In this document: piece after piece, positions 1 to 64,000 of the stretch
How positions within the stretch are numbered: position 1 is the first letter of the stretch
How the letters are laid out: every line of letters starts with the position of its first letter
Source of the DNA: Mesorhizobium sp.
GTDB taxonomy: Bacteria; Pseudomonadota; Alphaproteobacteria; Rhizobiales; Rhizobiaceae
Length of the DNA stretch: 64,000 nucleotides
Direction: 5' to 3'
NCBI GenBank assembly: GCA_004017535.1
Contig: SAJS01000019.1
Span: forward strand, 1-64,000
Translations under genes and position numbers: made by a program
The notes under the pieces: model-generated
The model's database searches: none
Told to the model about the DNA's origin: nothing
Seen by the model: only the letters and a program-made list of their open reading frames with translations

Positions 1-1085
<1,085 letters not shown>

Positions 1086-1442
1086 TTAGCTCCTGGCAGG
1101 GGCTTGAATCGAGCCCGGGAATTCAGTTGACGAAAGGGCCTGATATGAGCCGATGATACCCATGATGTCGGATTCCTTCATGATCAGAAGGTCTTCGCCA
1201 TTGAGCTTGACTTCGGTGCCCGACCACTTGCCGAACAGGATGCGGTCGCCAGCCTTGACGTCCAGCGGGACGAGCTTGCCAGCTTCGTCGCGGGCGCCGG
1301 AGCCGACGGCGATGATCTCGCCTTCCTGCGGCTTTTCCTTTGCCGTATCCGGGATGATGATCCCGCCCGCGGTCTTCGATTCGGATTCGACCCGGCGAAC
1401 GACCACGCGGTCATGCAGCGGGCGGAACTTCGACTTTGCCAT
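1086..1442 (-). CDS. groES: 10 kDa co-chaperonin GroES with extended C terminus
   Basis: Heptameric lid of the GroEL chamber. The protein has the family start ([13 protein letters not shown]), the mobile-loop region ([19 protein letters not shown]) and the usual last strand ending in [11 protein letters not shown]. Family members normally stop at about 95-104 residues. This one is 118 residues because about 20 extra residues, rich in Ser and Pro, follow MGIIG and run to just before groEL. The extension covers what is normally untranslated spacer, so it may be a harmless read-on after loss of the original stop. Transcription from the right starts at a CIRCE operator, pointing to HrcA repression and heat induction. 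Confidence 0.97.
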
Positions 1443-1481
1443 TTTCGGATTTTTCCCTGGTGCGGATGTTGAGGGGTTTTG

Positions 1482-1508
1482 TTAGCACTCGCGATAGACG
1501 AGTGCTAA
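1482..1508. promoter_or_regulatory. CIRCE operator of groESL
   Basis: A perfect inverted repeat TTAGCACTC-N9-GAGTGCTAA lies about 40 bases upstream of groES. This is the consensus CIRCE element, bound by the repressor HrcA, and it places groESL under heat-shock control. Confidence 0.95.
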
Positions 1509-1852
1509 CGCGATAGTGAGGTAGGACGTAAGCGGGCACTCGTCAAGACGGACGAGGGCAGGCGAGGAGCTCTGGCCCCCTCCCCGGTGAAACCCAACGC
1601 ATACGCGGCATCCGCGTTGATGGCTGCGAGCCCCACATTTCCATTGAATTCGGCGTCATGACGCCAACTTGCGCGCGCCGCTTCCAAGTCGTCAGTCGTG
1701 CTGCCGTCAGCACGAACATAGGGCTGCGCTTCACTTCCCGTCGAAGCCGCGGCAAGCAGCGCCGCCGTCAGCACGCTCCTTTGCAGATGCTTGCCAAAGG
1801 TGGACAGTGAGCGCACCTGCGCCGGGCTGTTGGTGCGAACGTAAGACGTCAT
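1505..1852 (-). pseudogene. 5' remnant of a subtilase autotransporter gene
   Basis: About 115 codons remain. An ATG at 1850-1852 has a good ribosome site (AAAGGAGTT). The protein starts with a likely signal peptide (hydrophobic stretch SVLTAALLAAASTGSEA), then a segment resembling the start of S8 autotransporter proteases (AEFNGNVGLAAINADAAYAL, then GFTGEG). Family members are about 1,000 residues long with the protease and beta-barrel domains following, but here the frame degenerates into unrelated residues and stops at the CIRCE element. I infer a rearrangement that brought groESL next to a truncated autotransporter gene. The assignment rests on one recognisable motif region, so it is moderate. 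Confidence 0.55.
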
Positions 1853-2864
1853 TGACAACTCCTTTTTGCAAGTCGAGCCCTTCTCCACCTTCGGCCGCCG
1901 TCGACGCGAAGAAGTCCGCATCGCGCTGAAGACGAGCGCTGCGAAAAAGAGAAAGATGTGTTTGATGGCTGCGGCCCCAACGGTGCCTTCAGATTTGAGA
2001 TCACTTCCGCCGCGAGCGGCTGAAGCTCCTCGCAACGTCACAATCGAATCTGCTGCCAAGCCTCCAGGAAAGGAGAGCATTGCTCATCTCGCGCTTGTGC
2101 ATGCAGTCAACCCTCGATCCGTGTTGCCACATCTCAAGTGCAAATGCCGTGCCAAAGCTCACTGGGTAGTGAACGCATGGCTCTCCCTGAAAACCTCACA
2201 AATCCAGCATGGTCAATTGTGCGGAACCCGACATGCGTCTTCTGCCACTGTCAGCTTTCGGACAGGCATGACGCGTTTCGCGCCGACCACCGGTCGGTCG
2301 GTTTTGGGGCCGGTCTGTTCGCCTCATAAGAGCGCGTCACGTTGCGTAGCGGTTTCCCGAGCGCCGCCACATGACACTGGACCTGCAGGTAGCACCGGCT
2401 TCTCATCCAGCCTTGCTTTGGCCCCTTCGCGTATCAAATTCCCGCTGGCGAGCCCTGCTTTCATAGATCGCACCATGCAGGATGTCTGCTCTGGCGCCCG
2501 ACCCGCTGGCACGATCTCGATCCGGCATAAGGGCGCAGCATCTTTGCAGGCCGTTTCATCCCGGCGTCCTGCTTGGCTGAAAGACCGCACTTGGCGAGCG
2601 GTCTCCATGCTCTCTCCAAGGACCATCCCTGCGGCTGGCTTGTCGACCTATGGGCGGGTCCGGCCGCCCGAAACCCTCGCCATCAGCTTTTTTCCCCGCC
2701 GCCTGCGGCGGCTTCCTCGCGCCGCTTCGCTCACAAAAAAGCTGCCCGCTCGGATCCTTCGCTGTCGCTGCGGCCCTGTCGGATTCAGGCGGTCCTGACG
2801 CGCCCATTACGGTGCGCCATCGCAGGGGATGGTCCCCGGCGAAACCACAAAAGGAGACTTCGAA
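1853..2864. other. About 1 kb without a convincing gene
   Basis: Several frames stay open, one for over 900 bases on the plus strand, but their products are low-complexity (Ser, Arg, Pro) and match nothing I recognise, as expected of shadow frames in GC-rich DNA. The stretch holds a short hairpin at 2283-2297 (CCGACC-ACC-GGTCGG), a nested inverted repeat at 2685-2743, and at its right end the leader of the DUF736 gene. Confidence 0.5.
2685..2743. repeat. Nested inverted repeat upstream of the DUF736 gene
   Basis: Outer arms AGCTTTTTT (2685-2693) and AAAAAAGCT (2735-2743) enclose a second perfect hairpin, GCCGCC-TGC-GGCGGC (2698-2712). The structure could be a transcription terminator working in either direction, or a cruciform site used in element transfer. 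Only the symmetry is seen directly. Confidence 0.6.
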
Positions 2865-3188
2865 ATGACCGCGATCGGTTACGTCAACAAGCAGGAAAAC
2901 GGCGCCTACAAGGGCCAGCTCAAGACGCTCAGCGTCCGCGCTGACATCGATATCGTCCCCAACCAGGCCAAGAGCGCCGACAACCATCCCGACTTCCGGG
3001 TGCTTACGCAAGGGGTCGAAGTTGGCGCCGGCTGGATCCGCACCGGCGAGACTTCCGGCAAGGATTATGTGAGCCTGTCGATTGCAGCGCCGGAGTTCGG
3101 ACCGCGCAAGCTCTACGCCAATCTCGGCCGCGCCGCCGGCCAGGACGATCACGACACCTACGCCATCATCTGGAACCCGGCCGACTGA
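2865..3188 (+). CDS. DUF736 family protein
   Basis: A 107-residue soluble protein beginning MTAIGYVNKQENGAYKGQLK, with the DUF736 pattern of alternating strands. The ATG at 2865 follows the ribosome site AAAGGAGA. DUF736 genes are common on rhizobial and other alphaproteobacterial conjugative plasmids and ICEs, usually near the replication or transfer functions. Their biochemical role is not established. Here the gene lies just upstream of the excisionase and relaxase cluster, which marks the start of the element's processing block. Confidence 0.85.
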   Translation: MTAIGYVNKQENGAYKGQLKTLSVRADIDIVPNQAKSADNHPDFRVLTQGVEVGAGWIRTGETSGKDYVSLSIAAPEFGPRKLYANLGRAAGQDDHDTYAIIWNPAD

Positions 3189-3368
3189 CCGGGCGAGATA
3201 GAGCCTCGCGCCGCAGCCCCGGCGCGGGGCTCATTCCCAGGAGTTCCACCCAAACCCCGTCCGCCCTAAAGGGCGGCGAAAACTCTCCCCCGACTCTTCG
3301 CCCGTCCCCGAGACGATCTCCCTCGCCCATCCTCGCCCTCGCTTGTCCGAAGCGAAACGAGGATCATC

Positions 3369-3638
3369 ATGGACGACGAAAACGAACGCGCGGCCCGCGC
3401 GAAAAAGGGCAGCCCGTTTCTCAGCACAGCCCAAGCCGCCTTCTATATCGGGCTCTCCCAGCGCACGCTCGAAAAGATGCGGCTCAAGGGCGGCGGCCCG
3501 AAATTCCGCAAGCACGGCCGCTATGTCCGCTATCACATCGACGAACTCGACCATTGGTCGAAAGGACACCCGCAGCACTCCACCGCCGGCGATGGCAAGG
3601 CCGGTTCCGGCCAGGGCGGCACGGGAGGCCGTTCATGA
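3369..3638 (+). CDS. rdfS: RdfS-like excisionase (recombination directionality factor), winged helix
   Basis: An 89-residue DNA-binding protein of the MerR/Xis-type helix-turn-helix class. Residues about 18-60 carry the signature FLSTAQAAFYIGLSQRTLEK followed by a Gly-rich turn, FRKHGRYVRYH, and a DELDHW helix. The tail is Gly/Ser rich. In Mesorhizobium symbiosis ICEs the factor RdfS occupies exactly this place, first in a cluster with traF, a transglycosylase gene and the relaxase gene, and drives excision by the serine-tRNA or phe-tRNA integrase. The stop codon overlaps the traF start (ATGA), so it is translationally coupled. The name rests on context plus fold. Confidence 0.8.
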   Translation: MDDENERAARAKKGSPFLSTAQAAFYIGLSQRTLEKMRLKGGGPKFRKHGRYVRYHIDELDHWSKGHPQHSTAGDGKAGSGQGGTGGRS

Positions 3639-4183
3639 GGCGGCGCCCTTCCATCCATCTGATCGGCAGCCGCCTGAGGCGTGTTCGAGCCCGTAAGACG
3701 GTCGCCTTGGCCGCGGCCGGTCTCGGTCTTTTGGGCTTCACGGCGCTGGGAAAGCCCACCCCTTGGCTGGTCTGGAACGCCTCGGCCAGCGCGCCGATCG
3801 GCCTTTACCGCATCGCTGCGGGAGCGCTGGCGCGTGGCGATCTCGTGCTCGTGCGCCCGCCTGAATACGCGGCGTATCTCGCCGCCGAGCGCAGCTATCT
3901 GCCTCGCAATGTGCCGCTGGCAAAACGTCTTGCAGCGCTGCCGGACGATAATGTCTGCGCCTTCAATGACGCCATCATCATCGGCGGCGACATCGTCGCG
4001 CGCCGGCTCAAAATCGACGCCGAAGGCCGACCTTTGCCATGGTGGAACGGCTGCCGAGCGCTCGGGGATAACGAGGTTTTCCTGCTCGGCAGCGACAAAA
4101 ACCGCTCCTTCGACAGCCGCTATTTCGGGCCTGTTCCCACTCAAAATGTCATCGGGAGGCTCGTACCGCTATGGACCGAGTGA
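3635..4183 (+). CDS. traF: TraF-like conjugative transfer signal peptidase (S26 family)
   Basis: A 182-residue membrane-anchored serine protease, start ATG at 3635 overlapping the rdfS stop. One transmembrane helix lies at about residues 23-38. The S26 motif N-x-S-x-S-x-P-x-G-x-Y is seen at 48-58, with Ser52 the likely nucleophile. Lys97 in PLAKRL is the likely general base. The conserved GSDKNRSFDSRYFGPV box lies near residues 150-166. Family members such as TraF of RP4 process and cyclise the TrbC pilin. A trbC gene is present in this window at 26318, which is a likely substrate. It overlaps the next gene by 13 bases. Confidence 0.9.
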   Translation: MRRRPSIHLIGSRLRRVRARKTVALAAAGLGLLGFTALGKPTPWLVWNASASAPIGLYRIAAGALARGDLVLVRPPEYAAYLAAERSYLPRNVPLAKRLAALPDDNVCAFNDAIIIGGDIVARRLKIDAEGRPLPWWNGCRALGDNEVFLLGSDKNRSFDSRYFGPVPTQNVIGRLVPLWTE

Positions 4184-4854
4184 CCCTCCTCTTGTTGGGC
4201 ATGATCGCCATTGCGCCATGCGCCTGTTCCGCCTCGACCGGCGCTGAGCCGGTCGCCATCTCCCAAAGTCCGCAGCTGCGAAAGTGGCAGACGTTGGTAT
4301 CGGAAGCAAGCCGGCGCTTCCATATTCCCCAAGCCTGGATCTATGCCGTCATGGCTGCCGAAAGCGGCGGCAAGACAATGCGCGGCGGCCGCCCCATCAC
4401 CTCCCCCGCTGGCGCCATGGGCCTCATGCAGGTGATGCCCGGCACCTATGAGGAGATGCGGGTCGAACACGGCCTTGGGCCTAACCCCCACGATCCGCGC
4501 GACAATATCCTGGCCGGCACGGCCTATCTCAGCGCCATGTATGACCGCTTCGGATTTCCTGGCCTGTTTGGCGCCTACAATGCCGGTCCCGAGCGCTACG
4601 ACGAGCATTTGAAGCGTGGCAAACCGCTGCCAGAAGAGACCGTCGAGTACCTCGACCAACTCAAGGCGGCCGGAGTTTCGGCGGCCGACATCGAGGCGTT
4701 CGAAAGCCAATCTGTCGCTCCAAAGGCGCAAATCGCTCCTCTCGGACGGTCGCTGTTCTTCATTCATGACGGTGTTCACTCAGGCGTGCGAAACGGCGAT
4801 CTCTTCGTGCCGCTCGGCAAGGACGGCGCGCAGCCGAAGGAGCCGATGCGTTAG
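4171..4854 (+). CDS. Lytic transglycosylase (SLT domain), conjugation-associated
   Basis: A 227-residue periplasmic muramidase that opens peptidoglycan for the transfer apparatus (VirB1-like role). Residues 1-20 form a signal peptide ending near a Cys (PCACSAS), so it may be a lipoprotein. The SLT domain spans about 45-165: catalytic Glu64 in MAAESGGK, then GAMGLMQVMPGTYEEM and GAYNAGPERYDEH. The start at 4171 overlaps traF, and the gene precedes the relaxase with a 179-base gap. The same order (excisionase, peptidase, transglycosylase, relaxase) is known from Mesorhizobium symbiosis ICEs. Confidence 0.9.
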   Translation: MDRVTLLLLGMIAIAPCACSASTGAEPVAISQSPQLRKWQTLVSEASRRFHIPQAWIYAVMAAESGGKTMRGGRPITSPAGAMGLMQVMPGTYEEMRVEHGLGPNPHDPRDNILAGTAYLSAMYDRFGFPGLFGAYNAGPERYDEHLKRGKPLPEETVEYLDQLKAAGVSAADIEAFESQSVAPKAQIAPLGRSLFFIHDGVHSGVRNGDLFVPLGKDGAQPKEPMR

Positions 4855-4911
4855 CCATGGGCGGACGGGGGCGCGTCTGGCGGGGCTGGGCGCGTAAGGC
4901 AAGATAAAGGT

Positions 4912-4930
4912 ACCGCCTCCAGGAGGCGGT
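4912..4930. repeat. Perfect inverted repeat between transglycosylase and relaxase genes (oriT candidate region)
   Basis: ACCGCCTCC-A-GGAGGCGGT has nine-base arms about a single base. It lies in the 179-base gap directly upstream of the relaxase gene, the usual location of an origin of transfer, where inverted repeats flank the nick site. No nick consensus could be recognised, so the oriT role is inference from position and symmetry. Confidence 0.45.
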
Positions 4931-5033
4931 TAAATCTTTGTCTGCACATCGTTTTTCCAGGAGGCTGCCGCCGGTGCCAAGAGGGTTGGACGTGTAAGTG
5001 TCTGATTTTGCTTGATATGTCTGGGAGGCTCGC

Positions 5034-7004
5034 ATGAAGGATGACGAGTTCAGGCCGAAGCTCGGCAAAATCGGGTCGCGCGGCTCGAAGGCAGGCAAAC
5101 GCTATGCCGGTCAAGTCCGGGCAGCCGTCAACCGAGCCGGCGGCCAGCCCCAGCCCGGCGGTCGCTTCACGGGCAGCCGGACAGGGCGCGGCGGGGCGGC
5201 TGCGGCGCTGCTGAAATCGCGCGACCGGTATGCCGCCTTCCGCCAGCGCCGGGTGATCGTCAAGGCGCGGATCGTCAAGCTCGCCGGCAAGGGCGCGGAC
5301 GGGGCGCGTGCCCATCTACGCTATCTTCAGCGCGACGGCGTCACCCGAGAAGGTGCGCCTGGCGAGCTCTACGGCGCCGACAGCGACCGCGTCGACGGCA
5401 AGGCGTTCATCGATCGCGCGGACGGCGACCGCCACCAATTCCGCTTCATCGTCGCTGCCGAAGACGGCATCGAGTATGAAGACCTGAAGGCGCTGACGCG
5501 GCGGCTCATGGCGCAGATGCAGGAAGACCTCGGCACGAAGCTCGACTGGGTCGCGGTTGATCATTTCAACACCGGCCACCCGCACAGCCACATCATCGTC
5601 CGAGGCAGGGACGACCGTGGCGAGAACCTGGTCATCGCGCGCGAATATATCTCATCTGGCATCCGCGAGCGGGCGGCCGAGCTGGTCAGCCTCGATCTCG
5701 GTCCGCGAACCGACCGCGAGATTGAGCTTCGCCTGCGCCGGGAAATGGAGCAGGAACGCTTCACCAGCATCGACCGTCGGCTGCTCAGCATGCGTGATGA
5801 TGACGGGCTGGTCTCGCCGGGCGGTCCCGACGCCATTCGCCAGACGCTGCACCAGGGACGGCTGCGCAAGCTCGAGCGGATGGGTCTGGCCGCGGAGGTC
5901 GGCGCTGGCTCCTGTCGCCTCGACGATGAGCTCGAAGCCACGCTGCGCCGCACCGGCGAACGCGGCGACATCATCAAGACCATGCACCGCGAACTGGCCG
6001 GCAAGGGGCTTGCACGCAGTGCCGCCGACTGGGTGATCCACGATCGAGCCGGCGAGCCCGTCCAGTCTCTCGTCGGTCGCGTTGTCGCGCGTGGACTGGC
6101 CGACGAGATCAATGACCGCCACTACATGATCGTCGACGCCGTCGACGGTAAGAGCCATTGGATCGACATCGGTAGAGGCGAGGCGATGGAAACGATGCCT
6201 AATGGCTGCATCGTGCGTGTCGCGCCAAGGAACACCGAGCCGAGGCGGGTCGATCGTACCATCGCCGAAATCGCCGCCGTGAATGGCGGCCGTTACGACG
6301 TCGATATCCACCTGAAGCATGACCCATCCGCCACCGAGAGCTTTGCGCGAACGCATGTGCGGCGGCTGGAGGCGATCCGCCGCGCGATCGGCGGCGTTGA
6401 GCGAGAGCCGAACGGCACCTGGCTCATCGCGCCGGACCATCTCGATCGCGTCGCGAATTATGAGGGCCAGCGGGCCAGGGCCGAGCCTGTCGTTGTCGAC
6501 AAGCTCTCCTCAATGGCGCTGGAGCGACAGGTCAGCTTCAACGGCGCCACCTGGCTCGACCGGGAGCTGGTTGCCGATAGACCCGAGCCTTTGCACGGAT
6601 CCGGCTTCGGCTGCGACGTGAGAGAGGCGCAAGCTCGCCGGCGGGAGTGGCTGATCGCGCAAGGCCTCGCGCATGAAGAACAGGATCGGATCGTCTATCG
6701 AGCCAACATGCTTTCGATCCTGCGCCAGCGAGAACTGAACCGTGTTGCTGGCCAACTGTCGGAGGAACTTGGCCTGCCCTATGCCGAAGCGCGATCCGGA
6801 GGACGAGTAGAGGGTACGCTCCGCCGCTCCGTCGAGCTTGCCAGCGGAAAATATGCCGTCGTTGAGAAGTCGCGCGAGTTCACGCTGGTGCCATGGCGGC
6901 CGGTGCTTGAGCGCCATGTGGGCAAGGAGGTCTCCGGTGTCGTGAGTGGGGAGGGGATTTCATGGACCGTCGGCCGGCAAAGGAGCGGACCTGGTGTTTC
7001 GTGA
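5034..7004 (+). CDS. rlxS: Relaxase / VirD2-like mobilisation nuclease (DUF3363), RlxS-type
   Basis: A 656-residue protein that nicks at oriT and pilots the strand into the recipient. The N terminus is very basic (Arg, Lys, Gly rich). The relaxase domain starts around residue 80 (ARAHLRYLQRDGV) and holds the metal-binding His motif HFNTGHPHSHIIVRG at about 178-192. The DUF3363 region fills the rest and ends in the family tail ISWTVGRQRSGPG, so the gene looks complete. Start ATG 5034 follows GGGAGG. It is the last gene of the processing block. A degenerate second copy of its 3' end lies at 10870-10980 beyond the AAA-subtilase pair, a sign of recombination at this spot. Confidence 0.93.
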   Translation: MKDDEFRPKLGKIGSRGSKAGKRYAGQVRAAVNRAGGQPQPGGRFTGSRTGRGGAAAALLKSRDRYAAFRQRRVIVKARIVKLAGKGADGARAHLRYLQRDGVTREGAPGELYGADSDRVDGKAFIDRADGDRHQFRFIVAAEDGIEYEDLKALTRRLMAQMQEDLGTKLDWVAVDHFNTGHPHSHIIVRGRDDRGENLVIAREYISSGIRERAAELVSLDLGPRTDREIELRLRREMEQERFTSIDRRLLSMRDDDGLVSPGGPDAIRQTLHQGRLRKLERMGLAAEVGAGSCRLDDELEATLRRTGERGDIIKTMHRELAGKGLARSAADWVIHDRAGEPVQSLVGRVVARGLADEINDRHYMIVDAVDGKSHWIDIGRGEAMETMPNGCIVRVAPRNTEPRRVDRTIAEIAAVNGGRYDVDIHLKHDPSATESFARTHVRRLEAIRRAIGGVEREPNGTWLIAPDHLDRVANYEGQRARAEPVVVDKLSSMALERQVSFNGATWLDRELVADRPEPLHGSGFGCDVREAQARRREWLIAQGLAHEEQDRIVYRANMLSILRQRELNRVAGQLSEELGLPYAEARSGGRVEGTLRRSVELASGKYAVVEKSREFTLVPWRPVLERHVGKEVSGVVSGEGISWTVGRQRSGPGVS

Positions 7005-7360
7005 GATGGTGTACAGCTTTTTTAGCCAGCGGCGCGGGCAGCCATGCGAGCCCGCGTAGACCTTATGGCCGCACGCCCGCAATCGGTCGCATGGACCTGC
7101 CAGGCGGGGCGGCTTTGGAGCGTTCGGACCCGACACGCTGCGTGAGTGGCCAGACTTCGAGCGCTCGAAGATGCGGACTGTTGTCTGCTGGCCGGCGTTA
7201 TTCCGGCTGGCCTATGACCGCGGCGCAACAGTTCACCGCTGAAGTTGCCACGGGCAAACATCGACAAGAGAAAAAACACCATTGCGCGATACAAATCGCC
7301 GTTGAAAGCGTTTAGGTTGCATGCGCTTCGCCAAGTAAACGGATACCCCAGAAGAGAGCC
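7005..7360. other. Gap between relaxase and AAA ATPase genes
   Basis: No convincing coding sequence. The stretch presumably holds the promoter of the ATPase-subtilase pair. It separates relaxase-like DNA from the inserted cargo, so the left recombination joint should lie here. Confidence 0.5.
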
Positions 7361-8347
7361 ATGACCACGGCCCGCCATATCGTGACCCTGCTTAAAAGCC
7401 ACATTGCCGGCGACGAGGATCGTTTCCTCTCTATCGCGATGCAGCTTGCTGCGCATGAGGCACGTCAAGGCCATGGCAAGCTTGCTCAGGAGCTCAAGGA
7501 TCTGGTCGACGCAGCCAAGAGCAGGGACGCCCGGATTGCCAAGAGCAGTCGGCCGGTTCCCCTTTTTCAGCCAAAGGGCGAGCTCGCAGGGCTCCTGCAT
7601 GTGCGCTATCCGGACCTGCGACTGACCGACATGATTTTGCCGGACAGTCTGCGCTCGCGCCTGCACCGCGTGCTGGGAGAGCAGCGCCAACAAGCAAGCT
7701 TGCGCGAGCACGGGCTTGTTCCCCGTCGCAAACTGCTTCTGGTCGGCCCGCCAGGATCAGGCAAGACGATGACCGCATCGGCATTGGCCGGGGAGCTTCA
7801 TCTGCCCCTTTTCACGATCGTCCTCGATGGTTTGATCACCAAGTTCATGGGAGAGACTGCCGGAAAGCTGCGGCTTGTTTTTGATGCAATGCAGGCGACG
7901 CGGGGCGTCTACTTCTTTGACGAATTCGATGCCATCGGCGCGCGTCGAGGCGAACGCCAGGATGTTGGCGAGATTCGGCGCGTGCTGAATTCGTTTCTGC
8001 AGTTTCTCGAGCAAGACGACAGCCACAGCCTGATTATTGCGGCAACAAATCATCCCGAGCTGCTCGACAGAGCTTTGTTCCGCCGTTTCGACGATGTCAT
8101 CGAATACGCCGTGCCCGATCGGCCGATTATCGAGGCGCTGCTTCGGGCTCGACTCGACCGCTTCGACACCAGAGGGCTTGCCTGGAACGAGGCGATCTCT
8201 CAGGCAGAGAGACTGTCGCAGGCCGAGATCACCCGCGCGGCCGACGACGCTGCAAAAACCATCATATTGCGGGGGGGGAAGCGGATCACCTCGGAAGCGC
8301 TCATCGACGCTCTGAAGGAACGCCGGCAGGCTTCGCTGTCTGAGTAG
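7361..8347 (+). CDS. AAA+ ATPase paired with a subtilase
   Basis: A 328-residue AAA+ protein. The N-terminal 110 residues are helical. The ATPase domain has Walker A GPPGSGKT at 129-136, Walker B YFFDEFD near residues 184-190, a sensor-1 segment ending IIAATNHPELLD, and an arginine-finger-like FRRFDD. This is the FtsH/katanin-like core without its own protease or membrane part. An ATPase like this could unfold or present substrates to the subtilase gene 17 bases downstream, but that partnership is inferred from adjacency. ATPase-subtilase pairs are seen on mobile elements and are sometimes regarded as defence or competition modules. No function is proven for this one. Confidence 0.8.
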   Translation: MTTARHIVTLLKSHIAGDEDRFLSIAMQLAAHEARQGHGKLAQELKDLVDAAKSRDARIAKSSRPVPLFQPKGELAGLLHVRYPDLRLTDMILPDSLRSRLHRVLGEQRQQASLREHGLVPRRKLLLVGPPGSGKTMTASALAGELHLPLFTIVLDGLITKFMGETAGKLRLVFDAMQATRGVYFFDEFDAIGARRGERQDVGEIRRVLNSFLQFLEQDDSHSLIIAATNHPELLDRALFRRFDDVIEYAVPDRPIIEALLRARLDRFDTRGLAWNEAISQAERLSQAEITRAADDAAKTIILRGGKRITSEALIDALKERRQASLSE

Positions 8348-8364
8348 CGACAGCACAGATCATA

Positions 8365-10833
8365 ATGGCAGACGATTTTCCGCGCGACCGCGCCCATATC
8401 CACCTTCGCAACAACGGCATTCGGGAAGCCTATCGGCGGCCCAACCAACTTATACATGCACCGCCGCTGCCGGCGCGTGATCGGGCGTCGCATGCTGCGG
8501 CCTTGACGCAATCCATCGAACAAGCGGTCGAAAGTGCACGCCAGCAGATTGCGGCGCGTGACCCCCAGCTGTCGGTCGGCACGCCTGGCTTTTATCTCGA
8601 GATCGATCTGCCCATGTCCGGACGGGCGGCCCTCGACCAGTTGGCCGATCGTCGCCAGCACATGGAGCTGGTCGCCGTCCATGAGCCAACTCAACCCGGT
8701 GCTCCCATCACAGCGTCGGTGTTCCTGCCGCAAAGCGCGCAAGCCTATTATTTGCGGAAAGTCGAGGCGTATCGAGACGTTGACACTGACCGCGGCAGAC
8801 CGCGCAACGAGCCGCTCGTCTCCCGCATGGAGACAGTCAGGCTGGCGACTGCACGATCGTTGTTTACCGACCACGACGACCTCTTCCCCCAGGCCGCTGA
8901 CGAGCAGGTGTGGTGGGAAGTCTGGCTGCGCGAAGGTCGCCGCGAGAACTTCGAGCACATTGCCGAAGCCCTGAACATCACTTTGCGCACGCATGCGGTC
9001 AGGTTTCCGGAGCGGGTGGTCATGCTGGCACTCGCCAGCACGGCAATGCTCGACCGCATGATTGCGCACAGCGATGTCGTCGCCGAGCTGCGGCGCGCGA
9101 AGGATACGCCGTCCTTCTTCATGGGCCTTGGCGGCGCGGAGCAAAGGGACTGGAGCGACGAGCTTCTCGGGCGCGTCAGACCGCCTCAAACCGATATTGC
9201 GGTCTGCATTCTCGACAGCGGCGTGCGTCGCACCCACCCGTTGATCGAACCCGCACTTGCCGTTGAAGACTGGCACACCGTCAAACCGGCATGGGGCAGC
9301 GACGACACACCTGCGTGGAGCGGCCACGGGACGCGAATGGCAGGTGTCTGCCTGTACGGTGATCTGGTCCCGCTCCTGGTCGGAGGCGATCCAGTTCCAT
9401 TGCCCTTTCGGCTGGAGAGTGTTCGTATCCTTCCGCCAGAAGACGAGGCAAACGATCCAGAACTCTATGGCGCGATCACCGCGGAAGCGATCGCCCGCGC
9501 CGAGGTGCAGGCGCCGGAGCGCCGCCGCGCGATCGCAATGGCTGTGACAAGCGCCAGTCCGGCGCGTGGAAGGCCCACATCGTGGTCTGCCGCTATCGAC
9601 CAACTCTGTTTCGAAGAGGAACAGCGACGCTTGATCGTTCTCTCTGCCGGCAACATCGGCGATGACCTCATGCCGGCCGAGCATTTGACGCGCAACGATC
9701 TGGAAGCAGTCGATGATCCTTCTCAGGCCTGGAATGCGCTGACGGTCGGCGCTTTCACAGAAAAGGTCGATATCATTGACACCGACTTTGCGGGCTACGC
9801 TCCGATCGCGCCGGTCGGCGAGCTCTCGCCGCGCAGTCGCACTTCGGTCGTTTGGGACAGGCAGTGGCCGGTGAAGCCCGAGGTCGTCTTCGAAGGCGGC
9901 AATCTCGCCCATGACGGTGTGTTGCCTGGCGAGTCGATCGACGATCTGCAGATATTGACCACTTTCTATCGACCCGAACTGCGCCACTTCACCACCCTCG
10001 GAGATACGAGCGCGGCAACGGCCCATGCCGCACGGATGGCGGGACTAATTCTATCAGCGCGCCCCGAGCTGTGGCCTGAAACGGTTCGCGCCCTGATCGT
10101 CCACTCGGCCGAATGGACTCCGGCGATGCGCGCACGCATCGATGCGTGCAACGGAGCGAAGGGCGAGATCCAGGCGCTCGTGCGGCGCTATGGTTATGGC
10201 GTGCCAGATCTTGGGCGCGCGCTTCTGTCAACGGTGAACGACCTCACGCTTATCGTTGAAGATGAGCTTCAGCCTTTCCAGCGCGAGGGCGGCGCGGCTG
10301 CCAAAACGCGTGACATGAAGCTGCATCGCCTGCCTTGGCCGAAGGAGCAGCTCGCGGCGCTCGGCGCTGCCCAGGTCGAGCTCCGCGTCACGCTGTCCTA
10401 TTTCATCGAACCCAACCCCGGTGAACGCGGATGGACCCGCCGGCATCGTTACGCGTCCCATGGTCTTCGGTTCAGAGTAAAGTCAGCGACCGAGACAGTC
10501 GACGAATTCCGAGCCCGCATCAATCAGGCCGCTCGGGACGAGGAGGAAGGGGCGCCTGCTGGAGGCGGAGAAGAGTGGCTGCTCGGCACCTTCCGCGATC
10601 GCGGCTCGTTGCACGCCGATTTCTGGTCGGGCAGCGCCGCCGATCTCGCCGAGCGTGACGCGATCGGCGTGTTCCCGGTCGGGGGCTGGTGGAAGGAGAA
10701 GCCTTACCTGGAACGCGTCGACGCTCTGGCTCGGTACGCCCTGATTGTGACGATTCGGGCGCCTGGGGTCGATGTTGACATCTTCACACCCGTCGAAGCA
10801 GCCCTGACTGTCGAGACGTCGGTCGAGACCTGA
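8365..10833 (+). CDS. Subtilisin-like serine protease (S8), partner of the AAA ATPase
   Basis: An 822-residue cytosolic-looking protease: no signal peptide or membrane helix is seen. A 270-residue N-terminal region without recognisable motif precedes the S8 domain. The triad is intact: Asp284 (CILDSGV), His321 (SGHGTRM) and Ser549 (GDTSAATAHAA), with the oxyanion Asn in LSAGNIGDD. About 230 residues after the domain are beta-rich and unassigned. The absence of a secretion signal and the tight pairing with an AAA ATPase suggest an intracellular, regulated protease, perhaps triggered by infection or by incoming DNA. That role is inference. The gene sits between the true relaxase gene and a relaxase 3' relic. 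Confidence 0.85.
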   Translation: MADDFPRDRAHIHLRNNGIREAYRRPNQLIHAPPLPARDRASHAAALTQSIEQAVESARQQIAARDPQLSVGTPGFYLEIDLPMSGRAALDQLADRRQHMELVAVHEPTQPGAPITASVFLPQSAQAYYLRKVEAYRDVDTDRGRPRNEPLVSRMETVRLATARSLFTDHDDLFPQAADEQVWWEVWLREGRRENFEHIAEALNITLRTHAVRFPERVVMLALASTAMLDRMIAHSDVVAELRRAKDTPSFFMGLGGAEQRDWSDELLGRVRPPQTDIAVCILDSGVRRTHPLIEPALAVEDWHTVKPAWGSDDTPAWSGHGTRMAGVCLYGDLVPLLVGGDPVPLPFRLESVRILPPEDEANDPELYGAITAEAIARAEVQAPERRRAIAMAVTSASPARGRPTSWSAAIDQLCFEEEQRRLIVLSAGNIGDDLMPAEHLTRNDLEAVDDPSQAWNALTVGAFTEKVDIIDTDFAGYAPIAPVGELSPRSRTSVVWDRQWPVKPEVVFEGGNLAHDGVLPGESIDDLQILTTFYRPELRHFTTLGDTSAATAHAARMAGLILSARPELWPETVRALIVHSAEWTPAMRARIDACNGAKGEIQALVRRYGYGVPDLGRALLSTVNDLTLIVEDELQPFQREGGAAAKTRDMKLHRLPWPKEQLAALGAAQVELRVTLSYFIEPNPGERGWTRRHRYASHGLRFRVKSATETVDEFRARINQAARDEEEGAPAGGGEEWLLGTFRDRGSLHADFWSGSAADLAERDAIGVFPVGGWWKEKPYLERVDALARYALIVTIRAPGVDVDIFTPVEAALTVETSVET

Positions 10834-10869
10834 TGCAGCACTGTCCAAACCGGCCAACAACGGAGGTTT

Positions 10870-10980
10870 GACCAGCCTCTGGTGCCATGGCGGCTGGTGC
10901 TGGATCATCACGTCGGCAAGGAGGTGTCAGGGATCATGCGCGGAGGACGATAGGCGGGCAAAGGAGCGGGCCAAGCGTGT
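10870..10980 (+). pseudogene. Relic of a relaxase gene 3' end
   Basis: Bases from CTGGTGCCATGGCGGCTGG (10879) onwards align with the last codons of the relaxase gene at 6885-7000. They encode LVPWRLVLDHHVGKEVSGIM, against LVPWRPVLERHVGKEVSGVV in the intact gene, then lose the reading frame before a shared GGGCAAAGGAGCGGGCC stretch. Identity is partial, so this is not a fresh duplication. It fits a second relaxase allele truncated when the ATPase-subtilase cargo was inserted. Confidence 0.75.
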
Positions 10981-11047
10981 CATAATGGCGCCCATGGTCA
11001 CGCCCACAAGCCGCGCCCCCTGCGTCCACGGAGAGGTGCGCGTCTGC

Positions 11048-12607
11048 TTAGGCGGCCGAGACATCGCTTACCTGATCAACGGGCTCGCCGTATTTGCGCC
11101 TGTAAGCGGCAATGAAATCGTCGTCGCTACAGATGCAGCGGCCGCTGGAGTCCTTGGCCTTCGGATCGTGCAAGTGAGAGCCAAGGGGGCGCAGAAGATT
11201 CACCCGAGTGCTCGTCGTCGGGCTCATGGGAAACCCCGCACTATGTTTGACCAAATCCGCGGCAAGCATAATCCCGGCAAGCACCGACTGAAAGGCCATC
11301 GGAACGACAGTTCGAACGCGGCGACTTCCTTCGCTAAGCTGGAACACCAGACCGCCGCAGATAGCCTGCTGATAAAAGGAGCGCAGGGGCTGGCCGACAA
11401 ACGGGGCTAGCGGTTCAAACGGCACAGCCATCGCTGTAGCCACGCGAACTACAAAGTCGTTGGGAACTCCGGCATTGGTCTGCAGGAGCGTTTTCACCTG
11501 CTCGTGTGCTTCCGGTATTCCGAGTTCCTCGGCAATCAGCTGGTGCTCGTCCTTGGATTTTCCGGATGGCAGGTACATGCAACAAAGGCAAGCCTGGCCG
11601 TCATCGAAACCATGCCGGGAGATACCGAGATCGTGCTCCTGCGTCCAAGCGTTTGCGATCCATCGCGGCAGTGCACCTTGGACAGCCAGACGGTCGGCGG
11701 CGGTGTCAAGCGCCACACCCACTTGGTCGAAGACCCAATTGCCCCGGCGCGCAACATATTCTGCCCACGTCAGAGGGTGCGCCTCGACCTCAAGGCCAGT
11801 CGATCTAAGGGCGGTGGCTGCAAGAACCGCCTTGGACATACCAATCTCCGCCTGGCCGGCCAATGCGTAGCGCTGCAGGTTTGAGAGTTCGATCGCTTCG
11901 TGATCGATTACATGCAGACGACCCTTGAGATCGGGTTGTCTCGCTAGCGCCCAAAGCGAGCCATGGCCTATCGCACCGAGCCCAACGAGGTGGGTTTCGC
12001 CAAGGTCGACTGGAAAGTCGATCGGGCCAGCCTCCCCGGCTTTGGTCTTGTCGTAGCTGCATAGCGAGAGGTCGATGGTTTCGTCCAACTCGGCGCCGGT
12101 CAACTGGGCGGCGAAGATAGTTCGAAAGACGTTGGCGGCGCCGAAGCAACTGGCGGCGCCAGCTCCATAAGGCAGCAGACTTGGGCCAGAGCCCACCGGG
12201 TCCGTACGCGACAGCTTTGCCGCCCAACCGTCCGATCCCACGAAAAAGATCGGGCACCGGAGTGATGGGCGCGTTACCCCTGCAACGACGCAGACGGTGG
12301 CAGACTTGCCGGAACGCCGGATGCCGACTTTTGGATTGATCGACTTTGCCAAGCGCTCCAGCGCTTGGGCTTGAGAGCTCGCCGCGCTGTCCAGCGGGAG
12401 TATCGCCAGAACCGGGTAGAGCCTAGCGAGCAATCTCACCGCAAGATCTAATGTCGCCTGGCCTTCGGCGCAGGAAGCGGCCTGATGGTCGAAGGCGACT
12501 GCCACGACCTGCTTTTCAAGAGCTGCTTTGAAGTCTCCCAGATGAAAATCGGCCAGGACCTGAGATGCCGCCGTGGCGGCACGATCGATGAAGTTAGCGA
12601 ATGCCAT
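11048..12607 (-). CDS. E1-like (ThiF/HesA) Ubl-activating enzyme of a bacterial conjugation cassette
   Basis: A 519-residue enzyme expected to adenylate the C terminus of the Ubl encoded at 13706. Residues 1-200 form an N-terminal domain without clear motif. The Rossmann adenylation domain follows: GLGAIG at 209-214, an acidic residue in HVIDHEAIE near 235 and the NLQR motif at about 243-246. Cysteines cluster at CLCC (340-343) and again near the C terminus (CIC, about 491-493), suitable for a thioester site or for zinc binding. The start lies 3 bases after the JAB gene, so the four genes form one operon transcribed leftwards. The stop is 214 bases from the convergent subtilase gene. Confidence 0.85.
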   Translation of the reverse strand: MAFANFIDRAATAASQVLADFHLGDFKAALEKQVVAVAFDHQAASCAEGQATLDLAVRLLARLYPVLAILPLDSAASSQAQALERLAKSINPKVGIRRSGKSATVCVVAGVTRPSLRCPIFFVGSDGWAAKLSRTDPVGSGPSLLPYGAGAASCFGAANVFRTIFAAQLTGAELDETIDLSLCSYDKTKAGEAGPIDFPVDLGETHLVGLGAIGHGSLWALARQPDLKGRLHVIDHEAIELSNLQRYALAGQAEIGMSKAVLAATALRSTGLEVEAHPLTWAEYVARRGNWVFDQVGVALDTAADRLAVQGALPRWIANAWTQEHDLGISRHGFDDGQACLCCMYLPSGKSKDEHQLIAEELGIPEAHEQVKTLLQTNAGVPNDFVVRVATAMAVPFEPLAPFVGQPLRSFYQQAICGGLVFQLSEGSRRVRTVVPMAFQSVLAGIMLAADLVKHSAGFPMSPTTSTRVNLLRPLGSHLHDPKAKDSSGRCICSDDDFIAAYRRKYGEPVDQVSDVSAA

Positions 12608-12610
12608 TGT

Positions 12611-13099
12611 TCAACTCGATATCATGATCATTCGCGACAGTGCCGCGGGAGGGAGCGCATTCCATTTGGCCTTTTCGTCAAGCCGATAGGCGGCGACCCG
12701 AGCAAAATCGAAAGGCTCGCGGGCGAAATTCGGCACTACCAGCGACAGACACCCAACCGTGGTAGCAACCGCATAAGCGTCGTCCGTCGTCGAATGGTAG
12801 GCGCGGCCCGGATGGCTGTGAATCTGGGCCAAGAGTTTCAGGCCGCTTTTGTAGAGCCAGACATTGAGCCGGTGCAGTTCTTCGGCCGCAACGATCACGC
12901 AAACGCCATCGTTTGTCCGAATGTGACGCTGCGCCGGGATAACCGTCTCTGTTACGGCAAAGTGCCGGTCTTGCTGAACGCCGACCCAGAGCGCCATCCC
13001 CTCATTGCCTTCGCGACCAACTGAGCGCAGATGCCCATGCGTGGTCGAGATGCAGCCGCGCGGGAGAGTCACGATCGTTACATCTCTCAAACCAGTCAT
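12611..13099 (-). CDS. JAB/MPN (JAMM) metallopeptidase of the Ubl cassette
   Basis: A 162-residue protein of the deubiquitinase-like JAB family. The zinc motif is HSHPGRAYHSTTDD at 94-107 (His94, His96, Ser103, Asp106/107), with Glu33 in GNEGMALWVG as the likely catalytic acid. The spacing to Ser is one residue shorter than in eukaryotic JAMM proteins. It should trim the Ubl tail, remove Ubl from targets, or both. I chose the ATG at 13097-13099, which overlaps the upstream stop (ATGA). The longer frame beginning at 13249 lies inside the neighbouring gene. Confidence 0.85.
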   Translation of the reverse strand: MTGLRDVTIVTLPRGCISTTHGHLRSVGREGNEGMALWVGVQQDRHFAVTETVIPAQRHIRTNDGVCVIVAAEELHRLNVWLYKSGLKLLAQIHSHPGRAYHSTTDDAYAVATTVGCLSLVVPNFAREPFDFARVAAYRLDEKAKWNALPPAALSRMIMISS

Positions 13100-13713
13100 T
13101 CTTGTATCGCCTGAGGGGATACCACCATTCCTACGATTGCCGGTGGGAGTTGAATCTGCAACTGCTCTATAGGAATGATTCCGTACTTGATGATCTTGTC
13201 CAGGATGAAGGCCAAACAGCCTTCGCCAGAACCCCGATGAAGTAGCCATGGATCACCTGAATGGGCTGGATTGTCGTGGTATTCCCGGACGCCCGCCATG
13301 CACAGGAATGGTTCGTCCTCGGGACTGTTGGCCTGGATGAAGTCCGTCAGCGGCACGGCGTTCTGCTGGATGAGAGCTCCTATCATCTCCGGCGGCGTTC
13401 CGGGCAGCGGCGGACGTCTAAGCATTTTCAGGTATAGATCTTTCCGGGCAATCGGATGACGCGTAAACGGATCGACGAAGACCACGGACGGTGGTCTTAA
13501 GTCGTAGTCGGTGAAGTCGACCTCGCTCGCTGCGCTGATCACCCGTGGTTTTAACTTGAGGCTTGCGAAAATGAAGAAAGCGCGCGGAAAGGTCGCCTCG
13601 ATCAAGAAGCAGCCCTGAGCCCGATAGACATCAGCATATGGCCGGAACCGGCCGATCTCCCGATCAAACTTCGCTCGGGAGACCTCCGGATCCACACTTT
13701 GGGGTTTAGGCAC
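13096..13713 (-). CDS. CEHH-motif protein, possible E2-like carrier, of the Ubl cassette
   Basis: A 205-residue protein with the spaced residues Cys138, Glu144, His146 and His151 (CMAGVREYHDNPAH). This is the pattern of the predicted metal-binding CEHH family, known from bacterial gene neighbourhoods with Ubl, E1 and JAB genes. The part before it reads like an E2 fold: beta strands, then LRPPSVVFVDPFTRHP, which recalls the PP-x-V-x-F and HP signature upstream of the E2 active-site Cys, and a Trp at 156. Cys138 could therefore be the transfer cysteine. That E2 reading is my inference. It overlaps the Ubl gene by 8 bases and the JAB gene by 4. Confidence 0.75.
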   Translation of the reverse strand: MPKPQSVDPEVSRAKFDREIGRFRPYADVYRAQGCFLIEATFPRAFFIFASLKLKPRVISAASEVDFTDYDLRPPSVVFVDPFTRHPIARKDLYLKMLRRPPLPGTPPEMIGALIQQNAVPLTDFIQANSPEDEPFLCMAGVREYHDNPAHSGDPWLLHRGSGEGCLAFILDKIIKYGIIPIEQLQIQLPPAIVGMVVSPQAIQE

Positions 13714-14002
13714 CTGCGACGCCCGCCTTCAGGCTGAGGAACAGGGTCACAGTATTCGGGAAACCGAAATCGCCAAGCTTCTTGTCGACGTCGAGCAAGT
13801 TGCCGGCCTCATCCTTCAATTCCCAATTCTCGGCTGGTTGGGCGACATTCTGCGTGTTCTCAAGGGCTTTGGTACGAATGACGTGAAGCGGCTGGTTGGG
13901 ATTGGCTTCGACCTGCGTGGGCTGGCCGTTCACCACCATCGTGATCTCGATCTTGCCCGGCCCGCCGCCGTGATTATCGCCCTTACCCGAATCCTTCGAC
14001 AT
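13706..14002 (-). CDS. Ubiquitin-like protein (DUF2604-like), first gene of the cassette
   Basis: A 98-residue protein with a short Gly/Lys-rich lead and a beta-grasp pattern: IEITMVVNGQPTQVEANP (strands 1-2), a helix (LHVIRTKALENT), WELKDEAGNLLDVDKKLGDFGF, and a last strand VTLFLSL. The C terminus is AGVAGA, not Gly-Gly; loss of the final Ala would expose a Gly for activation. ATG at 14000-14002 has a strong ribosome site (AGGAGTAGGA). As first gene of the operon its promoter should lie in 14003-14217, where I could not pick a site. The DUF2604 name rests on fold pattern and neighbours. Confidence 0.8.
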   Translation of the reverse strand: MSKDSGKGDNHGGGPGKIEITMVVNGQPTQVEANPNQPLHVIRTKALENTQNVAQPAENWELKDEAGNLLDVDKKLGDFGFPNTVTLFLSLKAGVAGA

Positions 14003-14205
14003 TGTCCTACTCCTGTGGCTTGCCAACCGTCCCACGCCCTGGCGCCCACCTGCGAGTGAGACCGGCGGTCTTCAATCGTTCACCCGGCGCCACGGCCGCG
14101 AGTACGCGAAAGACAGGGGATAAGCTACCGAATCGGTGCTTGCCTTCTTTTATGGGTGACTTGAGCCGCAAGTAAATGGTCTCAAATTGCTCCTCACAAC
14201 TATAA

Positions 14206-15552
<1,347 letters not shown>

Positions 15553-15583
15553 GCGGATTGCCGTGTATTAAACCGCTTTTCCT

Positions 15584-15600
15584 TTGGCACGCATATTGCG
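15584..15600 (+). promoter_or_regulatory. Sigma-54 (-24/-12) promoter
   Basis: TTGGCAC-GCATA-TTGC matches the sigma-54 consensus TGGCAC-N5-TTGC exactly at the key bases. Start of transcription is expected near 15611. The next recognised gene on this strand is the S9 peptidase at 15981, leaving about 370 bases in which no protein is recognised. Confidence 0.75.
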
Positions 15601-15980
15601 CCCTATCGGTAAACCTCGTCATGGGCCGGCGGCAATCGCTCGGAGATTGTCGAAATAGCACAATCTGCCGGGGTGACATCCGGCCCGACTAGAGCAGGAC
15701 CTTTCAGATGATGCAGAAAAGCAAGCGGCCATACTCGCGGGGAAATAGTCGCGTCAGGGCTGCATGGACGCTCTTTCCTGGTTGTTTCGGCGACGGACGC
15801 CAACTCTTCAATCGGCACCCGAACCAGTGCCTGGATGTCCAAGGAGCGCCCCTGTTGCGCGTGCCTGGCTGCACCCGCGTGCTGGCTCTCCTCCAAGGCG
15901 ACGCTCGGCGCTGCTGCAGACCGGCGACGAGAACCCAACTTCAAAATTAGCATTCCGAAAACCGAAAGAAGTGAACAGGT

Positions 15981-18287
15981 ATGTCCAGGATCGGCGCTTT
16001 GACGCGCGCGGCATGGCGATCGGCAACTCAGACGCTGGCCAAGGGTTCGAAAAGTTTACACCCGACGCTAGCGCCGGCCGATTTCAAGCGCGCACTTACG
16101 ATCAACGATCGATATGGCGGGCTCACTGTCAATGTCCCCAAAATGCCTTTCTGGCTGACCGGGGGTGAAGCCTTCGTCTACCGCCGGACTAGCCACGGCG
16201 AGCAGCAGTTCATGCAGGTCGATGCTGCCACGGGTTTCAAGCGGCCCGCTTTCGATCAGGCGCGTCTGGCGGCAGCGCTAAACAAGGTGAGCCATGAGAG
16301 CTATCAAGCCGGCAATCTTCCGTTCGACCGTTTCGAACTGAGTGAGGATGGTCGCAGGCTCGACTTCCAGATTGAAGACACCCGGTGGAGCTGCGACCTT
16401 GCAAGCTATGACTGTACCAGCACCACATTCGATGCAAGGAAAGGGGACCGTAGGGAGCTCAGCCACCGCTACACGCCGCCAGCGGAGAACAACCCCGACA
16501 AGAGCAACGCGTCGCCCGACGGCAAATGGATCGCCTATATCAAGAACTGCAACGTTTTCCTGCGCAGCGAGGACGGATTGCAGGATGTTCCTCTGAGCCG
16601 GGACGGAGCCGAAGGCAATTGCTACGTCTTTTCGACGCTGAGCTGGTCGCCGGACTCGCGCCACCTCGCCGCTTACCTTGTTCGCCCCGGCTATAGGCGA
16701 GAGGTCCGCTACCTCAATTCATCGACGGACCAGTTGGAGCGGGAATATTCAACAATATTCTATCCCAGGCCGGGCGATGTCCTTCCGCTGCCCCAACCAG
16801 TCCTGTTCGACATTGCCGGCCGGCGCCAGATCGTGATTGACGGTGCCCTCTTCTCGAACGTCTTCGAACTTTCCCCTCTCCGGTGGTGGGCGGACAGCCG
16901 CGGCTTCACTTTCGAATATAACCAGCGCGGGCATCAGCTCTATCGCTTGGTCGAGGTAGACGCCGCCTCGGGCCGCGGGCGCTCCCTGATCGATGAGACC
17001 AGCGAGACATTCGTGGATTATTTGCCGCTGGGGCATGGCCAGGAGGATGCCGGAAAAATCTTCCGTTACGATGTCGATGACGGGAAGGAGATCATCTGGG
17101 CATCAGAGCGCGACGGGTATGAGCATTTGTATCTTTTCAACGGCCGGACAGGCGCGCTCGAAAACCAGATCACCCGAGGTGAGTGGGTCGTCCGGAGGGT
17201 CAACCATGTCGATCCGGTGAAGCGTCAGATCTGGTTCGAGGCGAGCGGGATGAACTCGCAGGAGGACCCCTATTGGGTCCATGCTTACCGCATCGGCTTT
17301 GACGGCAAGGGACTGACTGCACTGACGCCCGAACCGGCCAACCACCATATCGAGTTCTCGCCTGACAGGCGCTATTATGTCGATCTCTGGTCACGCATCG
17401 ATCTGCCCCCGCGCATGGCACTCTACCGCGCCAGCGACAATGCCAAGCTCCAGCAGATCGAGACGGCCGACATTTCCGAGCTCGTCGCCGCAGGCTGGCA
17501 GCCGCCGCTCAGTTTCCATTCCAAGGGGCGCGACGGCAAAACTGACATCTGGGGTGTGCTCCACCTGCCAGCCAACTTCGACCCGACGAAGAAATACCCG
17601 GTTGTGGAGAATATCTATGCTGGACCCCACGGCTCCTTCGTCCCAAAATCCTTCTCGCGGTGGACAGAGCCGCTCACGCAGCTGGGCTTCGTCGTTGCTC
17701 AGATCGACGGCATGGGCACCAACAACCGCTCCCGCGCCTTCCATGATGTTGCTTGGAAGAATCTGAAGGACGCAGGATTTCCCGATCGCATTCTGTGGCA
17801 CAAGGCGGCGGCCGCGCAATATCCATGGTACGACATATCCAACGTCGGCATTTTTGGCGCATCCGCCGGCGGCCAGAGTGCAGTCAGCGCGCTGCTCTTT
17901 CACCCCGATTTCTACAAGGTCGCCGTCGCCAAAAACGGCTGCTTCGACAACAGGATAGACAAGACCTGGTGGAATGAACTGTGGATGGGGTGGCCGGTCG
18001 GCATTGAATATTCGCAATCCTCCGCCGTTGACAATGCTCACAGGCTGCAGGGCAAGCTGATGATCGCGGTCGGCGAAATGGATGATAATGTCGATCCGTT
18101 TTGCTCGTTCCAGCTTGCCGATCGACTCATCAAGGCAGGAAAAGATTTTGACATTGTCTACGTTCCTGGTGCCAATCACCATACTCTAGGCACCTACACC
18201 GAGCGCAAACTCCTAGACTTCTTCGTTCGCAACATTCTCGGTCAGACCCCGCCCGACTGGAACAGCAAACCGATCGAGCTGGAGTAG
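15981..18287 (+). CDS. S9 family peptidase (dipeptidyl peptidase IV-like)
   Basis: A 768-residue serine peptidase releasing dipeptides or cleaving after proline. The N-terminal half (about 60-530) is the beta-propeller domain that gates access. The C-terminal alpha/beta hydrolase domain has Ser628 in GASAGGQ, an Asp in MDDNVDPF near residues 695-705 and a His in GANHHTLG near 730. No clear signal peptide is seen. The first 35 residues are basic, so the true start may differ. It is the first recognised gene behind the NifA/sigma-54 promoter at 15584, which suggests expression in nitrogen-fixing bacteroids. The role is unknown; nodule peptide turnover is one idea. Confidence 0.85.
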   Translation: MSRIGALTRAAWRSATQTLAKGSKSLHPTLAPADFKRALTINDRYGGLTVNVPKMPFWLTGGEAFVYRRTSHGEQQFMQVDAATGFKRPAFDQARLAAALNKVSHESYQAGNLPFDRFELSEDGRRLDFQIEDTRWSCDLASYDCTSTTFDARKGDRRELSHRYTPPAENNPDKSNASPDGKWIAYIKNCNVFLRSEDGLQDVPLSRDGAEGNCYVFSTLSWSPDSRHLAAYLVRPGYRREVRYLNSSTDQLEREYSTIFYPRPGDVLPLPQPVLFDIAGRRQIVIDGALFSNVFELSPLRWWADSRGFTFEYNQRGHQLYRLVEVDAASGRGRSLIDETSETFVDYLPLGHGQEDAGKIFRYDVDDGKEIIWASERDGYEHLYLFNGRTGALENQITRGEWVVRRVNHVDPVKRQIWFEASGMNSQEDPYWVHAYRIGFDGKGLTALTPEPANHHIEFSPDRRYYVDLWSRIDLPPRMALYRASDNAKLQQIETADISELVAAGWQPPLSFHSKGRDGKTDIWGVLHLPANFDPTKKYPVVENIYAGPHGSFVPKSFSRWTEPLTQLGFVVAQIDGMGTNNRSRAFHDVAWKNLKDAGFPDRILWHKAAAAQYPWYDISNVGIFGASAGGQSAVSALLFHPDFYKVAVAKNGCFDNRIDKTWWNELWMGWPVGIEYSQSSAVDNAHRLQGKLMIAVGEMDDNVDPFCSFQLADRLIKAGKDFDIVYVPGANHHTLGTYTERKLLDFFVRNILGQTPPDWNSKPIELE

Positions 18288-18948
18288 CTTGTGGCTCTTG
18301 CAATTGTTAGCTCGCCTTATCGGCTGTAATCAGGGCGAGGCGCGAGCAAATCTGCACCGAAGGACGATCGTGGAGTCTAGGACTTGCGCTGCGTATTGAG
18401 GATAGGCTCGCCGCGACGTTGGTCTGAGCAAACTGCTTGATAGGCACGCCTGCAGACCGCGTGTGTGCGATTGCAAGATCCCCTATCAGCCTGGTGTGAA
18501 GCGTTCAGGGGAAAAGCCGCACCCAACGCCGCTTCCGCTCGCCGTAACGCTACGGCGGTGCGGCCCACCCGATCCGCTCGACGAGCATAGGAACACATAG
18601 GTCCCCGAACGGACGATTACCTTGGCAATAGAAGACCCTCGTCGGTCATCGCCGCTGTGGGTGGCAGCCCGTCGGTCTGGAGCTGCCACGATTCTCATCC
18701 TCGCGTCACATATGAGCTGAAGCTTTCCGGATCGGGTATCCAATCGGCATCCAGTTGCTCGGCGATATGGTTGAATTCTACCTCAGGACAAGAGTGAGTA
18801 GAGCAGCCCCGCTACGAAAATCCTATCCTGGTTCGTTTGACGCATCGACTATTCAGATTGATTGGCGTGATACCCGGCGCGGCCGCAACACGCTAGGCCG
18901 TCAACCGCTGAGCAGAAAACCAGCCTTCGCCTTCCGCGGCGGCGGACC
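18288..18948. other. Gap without a recognised gene
   Basis: About 660 bases between the S9 peptidase stop and the tts box. Open frames are short, on both strands and without recognisable products. No nod box, sigma-54 site or insertion-sequence end was found by eye. Confidence 0.5.
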
Positions 18949-18978
18949 TCGTCAGCCTTTCGAAAGCTTGCCTGAGTA
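18949..18978 (+). promoter_or_regulatory. tts box (TtsI-activated type III secretion promoter)
   Basis: TCGTCAGCCTTTCGAAAGCT closely fits the rhizobial tts box core GTCAGCTT-N-TCGAAAGCT with one substitution. TtsI, itself induced by NodD and flavonoids, binds this site. It lies directly before the Ulp1-type effector gene, which makes that gene a likely type III effector. Confidence 0.8.
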
Positions 18979-18988
18979 GGTTGCTCAT

Positions 18989-21900
18989 GTGATCTGTGGA
19001 AGTGAGGCTAGCGTGCACCCGTACAAACTGGACATTCATCGTAGCAGCTTGGCTGCAGGTGCAGCACGCCGTACCGCACGAGCAAGCGGACAAGCCGGCC
19101 AAGCCGGTTTTGAGCAGCACTTGGGCGAATTGCAGGCGGCGGATGAGTTGATGAGTGCACCAGGCGAGGATGTCCTCGTCAATGGCTCGCATGGCAAAGG
19201 TGAGTTGAGACCAACGAAGAGGCAGAGGATCCAAAGCAATCTGCAGCATGCTGTCACTGAGCGGCAACCAGGTCAGGTTGGTGACTCAGGCGCTCGCGCG
19301 ATGATGCAACTCCCTGCCCATCAGGTGGGTACATCGGAACGGGAGGCGCAGCTCGCGATGCAGGGGGATGAGCACGAATACACCCCAGCGCCGCATCTCG
19401 ATGGGTCGATGCCCTCGACAGTGCAGCCGGATCGTCCAATTGTGGCCCCCGACGGTGCCGACAAGCGTCCTGTTTATTCCAACGATGCCACCGCCATCGA
19501 AGGGCTGAAGTCTGCACTCCTTGCGGGTAAAGCCAGGCCGGACACGGTCACTCGCAGCGCAAATTCTCTTTTCGGCTTTAGTCGTTGGCTCTTTCAAAAC
19601 AAAAAGCCAGGGTTTGCTGCTCGGCTTTACCATCCGTCGCTGAGCCAGGATCTCGAGGAGTACGAGAGTAGGGGTGGTTCCTCCACAGTGGCTGGCGCAC
19701 TGCGTCAACTGATGAAGCCGATAGGCGGAGCCGCCCCGATTGTGGGTCGCGCTGTCCTGAACCCCCATCCTGACGACGCCGCGCTCACTAGACATTTCAG
19801 ATCCGCGAGCGGCTACGCAACTGCTCTTAACCATTTCAGTCATTACCTACGTCAAAATGACAAGCTCGGGATTGCGGGCCGGATTTACGATGAATCGCTG
19901 GATAAAGATGTTGAGAGCTACAAGGCCGCCTCCTCTACTCGTGGAGCTCCGATCGAATCTGCACTGGTTTATATCCGCAAGCACCCGCCGCGCGTTATAC
20001 TCGGGAGTCATCTGGAAAACGCGGTCAGCATGGAGGCTCGTCCCCGTGGCGACGCTGCTCAGCATACCGCACCACAGCAGGGATTCGATTGGCCAGAGGA
20101 GCTCCTGCCGGTAGGTTATAAGGAGGGCACCGATCTACCATTGTCTCTCGCCCCAACCGCGCACCAACACCAAGCACCCGACTTTGGAGAGGCCGTCCCT
20201 CACTTGAACTGGCGCCACGGCGACCAGGGCGCCCCGGAGGGGCTGGTAGCTGCACGGGACAGGAGCAGCCCGCTGCCAAGCGAGGCGGTGCCACATAAAT
20301 CTGGACGGGGACTCGCTACGCAGCCCAGATTGTGGGCGGAGAAATCCGCCTCGCCAGAGCTCTTTCGACGGCGGGCGGAGCAGGCTCTGCCGGCGTCCGC
20401 CAGAGGTGTGGAGACATCCTCCGCGGTTGATGAAGCCGCCGCTCGCCAAGCTTTGGCTTGGTTGCAGCAGGAGATGGAGGGGATCGAACCGATGCAGGAT
20501 CCTCATAAGGTGGCTACACCGGAATCTGAGGCGCAGCTCGTCAGGCAGAGGGATGAACACGAATCCACCCCAGCACCGCATCCCGGAGGTGGTGGTTCGA
20601 TGTCCTCGACAGTGCAGCCGGATCGTCCAATTGTAGTCCCCAACGGTTCCGACAAGCGTCCTGTCTATTCCAACGATGCGACCGCTATCGAAGGGCTGAG
20701 GGCAGCATTCCACGCGGGTAAGGCCAGCGCGAACACGGTCACTTTCAATGTAAATTCTCTTTTCGGCTTTAGTCGGTGGCTCCTTCAAAACAACAAGCCA
20801 GGGTTTGCTGCTCGGCTTTACCATTCGTCGCTGGATCAGGATCTCAAGGAGTACGAGAGTACGGGTGGTTCCTCCACCGTGGCTGGCGCACTGCGTTACC
20901 TCAAGAAGTCGACAAGCGGAGCCCCGATTATGGGTCGCCCTCTCGTGATCCCCTATCCTGACGATGCCGAGCTCATTAGAGATTACAGAGCCGCTTCGAC
21001 CAAGGAGTACCTGGCAGCGCCTGCGACCGGACGGAATCCAGATACCGTGGGCGGCTATACAAATTTTCTTAGACATTTTAGCCAGTATCTGCGTCAAAAT
21101 AACAAGCCTGGGATTGCCGCTCGGATTCACGACAAATCGCTGGATAAAGATGTTGAGAGCTTCAAGGCTGTCTCCTATGGTAATAGACTAAGTATCGGTT
21201 CTGCATTGGCTCACCTCCGGGATATCCTGCCGCGCATTGTGCTCGGGCGCGAAACTGTCCTTGCTGCTCATCCGGCAGACGCAGTCACCAGGCGCGTTGG
21301 GGCCGCTGCTGAAGCTGGGCCAGCGGCACCGGCAAGAGCTCCCCAACCCGCCTCGCCAGCAACCGCTAAGCTGCCAGGCACCTACCGCGGCCTTCCACTG
21401 GTTGATGTGACCACACTGACGACCAGTTCCTCTGGGGCTCAGATCGGGGCGCTCGATCCGACAGCCCCGTCCAACGTTGCAACGGGGCGGGTGCTCGGCG
21501 CCGCCGAATGGCTGAGCGACGCCCATGTCCAGAGAGATTACAATTTGCTGGAGCGGCAACTGCAGGGGATCAATCCGGCGCTCGCTGCCCGGACTCGGCT
21601 GGTGGATCCTTCCGTATCCCATCTACTGCGACACACGTCGCCGCAAGACGCTCGAGGCATATTGCAGTCCATCTATAATCAAAACAACGCCACAGCCGAC
21701 TTCCTGTTCTTGCCAGTGAATAATGGCACGGCTACTAGCCCCGGCACCCATTGGTCGCTGCTGCTCGTTGATCGCCGCGACCCCGAAAGGCGGTTCGCCT
21801 ATCACTACGACTCCCTCCAGCGAGAGGGATATAACGACGTGCCTGCAAAACAGCTCGCAGGACTGCTGAATGCTACCTTGGCGCCAGCCCCCATGGCCAG

Positions 21901-22579
21901 ACAGACGAACCATTATGATTGCGGCGTATTTGTCCTGGAGGGCACGTGGGCGCTGGTTGAACGATTGGTGAAAGGGCAGCGGCCAGACCACGAGCCGCTG
22001 CCCCTCGACAACCTCGTTGCCGATCGGCAGGCGCTGCAAGACCGGCTAAGGAGGCGCTTGCCGCACGAGGAAGAGCCGCGGCAGCTGCTGGAGGATGAAC
22101 CCGCCTCCCCACCGATGATGGCATTCGAGCCAGGGGAACTGCGGCAACTGTTGGAAGACGAGCCTGACTCCCCACCAATGATGGCGTTCGAGTCAGGGGA
22201 ACTGCGGCAACTGTTGGAAGACGAGCCTGCCTCCCCACCAATGATGGCGTTCGAGTCAGGGGAACTGCGGCAACTGTTGGAGGACGAGCCTGCCTCCCCA
22301 CCAATGATGGCGTTCGAGCCAGGGGAACTGCGGCAGCTGTTGGAGGATGAACCCGCTTCCCCACCGATGATGGCGTTCGAGCCAGGGGAACTGCGGCAAC
22401 TGTTGGAAGACGAGCCTGCCTCCCCACCAATGATGGCGTTCGAGCCAGGGGAACTGCGGCAACTGTTGAATGATGAGCCTGCCTCCACTTGGGCACAAAT
22501 CAATTCGACCCCACATGCGCGAGCGGACGGTGTTCATCAGCCAGCCCAGGCGCCCTGGCTCCCTGAACGCAGAAGATAA
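18989..22579 (+). CDS. nopD: NopD/XopD-like Ulp1 (C48) SUMO-protease effector
   Basis: A protein of up to 1,196 residues. A basic KRQR cluster near residue 77 could be a nuclear localisation signal. Two long imperfect repeats (about 112-340 and 510-753) share RPVYSNDATAIEGL, LFGFSRWL and LDKDVES. The C48 domain spans about 830-1000 with His921 (THWSLLL), Asp941 (YHYDSL), Gln972 and Cys978 (NHYDCGVF), all intact. Six copies of a 21-residue acidic unit (RQLLEDEPASPPMMAFEPGEL) follow. Such proteins remove SUMO from plant targets. The tts box says type III secretion; a related Mesorhizobium protein is a type IV effector. The start is uncertain: GTG 18989, or GTG 19013 with a better ribosome site (AGTGAGG). 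Confidence 0.85.
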   Translation: MICGSEASVHPYKLDIHRSSLAAGAARRTARASGQAGQAGFEQHLGELQAADELMSAPGEDVLVNGSHGKGELRPTKRQRIQSNLQHAVTERQPGQVGDSGARAMMQLPAHQVGTSEREAQLAMQGDEHEYTPAPHLDGSMPSTVQPDRPIVAPDGADKRPVYSNDATAIEGLKSALLAGKARPDTVTRSANSLFGFSRWLFQNKKPGFAARLYHPSLSQDLEEYESRGGSSTVAGALRQLMKPIGGAAPIVGRAVLNPHPDDAALTRHFRSASGYATALNHFSHYLRQNDKLGIAGRIYDESLDKDVESYKAASSTRGAPIESALVYIRKHPPRVILGSHLENAVSMEARPRGDAAQHTAPQQGFDWPEELLPVGYKEGTDLPLSLAPTAHQHQAPDFGEAVPHLNWRHGDQGAPEGLVAARDRSSPLPSEAVPHKSGRGLATQPRLWAEKSASPELFRRRAEQALPASARGVETSSAVDEAAARQALAWLQQEMEGIEPMQDPHKVATPESEAQLVRQRDEHESTPAPHPGGGGSMSSTVQPDRPIVVPNGSDKRPVYSNDATAIEGLRAAFHAGKASANTVTFNVNSLFGFSRWLLQNNKPGFAARLYHSSLDQDLKEYESTGGSSTVAGALRYLKKSTSGAPIMGRPLVIPYPDDAELIRDYRAASTKEYLAAPATGRNPDTVGGYTNFLRHFSQYLRQNNKPGIAARIHDKSLDKDVESFKAVSYGNRLSIGSALAHLRDILPRIVLGRETVLAAHPADAVTRRVGAAAEAGPAAPARAPQPASPATAKLPGTYRGLPLVDVTTLTTSSSGAQIGALDPTAPSNVATGRVLGAAEWLSDAHVQRDYNLLERQLQGINPALAARTRLVDPSVSHLLRHTSPQDARGILQSIYNQNNATADFLFLPVNNGTATSPGTHWSLLLVDRRDPERRFAYHYDSLQREGYNDVPAKQLAGLLNATLAPAPMARQTNHYDCGVFVLEGTWALVERLVKGQRPDHEPLPLDNLVADRQALQDRLRRRLPHEEEPRQLLEDEPASPPMMAFEPGELRQLLEDEPDSPPMMAFESGELRQLLEDEPASPPMMAFESGELRQLLEDEPASPPMMAFEPGELRQLLEDEPASPPMMAFEPGELRQLLEDEPASPPMMAFEPGELRQLLNDEPASTWAQINSTPHARADGVHQPAQAPWLPERRR
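22079..22456 (+). repeat. Six 63-bp tandem repeats inside the Ulp1 effector gene
   Basis: Six in-frame copies of a 63-base unit beginning CGGCAGCTGCTGGA, with a partial seventh to about 22485. Copies differ by few bases, for example Ala/Asp and Pro/Ser changes. Copy number is likely to vary between strains. The repeats also hold frames open on the other strand, which are artefacts. Confidence 0.95.
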
Positions 22580-22785
22580 CTTTGCGGAGGAGCGGTCACG
22601 CAACTGTCGGCGGCGCCGGGCCTCAGGGTGAATGGAGAGGATGGTGTCGCGTGAAGGCGCAACACGCGTGCTGACCGACCTGCATAGTAGGAAGTCGTTC
22701 ATTGCTCCCAAATCGTATGTGAGGAACATTCCTGTCCCGGCTGCACCGCGCGATGCTAGGTCGCGTTGTTCAGCGGGCCAAGCCG

Positions 22786-24810
22786 ATGACACCTACGAAG
22801 CTACTGATCGGGCAGATCGCCGTTGTGTGCGCAATTGTCATTATCGGCGTATGGACGGCAACCCAATGGTGCGCTCAAATGCTGACCTACCAGACGCCTC
22901 TCGGCGCACCATGGTTTCTCTTCGCCGGCTGGCCAATCTACAAGCCGTGGAAGCTGTTTGAATGGTGGTTCCACTTCGATGCTTATGCGCCGGAGGTCTT
23001 CGACAAAGCCGGTACGCTTGCAGGCGCCAGCGGATTCCTGGGCTGTGCCGCCGCAATCGCAGGCTCGCTTTTGCGCGCGCGACAGCGCGGGTCGGTTACG
23101 ACCTATGGGTCTTCACGGTGGGCCACGACTCATGAGGTCGAGACGGCAGGGTTGTTACGGCCGGCGGGCGTTTTCCTCGGTAGGCTGAACGATCGCTATC
23201 TGCGCCATGACGGCCCGGAGCACGTCATGGCATTTGCGCCGACGCGTTCGGGCAAGGGCGTGGGGCTGGTTGTTCCAACGCTACTTTCCTGGACCGGGTC
23301 TGCCATCATTCATGATATAAAAGGCGAAAATTGGCAGTTGACCTCCGGCTGGCGGTCGAAATTCTCGTACTGCCTTCTGTTCAATCCGACCGACCCGAGA
23401 TCGGCACGCTACAACCCGCTGCTGGAGGTGCGCAAAGGCCCAGATGAGATCCGGGACGTTCAAAACATCGCCGACATCCTCGTCGATCCCGAGGGCGCGC
23501 TGGAGCGACGGAATCACTGGGAGAAGACCAGCCATTCACTCCTAGTTGGCGCCATTTTGCACGTGCTCTACGCTGAAGAGGACAAGACGCTAGCCCGCGT
23601 CGCCACCTTCCTGTCGGACCCGCAACGCTCGTTTGCCGCAACGCTACGGCGGATGATGACGACAAACCATCTCGGGACGGGGCATAACCCTCAGGTCCAT
23701 CCCGTAGTGGCCTCGGCGGCTCGCGAACTCCTGAACAAGTCGGAAAACGAGCGCTCAGGCGTCCTCTCGACCGCCATGTCCTTTCTTGGGCTTTATCGTG
23801 ATCCAACGGTCGCGGCGGCCACTTCGTCCTGCGACTGGCGCATCGCTGACCTAGTGGATGGAGAGCGACCGCTGTCGCTCTATCTGGTCGTGCCGCCTTC
23901 GGATATCTCGCGCACCAAGCCTTTGGTGCGACTGATCTTGAACCAGATCGGCAGGCGGTTGACGGAGCGTCTGGAGGGGGACCCGAAGAAGAGCCGTAAG
24001 CATCAGCTGCTCATGATGCTGGACGAGTTTCCGGCGCTCGGTCGCCTCGACTTCTTCGAAACGGCGCTCGCCTTCATGGCAGGTTATGGCATTCGCTCCT
24101 ATCTGATCGCACAATCTTTGAACCAGGTTTCAAAGGCCTATGGCGAGAACAATGCTATTCTCGACAATTGCCACGTGCGAATTGCCTTTTCCTCCAATGA
24201 CGAACGCACGGCCAAGCGCATCTCGGATGCCCTCGGCACCGCAACCGAACTTAGGTCGATGCGCAACTATGCGGGCCATCGGCTTGCGCCCTGGCTTTCA
24301 CATGTCATGGTGAGCCGCCAGGAAACCGCGCGCCCGCTCCTGACGCCAGGCGAGGTGATGCAATTGCCGCCGTCAGACGAATTGGTCCTGGTTTCTGGGT
24401 TGCCGCCGATCCGCGCCAAGAAGCTGCGCTATTATCAGGATCAGAATTTCACAGATCGGGTGCTGCCTGCGCCGGTGCTGCACGACGGACCCTATGCGGA
24501 CTGCCCTGCATCACGCCCGGACGGCTGGACTGGACAAGTGTGCAGCGTCGATAGCCGACTTGCTGCGGACGAGGAAAGCGCCGACGCGCCAGTTGAAGAC
24601 GAGGGAGGCGTTCAGCAGCAACGCCATCCAAGCCTGCCCGAAGAAGACGTTGTTGTCTCTCAAGAGCCCGATCAGGCCGATCTGTACAAGCCCGCAGACG
24701 ATGACAGCGAAGCGCTCGCGGACAAGCGTGTCATGGATCGGATTTCCACTGCGGCCCGCGCCTACGGTATCAACGAGGGCAGGGGCGACGATGTCATTCC
24801 CGGCTTCTGA
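22786..24810 (+). CDS. traG: Type IV coupling protein TraG/VirD4
   Basis: A 674-residue hexameric ATPase that brings the relaxase-DNA complex to the secretion channel. Two N-terminal membrane segments lie at about 5-27 and 78-95. Walker A is APTRSGKGVG near 151-160, and Walker B is MMLDEFPALGRLDF. The tail (from about 590) is acidic and variable. An upstream in-frame ATG at 22753 exists, but MTPTKLLIGQ at 22786 leads straight into the first membrane helix and is preferred. It heads the transfer cluster, about 110 bases before the CopG-like gene and trbB. Confidence 0.93.
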   Translation: MTPTKLLIGQIAVVCAIVIIGVWTATQWCAQMLTYQTPLGAPWFLFAGWPIYKPWKLFEWWFHFDAYAPEVFDKAGTLAGASGFLGCAAAIAGSLLRARQRGSVTTYGSSRWATTHEVETAGLLRPAGVFLGRLNDRYLRHDGPEHVMAFAPTRSGKGVGLVVPTLLSWTGSAIIHDIKGENWQLTSGWRSKFSYCLLFNPTDPRSARYNPLLEVRKGPDEIRDVQNIADILVDPEGALERRNHWEKTSHSLLVGAILHVLYAEEDKTLARVATFLSDPQRSFAATLRRMMTTNHLGTGHNPQVHPVVASAARELLNKSENERSGVLSTAMSFLGLYRDPTVAAATSSCDWRIADLVDGERPLSLYLVVPPSDISRTKPLVRLILNQIGRRLTERLEGDPKKSRKHQLLMMLDEFPALGRLDFFETALAFMAGYGIRSYLIAQSLNQVSKAYGENNAILDNCHVRIAFSSNDERTAKRISDALGTATELRSMRNYAGHRLAPWLSHVMVSRQETARPLLTPGEVMQLPPSDELVLVSGLPPIRAKKLRYYQDQNFTDRVLPAPVLHDGPYADCPASRPDGWTGQVCSVDSRLAADEESADAPVEDEGGVQQQRHPSLPEEDVVVSQEPDQADLYKPADDDSEALADKRVMDRISTAARAYGINEGRGDDVIPGF

Positions 24811-24926
24811 AGTCCGCTGAGTTGCAGAGCGCACCTCAGCGTAGATAACGGCCATAAGCAATTTTGAGCGTCTGGCCGATGCTTCTCCCGTCGCCGGCGC
24901 AACGCCGGGCCGTCGGAACGAGCCGC

Positions 24927-25340
24927 ATGAAGCCGCACCGCATTCGCCATCAGTTTCTGCTTGAGCCGGAGCTCAGCGAGAAACTGGACAACCTCAGTCG
25001 CGATCCGTCAACGACCAAATCAGCGATCGTGGCGAAGGCGATCGAGGCGTTCATCGAGCGGCGTGGCGAGAGCGAGTTCGATCGGCGCTACGGCGTAAGG
25101 CTTGACCGGCTCTCCCGCGATCTTGCCCACGTCAGGCGCGATTCCGAGGTGATCCTGGAGAGCCTGGCGCTCTTCATCCGCTTTTCGATCACCCTTCACG
25201 CCCACACGCCGGTCCCGGATCGGGCAACGCAGGCTATTGCCCAAGAGCGTTTCGAGAAATTCGTTGAGAAGGTCGGCCGCCAGATCGCTTCCGGCAAAAA
25301 GTCGCTTAGCAAAGACAATGGTGGGGGAGGGGAAGGATGA
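24927..25340 (+). CDS. CopG/ribbon-helix-helix-type protein at the head of the trb operon
   Basis: A 137-residue protein whose N terminus (HRIRHQFLLEPELSEKLDNL, then TTKSAIVAKAIEAFIERR) has the strand-helix-helix pattern of ribbon-helix-helix regulators. A helical C-terminal half follows. Its homologues regularly precede trbB in rhizobial ICEs and IncP-like plasmids. It may regulate the trb operon or help at oriT, but its role is not shown. I chose the ATG at 24927; the frame is open from 24864. The stop overlaps the trbB start (ATGA). Confidence 0.75.
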   Translation: MKPHRIRHQFLLEPELSEKLDNLSRDPSTTKSAIVAKAIEAFIERRGESEFDRRYGVRLDRLSRDLAHVRRDSEVILESLALFIRFSITLHAHTPVPDRATQAIAQERFEKFVEKVGRQIASGKKSLSKDNGGGGEG

Positions 25341-26305
25341 GCTCTCATCCCGAGGCCGACCACCGGCGGCGTGTCATGCTGCGCACCGCCATGGGTCCGG
25401 CAATCACCGAAGCCCTGGCCGATCCGTCCGTCATCGAGGTGATGGTCAATCCCGACGGCGCGCTGCGACTCGACCGGTTAGGCGAAGGTCGGGTCGATAC
25501 CGACGTTCACATGCACCCGTCCGAGGCAGAACGTATCATCCGCCTGGTTGCTTCGCACGTGCGCGCCGAGGCGCACGCCGACAACCCGATCGTCAGTGCC
25601 GAATTGCCGTCTGGCGAACGCTTCGAAGGCCTGCTGCCACCTGTGGTGTTGGCGCCATGTTTTGCCATCCGCAAGCCCGCCGCGAAAGTCTACACCCTGG
25701 CCGACTATGTTGCCGAACGCATCATGCTGCCGCTGCAGGCCGATGCGCTGAAAAAGGCCGTCCGCGAGCGGCGCAACATGCTGATCGCCGGCGGCACTTC
25801 CTCGGGGAAGACAACACTCGCCAACGCTCTGCTGGCTGAAGTCGCCGAATGCGACGATCGGGTGATCCTGATCGAGGACACACGCGAACTGCAGTGCGCG
25901 GCCAGGGACTGCGTTGCCCTGAGAACAAGGCGGGGCTCGGTCACCCTTGCCGATCTCGTGCGCTCGACGCTGAGGCTCAGGCCGGACCGCATCATCGTGG
26001 GCGAGGTGAGGGGCGCGGAAGCGCTCGACATGCTGAAGGCATGGAACACCGGGCACCCAGGCGGCATCGCTACCGTACACGCCAATTCCGCGCGCTCGGC
26101 TCTCTATCGCATTGAGCAACTCGCCCAGGAAGCGGTGGTCACCGTTCCCCGCCGGCTCATCGCTGAGGCGATAGATCTGATCGTCTTCATAGCGGGACGC
26201 GGCTCGTCGCGCCACATCGACGCAATCGCCGAGGTCACCGGTCTCGACGGCAGCGGCGATTACGCCGTTGCCCCGCTCACGCTTTCGCAACTCCAGCAGC
26301 TTTGA
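25337..26305 (+). CDS. trbB: TrbB, VirB11-type secretion ATPase
   Basis: A 322-residue hexameric ATPase at the inner face of the type IV secretion channel, powering pilus assembly and transfer. The N-terminal domain (20-125) is followed by Walker A GGTSSGKT at 152-159, the Asp box VILIEDTREL, Walker B RIIVGEVRG and the His box GGIATVHANS. All are intact and the length is normal. It overlaps the preceding gene by 4 bases and begins the ordered trbBCDEJLFGI set. Confidence 0.96.
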   Translation: MSSHPEADHRRRVMLRTAMGPAITEALADPSVIEVMVNPDGALRLDRLGEGRVDTDVHMHPSEAERIIRLVASHVRAEAHADNPIVSAELPSGERFEGLLPPVVLAPCFAIRKPAAKVYTLADYVAERIMLPLQADALKKAVRERRNMLIAGGTSSGKTTLANALLAEVAECDDRVILIEDTRELQCAARDCVALRTRRGSVTLADLVRSTLRLRPDRIIVGEVRGAEALDMLKAWNTGHPGGIATVHANSARSALYRIEQLAQEAVVTVPRRLIAEAIDLIVFIAGRGSSRHIDAIAEVTGLDGSGDYAVAPLTLSQLQQL

Positions 26306-26317
26306 AAGGCCTTCCTC

Positions 26318-26626
26318 ATGCGCAAGAAGCTTCGCTTTCTTTCGTCCACAGCGCTCGCGTTTCTTAACACGGCCCCGGTTTATGCCGCCGGCTCCGGCAT
26401 GCCGTGGGAGCAGCCGCTGCAGCAGATCCTGGAGTCCGTGCAGGGACCGGTCGCCAAGATCGTTGCGGTGATCATCATTATCACCACCGGCCTGACGCTT
26501 GCCTTCGGCGACACCGCCGGTGGTTTTCGGCGCCTGATTCAGATCGTCTTCGGTCTGTCAATCGCCTTCGCGGCATCGAGCTTCTTCCTCTCCTTCTTCT
26601 CCTTCGGTGGTGGGGCGCTCGTCTGA
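26318..26626 (+). CDS. trbC: TrbC, pilin precursor
   Basis: A 102-residue VirB2-like pilin. A signal peptide ends near residue 27 (PVYAAGSG), and two membrane helices follow (about 45-67 and 75-98) around the turn FGDTAGGFRR. The mature protein is probably processed by the TraF-like peptidase at 3635. It overlaps trbD by one base. Confidence 0.92.
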   Translation: MRKKLRFLSSTALAFLNTAPVYAAGSGMPWEQPLQQILESVQGPVAKIVAVIIIITTGLTLAFGDTAGGFRRLIQIVFGLSIAFAASSFFLSFFSFGGGALV

Positions 26627-26898
26627 TGGCCGCCGGGGAGCAGCATATCGAGGGCTTCGCAGTACCGGTCCACCGGGCGCTGACCGAGCCGATCCTGCTC
26701 GGCGGGGCTCCGCGCGCGGTGGCGATCCTCAACGGTACAGTGGCCGCGGCCATTGGCTTCGGCTTGCAGCAATGGATTGCTGGTCTGGTGCTTTGGATCG
26801 CAGGCCACTCGTTAGCGGTGTTTGCCGCAAGACGCGATCCGGACTTCGCCAGCGTGCTTGTGCGCCACCTACGTCTGAAGGGGTGGCTTGCATGCTGA
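26626..26898 (+). CDS. trbD: TrbD, VirB3-like inner-membrane protein
   Basis: A 90-residue protein with the VirB3/TrbD signature FAVPVHRALTEPILLGGAPR and two membrane segments (about 30-50 and 50-68). It ends in a basic segment, LVRHLRLKGW. It overlaps trbC by one base and trbE by seven, so translation is coupled. It anchors the TrbE ATPase at the membrane. Confidence 0.93.
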   Translation: MAAGEQHIEGFAVPVHRALTEPILLGGAPRAVAILNGTVAAAIGFGLQQWIAGLVLWIAGHSLAVFAARRDPDFASVLVRHLRLKGWLAC

Positions 26899-29342
26899 AC
26901 CTTTCGGAATATCGAAGCAAAGCCGACCGGCTTGCCGACCATCTACCCTGGGCTGCCTTGGTGGCGCCCGGCATCGTGCTCAACAAGGACGGCAGCTTTC
27001 AGCGGACGTTGCGGTTCCGCGGCCCGGATCTCGAAAGTGCGACGGAGGCTGAACTCGTCGGCATTTGCGCCCGGGCGAACAATGCTCTCAGACGCCTTGG
27101 CTCTGGCTGGGCATTGTTCTTTGAGGCCGAGCGCACAGAAGCGCTGGGCTATCCGAACTCGCATTTTCCTGACGCCGCGTCGTGGCTGGTCGACGAAGAA
27201 CGCCGCGCTGCTTTCGAGGGGAAGGTAGCGCACTACGAGAGCCGCTATCATCTGACCTTGGTGTTTATGCCACCGCCGGACGCCCAGGCGCGCGCAGAAA
27301 GCGCGCTCGTCGACTCTCATTATTCCCGAGGAGAAAGAGACTGGCGCCAGGATCTGGCGAGGTTCCGTGACGAGACCAACCGCGTGCTCGATCTCTTCTC
27401 GGGTTTCATGTCCGAAGTACGCGTCCTCGATGATGCTCAGACGTTGACCTACCTCCACGGCACGATTTCGCCTCGTCGCCATCCTATCATGGCCCCGGAA
27501 ACGCCGATATATCTGGATGCAATCCTGGTCGATGCGCCGCTTACCGGTGGCCTGGAGCCGATGCTGGGTGAGCAGCATCTTCGCACACTGACCATCCTCG
27601 GCTTTCCGAACCTCACCCGGCCCGGAATCCTCGATACCCTCAATCATCAGGATTTCGCCTATCGCTGGATGACGCGCTTCATTCCGCTCGAGAAAACGGA
27701 AGCCACGAAGACGCTGACGCGATTGCGCCGGCAGTGGTTTGCCAAGCGCAAATCGATCGTGGCAATCCTACGCGAGGTCATTACCAACGAGCCGGTCCCG
27801 CTTGTCGATAACGATGCCGACAACAAGGCGCTCGATGCCGACGAAGCCCTTCAGGCATTGGGCGGTGATCATGTGAGTTTCGGCTATCTCACCACCACCG
27901 TGACGGTGTGGGGCGAGGATCGCCAAGCCGCTGCAGAGAAGCTTCGCGCGGTCGAGCGCATCATCAATGGGCTCGGCTTCACCACGATCCGAGAAGGCGT
28001 CAATGCGGTCGAGGCTTGGCTCGGCTCATTGCCTGGCCATGTCTACGCTAACGTTCGCCAACCGCTCGTTCATACATTGAACCTTGCCCATCTCATGCCG
28101 CTGTCGTCGGTTTGGGCCGGTCCTGCGACAAACGAGCATCTCGCGAAAGTCACCCAAACCGAAGCGCCACCGCTTTTCGTTGCCGAGACCAGTGGGTCGA
28201 CACCGTTTCGGCTTTCCACCCACGTCGAAGATGTCGGCCACATGCTGGTTGTTGGTCCGACCGGCGCCGGCAAGTCGGTTCTGCTTGCTCTGATTGCTCT
28301 GCAGTTCAGGCGCTATGCCGGCGCCCAGGTTTATGTCTTCGACAAAGGCAATTCGGCCCGTGCTGCAACACTTGCCATGGGTGGAGAACACCACGCGCTA
28401 GGAGCGGACGGTTCCCTTGCCTTTCAGCCACTGCGCAGCATCAACGACCAGGCTAGCCGAAGCTGGGCGGCCGAATGGATCGCCAGCCTTGTTGCCCACG
28501 AGAACGTCACCGTCACGCCGGAGGTGAAGGAGGCTATTTGGTCAGCGCTGGCCAGCCTTGCCACCGCGCCGGCGCAGGAACGCACACTGACCGGTCTTTC
28601 GGTCCTGCTTCAATCCAATGCGCTGAAGACCGCATTGATGCCCTACACGCTCGACGGTCCCTTCGGCCGCCTGCTCGATGCCGATCATGATGGGCTGGCC
28701 TTGTCGGATGTGCAGTGTTTCGAGACCGAGGAGTTAATGCACAGCCAAGGCGCTTTGCTGCCGGTGCTTACCTATCTGTTCCAGCGACTTGAGGAACGGT
28801 TCGACGGACGGCCCACGCTGATCATGCTCGACGAGGCGTGGGTCTATCTCGACAATCCGCTGTTCGCCGCCCGCATCCGCGAATGGCTGAAGGTGCTGCG
28901 AAAGAAGAACGTGTCGGTTGTCTTCGCTACGCAGTCGCTGGCTGATATCGCGGGCTCTGGCATAGCGCCGGCAATCATCGAAAGCTGCCCGCAGCGCATT
29001 TTCCTTCCCAATGATCGTGCCGTGGAACCCCAGGCGCGCACAGCCTACGAGCGCTTCGGTTTAAGCGAGCGGCAGATCGAATTGATCGCCCGCGCCACGC
29101 CGAAGCGTCAGTATTATCTGCAATCGCGCCGCGGCAACCGTCTGTTCGAGCTCGAGCTTGGCCCCATCGCTCTTGCGCTTTGCGGTGCTTCCGATCCGGC
29201 CACGCAGACTCTGATCGACAGGATCATGTCCGAAGACGGGCAAGGCAGCTTTGCCTCGCAGTTCCTGATCGCGCGCGGCCTCGATTGGGCCGGCGAACTT
29301 CTCAAGCAATTCCCTCAACCAGACAAGGAGCAATTCTCATGA
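26892..29342 (+). CDS. trbE: TrbE, VirB4-type secretion ATPase
   Basis: An 816-residue ATPase of the type IV channel. The N-terminal CagE/TrbE domain (about 40-240) is followed by the ATPase domain with Walker A GPTGAGKS near 456-463 and Walker B IMLDEAW near residue 642. The start MLNLSEYRSKADRL at 26892 is the family start, although the frame is open well upstream. The stop overlaps the trbJ start. Confidence 0.96.
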   Translation: MLNLSEYRSKADRLADHLPWAALVAPGIVLNKDGSFQRTLRFRGPDLESATEAELVGICARANNALRRLGSGWALFFEAERTEALGYPNSHFPDAASWLVDEERRAAFEGKVAHYESRYHLTLVFMPPPDAQARAESALVDSHYSRGERDWRQDLARFRDETNRVLDLFSGFMSEVRVLDDAQTLTYLHGTISPRRHPIMAPETPIYLDAILVDAPLTGGLEPMLGEQHLRTLTILGFPNLTRPGILDTLNHQDFAYRWMTRFIPLEKTEATKTLTRLRRQWFAKRKSIVAILREVITNEPVPLVDNDADNKALDADEALQALGGDHVSFGYLTTTVTVWGEDRQAAAEKLRAVERIINGLGFTTIREGVNAVEAWLGSLPGHVYANVRQPLVHTLNLAHLMPLSSVWAGPATNEHLAKVTQTEAPPLFVAETSGSTPFRLSTHVEDVGHMLVVGPTGAGKSVLLALIALQFRRYAGAQVYVFDKGNSARAATLAMGGEHHALGADGSLAFQPLRSINDQASRSWAAEWIASLVAHENVTVTPEVKEAIWSALASLATAPAQERTLTGLSVLLQSNALKTALMPYTLDGPFGRLLDADHDGLALSDVQCFETEELMHSQGALLPVLTYLFQRLEERFDGRPTLIMLDEAWVYLDNPLFAARIREWLKVLRKKNVSVVFATQSLADIAGSGIAPAIIESCPQRIFLPNDRAVEPQARTAYERFGLSERQIELIARATPKRQYYLQSRRGNRLFELELGPIALALCGASDPATQTLIDRIMSEDGQGSFASQFLIARGLDWAGELLKQFPQPDKEQFS

Positions 29343-30064
29343 TGCGGCGACGCCTTCTCTCCGGCCTGATCACCGTTTCCCTGATCGCCAAGCCTATGGC
29401 CGACTATGTGCAGCCCGCGTACGCCCTTATCGTGTTCGATCCGTCCAATTATGCGCAGAACGTGCTGACGGCCGCGCGCGCATTGGAGCAGATCAACAAC
29501 CAAATCCAGTCGCTGCAGAATCAGGCGACCATGCTGCAGAACATGGCGCGCAATCTTCAGCGTCTGGATTTCTCTTCCGTTGGCCAACTCACCGGTTCGC
29601 TCCATCGCATCGACGGCTTGATGGACCAGGCGAGTGGCCTCAGCTTTGATCTGGGCAAGCTTCAAGACCAGTGGCGCAGCCAATATCCGGAAAGCTACGA
29701 CGCCACGATCAAAGTCAGCGATGTGGCGAGTGCTGCGCGGGAGCGTTGGCAAACCGCCATGCAGGCGTTCCGCCAGACCATGGGTGTCCAGTCGCAAATC
29801 GTCGAGAACGTCCGCGCCGACGGCGATCTGCTCGCCGATCTCGTCAACCGCAGCCAAGGGGCGGCCGGTGCGCTTCAGGCAAGCCAGGCCACCAACCAGC
29901 TGATGGCGCTTTCGACAAAACAGCAGATGCAGATCCAGACGCTGCTCGCAACGCAGTTTCGAGCTGAGGCCGAGGATGCCGCCCGCAAGGCCCAGTCAGA
30001 CGAAGCCGCCCGCGAGATGACGAAGCGGTTCTTGGGTACCGGCTCGGCTTATCCCGGCAATTAA
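29339..30064 (+). CDS. trbJ: TrbJ, VirB5-like periplasmic protein
   Basis: A 241-residue secreted protein with a cleavable signal (about 1-30, ending near YALIVFDPSN) and a long helical region (SNYAQNVLTAARALEQINNQ and after). It resembles VirB5/TrbJ minor pilus-tip proteins. Two adjacent ATG codons (29339 and 29342) are possible starts; both overlap the trbE stop. No trbK entry-exclusion gene follows, as is usual in these ICEs. Confidence 0.9.
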   Translation: MMRRRLLSGLITVSLIAKPMADYVQPAYALIVFDPSNYAQNVLTAARALEQINNQIQSLQNQATMLQNMARNLQRLDFSSVGQLTGSLHRIDGLMDQASGLSFDLGKLQDQWRSQYPESYDATIKVSDVASAARERWQTAMQAFRQTMGVQSQIVENVRADGDLLADLVNRSQGAAGALQASQATNQLMALSTKQQMQIQTLLATQFRAEAEDAARKAQSDEAAREMTKRFLGTGSAYPGN

Positions 30065-30097
30065 TCACGAGTTCATCACGACGAGAAAGGCAGCGGC

Positions 30098-31420
30098 ATG
30101 AACGACCTTGGCGTCATCGATCGCTTCATGGAGACCTTCATCCGCTACATCGACAGCGGGTTCGGTCTGCTATCGGGCGACCTCGCCTTCCTCACTACCA
30201 TTCTGATCGGCATTGACATCACACTTGCCGGCCTGGCGTGGGCGCTCGGCGACGAAACCAGCGTTCTCGGCCGGCTTGTCCGCAAGGTGCTCTATGTTGG
30301 CGTCTTCGCCTTCATTCTGAACAATTTCAAGAACCTCGCCGATATCGTTTATCGTTCTTTTGCCGGTCTCGGGATTAAGGCGTCGGCCGGCAATCTGTCG
30401 GCAGACAATCTCTTGCGCCCGGGCCGCATTGCCGCGACCGGTTTCGAAGGTGCTTGGCCAATGCTTGACCAAGCCAGTCAGCTCCTGGGCTTCCCGGAAA
30501 TCTTCGGCAACGCACTGACCATCTTCGTGCTGCTGATGGCCTGGTTCCTGGTTATCATCGCCTTCTTCATCCTTTCCATCCAGCTTTTCATCACCATCCT
30601 AGAGTTCAAGCTCACCACGCTGGCAGGTTTTGTTTTGGTTCCATTCGCACTTTGGAACCGTTCAGCGTTCCTGGCCGAACGCGTGCTCGGCCATGTTATC
30701 TCGTCAGGCATCAAGGTGATGGTGCTCGCCGTCATTGTCGGTATCGGCTCCACGCTCTTCGGGGAGTTCGCTTCCGCATTGCAAGGCAAGGAGCCGGATC
30801 TTGCCGGTGCCATGTCCCAGGTACTGGGCGCACTGGCACTGCTTGGCCTTGGCATTTTTGGGCCGGGGATCGCGTCGGGTCTTGTCTCAGGCGCACCGCA
30901 GCTTGGGGCGGGCGCCGCCCTCGGCACGACCGCGGCGGCAGCGGGTGTATCACTCGTTGCTGGAGGCACAGCATTTGCTGGCGCGCGTATGGCAACCAGC
31001 GGCGGTCTCGCCGCCATCCGAGCCGGCACAACAATGGGATCGGCTGCTTCCACGTCATGGCAGATCGGGCGCGCAACCTCGCCCGACGCTGGCCTCTCCG
31101 GTGTGGCTGCTGGAATGCATGGTGTAACCAGTGCAGCTGGCGGCGCCGCTATACGCATAGCGCGATCCGCCACTGCAAGTGTTGGGCGCAACGCCGATGC
31201 CGGGCGCGATGCCGCGTGGACCGCGACCGGCGGCGCGCCGACAGCGTCAATGACCGAACGCTCTGCCGGTTCGGCCACTGTTTCGGCGCCGACGTGGGCA
31301 AGGCGCCTACGTTCTGAACAGACCGCCCGGGCAAATCGCCACGCTGCCATGCAAGCTGTCCGAGACGGAGACCGGCCGGGAGGCAGCGCCAACCCCTCTC
31401 TCAACGACAAGGATGACTAG
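30098..31420 (+). CDS. trbL: TrbL, VirB6-like polytopic membrane protein
   Basis: A 440-residue inner-membrane channel component. Residues 1-290 contain at least six hydrophobic segments; the centre has a long one (FVLLMAWFLVIIAFFILSI). The C-terminal 150 residues are Ala/Gly/Ser/Thr rich and low in complexity, typical of TrbL tails. A 33-base gap separates it from trbJ, and trbF begins at the very next base after its stop. Confidence 0.93.
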   Translation: MNDLGVIDRFMETFIRYIDSGFGLLSGDLAFLTTILIGIDITLAGLAWALGDETSVLGRLVRKVLYVGVFAFILNNFKNLADIVYRSFAGLGIKASAGNLSADNLLRPGRIAATGFEGAWPMLDQASQLLGFPEIFGNALTIFVLLMAWFLVIIAFFILSIQLFITILEFKLTTLAGFVLVPFALWNRSAFLAERVLGHVISSGIKVMVLAVIVGIGSTLFGEFASALQGKEPDLAGAMSQVLGALALLGLGIFGPGIASGLVSGAPQLGAGAALGTTAAAAGVSLVAGGTAFAGARMATSGGLAAIRAGTTMGSAASTSWQIGRATSPDAGLSGVAAGMHGVTSAAGGAAIRIARSATASVGRNADAGRDAAWTATGGAPTASMTERSAGSATVSAPTWARRLRSEQTARANRHAAMQAVRDGDRPGGSANPSLNDKDD

Positions 31421-32152
31421 ATGCTCTTCAAGCGACCCGTGCACCGTTACGGCAAAACACCCGAACCGGTCACGCCGTATCAAAAAGCCGCCCAACTGTG
31501 GGACGAGCGCATCGGCTCATCTCGACTGCAGGCCAGGAACTGGCGGATCATGGCCCTTGGCTGCCTGGCCTTGGCGACCGGGCTTTCCGGCGGACTCGTA
31601 TGGCAGTCGATGCAAAGCCGTGTCGTGCCTTATGTCGTCGAGGTCGATGGCTTCGGCGAGACGCGCGCCGTCGCGCCGGCGGTCCGGAATTATGAGCCCT
31701 CGGATGCTCAGATCGCCTGGCATCTCGGCCGCTTCATCCAGAATGTCCGTTCCGTTTCCACCGATCCGGTTTTGGTTCGGCAGAACTGGTTGGCAGCGTA
31801 CGACTTTGCTAGCGATCGCGCAGCGCTCTTCCTCAACGAATACGCCAAGGCGAACGACCCCTTCGGTCAGATCGGAACGCGCAGTGTTTCGGTACAGGTC
31901 ACCAGCGTGGTCAGAGCCTCCGAAAGTTCATTCCAGGTCAAATGGACCGAGCAGGTGTTTGAGCGCGGAAGCCTTGCCAGCACGATGCGCTGGACTGCGA
32001 TCCTCACGATCGTGATCCGCTCGCCAAGCAATACGGATCAGCTGCGCAAGAATCCGCTCGGCGTCTTCATCAATGCCATTGACTGGTCACGCGAGCTCGA
32101 CAGCGCCGTCCCAGCCCCCCTTTCTCCGACGGAGTCCACCAATGAAAGGTAA
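31421..32152 (+). CDS. trbF: TrbF, VirB8-like channel scaffold
   Basis: A 243-residue bitopic protein: a short cytoplasmic lead (NRYGKTPEPVTPYQ-like), one membrane helix at about 42-62 (MALGCLALATGLSGGLVW), then the periplasmic VirB8 domain with NPLGVFI near the end. It nucleates the inner-membrane complex. It overlaps trbG by 11 bases. Confidence 0.94.
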   Translation: MLFKRPVHRYGKTPEPVTPYQKAAQLWDERIGSSRLQARNWRIMALGCLALATGLSGGLVWQSMQSRVVPYVVEVDGFGETRAVAPAVRNYEPSDAQIAWHLGRFIQNVRSVSTDPVLVRQNWLAAYDFASDRAALFLNEYAKANDPFGQIGTRSVSVQVTSVVRASESSFQVKWTEQVFERGSLASTMRWTAILTIVIRSPSNTDQLRKNPLGVFINAIDWSRELDSAVPAPLSPTESTNER

Positions 32153-33179
32153 AATGTCACCGATTCGTGCCGTGCTGATCCTATCGGTGTCGGCAGCGGT
32201 CGTTTCCGCTTGTGCATCGAAGAAGGTGCCGCCGCCTGAGATTTCCTATGACGCTGCCGACTTCAAACCGGCCGCGATCGAAAAAGCGCCGGAGAGGCCG
32301 ATTAGAATTGTCGAGGTGCCAAAACCACTGCCGCTGCCTGGCCAAATGCAGCCCGAGCCCGGCAAGGCCGAGGACAAGCGCCCTCCTGAAGAACGCGTCG
32401 CTGATGCCAACAAAGCCGCGACCCAGCAACCCACCAAGTACGGGTATGTTAATGCAGTGCAAGTCTACCCCTTCACCGATGGCGCGCTTTATCAACTCTA
32501 TGCCGCGCCGGAGCGCGTGACCGACATCGCTCTGCAGCCGGGCGAGAAACTAACCGCCGTGTCGGCTGGCGACACCGTGCGCTGGGTCATTGGCGATACC
32601 GCAAGCGGCACCGGTGACAATCAGCGCACCCATGTTCTGGTAAAACCCTTCGCGCCGGGTCTTGCCACCAATGTCGTCATTACGACGGACCGGCGGACCT
32701 ATCATTTGCAGCTTCAAAGCACCGAGAAGACCGCAATGGCGGCAATCTCCTGGACCTACAGCCAAGACCAGATCATCGCGCTTCGCCAGCGCAATGCTCA
32801 AGCCGAGGCAGTTACACCGGTCGCGTCGAACATCGCGCTCGAAAACCTTCGCTTTCGCTACTCAATCAGTGGCGACACACCGCCCTGGAGACCGACGCGA
32901 GCCTTCGACGACGGCAGCAAGGTCTATATTGAGTTCCCTCGTCGCATAGATCAGGGCGAGGCGCCACCACTCTTCATCGTCGGCGCAGATGGGAGCAGCG
33001 AGCTCGTCAACTATCGCGTGCGCGGCAACTATTACATCGTCGATCGGCTCTTCGCCGCGGCCGAACTTCGCCTCGGCACCAAGCGGCAGCAGGTGATCCG
33101 CATCAGCAGGATTGACGGCAGGCAACCGCAACGGCGGATCTCGCTCTTTCGCGGCAGCCGGCGAGGTGAGGGCTCATGA
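32142..33179 (+). CDS. trbG: TrbG, VirB9-like outer-membrane core protein
   Basis: A 345-residue periplasmic protein. The N terminus is a lipoprotein signal: hydrophobic stretch, then VVSACASKK, with Cys25 the likely lipid site. The VirB9/CagX domain fills residues about 110-340 (VNAVQVYPFTDGALYQLY; VNYRVRGNYYIVDRLF). With TrbI it forms the core channel. ATG 32142 is preferred to longer open frames because it leads into the signal peptide. It overlaps trbI by 4 bases. Confidence 0.94.
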   Translation: MKGKMSPIRAVLILSVSAAVVSACASKKVPPPEISYDAADFKPAAIEKAPERPIRIVEVPKPLPLPGQMQPEPGKAEDKRPPEERVADANKAATQQPTKYGYVNAVQVYPFTDGALYQLYAAPERVTDIALQPGEKLTAVSAGDTVRWVIGDTASGTGDNQRTHVLVKPFAPGLATNVVITTDRRTYHLQLQSTEKTAMAAISWTYSQDQIIALRQRNAQAEAVTPVASNIALENLRFRYSISGDTPPWRPTRAFDDGSKVYIEFPRRIDQGEAPPLFIVGADGSSELVNYRVRGNYYIVDRLFAAAELRLGTKRQQVIRISRIDGRQPQRRISLFRGSRRGEGS

Positions 33180-34390
33180 TCGAAAATTCCCGCTCTGGCA
33201 TCCCGCCGAAACTGGATCCCGAGGAACTGCAGCTTCGGGCCTCTCCCCGCCGCGTGGTGCGGTTCAGGCGCGGTGTGATCATCGCTATCGCAGCGCTCGG
33301 ATCCGGCGCTGTCTTCGGCGTTACCATGATCGCCCTCCAGGGGCCGGCCCTTCGCATCAGGGATCAGGCGGAAGATCTCTACAACACTGAGCGCAAACCA
33401 ACCGCCGAGGGACTCGATACGCTTCCCCATGACTATTCCGGCATGAAGCCAAAGCCTCCCGTCCTTGGGCTACCTTTGCCGGGCGACCTCGGCCGCCCCA
33501 TCCTCGAGCGGCAGCGCCAGCTCGGCATCGTGCCGGGCCAAGACATCTCGGCCGAGGAGCAGCGTCTAGCGCAGCAGGCGATCGAAGCGCGTGAATCGCG
33601 GGTGCTTTTCCGCGTCGAAAATCGAGCTCAACAGACAGATGTCGGAGAGAGCGTGCAAACTGCTCAGCATCCATTTGAGGCGCTTCCCCAATCCGAAGCA
33701 GGACGCGCGTCAGCCTCGGTGGCGGCGGCGGAAGGCGACCAGAACAATCAGCAGCGAAAGCTTGATTTTCTCAGCCAGCGGAGCACTGGCGGGATCTACA
33801 ATCCGCATGCGCTTCAGACGCCGATCTCGCCATATCAACTGATGGCTGGCAGCGTGATTGCCGCCAGCCTGATCACCGGCATCAATTCCGATTTGCCGGG
33901 CCTTGTCGTCGCGCAAGTCACCGAAAATGTGCACGACACGGTCACGGGCAACATATTGCTGATTCCGCAGGGCTCACGTCTTATCGGCGTCTACGACAGC
34001 GTCGTCGCGTTCGGGCAAAAGCGAGCGCTGCTGGTCTGGCAGCGCATTCTGCTGCCCGACGGCTCGTCGGCCGAAATCGACAATCTGCCCGCGAGCGACA
34101 CCGCCGGCTACGCAGGGCTGGAAGACAAAGTCGATTTCCACACTTGGCAGATGATCAAGGGAGTGGCGCTTGCCACATTGCTCGGTGTCGGCACAGAATT
34201 CAGCCTCGGCGAAAACGAGAGCGATCTGGTCAAGGCGATCCGGGAATCAGCCCAGCAGAACGCCAGTCGAGCCGGCCAGCGCATCACCGAAAAAAACCTC
34301 AATATCCAGCCCACCATCGTCGTCCGCCCAGGTTGGCCACTGCGCGTCATCGTGCACAAGGACATCGTGCTGCGGCCATACGCCAGTTGA
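33176..34390 (+). CDS. trbI: TrbI, VirB10-like channel protein
   Basis: A 404-residue protein that spans inner membrane and periplasm. One membrane helix is at about 38-57 (GVIIAIAALGSGAVFGV), then a proline-containing linker, then the VirB10/TrbI domain at 210-400 (SPYQLMAGSVIAASLITGINSD; LIPQGSRLIGVYDS; a C-terminal RVIVHKDIVLRPY). It completes the trb set in the order B C D E J L F G I. Confidence 0.95.
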   Translation: MIENSRSGIPPKLDPEELQLRASPRRVVRFRRGVIIAIAALGSGAVFGVTMIALQGPALRIRDQAEDLYNTERKPTAEGLDTLPHDYSGMKPKPPVLGLPLPGDLGRPILERQRQLGIVPGQDISAEEQRLAQQAIEARESRVLFRVENRAQQTDVGESVQTAQHPFEALPQSEAGRASASVAAAEGDQNNQQRKLDFLSQRSTGGIYNPHALQTPISPYQLMAGSVIAASLITGINSDLPGLVVAQVTENVHDTVTGNILLIPQGSRLIGVYDSVVAFGQKRALLVWQRILLPDGSSAEIDNLPASDTAGYAGLEDKVDFHTWQMIKGVALATLLGVGTEFSLGENESDLVKAIRESAQQNASRAGQRITEKNLNIQPTIVVRPGWPLRVIVHKDIVLRPYAS

Positions 34391-34402
34391 GCAGGAGTTA
34401 TC

Positions 34403-34645
34403 ATGGCTGACCTGAAACTTGGAAAACTTCCGGACCGAACAGCTTCGAAGATCACCATTACCGTCAGCGCGGAGCTGAGCCAAACACTCAAGGAGTATGC
34501 TGCACTTTACCGTCAGACCTATGGTCAGTCTGAAACCGTGGCAGAACTCATCCCTTTCATGCTGGCGGCGTTTCTGGAAGGCGACCGAGCCTTTGCCAGG
34601 GCCAGAAAAGAACGTCTGCCGACGGAGCTTGCCGGAAAATCGTGA
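34403..34645 (+). CDS. DUF2274 family protein
   Basis: An 80-residue protein following trbI by 12 bases, beginning MADLKLGKLPDRTASKITI. Its homologues consistently lie after trbI in rhizobial and other alphaproteobacterial trb operons. The strand plus two helices recall ribbon-helix-helix proteins, so a regulatory or assembly role is possible but unproven. Confidence 0.85.
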   Translation: MADLKLGKLPDRTASKITITVSAELSQTLKEYAALYRQTYGQSETVAELIPFMLAAFLEGDRAFARARKERLPTELAGKS

Positions 34646-34734
34646 CTCCTCCGCTAGGGCAGCTGGAACATTGCCTAGCTGTCGCGACCTACCTGCTCCT
34701 CGCGAAGCATAGGATCAAACCCCTTGGAATGTAG
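34642..34734 (+). pseudogene. Short relic similar to the hypothetical gene at 51289
   Basis: A 30-codon frame overlapping the DUF2274 stop encodes LEHCLAVATYLLLAKH, close to LECCLAVAAYLVIRH inside the hypothetical protein at 51289. The rest of that protein is missing here. I read it as a fragment of a longer gene, cut off when the fix block was joined to the trb operon. The similarity is short. Confidence 0.4.
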
Positions 34735-34880
34735 GTATGCGCAAGAGAGGATGTGGAAGGAGATACCGCGCAACAGCCTAAGTTTGCATTTTCGATTTGA
34801 TGCGGTAGTCGCCTATGAGCGGTCAAAACGAACGCAGCTGGTTCGCCGATCGACCAAACGGCGAGCGCACTGTGCTTTGC

Positions 34881-36230
34881 TCAGACCGCCACCGAGTGCC
34901 TCGCCGTTCCCCCTTTGAAATATGTATCGAACTTGGCCGCGATGGTTCGAATGAAGGGGCGACTTTCAGTCCGTACGAGGAAACTGTCACCATCGAATTC
35001 AAGCGCTCGGGCAGGATCGTGGAGTGCGATGGACCTCGAGCGATGAAGGAGCTGCTCGCCGGCTTTGCCGAACCGCTCCACCAGATCGACTGCCGAGAAG
35101 GCAAAATCACACATCAGCCGCTCGATGATCCAGCCACGGACGCGATCGTCGTCGGAAAGGGCAACGCCGCGGACGGCAGCCAACCCGCCATCCGCAACCA
35201 TGCGCCCGTACCCGGCAGTCGAAGCCATGTTTTGCACGTAGCCTTGGCGAAAACGACCGATGGACGAAGGGCCAAGTCCGATCAGTGTCGGGCAGCGATC
35301 CTCAGTGTAGCCCTGAAAATTGCGATGCAAAACCCCTGCGCGGGCCGCTATGGCCAGCGCATCGTCGGGCTTCGCGAAATGATCGAGTCCTATTGCCTCA
35401 TATCCCTTGGCGACAATTGCCCGCGCCGCGAGTTGAGATTGGGCGAAACGCTCAGTGGGACTCGGCAGCCATGCCTCGTCGATCATCGTCTGATGCTTCT
35501 TGAACCAGGGCACATGTGCGTAGCCGAACAGGGCCATCCGGTCTGGCTCCAAGGTCAGTGCCTGCGCCACCGTGGAACAGATCGTCTCGCGTGTCTGATT
35601 CGGGAGCCCGTAGAGCAGGTCCAGATTGACCGATTCGACGCCCCGCGAACGAACCCCGTCGACGACTGCCTTGGTCTGCAAAAAACTCTGCTCACGATTA
35701 ATTGCTTTTTGCACTTGCGGATCGAAATCCTGCACGCCGAGGCTCGCCCGGGTTACGCCGATTTGAGCAAGTGCATCAAGGCGCGCCTTGTCCATGTCGT
35801 TGGTTTCGATTTCGATGCTGACCGTAGCATCCGGGAGAAAGTCGAAGCTGTCCCGCAAGGCCGCTCCAAGAGCAACCATATCATCGGGCCTCAGAATAGT
35901 TGGCGAACCGCCACCGAAGTGGATTGCACGGACATGTGCCTTGCCGCTCAGCAGACCGGCAATCGTGACGATTTCGGCATTCAGCGAGCGCAGATAAGCG
36001 GCCACCGGCTCATATTGGTGCGTCTGCTTGGTGTGGCAGGCGCAGAACCAGCAGAGCTTGTCGCAGTAAGGAATGTGCAGGTACAGCGAGATTTCGTCGC
36101 CGCTTTCCAGCGTCTCCAACCAGCCACGGTAAATGGCAGCATCGATCCCCGAATGGAAATGCGGCGCCGTCGGATAGCTGGTGTAGCGTGGGACGTTCTC
36201 GCTGAGTTTGACAGCTATTTCCGATTGCAT
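34881..36230 (-). CDS. hemN: Oxygen-independent coproporphyrinogen III oxidase HemN
   Basis: A 449-residue radical-SAM enzyme that converts coproporphyrinogen III to protoporphyrinogen IX without oxygen. It allows haem supply for the cbb3 oxidase in nodules. The CxxxCxxC cluster is Cys56, Cys60, Cys63 (PYCDKLCWFC), and the SAM-binding FGGGSPTIL follows. The family start MQSEIAVKLSENVPRYTSYP fixes the ATG at 36228-36230. A longer frame from 36314 exists, but it would place the anaerobox at 36285 inside the gene; the shorter start leaves that box at the right distance for activation. The C terminus (TARHSVAV) looks complete. Confidence 0.94.
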   Translation of the reverse strand: MQSEIAVKLSENVPRYTSYPTAPHFHSGIDAAIYRGWLETLESGDEISLYLHIPYCDKLCWFCACHTKQTHQYEPVAAYLRSLNAEIVTIAGLLSGKAHVRAIHFGGGSPTILRPDDMVALGAALRDSFDFLPDATVSIEIETNDMDKARLDALAQIGVTRASLGVQDFDPQVQKAINREQSFLQTKAVVDGVRSRGVESVNLDLLYGLPNQTRETICSTVAQALTLEPDRMALFGYAHVPWFKKHQTMIDEAWLPSPTERFAQSQLAARAIVAKGYEAIGLDHFAKPDDALAIAARAGVLHRNFQGYTEDRCPTLIGLGPSSIGRFRQGYVQNMASTAGYGRMVADGGLAAVRGVALSDDDRVRGWIIERLMCDFAFSAVDLVERFGKAGEQLLHRSRSIALHDPARALEFDGDSFLVRTESRPFIRTIAAKFDTYFKGGTARHSVAV

Positions 36231-36284
36231 CTCGCGTTCACCGTGTTGCCCGCCGGAACACTGCACGCATCGCTGAAGCAGACC

Positions 36285-36298
36285 CTGATCTCGATCAG
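36285..36298. promoter_or_regulatory. Anaerobox (FixK/FnrN site) between hemN and fnrN
   Basis: CTGATCTCGATCAG is a perfect palindrome matching the FNR/FixK consensus TTGAT-N4-ATCAA with both outer bases changed. Its centre is about 61 bases from the hemN ATG, so a start site 41.5 bases away falls 20 bases before the codon. It could also serve the divergent regulator gene at 36383. Confidence 0.75.
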
Positions 36299-36382
36299 CC
36301 GCGCTCATGGACAAACCGCCGCAGGATTTCTCTACCCTGGATGGGTATCCTGCCGGCAGTTAGGATCGGGTAAGGCGAACGC

Positions 36383-37126
36383 ATGACCTTTCGGCAAGAC
36401 ATTCATAGTTCCGGCATTCCTGTTCTTTGCTTCCCTTGCGAGGCACGGCGTCGCGGTGTCTGCGGTGCGCTCGATCCAGACAATTTGGTTGGGCTCGCCA
36501 AGACTTGCTCGCGTCGCCGGATCGAGTCAGGAATGGAGTTGACCGGCGAGGCACAGAACGTCGACAGCTACTCCAACGTGCTTTCAGGCGTTGTAAAGCT
36601 ATCAAAGAGCCTGTCGGATGGGCGCCAGCAGATCGTCGGTCTCCAGTTTGCACCGGATTTTCTGGGACGTCCTTTCAAGGTGGAAAGCTCGATCAATGCG
36701 GAAGCGGCAACAGCAGTCACGCTGTGTTCGTTTCCGCGAGCGGCCGTCGAACGGATGATGAAGGCGTCACGGGAATTCGAGCATCGCCTGCTCAAACAGA
36801 CGCTGAATGAACTCGATGAGGCGCGCGAGTGGATGGTGACGCTGGGGCGCAAGACAGCTCCGGAAAAGGTAGCGACTTTTCTCCTCATGATGGCCCGGAA
36901 TATCGATTCCAGTCTCGATGCGGCTTCCGGGTCGGCGTCCTTCGATCTGCCGCTGACGCGTGTCGAAATGTCTGATTTCCTTGGAATCACCAACGAGACC
37001 GTGAGCCGCCAACTGACGCGATTGCGGGCTGACGGGGTGATTCGGATTGAGAACGCACGCCATGTGACGGTGGACAGCATAAGCCGTCTGGAGAAGCGCT
37101 GTGGCGGCGGACGCGAGCGGCCCTAA
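36383..37126 (+). CDS. fnrN: FnrN/FixK-class oxygen-responsive transcription regulator
   Basis: A 247-residue Crp/Fnr protein. N-terminal cysteines Cys16, Cys19 and Cys27 (C-x2-C-x7-C) plus Cys115 (TLCSFPR) match the iron-sulfur ligands of FnrN, so it should sense oxygen itself, unlike FixK proteins lacking these cysteines. The cyclic-nucleotide-like barrel covers about 40-130, the dimer helix 120-150, and the winged helix 185-240 with recognition sequence ITNETVSRQLTRL. It probably activates hemN and fixNOQP at the boxes seen here, and perhaps itself. The gene diverges from hemN. Confidence 0.9.
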   Translation: MTFRQDIHSSGIPVLCFPCEARRRGVCGALDPDNLVGLAKTCSRRRIESGMELTGEAQNVDSYSNVLSGVVKLSKSLSDGRQQIVGLQFAPDFLGRPFKVESSINAEAATAVTLCSFPRAAVERMMKASREFEHRLLKQTLNELDEAREWMVTLGRKTAPEKVATFLLMMARNIDSSLDAASGSASFDLPLTRVEMSDFLGITNETVSRQLTRLRADGVIRIENARHVTVDSISRLEKRCGGGRERP

Positions 37127-37534
37127 GCGGCGAGGCCATGTCGCATGACTCCGGGGCGGGCCGTGTTTGCCTTTTAATGCGATGTTGCCGCGCCTTCGAC
37201 GAAGCGGCGTCACGGTCGAGACAAACAGCTTTCGGGCTTTGATAGGAACGTGACCAATCGCCAGGTGTGTTTCGGCACATACCGGCGAAGCATGGTCCTT
37301 AATCTGCCACGGCTCGGCGGAACGATCGCGTTCGTTTCCAATGGGATCCGAACAACGTTTGGCAGGGCATCGGCAATAGCATCCAACGCGCGCAGGGCCT
37401 CAGCTTTCGCCTCAGCGATCGCGTCTGCGCCCGCCCAACCCAGGGAACGCCTTCCATGAGGGGGGTGAGCCCGCGCTGCGTTCCTCGTTCATTCGCCACC
37501 TGCTGATTGCGCCGCCGACACAAAATCTTGCGGC
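37127..37534. other. Gap between fnrN and the fixN anaerobox
   Basis: About 400 bases. Frames of 70-80 codons are open on both strands but give no recognisable protein. I see no other regulatory motif besides the anaerobox at its right edge. Confidence 0.5.
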
Positions 37535-37548
37535 CTGACATAGATCAG
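37535..37548 (+). promoter_or_regulatory. Anaerobox upstream of fixN
   Basis: CTGACATAGATCAG fits the FixK/FnrN palindrome and lies 75 bases upstream of the fixN ATG (centre 37541.5). Transcription would start near 37583, leaving a 40-base leader. Microaerobic activation of fixNOQP is the expected result. Confidence 0.8.
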
Positions 37549-37622
37549 GGCGAGGGGGCGGCGGCTGCGCGATTAGTGCGCTGCGGATTTGGCATCCACC
37601 AGATTCGAGATCGGGATCTGCA

Positions 37623-39242
37623 ATGAAATTCGGCACAGAGATCGTCCTTCTAAGCGTGTTCGCTTTTGCGGCCCTGGTGGCCGCCGGCTTCGGCGTGGAT
37701 GAACCTTTCCGCCGACACATGTGGGTGTTGTTCTTCGCAGTGGCTGGTTTCACTGCGATCCTGTTGCGCAACACGGAGTTCAAGCCAGCAGCTCCGATTG
37801 ACCCATCCGCTTACATGGATGGTCCGATCCGCTACGGCGCGATCGCCACCGTGTTCTGGGGTGTCGTCGGCATGCTGGTCGGCGTGGTGATCGCGCTGCA
37901 GCTCGCCTACCCCGATCTCAACATCCAGCCCTGGTTCAATTTCGGTCGTTTGCGGCCGTTGCACACATCCGGTGTCGTCTTCGCCTTCGGCGGCAACGCG
38001 CTGCTTTGCACGTCTCTGTATGTCGTGCAGCGCACCTGCCGCGCCCGCCTCTTCGGCCGTGATCTGGCCTGGTTCGTCTTCTGGGGCTACCAGCTGTTCA
38101 TCGTCATGGCCGCGACCGGCTACCTGCTCGGCATCACCGAGGGCCGCGAGTACGCCGAACCCGAATGGTATGTGGATGTCTGGCTGACCATCGTCTGGGT
38201 CGCCTACCTCATTCTGTTCCTTGGCACGATCCTGAAGCGCAAGGAACCGCATATCTACGTGGCCAACTGGTTCTACCTGTCGTTCATCGTCACCATCGCG
38301 ATGCTGCATGTGGTCAACAACCTGTCCATACCAGTCTCGTTCCTGGGCTCCAAGAGCTACTCCGCCTTTTCAGGGGTCCAGGACGCCTTGACGCAATGGT
38401 GGTACGGCCACAACGCGGTCGGCTTCTTTCTCACCGCCGGCTTCCTCGGCATGATGTATTATTTCGTGCCCAAGCAGGCGAACCGGCCAGTCTATTCGTA
38501 CCGGCTGTCGATCGTCCATTTCTGGGCGATCATCTTTCTCTACATCTGGGCCGGGCCGCATCACCTGCACTACACCGCCTTGCCCGATTGGGCGCAGACG
38601 CTCGGCATGGTGTTCTCGATCATGCTGTGGATGCCGTCCTGGGGCGGCATGATCAACGGCCTGATGACGCTGTCCGGCGCCTGGGACAAGCTGCGCACCG
38701 ATCCGATCATACGCATGATGGTGATGGCCGTCGCCTTCTATGGCATGTCGACCTTCGAAGGCCCCATCATGGCGATCCGGGCGGTCAATTCGCTGTCGCA
38801 TTATACCGACTGGACGATCGGCCACGTCCATTCGGGCGCGCTCGGCTGGGTTGGCATGATCTCGTTCGGCGCAATCTACTACATGGTGCCGAAGCTCTGG
38901 AACCGGCAACGGCTCTACTCGTTGCGGCTGGTCACCTGGCATTTCTGGCTGGCGACACTTGGTATCGTTGTCTACGCCGCGGTGATGTGGGTATCCGGCG
39001 TCATGCAGGGCCTGATGTGGCGCGAATACGACGAGCAGGGCTTCCTGGTCTACTCCTTCGCCGAGACCGTCGCCGCCATGCACCCCTACTATGTCATGCG
39101 CGCCATCGGTGGGGCCATGTACCTCTCCGGCGCGCTGATCATGGCCTGGAACATCACCAGGACCATCCTCGGCCACCAGCGCGAGGAGGAGCCGATGCCG
39201 AGCCCCGTCGCCATCCGACCTGCGCGATCAGGAGCCAGGTAA
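37623..39242 (+). CDS. fixN: cbb3-type cytochrome c oxidase subunit I
   Basis: A 539-residue catalytic subunit with 12 or more membrane helices. It carries the low- and high-spin haems and CuB and reduces oxygen at the nanomolar levels inside nodules. Haem and copper His ligands lie in [52 protein letters not shown] and [15 protein letters not shown]. Length and motifs are normal. The stop overlaps the fixO start by one base. Confidence 0.98.
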
Positions 39243-39973
39243 TGGGCTTGATGGACAAACACGCAATCATCGAGAAGAACGCCACGCTTCTTCTCGTTGG
39301 CTCGCTGCTCGTGGTGACGGTCGGCGGCATCGTCGAGATCGCGCCTCTCTTCTATCTCGACAATACGATCGAGAAGGTGGAAGGCATGCGCCCCTATTCG
39401 CCGCTCGAACTTGTCGGGCGCAACATCTATATGCGCGAGGGCTGCTACCTCTGTCATAGCCAGATGATCAGGCCGTTCCGCGACGAAGTTGAGCGCTATG
39501 GCCACTACAGCCTAGCTGCCGAGTCCATGTACGATCACCCCTTCCAGTGGGGATCGAAGCGCACCGGGCCGGATCTCGCCAGAGTTGGCGACCGCTACTC
39601 GAATGCATGGCATGTCGCGCATCTTACCGACCCGCGCTCGGTGGTGCCGGAATCGATCATGCCGAGCTATGGGTTCCTGAAAGACACGCCGATCGACGTG
39701 AAGGATTTCTCAACGCATCTGGTCGCCAACAGGCTTGTAGCCGTCCCTTACACCGATGACATGATCGTCCACGCCAATGCGGATCTGGCGGCGCAGGCCG
39801 ATCCCAATGCCGACACATCAGGCCTTGAGGCGCGTTACCCAAAAGCCAAGATCGGCGACTTCGACGGCAACCCGCAACAGGTCACCGAAATGGATGCCCT
39901 GCTCGCCTACCTGCAGATGCTTGGCACACTGGTCGACTTCAAAAATTACGACGAAGCCGCCGGCTACCGCTGA
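39242..39973 (+). CDS. fixO: cbb3 oxidase subunit II, mono-haem cytochrome c
   Basis: A 243-residue membrane-anchored cytochrome. The anchor helix is at about 17-38 ([20 protein letters not shown]). The haem-binding CYLCH lies at about 69-73 and the Met ligand is likely in SIMPSY. It passes electrons from FixP to FixN. ATG 39242 overlaps the fixN stop; the frame is open far upstream but only as a shadow of fixN. Confidence 0.97.
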
Positions 39974-39984
39974 GGAGAACGCTG

Positions 39985-40134
39985 ATGACCTACAATTTGA
40001 TGCGGGCGTTTGCCGACAGCTGGGGCCTGGTTGCGATGGCGCTGTTCTTCGTGGGGTGCATCGCCTTTGCCCTACGCCCCGGCAGCCGAAGGCTGGCCGA
40101 CGAAGCGGCCCGCATTCCGCTCGAGGACGAGTGA
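39985..40134 (+). CDS. fixQ: cbb3 oxidase small subunit FixQ
   Basis: A 49-residue single-helix protein, MTYNLMRAFADSWGLVAMAL and so on, ending in the acidic ARIPLEDE. Ribosome site GAGGAG lies before ATG 39985. It stabilises the interaction of FixP with the oxidase core. It has the normal length and place, between fixO and fixP, two bases before fixP. Confidence 0.95.
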   Translation: MTYNLMRAFADSWGLVAMALFFVGCIAFALRPGSRRLADEAARIPLEDE

Positions 40135-40136
40135 TC

Positions 40137-41000
40137 ATGAGCGACGAGCATATCGATGAAATCTCTGGCGTCTCGACCACCGGCCACGAATGGGATGGCA
40201 TCCGGGAGCTGAACAACCCGCTTCCCAGATGGTGGGTTATCACCTTTTACGTCACCATTGTCTGGGCGATAGGCTACACCATCGCCTATCCAGCATGGCC
40301 TCTGTTGCACTCGGCGACGAAGGGTGTGCTCGGCTATTCCAGCCGCAACGAGGTCAGGAACGAGCTGACTGCGGCTGAGGCCGCCAAGGGCAAATATATC
40401 TCGGCGGTGGAGTCCAAGAGCGTCTCGGAGATCTCCGCGGACGACGGCCTGCGCGAATTCGCAATCGCCGCCGGTGGCGCCGCTTTCAAGGTCAATTGCG
40501 TACAATGTCACGGCTCCGGCGCCCAAGGTTCCAAGGGCTTTCCCAATCTCAACGACGACGACTGGCTATGGGGCGGCAAGGCCGAGCAGATCCAGCAGAC
40601 GATTACGCACGGCATCCGCTTCGCATCCGATCCGGACACGCGCCTGTCGGAAATGCCGGCCTTCGGCGACATCATTACCGCCGACCAGATCGCACAAGTC
40701 AGCGCCTACGTGGCCAGCCTTTCCGGCAAGGTCCGCGATGCAAGTCTGATCCAACCCGGCGCCAAGGTCTTTGCCGAGAACTGCGTCGCCTGTCACGGCG
40801 ACAATGCAAAAGGCAACAGGGAATTCGGCGCCCCCGACCTGACCGATGCGATCTGGCTCTATGGATCCGGTGAGACAGCCATCGCCGCACAGGTCCGTGC
40901 GCCAAAACAGGGCGTCATGCCGGCCTGGGTTGGCCGTCTCGGCGAGATCAAGGTCAAGGAACTTGCAGTTTATGTCCATTCGCTTGGCGGCGGAGAATAG
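40137..41000 (+). CDS. fixP: cbb3 oxidase subunit III, di-haem cytochrome c
   Basis: A 287-residue cytochrome. A cytoplasmic lead (GHEWDGIRELNNPLPRWW) precedes one membrane helix at about 33-52. Two haem sites follow: CVQCH near residue 121 and CVACH near 218, each with a following Met-containing loop (LSEMPAFGD; GVMPAWVG). It receives electrons from the cytochrome bc1 complex. It is the last gene of fixNOQP. Confidence 0.97.
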   Translation: MSDEHIDEISGVSTTGHEWDGIRELNNPLPRWWVITFYVTIVWAIGYTIAYPAWPLLHSATKGVLGYSSRNEVRNELTAAEAAKGKYISAVESKSVSEISADDGLREFAIAAGGAAFKVNCVQCHGSGAQGSKGFPNLNDDDWLWGGKAEQIQQTITHGIRFASDPDTRLSEMPAFGDIITADQIAQVSAYVASLSGKVRDASLIQPGAKVFAENCVACHGDNAKGNREFGAPDLTDAIWLYGSGETAIAAQVRAPKQGVMPAWVGRLGEIKVKELAVYVHSLGGGE

Positions 41001-41040
41001 GAATGGAAGTCCTATTCTTCGGTCCCCCCTGCCAAGCGGA

Positions 41041-41066
41041 CGAGGCCCGGCGTGAGCCGGGCCTCG
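41041..41066 (+). terminator. Strong hairpin after fixP
   Basis: CGAGGCCCGGC-GTGA-GCCGGGCCTCG is an 11-bp perfect stem with a GNRA-like tetraloop, 40 bases after the fixP stop. No run of T follows, so it may terminate weakly or protect the 3' end of the fixNOQP message. Confidence 0.65.
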
Positions 41067-41166
41067 ACACCATCCCTAATGCGATCTGCACAACCCGGCA
41101 AGGCTATCCTACCGCGAGGCTTTACGACAGGTGCCCCTGACATTGGCTGGGAAAGTGGAGTTGCAC

Positions 41167-42726
41167 ATGCGTGATAAGACGCAGTTGACACGGCTCGAAA
41201 CAGAAACTGTCAATTCCGCCAAAACCCGCAAGCCGCTTTATGCCGCGCGTCAAAAGATCTTTCCGAAGCGCGCCTCGGGCAACTTTCGTCGCTTCAAATG
41301 GCTGGTGATGACGATCACACTTGGCATCTACTACCTGGCTGCGTGGCTGCCTTGGGCTCGCGGTCCATTTGCCCCGGACCAGGCAGTCCTGCTCGATCTC
41401 GCGAACCGGCGCTTCTACTTCTTCTTCATCGAGATATGGCCCCAGGAATTCTTCTATGTGGCCGGCCTCCTGGTCATGGCGGGCGTCGGTCTTTTCCTGA
41501 TCACCTCGACTGTCGGCCGTGCCTGGTGCGGCTATGCATGCCCTCAGACGGTGTGGGTCGATCTGTTCCTCGTCGTCGAACGTGCGATCGAGGGGGACCG
41601 CAACGCCCGCATGAAACTTGACGCAGGTCCCTGGACCGCGCGCAAGCTCATGCTGCGTGTGTCCAAGCACACCATCTGGCTGGTCATAGGGGCGGCGACT
41701 GGCGGCGCCTGGATCTTCTACTTTGCCGATGCACCGACGCTGCTCGGCGAGCTCTTCACCGGCACTGCGGCGCCCGTCGCCTACATCACTGTCGCCGTCC
41801 TGACGGCTACCACCTACACGTTCGGCGGTCTGATGCGCGAACAGGTCTGCACCTATATGTGCCCGTGGCCCCGCATCCAGGCGGCCATGCTCGATGAAAA
41901 TTCCCTCACTGTCACCTACAATGACTGGCGCGGCGAACCGCGTTCGCGCCACGCCAAGAAGGTGCTGGCCGCAGGCCAGCCCGTGGGCGACTGCGTCGAC
42001 TGCAATGCCTGTGTCGCGGTCTGCCCGATGGGGATAGACATTCGCGACGGCCAGCAGCTCGAATGCATCACTTGCGCGCTCTGCATCGACGCCTGTGACG
42101 GCGTCATGGACAAGCTCGGCAAGGAGCGTGGGCTGATCGCCTATGCGACGCTCTCCGACTACAACGCCAACATGATGCTGGCGACTGCAGGCGGGTCCAG
42201 CTCAGTCAATCCATCGCTGATCAGGACCGCTGATGGCCTGTTCTCCGACAAGGTGGCGCATTTTCACATCCGCAAGATCTTTCGGCCGCGCACCTACGTC
42301 TACATGGGCTTGTGGTCGCTGATCGGCCTCGGCCTGCTCTATTCGCTGCTGACGCGCGATCGGCTCGAACTGAACGTATTGCATGATCGCAATCCCCAGT
42401 TCGTCACGCTGACCGACGGATCCATCCGCAATGGCTATACCGTCAAGCTGCTCAACATGATCCCCGAGCCGAGGACGATAGTCGTAACCATGCAGGGCCT
42501 TGAAGGCGCTGACATGGTCGTCGTCGGCGACGACATCCCCGCAGGCCGTTCCTTCGCCATTCCGGTCGAACCCGACCGCCTGAAAATGCTGAGGGTCTTC
42601 GTTCGCCAGCCGGCGGACCAGATCCGCGCTCCGGCACAGACCTTCAAGTTCCGCGTCGAGGACAGAGCCAGCTTTGAGTCGAACGAGTACACCGCCACCT
42701 TCAACGCGCCGGAGCCCCTCAGATGA
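41167..42726 (+). CDS. fixG: FixG, cbb3 oxidase accessory ferredoxin-like protein
   Basis: A 519-residue membrane protein (CcoG family) with five membrane segments (about 45-190 and 380-400). Its 2x[4Fe-4S] region is CVDCNACVAVCP and CITCALCIDACD at about 277-320, with FixG-type C-terminal Ig-like domain after 400. It is implicated in copper reduction for oxidase assembly. I chose ATG 41167 with ribosome site GTGGAG; an earlier in-frame start at 41131 lacks one. It begins fixGHIS. Confidence 0.95.
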   Translation: MRDKTQLTRLETETVNSAKTRKPLYAARQKIFPKRASGNFRRFKWLVMTITLGIYYLAAWLPWARGPFAPDQAVLLDLANRRFYFFFIEIWPQEFFYVAGLLVMAGVGLFLITSTVGRAWCGYACPQTVWVDLFLVVERAIEGDRNARMKLDAGPWTARKLMLRVSKHTIWLVIGAATGGAWIFYFADAPTLLGELFTGTAAPVAYITVAVLTATTYTFGGLMREQVCTYMCPWPRIQAAMLDENSLTVTYNDWRGEPRSRHAKKVLAAGQPVGDCVDCNACVAVCPMGIDIRDGQQLECITCALCIDACDGVMDKLGKERGLIAYATLSDYNANMMLATAGGSSSVNPSLIRTADGLFSDKVAHFHIRKIFRPRTYVYMGLWSLIGLGLLYSLLTRDRLELNVLHDRNPQFVTLTDGSIRNGYTVKLLNMIPEPRTIVVTMQGLEGADMVVVGDDIPAGRSFAIPVEPDRLKMLRVFVRQPADQIRAPAQTFKFRVEDRASFESNEYTATFNAPEPLR

Positions 42727-43220
42727 CTGCCAATGTACAAAAGCCTCGTGAATTCACCGGCAGGCACATGCTGGTCATCATCCTGGCCTTTTTCGGCGTG
42801 GTCATCGCAGTCAATCTGACCATGGCAACGCTCGCCAGCACAAGCTGGACTGGCCTCGTCGTCGAAAACACCTATGTGGCGAGCCAGCAATTCAACAAGA
42901 AGGCCGAGGAAGGACGGGCGCAGGCAGCACTTGGCTGGACCGGCAAGCTGACCATCGCATGGGGCGAAGTTCGCTATGGCCTCGCCGACGTCGCCGGCAA
43001 GCCGGTTCCCTTGCACGGCGTCAAGGTGCTGTTTCGCCATCCCGCGTACGAGAAGGAGGACAAGTCGGTCACCCTCGCACCCGCCTCGGGCCAGGAATTC
43101 GCAGCCCAGCACATGCCGAAGGACGGCGTCTGGATTGTCGAAGTCGACGCCGACGCCGGTCTGGACAAACCGTATCGCGACGTCCGCCGGATCATGATTT
43201 CCAATGGAGCGCTGCAATGA
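42723..43220 (+). CDS. fixH: FixH, cbb3 oxidase accessory protein
   Basis: A 165-residue protein with one N-terminal helix (HMLVIILAFFGVVIAVNLTM) and a periplasmic beta domain (WTGLVVENTYVASQQFNKKA). It overlaps fixG and fixI by 4 bases each (ATGA). It binds the FixI copper pump and is needed to mature FixN. Confidence 0.95.
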   Translation: MTANVQKPREFTGRHMLVIILAFFGVVIAVNLTMATLASTSWTGLVVENTYVASQQFNKKAEEGRAQAALGWTGKLTIAWGEVRYGLADVAGKPVPLHGVKVLFRHPAYEKEDKSVTLAPASGQEFAAQHMPKDGVWIVEVDADAGLDKPYRDVRRIMISNGALQ

Positions 43221-45490
43221 GTTGTTGTGCACCGGGCGCCGAAATGGCGCTTGATCTGGTCAACACCGGATCGGTCCTGCCGTCCAGCCAGGAGATCAGG
43301 CTGGCGAGCCGATCGCTTGGCGATGATCTTCACCAGACCGATCTTTCAGTACCGACGGTTCATTGCGCAGGCTGCATCCAGACGATCGAGACGGCGCTGG
43401 GAAAGCTCGATCGCGTCGAGAGCGCCCGCGTCAACCTGTCGACGAAACGGGTCTCTGTCCGGTGGCGTGGTGACGAGGTCCCACCGTTCGTCGTCGCGCT
43501 TGGGCGGCTAGGCTACCAGGCGCATCTCTTCCCTTCCGAGGTCGGCGACAAGGACAGGACGTTATCGGATTTGATCCGCGCGGTCGCGGTTGCCGGCTTT
43601 GCGGCGGGCAACATCATGCTGCTTTCGGTCTCGGTCTGGTCCGGCGCCGAAGGTGCTACCCGCGACCTGTTTCACTGGGTCTCGGCGCTGATCGCCATTC
43701 CTGCCCTCGCCTTCGCCGGCGGCATCTTCTTCCGTTCGGCCTGGAATGCTTTGCGCCATGGCCGCATGAATATGGACGTGCCGATCGCGGTCGGTGTTTC
43801 GCTCGCCTACGCCATGAGCCTCTACGAGACGATCAACCATGGCGATCACGCCTATTTTGACGCGTCGGTATCGCTGCTGTTCTTCCTGTTGATCGGCCGC
43901 ACGTTGGATCACGTGATGCGCGAACGTGCCCGGACCGCTGTGAAAGGCCTGTCCCAGTTGGCCGCACATGGCGCCATGGTGCTGCGCAGCGACGGCGCGC
44001 GCGACTATTTGCCGGTCGGCGAGATCGAACCAGGCATGCGGTTGTTGATCGCAGCCGGTGAGAGGATCCCCGTCGACGGCAAGATCATCCAGGGAACGTC
44101 GGATCTCGACTGCTCGCTGGCCTCAGGCGAAAGCACGCCGAAAAACGTGGCGCCGGGCGAAGCAGTTCAGGCCGGCGTGCTCAATCTTACCGGCCCGCTG
44201 ACGATTGAGGCGACAGCCGCCGCGAAGGATTCGTTTCTGGCGGAAATGGTTCGTCTTATGGAAGCCGCAGAGGGCGGCCGCGCGCATTATCGCCGGATCG
44301 CCGATCGCGTTTCAGCGCTCTATGCCCCGGTGGTTCATCTCACAGCCTTCGCGACGTTCCTTGGCTGGATGGCGGTGACCGGCGACTGGCACCGGGCGAT
44401 AACCATCGCCATTGCCGTTCTGATCATCACCTGCCCGTGCGCGCTCGGCCTCGCCGTACCGATCGTTCAGGTGGTCGCCGCGCGGCGCCTGTTTGAGAAC
44501 GGCATCATGGTAAAGGACGGTTCTGCCATGGAGCGCCTGGCGACGATTGATACAGCGGTGTTCGACAAGACCGGAACGCTCACGCTCGGCCAGCCCCGGC
44601 TGGTCAATGCATCGTCGATCGATCCGGCCATGCTGGCAGTCGCGGGAGACATGGCTACGCATTCCCGCCATCCTTTTTCAAAGGCCATAGCCGGTTTTGC
44701 CCATCCCGGCGGGCAGTACAAATTTGATGCCGTCACCGAGCATCCAGGGTTTGGAATCGAAGCCACTGGAGCCGGAAGCACCTGGCGGCTAGGCCGACGC
44801 GGATGGGCTGGATGGAGAGCCCGGACCGGTGGTGAAGGCAAACATGGCGGAACCGTGCTGACAAAAGACGGGTTCATTGTCGCGACCTTCGATTTTGAGG
44901 ACGCGCTGCGCGCAGACGCCAAGGCGGCGATCGGGCAATTGAGCCATGCCGGGGTGTCAGTGGAAATGCTGTCGGGCGATACTGCGGGTGCCTGCGGTGA
45001 AGTCGCAGAAATGCTGGGTGTCAAGGACTTCGTTCCGTGCCTGCTGCCATCCGGCAAGGTCGAGCGCATCGAGACCCTGGCGAAAGACGGACACAAGGTT
45101 CTGATGGTTGGCGACGGCCTCAACGACACGCCGGCGCTCAGCGCGGCGCATGTCTCGATCGCTCCAGCTACCGCCGCCGACATTGGCCGCAATGCCGCCG
45201 ACTTCGTATTCCTGCGCGAAAGCCTTCTGGCAGTGCCTCTCGCGCTGGACGTCTCGCGCAAGGCGGGACACCTGATCCGCCAGAACATCGCGATTGCGAT
45301 CGTCTACAATGCGGTGGCAGTACCAATCGCCATCCTCGGGCACGCCACGCCTTTGTTAGCGGCGATTGCCATGTCTGCCTCATCGGTGCTTGTTATTGGA
45401 AACGCATTGCGCTTGCACGGCTTCGGGGCGAATGCGACGCTGCAAGTTATTCAAAAAGTCGGACGCTCCGCAGTCAGCTATTCGGCATAA
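43217..45490 (+). CDS. fixI: FixI, copper-exporting P1B-type ATPase for cbb3 assembly
   Basis: A 757-residue pump delivering copper to the CuB site. The N-terminal metal-binding domain has HCAGC near residues 51-55. Eight membrane segments and the CPC metal site (ITCPCALGLAVP) precede the phosphorylation motif DKTGTLTLGQ, and the hinge is MVGDGLNDTPAL. All motifs are intact. ATG 43217 overlaps the fixH stop. Confidence 0.97.
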   Translation: MSCCAPGAEMALDLVNTGSVLPSSQEIRLASRSLGDDLHQTDLSVPTVHCAGCIQTIETALGKLDRVESARVNLSTKRVSVRWRGDEVPPFVVALGRLGYQAHLFPSEVGDKDRTLSDLIRAVAVAGFAAGNIMLLSVSVWSGAEGATRDLFHWVSALIAIPALAFAGGIFFRSAWNALRHGRMNMDVPIAVGVSLAYAMSLYETINHGDHAYFDASVSLLFFLLIGRTLDHVMRERARTAVKGLSQLAAHGAMVLRSDGARDYLPVGEIEPGMRLLIAAGERIPVDGKIIQGTSDLDCSLASGESTPKNVAPGEAVQAGVLNLTGPLTIEATAAAKDSFLAEMVRLMEAAEGGRAHYRRIADRVSALYAPVVHLTAFATFLGWMAVTGDWHRAITIAIAVLIITCPCALGLAVPIVQVVAARRLFENGIMVKDGSAMERLATIDTAVFDKTGTLTLGQPRLVNASSIDPAMLAVAGDMATHSRHPFSKAIAGFAHPGGQYKFDAVTEHPGFGIEATGAGSTWRLGRRGWAGWRARTGGEGKHGGTVLTKDGFIVATFDFEDALRADAKAAIGQLSHAGVSVEMLSGDTAGACGEVAEMLGVKDFVPCLLPSGKVERIETLAKDGHKVLMVGDGLNDTPALSAAHVSIAPATAADIGRNAADFVFLRESLLAVPLALDVSRKAGHLIRQNIAIAIVYNAVAVPIAILGHATPLLAAIAMSASSVLVIGNALRLHGFGANATLQVIQKVGRSAVSYSA

Positions 45491-45495
45491 TCCTC

Positions 45496-45651
45496 GTGAC
45501 GACGTTGCTCTATCTCATACCAGTGGCCCTTTTTCTGGGTGCACTGGGTGTGTCCGGCTTCGTCTGGGCATTGCGAAGCGGTCAATACGAAGATCTCGAC
45601 GGAGCCGCCGAGCGGATACTAATTGATCGGGACGACAAACCGGAACGCTGA
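45496..45651 (+). CDS. fixS: FixS, cbb3 oxidase maturation protein
   Basis: A 51-residue single-helix protein: hydrophobic stretch LLYLIPVALFLGALGVSGF, then the family signature WALRSGQYEDLDGAAERIL. The only suitable start is GTG at 45496, five bases after the fixI stop; ribosome binding is weak (TCCTC). It is the last gene of fixGHIS. Confidence 0.93.
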   Translation: MTTLLYLIPVALFLGALGVSGFVWALRSGQYEDLDGAAERILIDRDDKPER

Positions 45652-46025
45652 TTTCAATCCGCTGTGCATAAGATGCGCGGATCGCGCTCGTCAGTCGAGC
45701 CGGCTCGGTCGGGAACAAGCTGTCCATGCTCCATGCTCCATGCTCCATGACCATCTTGACCTAAGCTGCACACTACATTTGTGAAAAGCCTCTGTCGTGC
45801 GAAGGACTGCCTCCCATTGCACCCAGTATGAGGCGGCTGATGCCACGAGAGTACCTCGCGTGGCCGGACGAGAGCTTGGCCATGTGCGCACGGGTTCCAA
45901 AGTGGAACGTCACGGTCGATCACCTGACCGTGAACCGCCAGTGCCGATTGGTCATGTCTGGCTGATCCAGATCAGGGTCATACTCATCGGTGTGTTCTAT
46001 TGACCAGTCTTCGACGGAGAAATGC
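45652..46025. other. Gap after fixS with short direct repeats and an anaerobox
   Basis: About 370 bases. A seven-base unit CATGCTC is repeated about three times at 45727-45747. The stretch 45893-45923 (GGTTCCAAAGTGGAACGTCACGGTCGAT) resembles 46619-46645, suggesting a decayed copy of the sequence before ubiM. An anaerobox lies at 45962. No protein is recognised. Confidence 0.45.
45962..45975 (+). promoter_or_regulatory. Anaerobox upstream of a 34-codon ORF
   Basis: CTGATCCAGATCAG has the same form as the boxes before hemN and fixN. Predicted start of transcription is about 46010, 16 bases before an ATG with a ribosome site. The spacing fits a class II FNR/FixK promoter. Confidence 0.65.
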
Positions 46026-46130
46026 ATGACTTACGGAAAGATTGGTCGTCATTATCAGCACCTTCACGGTTCTGGGTTTTCTGTCGTGTGGTCGGCCATG
46101 CCTTGTGCTTACGGCGCAGCCATTAGCTGA
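46026..46130 (+). CDS. 34-residue small protein downstream of an anaerobox
   Basis: The frame starts MTYGKIGRHYQHLHGSGFSV and is rich in His, Gly and aromatic residues, ending CAYGAAIS. The ribosome site GGAGA is 7 bases before ATG 46026. I recognise no family. It is listed because the anaerobox at 45962, the ribosome site and the short frame line up as a promoter-gene unit. An alternative ATG at 46022 opens a different 34-codon frame, so coding is uncertain. Confidence 0.35.
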   Translation: MTYGKIGRHYQHLHGSGFSVVWSAMPCAYGAAIS

Positions 46131-46221
46131 CCGGCGTCGTGTGTATCTCGCTTGCTGGCTGACCATCCGCGTGGCTGCGCGGACACGGGGGCCGATCAAC
46201 AGCTTTCGCCTTTGATGGGTT

Positions 46222-46608
46222 GTGTGCGTCGAAAGTGGCCTTCTTTGGGCTGACTTCGTAGAAATGTTCCAGGGCTCGCATCCAGCGCCGAAGATCCTCG
46301 TGATGTCAACGTGCTGCGGAGCATCATCGGGGTTGGGACGTGCGTTTTCGAGATCGATCAACCGTCCGAAGTTGATCATTGGTTCGAGTGACGCGCGCTA
46401 TTTCGACGACTATGTCGCCGCGTGGGCTTTGCTCTATCGGCGACTGAATTGCAAGGACATCGACATCGAAGCCATGCAGCAGGTTCTTGATGAGATATGC
46501 GCGGTCGTGGATAAAAGTTTCCGCTACCTTGGCTGGGATGACGAGAGAGAGCGCTACGTTCGATACCCTCGCAAGAGAGCCCGCTTCGACGTCGTGGAGC
46601 GTGAGTAG
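46222..46608 (+). CDS. Hypothetical protein, possibly truncated
   Basis: A 128-residue frame. It contains PAPKILVMSTCCGASSGLGRAF, which loosely recalls the active-site strand of caspase-like peptidases, then an aromatic-rich helical part (WALLYRRLNCKDIDIEAMQQ) and a basic tail. The start is not clear (46222, or ATG 46264 at MFQGSH). No function is assigned; the caspase resemblance is weak and not relied on. Confidence 0.45.
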   Translation: MCVESGLLWADFVEMFQGSHPAPKILVMSTCCGASSGLGRAFSRSINRPKLIIGSSDARYFDDYVAAWALLYRRLNCKDIDIEAMQQVLDEICAVVDKSFRYLGWDDERERYVRYPRKRARFDVVERE

Positions 46609-46891
46609 TATGCGCAAGGGTTCCAGGTGGAATGTGGCGATCGATGCGGCGCGGCCGTGGCTGACCAGCGTCGCGAGTGTCTCGCTTGCTGGCGGCGATC
46701 TGCGCGGCTGCGCGGCCAAAGGGCGGGATCGGTTAGCCGCATCCACCTCTGAGCGCTTTGAGTGCTTCGTTGCCGATCGATGCGAATCTCCCGGCCCAGC
46801 GCCTTTAGGCAATGCGGCGGCCACGGAGCTCATGTCACTCGGCTCAGTTCCACCGTTACACGAGGATAGGCGACCGGATGGCGGCACGCTG

Positions 46892-48070
46892 ATGGGCTCT
46901 GACGATAATTTTGACATCGTTGTCGTTGGAGCCGGCCCGGTCGGCCTTTCGTTCGCTGCGTCGCTTGCCCAAAGCGAACTCAAGGTGGCAGTTGTTGAAC
47001 AGAACACATTCGATAGTCTGGCGAATCCGGCTTTCGATGGTCGCGAAATCGCGCTGACCAACGCTTCGATCAGAACCCTTCGCGAGCTCGGCGCCTGGGA
47101 TGTCATCCCGGCTTCGGACAAATCAGCACTTCAAGGCGCGCGCGTGCTCAACGGCTCGAGCGCATTCGCTCTTCGTTTCGATCCTCCCAGCAACTCTGGA
47201 GAACCGCTGGGGGTTTTGGTTCCAAATTGCCGGATCCGCGAGGCGCTGTTCAAAATCGTCCGCTTGCAGGATCGCGCCCGGCTGTTGTGCGGCCACTCGG
47301 TCGTCGATGCAACAAACAGCCAAGAAGGAGCAGTCGTAACGCTCTCTAATGGCGCGCGTTTAACTGCTCGGCTGGTTGTTGCCGCGGATTCGCGTTTGTC
47401 CGCCACGCGTGATCTGCTAGGCATCGGCGCCGATATCAACCGGCTTGGCCACTCGATGCTGATTTGCCGAGTGAGGCACGAGCGCGCCCACCACCAGATC
47501 GCCATCGAATGGTTCGATCACCATCAGACGATAGCGATGTTGCCCCTCGCGGAGGGCATGTCGTCGCTGCTGCTCACATTGCGCTCAAACGAGGCCTATA
47601 GACTGCTTGCCTTCGATGATGATTTGTTCCTGTCGGAGTTGACGAAACGGTGTCGAGGGCGCCTTGGAAAAATGACCTTGGCAAGCAAGCGCCACACCTA
47701 TCCGCTGGTCACGACCTGGGCGCACAAATTCCGGGCGCCGAGCGCCGCACTCATCGGCGACGCTGCCATCGGCATGCACCCGGTGACCGCTCACGGATTC
47801 AACATCGGTCTCAGCAGCCAGAAGCAACTCGCCCGTGGAATCATGACTGCGTGCCGCGACGGCCGCAATGTTGGCGACCCCGACATGCTGCATATATACG
47901 AAAGGCGGCTGCGCCTGTCGGCGGCGCCGCTCTACCATGCAACGAACATATTGATTGGACTCTACTCCAGAGACCACCTGGCGGCACGGCTTGCAAGGCA
48001 TCTGGGGCTTCGCTTTGCCCAACATGTTCCCCTTGTCCGGCATGGGATATCGGCGGAGCTCCAGCGGTGA
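46892..48070 (+). CDS. ubiM: UbiM-like FAD-dependent ubiquinone hydroxylase
   Basis: A 392-residue flavoprotein of the UbiH/Coq6 family that hydroxylates the ubiquinone ring. The dinucleotide site is VVVGAGPVGLSFA at about 9-21, and the second FAD motif GDAAIGMHPVTAHGFNIGL near 288-306 is typical of the UbiM branch. The frame is open upstream to 46487, but conserved sequence begins at about MGSDDNFDIVV (ATG 46892). It follows the fix block, so it may adjust quinone supply for microaerobic respiration; this is inference. Upstream 46609-46891 holds no separate gene. Confidence 0.82.
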   Translation: MGSDDNFDIVVVGAGPVGLSFAASLAQSELKVAVVEQNTFDSLANPAFDGREIALTNASIRTLRELGAWDVIPASDKSALQGARVLNGSSAFALRFDPPSNSGEPLGVLVPNCRIREALFKIVRLQDRARLLCGHSVVDATNSQEGAVVTLSNGARLTARLVVAADSRLSATRDLLGIGADINRLGHSMLICRVRHERAHHQIAIEWFDHHQTIAMLPLAEGMSSLLLTLRSNEAYRLLAFDDDLFLSELTKRCRGRLGKMTLASKRHTYPLVTTWAHKFRAPSAALIGDAAIGMHPVTAHGFNIGLSSQKQLARGIMTACRDGRNVGDPDMLHIYERRLRLSAAPLYHATNILIGLYSRDHLAARLARHLGLRFAQHVPLVRHGISAELQR

Positions 48071-48324
48071 TACTGCACCAGCAGTCGCATTTTTGCGCGT
48101 GCTGGGCGAGCGATGGGAGAGAGTGCATGATGCACCGGAGTAATCCTGCTCCCCGACGCTGATCTCCGATTGAAGAATTAACCCGTCCTTCAGGGGGGCT
48201 GCATAGGCTGCGGACAAGCAGGAGTAAGCAAGCTGACCCGTCCAGCCTTGGAAAAGAAGATCCGCTGGAGGCGAGAATCCTTCAGGACCAGCTCGCTGAT
48301 CTGAGGGCAGGCCTTTTCGTCTCA

Positions 48325-50147
48325 ATGCCGATAAGCATTGTGCTGTCCGGGCTGATTTTGACCGTGCAGGCCCTTTCCGGGAACGGTCTTGCTGGCGCGG
48401 CCTGGTTTTCGGTCGTTAATGCGATAAATGCCGCCCGCCTTGCACTCGCCCGTCATCAGCTGAAGGAACCCGGAGTCCAGGATGATCTGACACGGGTTTG
48501 GCTGCGGCTTCGCTGGTTTGGCAGGCTTGCTCTTCTGGCGGGATTCACCTGGTCATTCCTTGCCATCCTAACGGCTGGATACACGACGTCTCAAGCATCG
48601 CTGCATCTAATAATTCTGGCGGGCATTTCAGCTGGCGCGGTCACGTACGGCAGCTCATATGCTGCGGCAGCGATATGCTTCATCACACCGCCACTCCTCA
48701 TTGCCGCCGCATGTTTGCTGACGAAGGGAGCCCCGGAAAACTACATTCTGGCTTTTGCCGTCCTGCTTTTCGAGGGCGGCCTGGTTCGATCCTCGTTCGT
48801 TGGACAAGCGCGCTTCCGTGACGCGAGCCGCCTGAGACATCAAGCCGAGCGGCTTGCCGCGGAAATGGAGCGCAATTCCAGGGAGGACCATCTTACCGCG
48901 CTCCTCAACAGGCGGGGCCTCGAACATGCAATCGATCAGTTTGAGAACACCGATGGACCCTTTGTGGCCATGCTGATTGATCTGGACGGGTTCAAATCTG
49001 TCAACGGTACCTACGGTCACAGAACGGGTGACGAGCTGCTTGCCAGGATCGCCCGCCGAATAGAGGAAGAAGCACCGGAGGGCTCAACGCTCGCCCGCAT
49101 CGGTGGGGATGAATTCGTGCTGGTTTTTTCTTCGCGAAAGAATTCTCCTTCTCCCACCAATCTCGCGTCCAATCTCATAGCCAAGCTTGCTCGCCCCTAT
49201 CCTGGGATCGCATCCGTCCGCATTGGAGCGTCTATAGGAATCTACTTGGCTGAAAACCCCGGACTGACGGAAATGTTGTTGCGGGCCGACATCGCCCTTT
49301 ACACAGCTAAGCGCCGCGGCAGGAATGAATTTTGTCTGTTCGGTGCCGAGCTAGCCCGGGAACTGCAACGCCGCCAGTCAATCGAACGCGATCTTCATTC
49401 GGCGATAACGATGAGAAGCTTGGTCGCTTGGTTTCAGCCAATCGTAAGACTCGAAACTGAAGCGTCGTCGGTTTTGAAGCCTTGCTAAGATGGTCTCACC
49501 CGCTTCACGGTCCCATTTCTCCGCCCGAGATCATGACAGCGGCACGCGAAACTGGAATGCTTCAGCTGCTAACTCAAACGGTATTCGCCGACTGTTGCGC
49601 TCTTATCGAGGGCTTGGTCAAAGCTGACCGTCGTGATGTTCGTGTGGCGATGAATGTTTCACCGCGCGAGTTGGAAGCTGGCGATATTGACGAGATGATT
49701 CTTAATGGTCTGGCGGCAAAAGACCTCCCTGCAACGATGTTCGACATCGAGATTACCGAAGAAGCCCCAGTGGATCCGGACAGAGTGGATGAAAAGCTCG
49801 GCCAGCTTTCACATGCTGGCATTTCTATCGCGCTCGAGGACTTCGGCACCGGTTTTTCGACGTTGGCATCGCTCAAGGACAGTCGGATCAGGAAAGTGAA
49901 AATAGATCAGGGCTTCATTCGCGGCTTAGCCAAGTCCCGGGAGAATCGGCTGCTTGTCAAAGCGGTGATTGACCTTGGTAGGACGCTCGGGATCGAGGTC
50001 ATGGCCGAGGGCGTTGAAACAGAGGCAGATCGGCAAACTCTGTACAAGCTTGGCTGCAGAACCGCGCAGGGCTTCCTGTTCTCTAAGGCAGTGCCTCTCC
50101 ATTTGGCACTTGATTCGGTAGTAAAAGAGCACGCGAAGGAGTTGTGA
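48325..50147 (+). pseudogene. GGDEF-EAL cyclic-di-GMP enzyme gene broken by a frameshift
   Basis: Two adjacent frames make one protein. The first (48325-49488) has five or six membrane segments (1-170), then a diguanylate cyclase domain with an intact RIGGDEFVLVF. It runs into a stop just after FQPIVRLETE. The second frame continues with VVGFEALLRWSHP (read in the shifted frame from about 49462), the EAL motif, and the rest of the phosphodiesterase domain (FDIEITEEAP, LEDFGTGFSTLASL, KVKIDQGFI). The shift is near 49455-49465. A sequencing error is the alternative. The N terminus is also uncertain, since similar residues continue upstream of 48325 without a start codon. Confidence 0.8.
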
Positions 50148-50334
50148 CCGGCCTCTCCGTCCGTGCTGCTCGCGGAACTTTCATGTGGGGTGGACCTGAC
50201 GCGCGAAAGCCGTTTCGGACGGTAGAGTTATTACGGGGGCGAAACTGAGCACGTGGTTTGGATAGCAGCAATCCGGTCCACCGGCGCACATGCAGCGGCT
50301 TCATACAAGCGTTCAAGTTGCGAGATGAGCTTGA

Positions 50335-50562
50335 GTGAACGACGTCGGAGAATTGCGTCCCTTGGACGCTGGTTTCGCGGTTCCCGTAGGATTCGATTAC
50401 GGGAAGCGTTCTTGGCTGCTTCTCGGCTCAGCGCTCATCTGGATGAACAACGTACCCGCGGTCAAGGTTTTCGCGACCTCAACCCAGTCACCATCCCGCA
50501 ACAGCAGCGGTCGGGTCCTGATCAAGCGCTCAGCCTCAGCACAGGTGCTGGAGCAACGGTAG
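50335..50562 (+). CDS. Doubtful hypothetical protein
   Basis: A 75-codon frame with GTG start, giving LRPLDAGFAVPVGFDYGKRS, WLLLGSALIW and a Ser/Arg-rich tail. The first 45 residues look protein-like in composition. No ribosome site or family is evident. Confidence 0.3.
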   Translation: MNDVGELRPLDAGFAVPVGFDYGKRSWLLLGSALIWMNNVPAVKVFATSTQSPSRNSSGRVLIKRSASAQVLEQR

Positions 50563-50710
50563 AGCGCGGAAAACGTGTATCGGAATGCGCTGGCTCACCA
50601 TAGGAAGCTGCCACGGCATGTCGAATGTCCCCAGGGGGCGGGACCGTTCCCTTGCATTTGTCTCGATGACGGGCTCTCAAAGCTAAAGCCAAGAGAGCTT
50701 TATAAAAATC

Positions 50711-50759
50711 GCACCCGATCGGCTGCGCAACGACGACCAGCTGAGGCCCGATCGGGTGC
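50711..50759. repeat. 12-bp inverted repeat
   Basis: GCACCCGATCGG (50711-50722) and CCGATCGGGTGC (50748-50759) are perfect inverted arms with a 25-base spacer. They could form a terminator-like hairpin or a protein-binding site near the element's integration end. Confidence 0.6.
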
Positions 50760-50989
50760 TAAGGTCGTGCCAAAAAAGGCGCGTCACTGTCGCATTTCTA
50801 GCCGGCTTGCGATCGGACGTCATCTCTTGGCGATCGTTGCCCCTTCTCTCAAATGCGCTTAGCGGCGCCGACGGCGAATAGCGCAAGCTTTTCCACCCGT
50901 TTCTACTCCACTACCGAGACTCGTCACCAACCTCCTTTTATTCGCTTCCATATGGCCCATCCTGTCTCCAATCGAGGAGGAGCGCGAAC

Positions 50990-51277
50990 ATGGGCCAAGC
51001 CGTAGAACGTCTCAGTCTCGGGAATTCTTCTGCTCGCCAAACTGCCGTTGTCACCGGCACCATATTTGGCAGGGTGACAGTGAACGACAAGATATCAGGC
51101 GTTCTTGTCTGGGCTGAACTATGCTTGCAAGCCATAACCCAAAAATCGCCGATCCCTTTGAATTCGAGCCGGATGAATGGGTGTTTCAAAATTTTTGGCG
51201 GTTTTAGGCAGAACCCTCCGATGGCCCGCGTACCGGTCAAGCTTCGTGAGCACTTTAGGTTCGTCGATCAGGCATAG
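50990..51277 (+). CDS. Small hypothetical protein
   Basis: A 95-residue frame preceded by a strong ribosome site (GAGGAGG at 50973-50979, then ATG 50990). The product (MGQAVERLSLGNSSARQTAV onward) contains no motif I recognise. The good start signal is the main support. It precedes the next hypothetical gene and lies in the integrase-proximal end of the element. Confidence 0.45.
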   Translation: MGQAVERLSLGNSSARQTAVVTGTIFGRVTVNDKISGVLVWAELCLQAITQKSPIPLNSSRMNGCFKIFGGFRQNPPMARVPVKLREHFRFVDQA

Positions 51278-51288
51278 GTTTGTATCCC

Positions 51289-51624
51289 ATGCCACATGCT
51301 GGCCGTTTGCCTAGTTCGGAAGCCCTCGAGAGGCGTTGCTCGTCTTGGTATGGCGTCGCCCCTTTTTCCGATCCATCGGCCACGGAGCTAGAATGCTGTC
51401 TAGCTGTTGCCGCCTACTTGGTCATCCGGCATGGAGATGCCTATATACCGACCTTCGAAAGGCTGGAATACGAGGTCGAACAAATGCGGCGGAAGCTCGG
51501 AAATCGCGAGCGAGCGCAGCGCGTGCTGGCCACGCTCAACCTAAATGGCTCGGACAGCTGGAGCCGTGAGGTTGGTTCTCAAGGCCTGGATGGCGCCGCA
51601 ATCACATTCGCCCGGGCGGGGTAA
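51289..51624 (+). CDS. Hypothetical protein overlapping the integrase 3' end
   Basis: A 111-residue protein with ATELECCLAVAAYLVIRHGD near the middle and a charged helix (YEVEQMRRKLGNRERAQRVL). A related short segment lies at 34642. Its 3' end overlaps the convergent integrase gene by 23 bases. No function is known. The frame is also open from a TTG at 51280. Confidence 0.5.
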   Translation: MPHAGRLPSSEALERRCSSWYGVAPFSDPSATELECCLAVAAYLVIRHGDAYIPTFERLEYEVEQMRRKLGNRERAQRVLATLNLNGSDSWSREVGSQGLDGAAITFARAG

Positions 51625-52924
51625 AAGCGATTTTTTGAAGCCACTCGCGCTTTTGCGCTAACGAAGGTCCCGCGCCGTATTTGGGCCGGATCCATTTGTG
51701 GCCCATCAGAGAAGCAATTACCTTCTCCGGCGCCTCAACTGCCGTCAGCCGGTCCTCGAAAGTGTGTCGCAGGCTATAAAGACTATGCTCGGAAGTCGGC
51801 AGAAGTTCCTTGCTGGCGAGCACCTTGTTGACGAGCGCTGAAAGTGACGCGGCCTTGTCGCGATAACGAGGAAAGCCGTCCGGATGGAGCTTGATGGCTG
51901 CAAGTGCGCCGCCAACCAAGGGAATGTCACGGGCTGAATGACCGGTCTTCAAGCGACGGCCATTGGGGCGCACCCGCACATGCGGGATTTCTTGATCGAG
52001 GTGGATTGTTTCGGTGGTGAGGTTTGCCGCTTCAGAAAGCCTGAGTCCGGTATCGGCAATCACATAGATTAGATGGCGGGCTTCGTCATTGAGTCCGTCG
52101 AGCGCGCCTTCAGCGAGTATCTTCTCCTGAATGAACTCCGCTGTGAACGCAGCGCGTTGCCCGGGGACGGCGCCGGAAAGACGCAGGTTTCGAAAAACCG
52201 GCTCCAGCTTGAGCTGGTGAGTCAGATCGACGACGCGCAGCATTTTCGAAACATGGCCGATGTCCTTGTTGGCCGTACCGATATCAAGTCCATCCTCAAC
52301 GATCCGCTTTTGCCACCACTCGCGGAACGCGATTGCGTCGTCCCGAGTGAGGCTTGCGATCTCCTTGTCGCCAATGACTCCAACCAGATTGGCAACTGCG
52401 CGCTTTTTGGGGTTACGCCATTTCTTGATTTGGTTAGGCGACATGGTCAGCAAGTTCTGTTGCTCGATCGTCTCGAATTCCTTGATAAGACCGCTCAGGC
52501 GGACCGCTGGCCGCTTCTCCCCACCCATGACGGCCGAGACGTCCTGCGCGTCCTCGATCGATTTTTTGTCGAGGAGCAGCTTGATACGGGCCATGAGTTC
52601 GTCGAGCGGCCCCGCTGCTAGTTCCTCGTTAGAGCGATAGGCCAATCCAAATGACCGCGCGCGCTTCCTCGCGGCTTCGAAACGCAGCCCCGCCTCGGCG
52701 GATTGGCCTTCCCGCAGTCTACGCCAATACGCCTCCAGCCCCGCGCCGAGGCTTTGCACTGCATCTCGCGCCCGTACACCGCGGGGATCGTCAGCCACGG
52801 CGACGCCCGTGGAAATGCGTACTAGGCAGCGGCGATCAAACGCCGCGAATTCCTTCGGCACCCTGCGGACGAGATACCAGATGCCTTCACGTTTATGCGG
52901 CTTTGGCGCTGCGGAACGTCGCAT
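51602..52924 (-). CDS. intS: Tyrosine recombinase (ICE integrase, IntS-type)
   Basis: A 440-residue phage-type integrase. The catalytic domain fills about residues 250-430: Arg in TGLRLSEAANLT, HSLYSLRHTF (His and Arg), a second His in MGHK and the Tyr in RPKYGAGPS. The N-terminal 170 residues carry the arm/core-binding domains. It is read away from the tRNA-Ser gene whose 3' end is 115 bases upstream, the usual placement for tRNA-targeting integrases. With the RdfS-like factor at 3369 it should catalyse excision and insertion. Confidence 0.92.
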   Translation of the reverse strand: MRRSAAPKPHKREGIWYLVRRVPKEFAAFDRRCLVRISTGVAVADDPRGVRARDAVQSLGAGLEAYWRRLREGQSAEAGLRFEAARKRARSFGLAYRSNEELAAGPLDELMARIKLLLDKKSIEDAQDVSAVMGGEKRPAVRLSGLIKEFETIEQQNLLTMSPNQIKKWRNPKKRAVANLVGVIGDKEIASLTRDDAIAFREWWQKRIVEDGLDIGTANKDIGHVSKMLRVVDLTHQLKLEPVFRNLRLSGAVPGQRAAFTAEFIQEKILAEGALDGLNDEARHLIYVIADTGLRLSEAANLTTETIHLDQEIPHVRVRPNGRRLKTGHSARDIPLVGGALAAIKLHPDGFPRYRDKAASLSALVNKVLASKELLPTSEHSLYSLRHTFEDRLTAVEAPEKVIASLMGHKWIRPKYGAGPSLAQKREWLQKIAFTPPGRM

Positions 52925-53038
52925 TATCTTTCTCTAATGTTACACAGTTTGTTACACAGTCTAAGATAAGTTTCGCTTCGCGCTGGTCAAGCGCAACAAG
53001 GAAGCTTTTGAAAGGAAACGATTATTATGGAAGCTAAA

Positions 53039-53128
53039 TGGCGGAGAGGGAGGGATTCGAACCCCCGATACCCTTGCGAGTATGCCGCATTTCGAGTGCG
53101 GTGCATTCGACCACTCTGCCACCTCTCC
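53039..53128 (-). tRNA. tRNA-Ser (anticodon CGA)
   Basis: On the minus strand the sequence starts GGAGAGGTGGCAGAGTGGTC and ends CTCTCC-G-CCA, with the CCA encoded. The anticodon stem GCACTCGAAATGC gives CGA, and the long variable arm (CATACTCGCAAGGGTATCG) is typical of serine tRNAs. The T loop GGTTCGAATC is intact. Its 3' end faces the integrase, so the att core probably lies at 53039-53060 and the tRNA is restored by the element. Confidence 0.95.
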
Positions 53129-53456
53129 GCGAGGTCATGGTCGGCCGTTGCCGGCGCGGCGCACTAGATAACGGCTGACTGCTGGAGTTACAAGGCCCTA
53201 TTCGAGCGAATTCCAGCTTCCGCGAAAAGCAGCGGCGACGGCGCGCCCGCCTCCTTTGCCTGCGGCATGGCTCGGCGTCTCGTCTGGGGCAGGCCTGTTC
53301 GCCTTGACTCCAACGCAACCTTCGGTTAGGGACAGCCCGCATTCGGCGTGGAGGCTCTTCCGCGCCGCTTGTTTTTTGAACCCGCAGACTGACAAAAAGA
53401 CGGCCGAACCGCCCGAGGCGGTTCATCGAGGCCGACCGAACAGCGAAAGGCAAAAA
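53129..53456. other. Intergenic leader of rplU
   Basis: About 330 bases of chromosomal DNA between the tRNA promoter side and rplU. It must hold the tRNA-Ser promoter (minus strand) and the rplU promoter (plus strand). No motif could be fixed with confidence. Confidence 0.5.
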
Positions 53457-54152
53457 ATGTTCGCAGTCATCAAAACGGGCGGCAAGCAGTATCGCGTCGC
53501 CGCCAACGATCTCCTGAAGATCGAGAAACTCGAAGCCAAGGTCGGCGATATCGTCGAGATCGGCAATGTGCTCGCGCATGGCGAGGGCGAGAATGTCACC
53601 TTCGGCGCGCCGTTCGTCGATGGCGCCATGGTCACGGCGGAAGTCGTCGAGCAGGGCAAGAACCGCACCGTCATCGCTTTCAAGAAGCGCCGCCGCCAGA
53701 ATTCGCGCCGCAAGATCGGCCATCGCCAGCTTTTGACCACCGTCCGGATCGCCGAGATCCTGCTGGGTGGCGCCAAGCCGTCGAAGAAGGCTGCCGCGAA
53801 GCCGGAAGCCAAGGCAGAGGCGAAGGCTGAAGTCGCCGCCGAGGCGAAGGCCGATGTGGCTGGCAAGGAGCCGAAGGCCAAGAAGGAAACCAAGGCCGAG
53901 GCCGCTTCCGGCGAAGAGGCCAAGGCCGCGCCGCTGTTCAAGGCGCCGAAAGGCGAGCCGGACGACCTGACCGTGATCAAGGGCATCGGCCCGGTCGCGG
54001 CGAAGGACCTCGCCGAGCAGGGCATCATCACCTTCGCTCAGCTCGCCAAGCTCACCGACAAGGATGTCGCCAAGATCGACGAGCACATGCCGTTCAGCGC
54101 CGACCAGATCAAGGACTGGCGCGAGCAGGCCAAGGAACTGGCGAAGAAGTAA
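53457..54152 (+). CDS. rplU: 50S ribosomal protein L21 with long C-terminal extension
   Basis: A 231-residue protein. Residues 1-102 are a normal L21 ([32 protein letters not shown]). A Lys/Ala/Glu-rich linker (about 104-160) leads to a helix-hairpin-helix-like unit ([20 protein letters not shown]) near 172-215. Such extensions occur in Rhizobiales L21. Their purpose is not known. Start ATG 53457 follows GAAAGG. Confidence 0.96.
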
Positions 54153-54157
54153 TTTTT

Positions 54158-54177
54158 CCGGCGACGATCGTCGCCGG
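54158..54177. repeat. Perfect 20-bp palindrome between rplU and rpmA
   Basis: CCGGCGACGATCGTCGCCGG lies five bases after the rplU stop. It can fold into a hairpin but has no T-run after it, so partial termination or message stabilisation is possible. Confidence 0.7.
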
Positions 54178-54251
54178 TACGGACTTGAAACGGAACGCGA
54201 ACGCGTTCATAAGACCATTCAAGCGCCTCAGGGCGCATCGGAGTTAGTCAA

Positions 54252-54521
54252 ATGGCACACAAGAAAGCTGGCGGTTCGTCGCGCAATGGTCGCGATTCGC
54301 ACTCCAAGCGTCTGGGCGTGAAGAAGTTCGGCGGCGAAGCCGTCATCGCCGGCAACATCATCATTCGTCAGCGCGGCACGCAATGGCATCCGGGCACCAA
54401 CGTTGGCATGGGCACGGACCACACCCTTTTTGCTCTCGAAGCCGGCGCAGTCACCTTCAACAAGAAAGCCAACGGCCGAACCTACGTATCGGTGAACCCG
54501 ATTACCAAAGCAGCGGAGTAG
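54252..54521 (+). CDS. rpmA: 50S ribosomal protein L27
   Basis: An 89-residue ribosomal protein with the conserved start [20 protein letters not shown] and the internal [20 protein letters not shown]. Its N-terminal tail reaches the peptidyl-transferase centre. It is read together with rplU. Confidence 0.98.
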
Positions 54522-54590
54522 CCGGTTCCGCACCATAACACCGGCGCCCATCTCGGGAACCGGTGTCTGGCCAGGCCAGGAAAAGGATCA

Positions 54591-54627
54591 GGAGAGATGG
54601 GCTCGCCCTCTCTCCTTTTTCATTTTT
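54591..54627 (+). terminator. Rho-independent terminator after rpmA
   Basis: GGAGAGATGGG and the complementary CCCTCTCTCC (with one bulged or unpaired base) form a stem around a CTCG-type loop, followed by TTTTTCATTTTTT. This ends rplU-rpmA transcription just before the acetyltransferase gene. Confidence 0.85.
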
Positions 54628-54647
54628 TCTTGCCCTGGAGGACTAAA

Positions 54648-55235
54648 ATGGTTGCCGAAGCGGAAGACACCGAAGACGAAAGTTACGCGATCGATTGCCC
54701 GGCGCTGGCCACCGAGCGGCTGGTCATGCGCGCTCCGCGCGAAAACGATCTCGAGCAACTCGTCACGCTTGCCGACAACCGACATGTCGCCGAAATGCTG
54801 GCCCGCATGCCGCACCCCTATGGCGAGGCCGAGGGCCGCACCTTCCTTGCCATGGCGGCGTCGCGGCGCGCCGGCATCGTCTATGCGCTGACGCTCAGGG
54901 ACAGCGATACTTTCGTTGGCTGCGCCGGCCTGAACACGACCGACCGCGGCCTGGAGCTCGGCTACTGGATCGGCGAGCCCTATTGGAAGCGCGGCTACGC
55001 CACCGAGGCCGCGCATGCGCTGGTCGACCTCGCCTTCCAGCGGACCTCGATCCAGGTGCTGCACGCCTCGACCCGGGTGATCAATCCGGCCTCGCGGCGA
55101 GTGATCCACAAATGCGGCTTCCAGTATGCCGGCCAGGGCATGCTGAATTCGATCGTCGCTGGCCAGGTGCCGGTCGAGCGCTATCGGCTCGACAGGAAGA
55201 CATGGAACAGTCTCCGCAACTGGATCCACTATTGA
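54648..55235 (+). CDS. GNAT acetyltransferase, RimJ/RimL type
   Basis: A 195-residue N-acetyltransferase. It starts with TERLVMRAPRENDLEQLV at about 22-39, typical of RimJ/RimL enzymes that acetylate ribosomal-protein N termini. The acetyl-CoA part contains LELGYWIGEPYWKRGYATEAAHAL. The start is the ATG at 54648 with ribosome site GGAGGA. The precise substrate cannot be read from sequence. Confidence 0.9.
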   Translation: MVAEAEDTEDESYAIDCPALATERLVMRAPRENDLEQLVTLADNRHVAEMLARMPHPYGEAEGRTFLAMAASRRAGIVYALTLRDSDTFVGCAGLNTTDRGLELGYWIGEPYWKRGYATEAAHALVDLAFQRTSIQVLHASTRVINPASRRVIHKCGFQYAGQGMLNSIVAGQVPVERYRLDRKTWNSLRNWIHY

Positions 55236-55257
55236 TGGATGACGCCGGTCAAGCCAA

Positions 55258-55791
55258 ATGGTCGATGACAGCAACGACATTGAAACGATCGCGATCGCGC
55301 CGATAGCGCCGAGTCACATCGAAAGCTTTCATCGCGCTCTCGATCTCGTTGCGCGTGAGCGGAAGTATTTGTCGTTCCTCGAAGCGCCGCCACTCGATCA
55401 AACCCGGCGCTTCGTCTTGGACCGTATCGCGGCGGGCGATCCTGGCTTCGTTGCCGTCGTTCGCGGCGAGGTCGTCGGCTGGTGCGATATCTCACGCCTT
55501 GAACGGCCCATCCATGCCCATCGCGGCACGCTCGGAATGGGGATCGTTGCAGCCCATCGCGGGCGTGGGCTTGGACTGCGGCTTATAAATGCGACCTTGG
55601 CACAGGCACGCAAGGTCGGCTTTGTCCGCGTCGAGCTGTGGGTGCATGCCGACAATCCCCGCGCCATCGCTCTTTACGACAAGGTCGGGTTTGTCAGGGA
55701 GGGCGTTCAGCGCGACGCCATTTGTATCGACGGACAATACGGCGATACGATCATGATGGCGATCGTCGAACGCGAAAACACAGCCGGATAA
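55258..55791 (+). CDS. GNAT acetyltransferase
   Basis: A 177-residue acetyltransferase with the acetyl-CoA loop GMGIVAAHRGRGLGLRLINA at about 93-112 and the C-terminal HADNPRAIALYDKVGFVREG. It follows the first acetyltransferase by 22 bases, probably in one message. The substrate is unknown. Confidence 0.88.
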   Translation: MVDDSNDIETIAIAPIAPSHIESFHRALDLVARERKYLSFLEAPPLDQTRRFVLDRIAAGDPGFVAVVRGEVVGWCDISRLERPIHAHRGTLGMGIVAAHRGRGLGLRLINATLAQARKVGFVRVELWVHADNPRAIALYDKVGFVREGVQRDAICIDGQYGDTIMMAIVERENTAG

Positions 55792-55798
55792 GGATCCG

Positions 55799-56662
55799 TC
55801 AGCCCAGTTCGGCCCAGAGCGGAAGGTGGTCGGAGCCGACGGCGACCCTATCGGACCACAGGCGCTGCAGCGATCTGGCGAGCGAGGCGCTGGTGAAGAT
55901 GTAGTCGATGCATTTGTGGCGGCTTTTGTCGGCGGGCCGTTCAGGATCGACCCAGGTGATGAGGTCGGCGACGGCCAGACGCTGGGCGACGTCGACGGCG
56001 AGATCGGCGGTCAGCGGCATGCCGAACTCATGATCCGGGCGGCCGGCAAGCTCGACATATTCGGACGAGCCCGGCAGCATGTTGAAGTCGCCCATGACGA
56101 TGAAGGCTTCCGGGTAGGGCAGGTCCGGCAGGCCGATCTCGGGAATGCCCGACAGGCCGCCGCCTTCCAGCGCATAGTTCAGGAGGCGCTGGCGCAGGAA
56201 GCGGATCTGGCCCTGGCGCTCGACCGGGCTGCGGTGGTCGAGGTGGGTGGAGTAGAAGCGGATGAAGCCGAGCGGCGTTTCGATAAGCGCTTCCAATGCG
56301 CCGCGCTGGAAGTTCATGGTCTCGAGGCTCCGGCTGCGCGGCAAAAGGAGATTGCGCGACAGATGAATGGGCGTCGTCGACAGCACCATGTTGCCGAGCT
56401 GGAAACTGGTCGAGATGGCCCGGCCGTTCTCCAGCCGCGAGCCGATATTGACCTCGAAATTGCTGGCATAGGCGGCGAAATATTCGGGCAGCGCCTCGCT
56501 GATCTCGGCCACCATGTCGCGACCGCCGTTGCGCGGATTGTTGCGGGTCACTTCCTGCAGCGCGATCACATCGGCGCCGCGCACGGCATCGGCGATGCGG
56601 CCGACATCGTATTTGCCGTCGAGGCCGATGCCGTACTGGATGTTGTAGGTGACGATCTTCAT
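55799..56662 (-). CDS. Endonuclease/exonuclease/phosphatase family protein
   Basis: A 287-residue metal-dependent hydrolase. Motifs are KIVTYNIQYG at the start, VIALQEV (metal Glu) near residue 36, FYSTHLDHR, VMGDFNMLPGSSEY and the final SDHLPLWAEL. It could act on nucleic acids, phospholipids or inositol phosphates. The start is MKIVTYN at 56662, since the longer frame adds unrelated residues. Convergent with the upstream acetyltransferase gene. Confidence 0.88.
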   Translation of the reverse strand: MKIVTYNIQYGIGLDGKYDVGRIADAVRGADVIALQEVTRNNPRNGGRDMVAEISEALPEYFAAYASNFEVNIGSRLENGRAISTSFQLGNMVLSTTPIHLSRNLLLPRSRSLETMNFQRGALEALIETPLGFIRFYSTHLDHRSPVERQGQIRFLRQRLLNYALEGGGLSGIPEIGLPDLPYPEAFIVMGDFNMLPGSSEYVELAGRPDHEFGMPLTADLAVDVAQRLAVADLITWVDPERPADKSRHKCIDYIFTSASLARSLQRLWSDRVAVGSDHLPLWAELG

Positions 56663-56898
56663 CTCAGCGCCCCTCCAATCACGCCCCGCAACAAGTGCTA
56701 CCGCGTCCCCGGCCAAAGGGCCATCCGGCGCTTTAGTCGCAAATTGGCCTCGCGCTAAAGCGTTTTACCGTTTCAAGGAAACGGCGAACCGCCCTATCTC
56801 TTTGTTTTTACGCAATTCCGGGCGGAAAACCGCTCACACTTTTCCTGGAATTGCTCTAGGCCCCGCCTTGGTTTAGAGCAATCCCGCAAGCGCAATAG

Positions 56899-59087
<2,189 letters not shown>

Positions 59088-59117
59088 GCATTGAAGACGA
59101 CGAGGCGGAGGATGACC

Positions 59118-60404
59118 ATGCTGAAGCTGCATGAAAAATCCGGCGAAGACACGATTGTGCTGATGGCCGATATCGGCCGACGCGCCCGCGCTGCCGCCCG
59201 ACCGCTTGCCGTTGCTTCCACCAAGGCCAAGAATGCCGCGCTCGCCGCCATGGCCGACGCCGTCCTGCGCAACGAGCAGGCGATCCTCGATGCCAACGCC
59301 ATCGACATGTCGAATGGCGAGGAGGCCGGTTTGTCGGGATCCTTCATGGACCGGCTGAAGCTTGACACCTCGCGTATCAAGGCAATGGCCGACGGCATTC
59401 GCGAGATCGCCGCGCTCAAGGATCCGGTCGGCGATGTCATCGCCGAATGGGACCGGCCGAACGGGCTGCATATCGAGCGCGTGCGCACGCCGCTCGGCGT
59501 GATCGGCGTCATCTATGAGAGCCGACCGAATGTGACGGCGGACGCTGGCGCGCTCTCCCTCAAGGCCGGCAATCCGGTGATTTTGCGCGGCGGCTCGGAT
59601 TCGCTCAATTCTTCCTCGGCGATCCATGCCTGCATGGTCGAAGGCCTGAAGGCCGCCGGCCTGCCCGAGGATGCCATACAGCTGGTGCCGACCACGGACC
59701 GCGCCGCCGTTGGCGAAATGCTGAAGGGCTTGAGCGGCAATCTCGACGTCATCATCCCGCGCGGCGGCAAAAGCCTGGTCGGGCGCGTGCAGACCGAGGC
59801 TCGGGTGCCGGTCTTCGCGCATCTGGAAGGCATCTGCCATCTCTATATCGACCGTTCGGCCGATCTCGACATGGCGGTGAAGATCGCGGTCAACGCCAAG
59901 ATGCGGCGCACGGGCGTCTGCGGCGCGGCCGAGACGCTTCTAGTCGACCGCGCTGTGGCCTCCACGCATCTGGTGCCGATCCTGGAAGCGCTACGCGCCG
60001 CCGGCTGCGAGATCCATGCCGATGCTGAGGTGATGAAAGCCTTCGCCGACGCCAGTCCGGCGACTGATGCCGACTGGGTGACGGAATATCTCGACGCCAT
60101 CATCGCGGTGAAGCTGGTCGACGGCGTCGGCGGCGCAATCGAGCATATCGAAACCTTCTCGTCGCACCACACCGAGGCGATCATCGCCGAGGACGCAAAG
60201 GCTGTGGAACGCTTCTTCAACGAGATCGACTCGGCGATCCTGCTGCACAACGCCTCGACGCAGTTCGCCGATGGCGGCGAGTTCGGCATGGGCGCCGAGA
60301 TCGGCATCGCCACCGGCAAGATGCATGCGCGCGGGCCGGTCGGCGTCGAGCAGCTGACCTCGTTCAAATACCGCGTACGCGGATCGGGACAGGTGAGGCC
60401 TTGA
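59118..60404 (+). CDS. proA: Gamma-glutamyl phosphate reductase
   Basis: A 428-residue NADPH-dependent enzyme for the second proline step. The catalytic Cys lies in [13 protein letters not shown], and the binding region is [20 protein letters not shown]. The start is uncertain: ATG 59118 has GGAGG at good distance, while the frame is open to 59091. It follows proB by 30 bases. Confidence 0.96.
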
Positions 60405-60439
60405 TATCGCTTGCCTTAAGAGGCTGACGCTTGCGCCCA

Positions 60440-60602
60440 GGCCCCCCTCTCTGGCCTGCCGGCCATCTCCCCCTCAAGGGGGGAGATCAGCAGTTGCGCC
60501 GACGGCGCCCAACCTTGAATGTCGGCGATTGGCGAAAGCCAAGGCGACAGCCAATCTCCCCCCTTGAGGGGGAGATGTCCGGCAGGACAGAGAGGGGGGC
60601 CT
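60440..60602. repeat. Large imperfect inverted repeat before nadD
   Basis: The left arm GGCCCCCCTCTCTGGCCTG, then CCGGCCATCTCCCCCTCAA (60440-60486), pairs with the right arm (60555-60602: TCTCCCCCCTTGAGGGGGAG to GAGGGGGGCC). About 70 bases separate them. It resembles the intergenic palindromic repeats scattered through Mesorhizobium genomes. The right arm ends just before the nadD start. Confidence 0.8.
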
Positions 60603-60608
60603 AGCACC

Positions 60609-61241
60609 GTGCTTTTCCTTCCCGAACCCGCCGTTCCTTCGCGCTATCTCCGCATGCCGCACGCCGCCAGGGGCTTGACGGTCGGGCTGTTCGGCGGCTC
60701 GTTCAACCCGCCGCATGCCGGCCATGCGCTGGTCGCCGAGATCGCGCTGAGAAGGCTGGCGCTCGACCAGCTGTGGTGGATGGTGACGCCGGGCAATCCG
60801 CTGAAAAGCGCGCGGGAACTCGCGCCGCTCACCGAGCGCATCGAGCTGTCCGAAAAGATCGCCAGGAATCCCAGGATCAAGGTCACCGCCTTCGAGGCAG
60901 CGCAGCATGTACGCTACACCGCCGACACGCTGGCCCTGGTCAAGGCGCGCAATCCGGGTGTCGATTTCGTCTGGATCATGGGCGCGGACTCTTTGCGCGA
61001 CTTCCATCGCTGGCAGCGCTGGCGCGAGATCGTGCTGACCTTCCCGATCGCGGTCATCGACCGGCCGGGCGCGACGCTCTCCTTCCTGTCGTCGGTCGTC
61101 GCCAAGACCTTCGACTACGCCCGCATCGACGAGGGCGACGCGCCGCTGCTCGCCCGCATGCAGGCGCCGGCCTGGACCTTCATCCATGGGCCGCGCTCGT
61201 CGCTGTCCTCCACGGCGATCCGCAAGGCCGCGAAGGGCTGA
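60609..61241 (+). CDS. nadD: Nicotinate-nucleotide adenylyltransferase
   Basis: A 210-residue NAD-synthesis enzyme. The nucleotidyl-transferase motif GLFGGSFNPPHAGH is at about 22-35, and the ISSTxxR-like GPRSSLSSTAIRK is at the end. GTG 60609 gives the conserved lead SRYLRMPHAARG; an alternative ATG at 60654 is also plausible. It precedes rsfS at some distance, a usual order (nadD-rsfS) here interrupted by an MFS gene and mscS. Confidence 0.94.
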   Translation: MLFLPEPAVPSRYLRMPHAARGLTVGLFGGSFNPPHAGHALVAEIALRRLALDQLWWMVTPGNPLKSARELAPLTERIELSEKIARNPRIKVTAFEAAQHVRYTADTLALVKARNPGVDFVWIMGADSLRDFHRWQRWREIVLTFPIAVIDRPGATLSFLSSVVAKTFDYARIDEGDAPLLARMQAPAWTFIHGPRSSLSSTAIRKAAKG

Positions 61242-61248
61242 GCGCCCT

Positions 61249-61280
61249 CCTTCCCCCCACAAGGACCACAAGGGGGAAGG
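61249..61280. repeat. Hairpin after nadD
   Basis: CCTTCCCCC (61249-61257) and GGGGGAAGG (61272-61280) form a nine-base stem 8 bases after the nadD stop. No strong T-run follows; probably a small intergenic palindrome or weak terminator. Confidence 0.65.
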
Positions 61281-61343
61281 GAAGTTCGGCCATGTCGCTT
61301 TTGCGGCGGCCTTTTGCTTCCCGGTAAGCGATGGTGACAGAGC

Positions 61344-62630
61344 ATGCTGGAGAAGAACCCCGCCACGACCGACGCCGTCCGCGCCGAACAACCGGCGCCG
61401 CTGATCGCCATTGCCAGCGTCATCGTGTCGATGGCGCTGATCGCGATCGGCAATGGGCTGATGTTCGCCTATATCCCGGTGCGGCTCGGCGCCGATGGCT
61501 TCGACCCGACCTGGGCCGGGCTGATCGTCACCGGGCTTTCGGCGGGCGGGCTGGCCGGCTGCATCCTGACCGGGCCGCTGGTCAGACGGGTCGGGCACGC
61601 CCGCGCCTTCATGGTGCTTTCGGCGCTGATCGCGCTATCCAATGCCGCGATCGGCGCTGGGCCGATCCCGCTTTTGTGGATCGCCGCGCGGGCGCTTTAC
61701 GGCTTCGCCATCTGCGGGCTGTTCATCGTCGCGCAGAGCTGGCTGAACGATGCCTTGCCGAATTCGATCCGCGGCCGGGTGATGGCGGTGTTCTATGTCG
61801 CCTATATTGCCGGGCTAGGCGTGGGTTACGCGACGCTCGCCCTGGTCGACATCCACACGGCCGCCGCGTCGCTGATCGGCATCACCTTCACCGCGCTTTC
61901 CATCCTGCCGGTCGGCATGACCAGGCTTGCGCAGCCGCCGGCGCCGCAGGCGGCGTCGGTGGCGCTTCGGCGCGCCTGGCGCATCTCGCCGGTCGGCGTT
62001 GCCGGCATGCTGGCGGTCGGCGGCCTGTCGATGATCGTTTCCGGCTTCGCGCCGATCCACGCCACCGCCAAGGGCTACAGCCAGGCCGATGTGGCGCTGC
62101 TGTTGTCGGCGATGCCGGTCGGCACGCTGATCCTGCAGATTCCGCTCGGCTGGATTTCGGACCGCACCGACCGGCGCTACGTGCTGGCCGGGGCAGCGGC
62201 GTTGGCGGTCGTCGCCAGCACCTTGGCCATCGTCTTCGACGGCGGCGCGCTGATGGCGCTGGTGGTGATCTATCTGATCTGGGACGGGGCGTCGGAATCG
62301 ATCTACGCGCTGTCCAGCGCGCATGCCGCCGACCGCGCCGCCAAGGACGAGCTTCTGGCGCTGTCGAGCTCGATGCTGTTTGCCTGGTCGCTGGCCGGTT
62401 TCATCGTGCCCGGCATCGTGACGGCGCTTTCCGCCGTCTTCGGCACAGCGACCTTCATCTATGTCGGGATCGTGATTGCGTCGGCCTTCTGTCTGTTCGT
62501 GCTGTGGCGCGTGACGGCGGGCCGGCCGACACCCGCGGCCACAAGCGGCAGTTTCGCGCCGATGTCGGCGCAGACGCCGCTGCCGGTGGAGCTCGCCTTC
62601 ACGCCGGACGATAAGCCCCGCCAGGATTGA
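61344..62630 (+). CDS. MFS transporter (YcaD-like)
   Basis: A 428-residue permease with about 12 membrane helices. Motif A-like residues GPLVRRVGHARAF (after helix 2) and GWISDRTDRRYVLAG (after helix 8) are seen. SRGxNLE-like motifs for known drug pumps are not evident. The substrate is unknown. Start ATG 61344 lacks a strong ribosome site. It converges with mscS, separated by five bases. Confidence 0.88.
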   Translation: MLEKNPATTDAVRAEQPAPLIAIASVIVSMALIAIGNGLMFAYIPVRLGADGFDPTWAGLIVTGLSAGGLAGCILTGPLVRRVGHARAFMVLSALIALSNAAIGAGPIPLLWIAARALYGFAICGLFIVAQSWLNDALPNSIRGRVMAVFYVAYIAGLGVGYATLALVDIHTAAASLIGITFTALSILPVGMTRLAQPPAPQAASVALRRAWRISPVGVAGMLAVGGLSMIVSGFAPIHATAKGYSQADVALLLSAMPVGTLILQIPLGWISDRTDRRYVLAGAAALAVVASTLAIVFDGGALMALVVIYLIWDGASESIYALSSAHAADRAAKDELLALSSSMLFAWSLAGFIVPGIVTALSAVFGTATFIYVGIVIASAFCLFVLWRVTAGRPTPAATSGSFAPMSAQTPLPVELAFTPDDKPRQD

Positions 62631-62635
62631 GCCGG

Positions 62636-63487
62636 CTACTGCTTGCGCGCTTCCGGCGCAGGCACTTCCGGCGGCGGCAGCGGGATCGAGATGCCTTCGC
62701 TGTCGAAGGCCTGCTTGGCGCGCTTGGTCATGTCGATCTGGGTCGAAAAATAGTCGGCGGCCGATGTCCAGTAGCGCAAGGTGAGCGCAACCGTCGCGTC
62801 GCCGACACTCGCGATGAAGGCGATCGGAGGCGGTTCGCGCCGGATGCGCCTTTCGGCGCCGGCGATGGCAAGCAGCGTCTTCTGCCCGCGGTCTATATCG
62901 TTCCAGGAGCCGATGCTCAAGGTCACGTCGGTGCGGCGCACGCCGTTGCGAGTGAAGTTGCGCACCGGCTGGTTCCACAAGGTAGAGTTGGGCGCCAGTA
63001 TGTAGACGCCCTCGGCGGTGCGCAGCTTGGTGGCGAAGAGGCCGATCTCCTCGACGGTGCCCGCGATCGCGCCAACCTCGACATTCTCGCCGATGCGGAA
63101 GGGCCTAAGCGCCAGAAGCATGATGCCGGCGGCGATGTTCTGCAGCGTGCCCTGCAATGCCAGCCCGATAGCGAGGCCAGCGGCGCCGATCGCGGCGATG
63201 ATGGAGGCCGTCTGCACGCCGAACTGACCAAGCACCATGATGACGACGAGGATCAGGATGGCGTAGCGCACGACCTGCGAGAAGAAATGCCGCAAGGTCT
63301 CGTCGAAGCCGTGGATATGGCCGAGGCCGGCATAGATCGAGCGTTCGGCAAGCCCGGCGACCAGATAGCCGACAACCAAAAGGATCACGGCGCCGATGGC
63401 CGAGAAGGAATAGGAAACGATCAGGGTGCTGAGCTGCGCGAGCCCGGCCTGGATGGTGATGAGGGCGCTTTGCGGGTCGGTGGGCAT
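62636..63487 (-). CDS. mscS: Small-conductance mechanosensitive channel MscS
   Basis: A 283-residue channel. Three membrane helices (about 20-45, 60-85 and 90-115) end in the pore helix with GAAGLAIGLALQGTLQNIAAG. The beta domain has RPFRIGENVEV and FATKLRTAEG. It releases solutes during osmotic downshock. The start MPTDPQSAL at 63487 is chosen; the frame extends to 63595 without support. Confidence 0.93.
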   Translation of the reverse strand: MPTDPQSALITIQAGLAQLSTLIVSYSFSAIGAVILLVVGYLVAGLAERSIYAGLGHIHGFDETLRHFFSQVVRYAILILVVIMVLGQFGVQTASIIAAIGAAGLAIGLALQGTLQNIAAGIMLLALRPFRIGENVEVGAIAGTVEEIGLFATKLRTAEGVYILAPNSTLWNQPVRNFTRNGVRRTDVTLSIGSWNDIDRGQKTLLAIAGAERRIRREPPPIAFIASVGDATVALTLRYWTSAADYFSTQIDMTKRAKQAFDSEGISIPLPPPEVPAPEARKQ

Positions 63488-63730
63488 GGCGGGGATCCCC
63501 TTGGTCGGTGCGCCGATAACCCACGCATCCGCGATCAGTTCCCGCTTTTCAGGCACTGCTAAAACAGCGATCCGGACCGGGCGCGGCCAAGGCAAAAGAG
63601 GCCGTCGTCTTGAAACTGCAATGGAACTCTGCCTATCTAAGTGGTGTCACCTGATTTGCATGGTGATTTGGTTGTTCTTGTTGGGAAAGGAAACACACTG
63701 AGAACAGCACTGCGGAAGAAGGCTGATATC

Positions 63731-64000
63731 ATGCCTTCGCCGGCCGGGATCAGCGGCAACGCCGCCGCGACCCTCGGCCTCGACACAGTCCTTGCCAGTC
63801 TGGAAGACTCCAAGGCCGAAAACATCGTCTCAATCGACATCCAGGGAAAATCGAGCCTCGGCGACTATATGGTCATCGCCTCGGGCCGATCGCACCGTCA
63901 TGTCTCGGCTGTCGCCGATCATCTCCTCAAGGCGCTGAAAGATGCCGGTCTCGGCAATGCGCGCGTCGAGGGGCTGGCCAGCGCCGACTGGGTCCTGATC
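63731..64000 (+). CDS. rsfS: Ribosomal silencing factor RsfS, 5' part (runs off window)
   Basis: The first 90 residues are visible. After an alanine-rich lead the conserved LEDSKAENIVSIDIQGKSSL is followed by GDYMVIASGRSHRHVSAVAD. The protein binds L14 and blocks subunit joining in stationary phase. ATG 63731 is the first ATG; a few codons upstream are also open. The gene leaves the window at 64000. Confidence 0.92.
   Translation, partial: MPSPAGISGNAAATLGLDTVLASLEDSKAENIVSIDIQGKSSLGDYMVIASGRSHRHVSAVADHLLKALKDAGLGNARVEGLASADWVLI

Follow-up and report, generated by a model that had tools for sequence, protein, structure and literature searches.

Four genes, bilA-bilB-bilC-bilD, all on the minus strand and transcribed leftward, form a compact cassette in the window, the whole 64,000-nucleotide stretch of Mesorhizobium sp. 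DNA analysed here (contig SAJS01000019.1), and are listed with their neighbours in Table 1. The successive junctions are an 8-base overlap, a 4-base overlap and a 3-base gap, which bears out the tightly coupled operon described in an earlier note on this DNA. The order ubiquitin-like protein (Ubl), E2, JAB/DUB, E1 (A-B-C-D), with matches to all four genes, is kept in 70 of the 70 loci, which had been retrieved with either BilB only or window DNA (locus L001 is the window's own clip and L044 a broken copy), and so the cassette is not a chance assembly.

Table 1. The bil operon and other features of the window
Feature	Position	Strand	Length	Basis
bilA (single-domain ubiquitin-like protein)	13706..14002	minus	98 aa	DUF2604 and PDB match
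bilB (E2, CEHH motif)	13096..13713	minus	205 aa, GTG start	Metal_CEHH and PDB match
bilC (JAB/JAMM peptidase)	12611..13099	minus	162 aa	Prok-JAB, PDB and PADLOC matches
bilD (E1)	11048..12607	minus	519 aa	Prok-E2_C and ThiF, PDB and PADLOC matches
ietA (AAA ATPase, IetAS antiphage system; neighbour, outside Bil)	7361..8347	plus		PADLOC IetA 3.8e-74
ietS (S8 peptidase of IetAS; neighbour, outside Bil)	8365..10833	plus		PADLOC IetS 4.2e-27; Peptidase_S8 1e-60
candidate ICE end	51602..53128	minus		tyrosine integrase 51602..52924 and tRNA-Ser(cga) 53039..53128

BilA consists of one domain (Pfam DUF2604, 5.9e-36) and is identical at 88 of 98 residues to PDB chain 8tyx_A, 'Ubl(BilA)' (5.7e-56). Its tail reads ...LSLKAGVAG-A, and in 69 of the 70 loci, the exception being the broken L044, BilA ends in GVAG with at most one residue beyond it: A (46), G (14), V (7) or nothing (2). 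A review (PMC11354881) describes BilA as having two Ubl domains; since 8tyx_A, a chain named BilA, is also of 98 aa with one Ubl, a tandem pair is not defining. BilB matches Metal_CEHH (Pfam, 2.8e-99) and PDB 8tyz_C, 'E2(BilB)' (2.2e-110, 168 of 204 residues identical). The motif residues given for BilB in the review, C138, E144, H146 and H151, with Cys138 catalytic (PMC11354881), are all found at the published numbers and do not vary across the 29 operons that remained of 68 after dereplication, L001 and L044 having been left out before counting. BilC was matched to Prok-JAB (Pfam, 1.6e-6) and to the PADLOC BilC model (1.1e-16), in both cases with a longer, 212-aa frame, and to PDB 8tyx_B, 'DUB(BilC) E33A Mutant' (3.1e-86, 128 of 162 identical), where one mismatch is the engineered E33A. 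BilD contains Prok-E2_C (1.1e-76) and ThiF (8e-11) in Pfam, matches the PADLOC BilD model (9.8e-16), and is collinear over residues 1-518 with PDB 8tyz_A, 'E1(BilD)' (E=0, 1048 bits). In the same review BilD is made up of an N-terminal inactive and an active adenylation half, with Cys417 (PMC11354881); C417, at its published number, and C340, C343, C491 and C493 are invariant in the 29 operons. The residues that the earlier note had picked out, GLGAIG in the E1 and E33, H94, H96 and D106 of the JAMM site in the peptidase, are all present, E33 being the one mutated in the solved chain.

Along their length, all four products thus correspond to PDB chains that bear the names BilA-BilD (8tyx/8tyy/8tyz/8tz0), with E-values from 5.7e-56 to 0. 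Identity is 89.8% for BilA, 82.4% for BilB and 79.0% for BilC, and the BilD match (E=0) covers 518 of its 519 residues. We consider that the cassette is very probably a complete BilABCD (bacterial ISG15-like) operon linked to phage defence. The earlier note had recognized a complete, Bil-related ubiquitin-like conjugation operon and had proposed comparison with known Bil; the comparison makes all four products orthologous to the named chains, and what falls is the further assertion that the operon is of a different type. That assertion had two grounds. The order of Bil was given as Ubl, E2, E1, DUB, which is mistaken: in Bil the DUB gene is bilC and the E1 gene bilD (PMC11354881; the PADLOC BilC model finds the JAB protein and the BilD model the E1), so that Bil operons themselves have the JAB ahead of the E1. 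A CEHH protein was said to stand in place of a canonical E2, but the CEHH protein is the E2, BilB. With Ubl-E2-DUB-E1 as the Bil order and the CEHH protein as its E2, both reasons for novelty fail. An E2 that is missing or replaced is rejected for the same reason, and an E2 fused to the E1 is rejected also, the Prok-E2_C region (residues 38-166) lying in the N-terminal part reported as the inactive adenylation domain of BilD.

A type of CEHH-based Ubl conjugation distinct from Bil is very improbable. Though the PADLOC BilC and BilD models match the window proteins, those for BilA and BilB gave no match to them at E<=1, and the Pfam family names point to a metal binder and an E2 fused to an E1; yet the CEHH protein and the E1 have as close orthologues PDB chains named BilB and BilD, and published BilB carries the CEHH motif (PMC11354881). 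The PADLOC miss is a property of the two models rather than a defining trait of BilABCD. Hardly credible at all is a cofactor or sulfur-transfer pathway of ThiS/MoaD-like kind. The E1 does weakly match MoeB/ThiF models (best E-value 8.8e-7, at 28.4 bits where the cut-off is 266), but there are a dedicated E2 and DUB, all four products are Bil orthologues and no thiamine or molybdopterin gene is named in the Pfam matches of the window proteins scanned.

These PDB entries, as we take it, come from Ensifer aridi (Chambers et al. 2024, Nature). They have in common with the window all four proteins, the catalytic residues and the 98-aa single-Ubl BilA, and differ from it by 10-21% of amino acids in BilA-C (one difference in BilC being engineered) and in that the window copy is known from sequence. 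Bub (bacterial ubiquitination-like) and the E1-E2/JAB of type II CBASS are akin in E1 and Ubl chemistry and in their defence setting. CBASS E1-E2 models match the window E1 only weakly (best 2e-5), and Bub is named in PMC13373217. The operon type itself was tabulated by Iyer, Burroughs and Aravind in 2006 as 6c (PMC1779556, section 14, Table 1), with an E1 having an extra N-terminal domain, a JAB and a predicted metal-binding protein, a description that fits the window cassette, and with M. loti, R. etli, NGR234, R. palustris and Magnetospirillum as hosts; we found bil in the first three, the pNGR234a operon being at 79-90% identity. What differs is the interpretation, since in the 2006 paper the N-terminal part of the E1 is read as E2, the CEHH protein as a metal binder, and the Ubl is unnamed in the row, while later structures reassign the E1 N-terminal part and the CEHH protein (PMC11354881). 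The operon type is not new, and the cassette itself is ordinary, being closely orthologous to a defence operon whose structures have been solved; less obvious are a link to nodA and an exchange of bilB, and the interest of the cassette may lie in its location and evolution.

By orthology, BilC would cut off the final residue of BilA so that a C-terminal Gly is exposed, BilD would adenylate BilA and carry it as a thioester on Cys417, and BilA would be handed to Cys138 of BilB, which would put it on target proteins; no E3 gene was seen in the operon. In phage-infected cells the tagged proteins would be parts of the virion, among them the central tail fibre, and the progeny would be tailless or non-infective. 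This tail-fibre mechanism is taken second-hand, from PMC12948488 and PMC11364771, its source being the Bil of Collimonas OK412 (Hor et al. 2024; PMC11364771), which goes by the same name as the system in the window.

What of the surroundings? The earlier note had the cassette carried by a symbiosis ICE, and this draws support from TraG/Trb-type conjugation genes, a DUF3363-domain protein, FixG and a C48-peptidase protein elsewhere in the window, together with an integrase (Phage_integrase, 5.9e-9) near a tRNA-Ser found by ARAGORN. The DUF3363-domain protein is presumably relaxase-like. As nodA and nifH are on contigs of the draft genome other than the window's, physical linkage to them in this strain is putative. 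The neighbouring ietA also matches NCBIfam IteA (2.6e-60), at a score far below the cut-off (204.5 against 510 bits), and ietS likewise falls under that of IteS (30.7 against 900 bits). Defence-type neighbours of bil occur in three of eight contexts inspected, namely IetAS in the window, NsnA/B/C-type genes in G104, and TIR and caspase-family genes in p42a, and the surroundings of bil in the other five showed no established defence system. Of the 70 loci, whose flanks reach ~10 kb at most and are often clipped, 28 have both Iet genes close to bil, all from one closely similar Mesorhizobium group, and a general Bil-IetAS partnership is rejected on account of that confinement; L041 has a weak match near bil to IetS only (26%).

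In Mesorhizobium nodA was found in 57 of the 59 carriers of the E2 gene, as against 101 of 146 genomes in the background (Fisher p=2e-10); short PF14455 fragments (G016, G089, G136) are counted in the 59 of 146 and left out of a count of 56 carriers, 54 of them with nodA. One BilB group, recognized by its PF14455 scores (330-332 bits), contributes 36 genomes; without it nodA is in 18 of 20 carriers (p=1e-3). Similarly for Bradyrhizobium, nodA is in 19 of 20 carriers against 117 of 213 in the background (p=6e-5), five of 25 genomes whose fragments were all weak (E>1e-7) having been dropped and 117 strong NodA genomes used of 134 at E<=0.001. A CBASS control was not linked to nodA (p=0.11; 37 of 44 SMODS genomes pass the family cut-off). 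IetA was counted at E<=1e-60, with scoring limited to 12 candidates in each genome. It goes with nodA across the Mesorhizobium genus as a whole (43 of 51 carriers, p=0.003), but outside the 36-genome BilB group the tie is absent (12/20, p=0.57). An order-wide survey, with PF14455 in 5 and NodA in 13 of 397 genomes, was too thin for comparison, and 50,697 phage records held no BilB relatives at E<=1e-3. Because the E2 gene tracks nodA in both genera, unlike the CBASS control, Bil is recurrent cargo of rhizobial symbiosis elements.

So strong a tie leaves room for a role in symbiosis, with the same enzymes selected for attaching BilA to proteins of the bacterium as it nodulates or lives as a bacteroid. 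Besides the near constancy of nodA in carriers, the placing of bil close to nifB in S. numidicum and to nodC/nodI/nodB/nolL in M. sp. 131-3-5 speaks for it. We think it unlikely: sigma-54 -24/-12 and NifA site patterns had no match upstream of bilA, over stretches of up to 300 bases, in 21 loci chosen to represent the 70 (the L062 stretch falling inside a longer BilA frame), Bil is found too in Methylobacterium, a Sphingomonadales MAG, R. etli p42a and the nodA-less Mesorhizobium G104 and G111, and co-transfer on one element accounts for the nodA association without it. The linkage also suggests that nodulation elements may carry antiphage immunity into the rhizobia they convert, which, if true, would matter for inoculant survival.

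The second of the less obvious features concerns bilB. Between operons of window type and M. loti type the other genes are 91-94% identical, and dS is 0.73-0.79 for bilB against 0.17-0.22, the L002-L038 pair giving 0.79 (0.57-1.10) against 0.22 (0.17-0.26). This excess amounts to allele replacement, and bilB is a mosaic gene whose alleles have, in some pairs, been replaced through recombination. That the E2 simply evolves faster, or under relaxed constraint, is a distinctly poor alternative, though BilB tends to be less well conserved than BilD (the mean difference is -0.07 over the 133 pairs where BilD is >80%): the L002-L038 excess sits at synonymous sites, it falls and recovers close to the edges of the gene, no excess is seen in other pairs (L002-L046, 0.26 against 0.25; L035-L038, 0.13 against 0.16), and in L060-L061 it is BilB that is the more conserved (92% against 82%). 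We infer that the E2 may help to set the target. Tentatively, and with doubts of our own, we suggest that Bil could be a recurrent passenger of symbiosis islands and plasmids in which bilB, sometimes with bilC, would be an exchanged specificity cassette, swapped into conserved operons much like a target-recognition subunit, the E3-less E2 picking the phage protein to be tagged. Natural bilB swaps in operons otherwise 91-94% identical provide matched pairs for asking whether the target is set by the E2. The literature searched, to which the main Bil papers did not belong, held no earlier report of bilB exchange or of a nodA link. In other operon pairs bilC has been swapped as well, so that bilB is a frequent, but not the sole, unit of exchange.

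The four-gene, minus-strand ubiquitin-like cassette of the earlier note stands as it was described, coordinates (table) and junctions (overlaps of 8 and 4 bases, then a 3-base gap) included, but its proposed standing as a type distinct from Bil does not. In searches of PDB sequences all four products match chains named BilA to BilD. A 2024 review (PMC11354881) gives the BilB CEHH motif as C138/E144/H146/H151 with Cys138 catalytic, describes two adenylation domains in BilD, one active and one inactive, along with Cys417, and uses the names BilC for the DUB and BilD for the E1. BilB C138/E144/H146/H151 and BilD Cys417 have the same numbers in the window proteins, and are invariant across 29 operons (dereplicated from 68). 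Because of these matches and residues, the CEHH protein, taken in the note to replace a canonical E2, is itself the E2, and the supposedly aberrant placing of JAB before E1 is the Bil order. The cassette is a close orthologue of the structurally solved BilABCD. The sole mismatches are that PADLOC BilA and BilB models do not match the window proteins and that window BilA, like 8tyx_A, has one Ubl domain whereas the review text describes two. Row 6c of Iyer et al. 2006 (PMC1779556) already tabulates this operon type from M. loti, R. etli, NGR234, R. palustris and Magnetospirillum, with E2 placed on the N-terminus of E1, which later structures corrected. Modest interest attaches to its occurrence on symbiosis elements and to bilB exchange.

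Features of the window and of other bil loci
Feature	Sequence	Position	Strand	Match or remark
bil operon	window	14002-11048	-	
Ubl (bilA)	window		-	Pfam DUF2604; PDB chain 8tyx_A 'Ubl(BilA)', E=5.7e-56, 88/98 identical
CEHH protein (bilB)	window		-	Metal_CEHH; 8tyz_C 'E2(BilB)', E=2.2e-110, 168/204 identical
JAB protein (bilC)	window		-	Prok-JAB; 8tyx_B 'DUB(BilC) E33A Mutant', E=3.1e-86, 128/162 identical
E1 (bilD)	window		-	Prok-E2_C + ThiF; 8tyz_A 'E1(BilD)', E=0, 1048 bits
IetA/IetS antiphage pair	window	7361-10833	+	converges on bil; PADLOC 3.8e-74 and 4.2e-27
TraG, TrbE/L/G/I-type conjugation genes; DUF3363-domain (relaxase-like) protein	window	22753-34390; 5034-7004	+	
C48 (Ulp1) peptidase-domain protein	window	18989-22579	+	1196 aa; repeated RQLLEDEPASPPMMAFE segment
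Integrase	window	51602-53128	-	span takes in the nearby tRNA-Ser(cga)
NsnA/B/C-type genes with divergent bil operon downstream	L071 (Mesorhizobium G104)	6982-13961		
Integrase near bil	L071	2637-3920		
bil with TIR-domain and caspase-family genes downstream	L075 (R. etli p42a)	11699-16729		
Second Ubl/E1 gene pair	L069 (M. sp. 131-3-5)	30907-32973		about 8 kb from bil
Broken bil operon	L044 (Mesorhizobium sp. ORS3324)	9735-12434		frames interrupted in several genes

A search of genome contigs gave 66 bil loci, mostly in Mesorhizobium, Bradyrhizobium, Sinorhizobium/Ensifer and Rhizobium, with outliers in Aminobacter (one), Methylobacterium (two) and a Sphingomonadales MAG (one); adding three regions from plasmids and the clip of the window itself makes 70, all in A-B-C-D order. 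Among 146 Mesorhizobium genomes PF14455, the BilB family, occurs in 59 and NodA in 101, 57 of the 59 having both (p=2e-10); once a group of 36 genomes sharing one BilB type is set aside, NodA is in 18 of 20 carriers (p=1e-3). The figures for Bradyrhizobium are 19/20 carriers against 117/213 overall (p=6e-5), and for the CBASS control (SMODS) 34/44 (p=0.11); all such tests ignore phylogeny and shared elements, making their p-values optimistic. IetA is tied to nodA across Mesorhizobium (43/51, p=0.003), a tie absent outside the 36-genome group (12/20, p=0.57). The order-wide sample is too thin for a Bil-NodA comparison.

NodA lies on the same contig, 18-813 kb off, in 16 of 17 PF14455-positive Mesorhizobium genomes of at most five contigs, the other being without NodA, and 156-520 kb away in 5/5 single-contig Bradyrhizobium with full-length matches. 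BilB is found at E<=1e-10 in 12 of 72,556 plasmids, all from Sinorhizobium, Rhizobium or Mesorhizobium; four are Rhizobium plasmids of 192-199 kb. One of these, p42a, which we take not to be the symbiotic plasmid, has no annotated nod/nif gene within 12 kb of bil. The operon is thus carried outside symbiosis elements as well. Weak PF14455 matches in nine genomes (G016, G089, G098, G243, G558, G579, G591, G608, G619) cover no more of the model than positions ~124-174, where the CEHH active site lies, and perhaps belong to a different E2 family.

Between window-type and M. loti-type operons bilA, bilC and bilD are 91-94% identical in nucleotides; in 100-base windows bilB falls to 68-74% over most of its length and 82-89% around the catalytic core, and identity climbs back in bilC. 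For loci L002-L038 dS is 0.79 [0.57-1.10] in bilB and 0.22 [0.17-0.26] in bilA+C+D, and among 113 sliding blocks of bilB length taken outside bilB the maximum is 0.27; L002-L035 gives 0.73 versus 0.17, and the Bradyrhizobium pair L049-L063 0.45 versus 0.15, with 22 of its 40 amino-acid differences in codons 91-135. The excess is missing from L002-L046 (0.26 versus 0.25) and L035-L038 (0.13 versus 0.16), so bilB has been replaced and is not simply a fast gene. Nor is exchange limited to bilB: the excess runs on into bilC in L042, bilB and bilC stand at 0.31 and 0.34 against 0.12 (bilA) and 0.07 (bilD) in L029-L068, and bilC is highest in L002-L029 (0.67 versus 0.40-0.45). That the E2 forms part of target recognition, the operon having no E3 gene, is a tentative reading, which these bilC cases make slightly less probable.

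The conjugation genes and the relaxase-like protein are likely the transfer apparatus of an ICE, and the integrase by tRNA-Ser(cga) likely marks one of its ends. Its C48 protein, NopD-like, is a candidate host-directed de-SUMOylase that shares the element with a bacterial ubiquitin-like system. Defence-type genes occur in three of eight contexts examined (window, G104, p42a), and neighbours favour a defence role without proving it. Both Iet genes are near bil in 28/70 loci, the window pair scoring below the NCBIfam cut-offs; in L014, L021 and L043 the IetA match is 66% and that of IetS 99%, as if ietA had diverged or been rearranged beside a nearly identical ietS. In nodA-less G104, whose bil operon is divergent (47-60% identity), one frame without assigned identity separates the Nsn-type genes from bil. 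The second Ubl system of L069 comprises a ThiF-family and a multiubiquitin protein, adjoining XRE/RES genes. A VapC toxin-antitoxin pair adjoins bil in pNGR234a (with a weak caspase match ~17 kb off), S. numidicum and pSS05631a, and of four neighbours scanned in Bradyrhizobium G595 one is an integrase and three are without match.

BilA ends in GVAG plus at most one residue in 69/70 loci, the broken copy L044 excepted; that residue is A in 46, G in 14, V in 7 and absent in 2, which is how a one-residue cap taken off by BilC would look.
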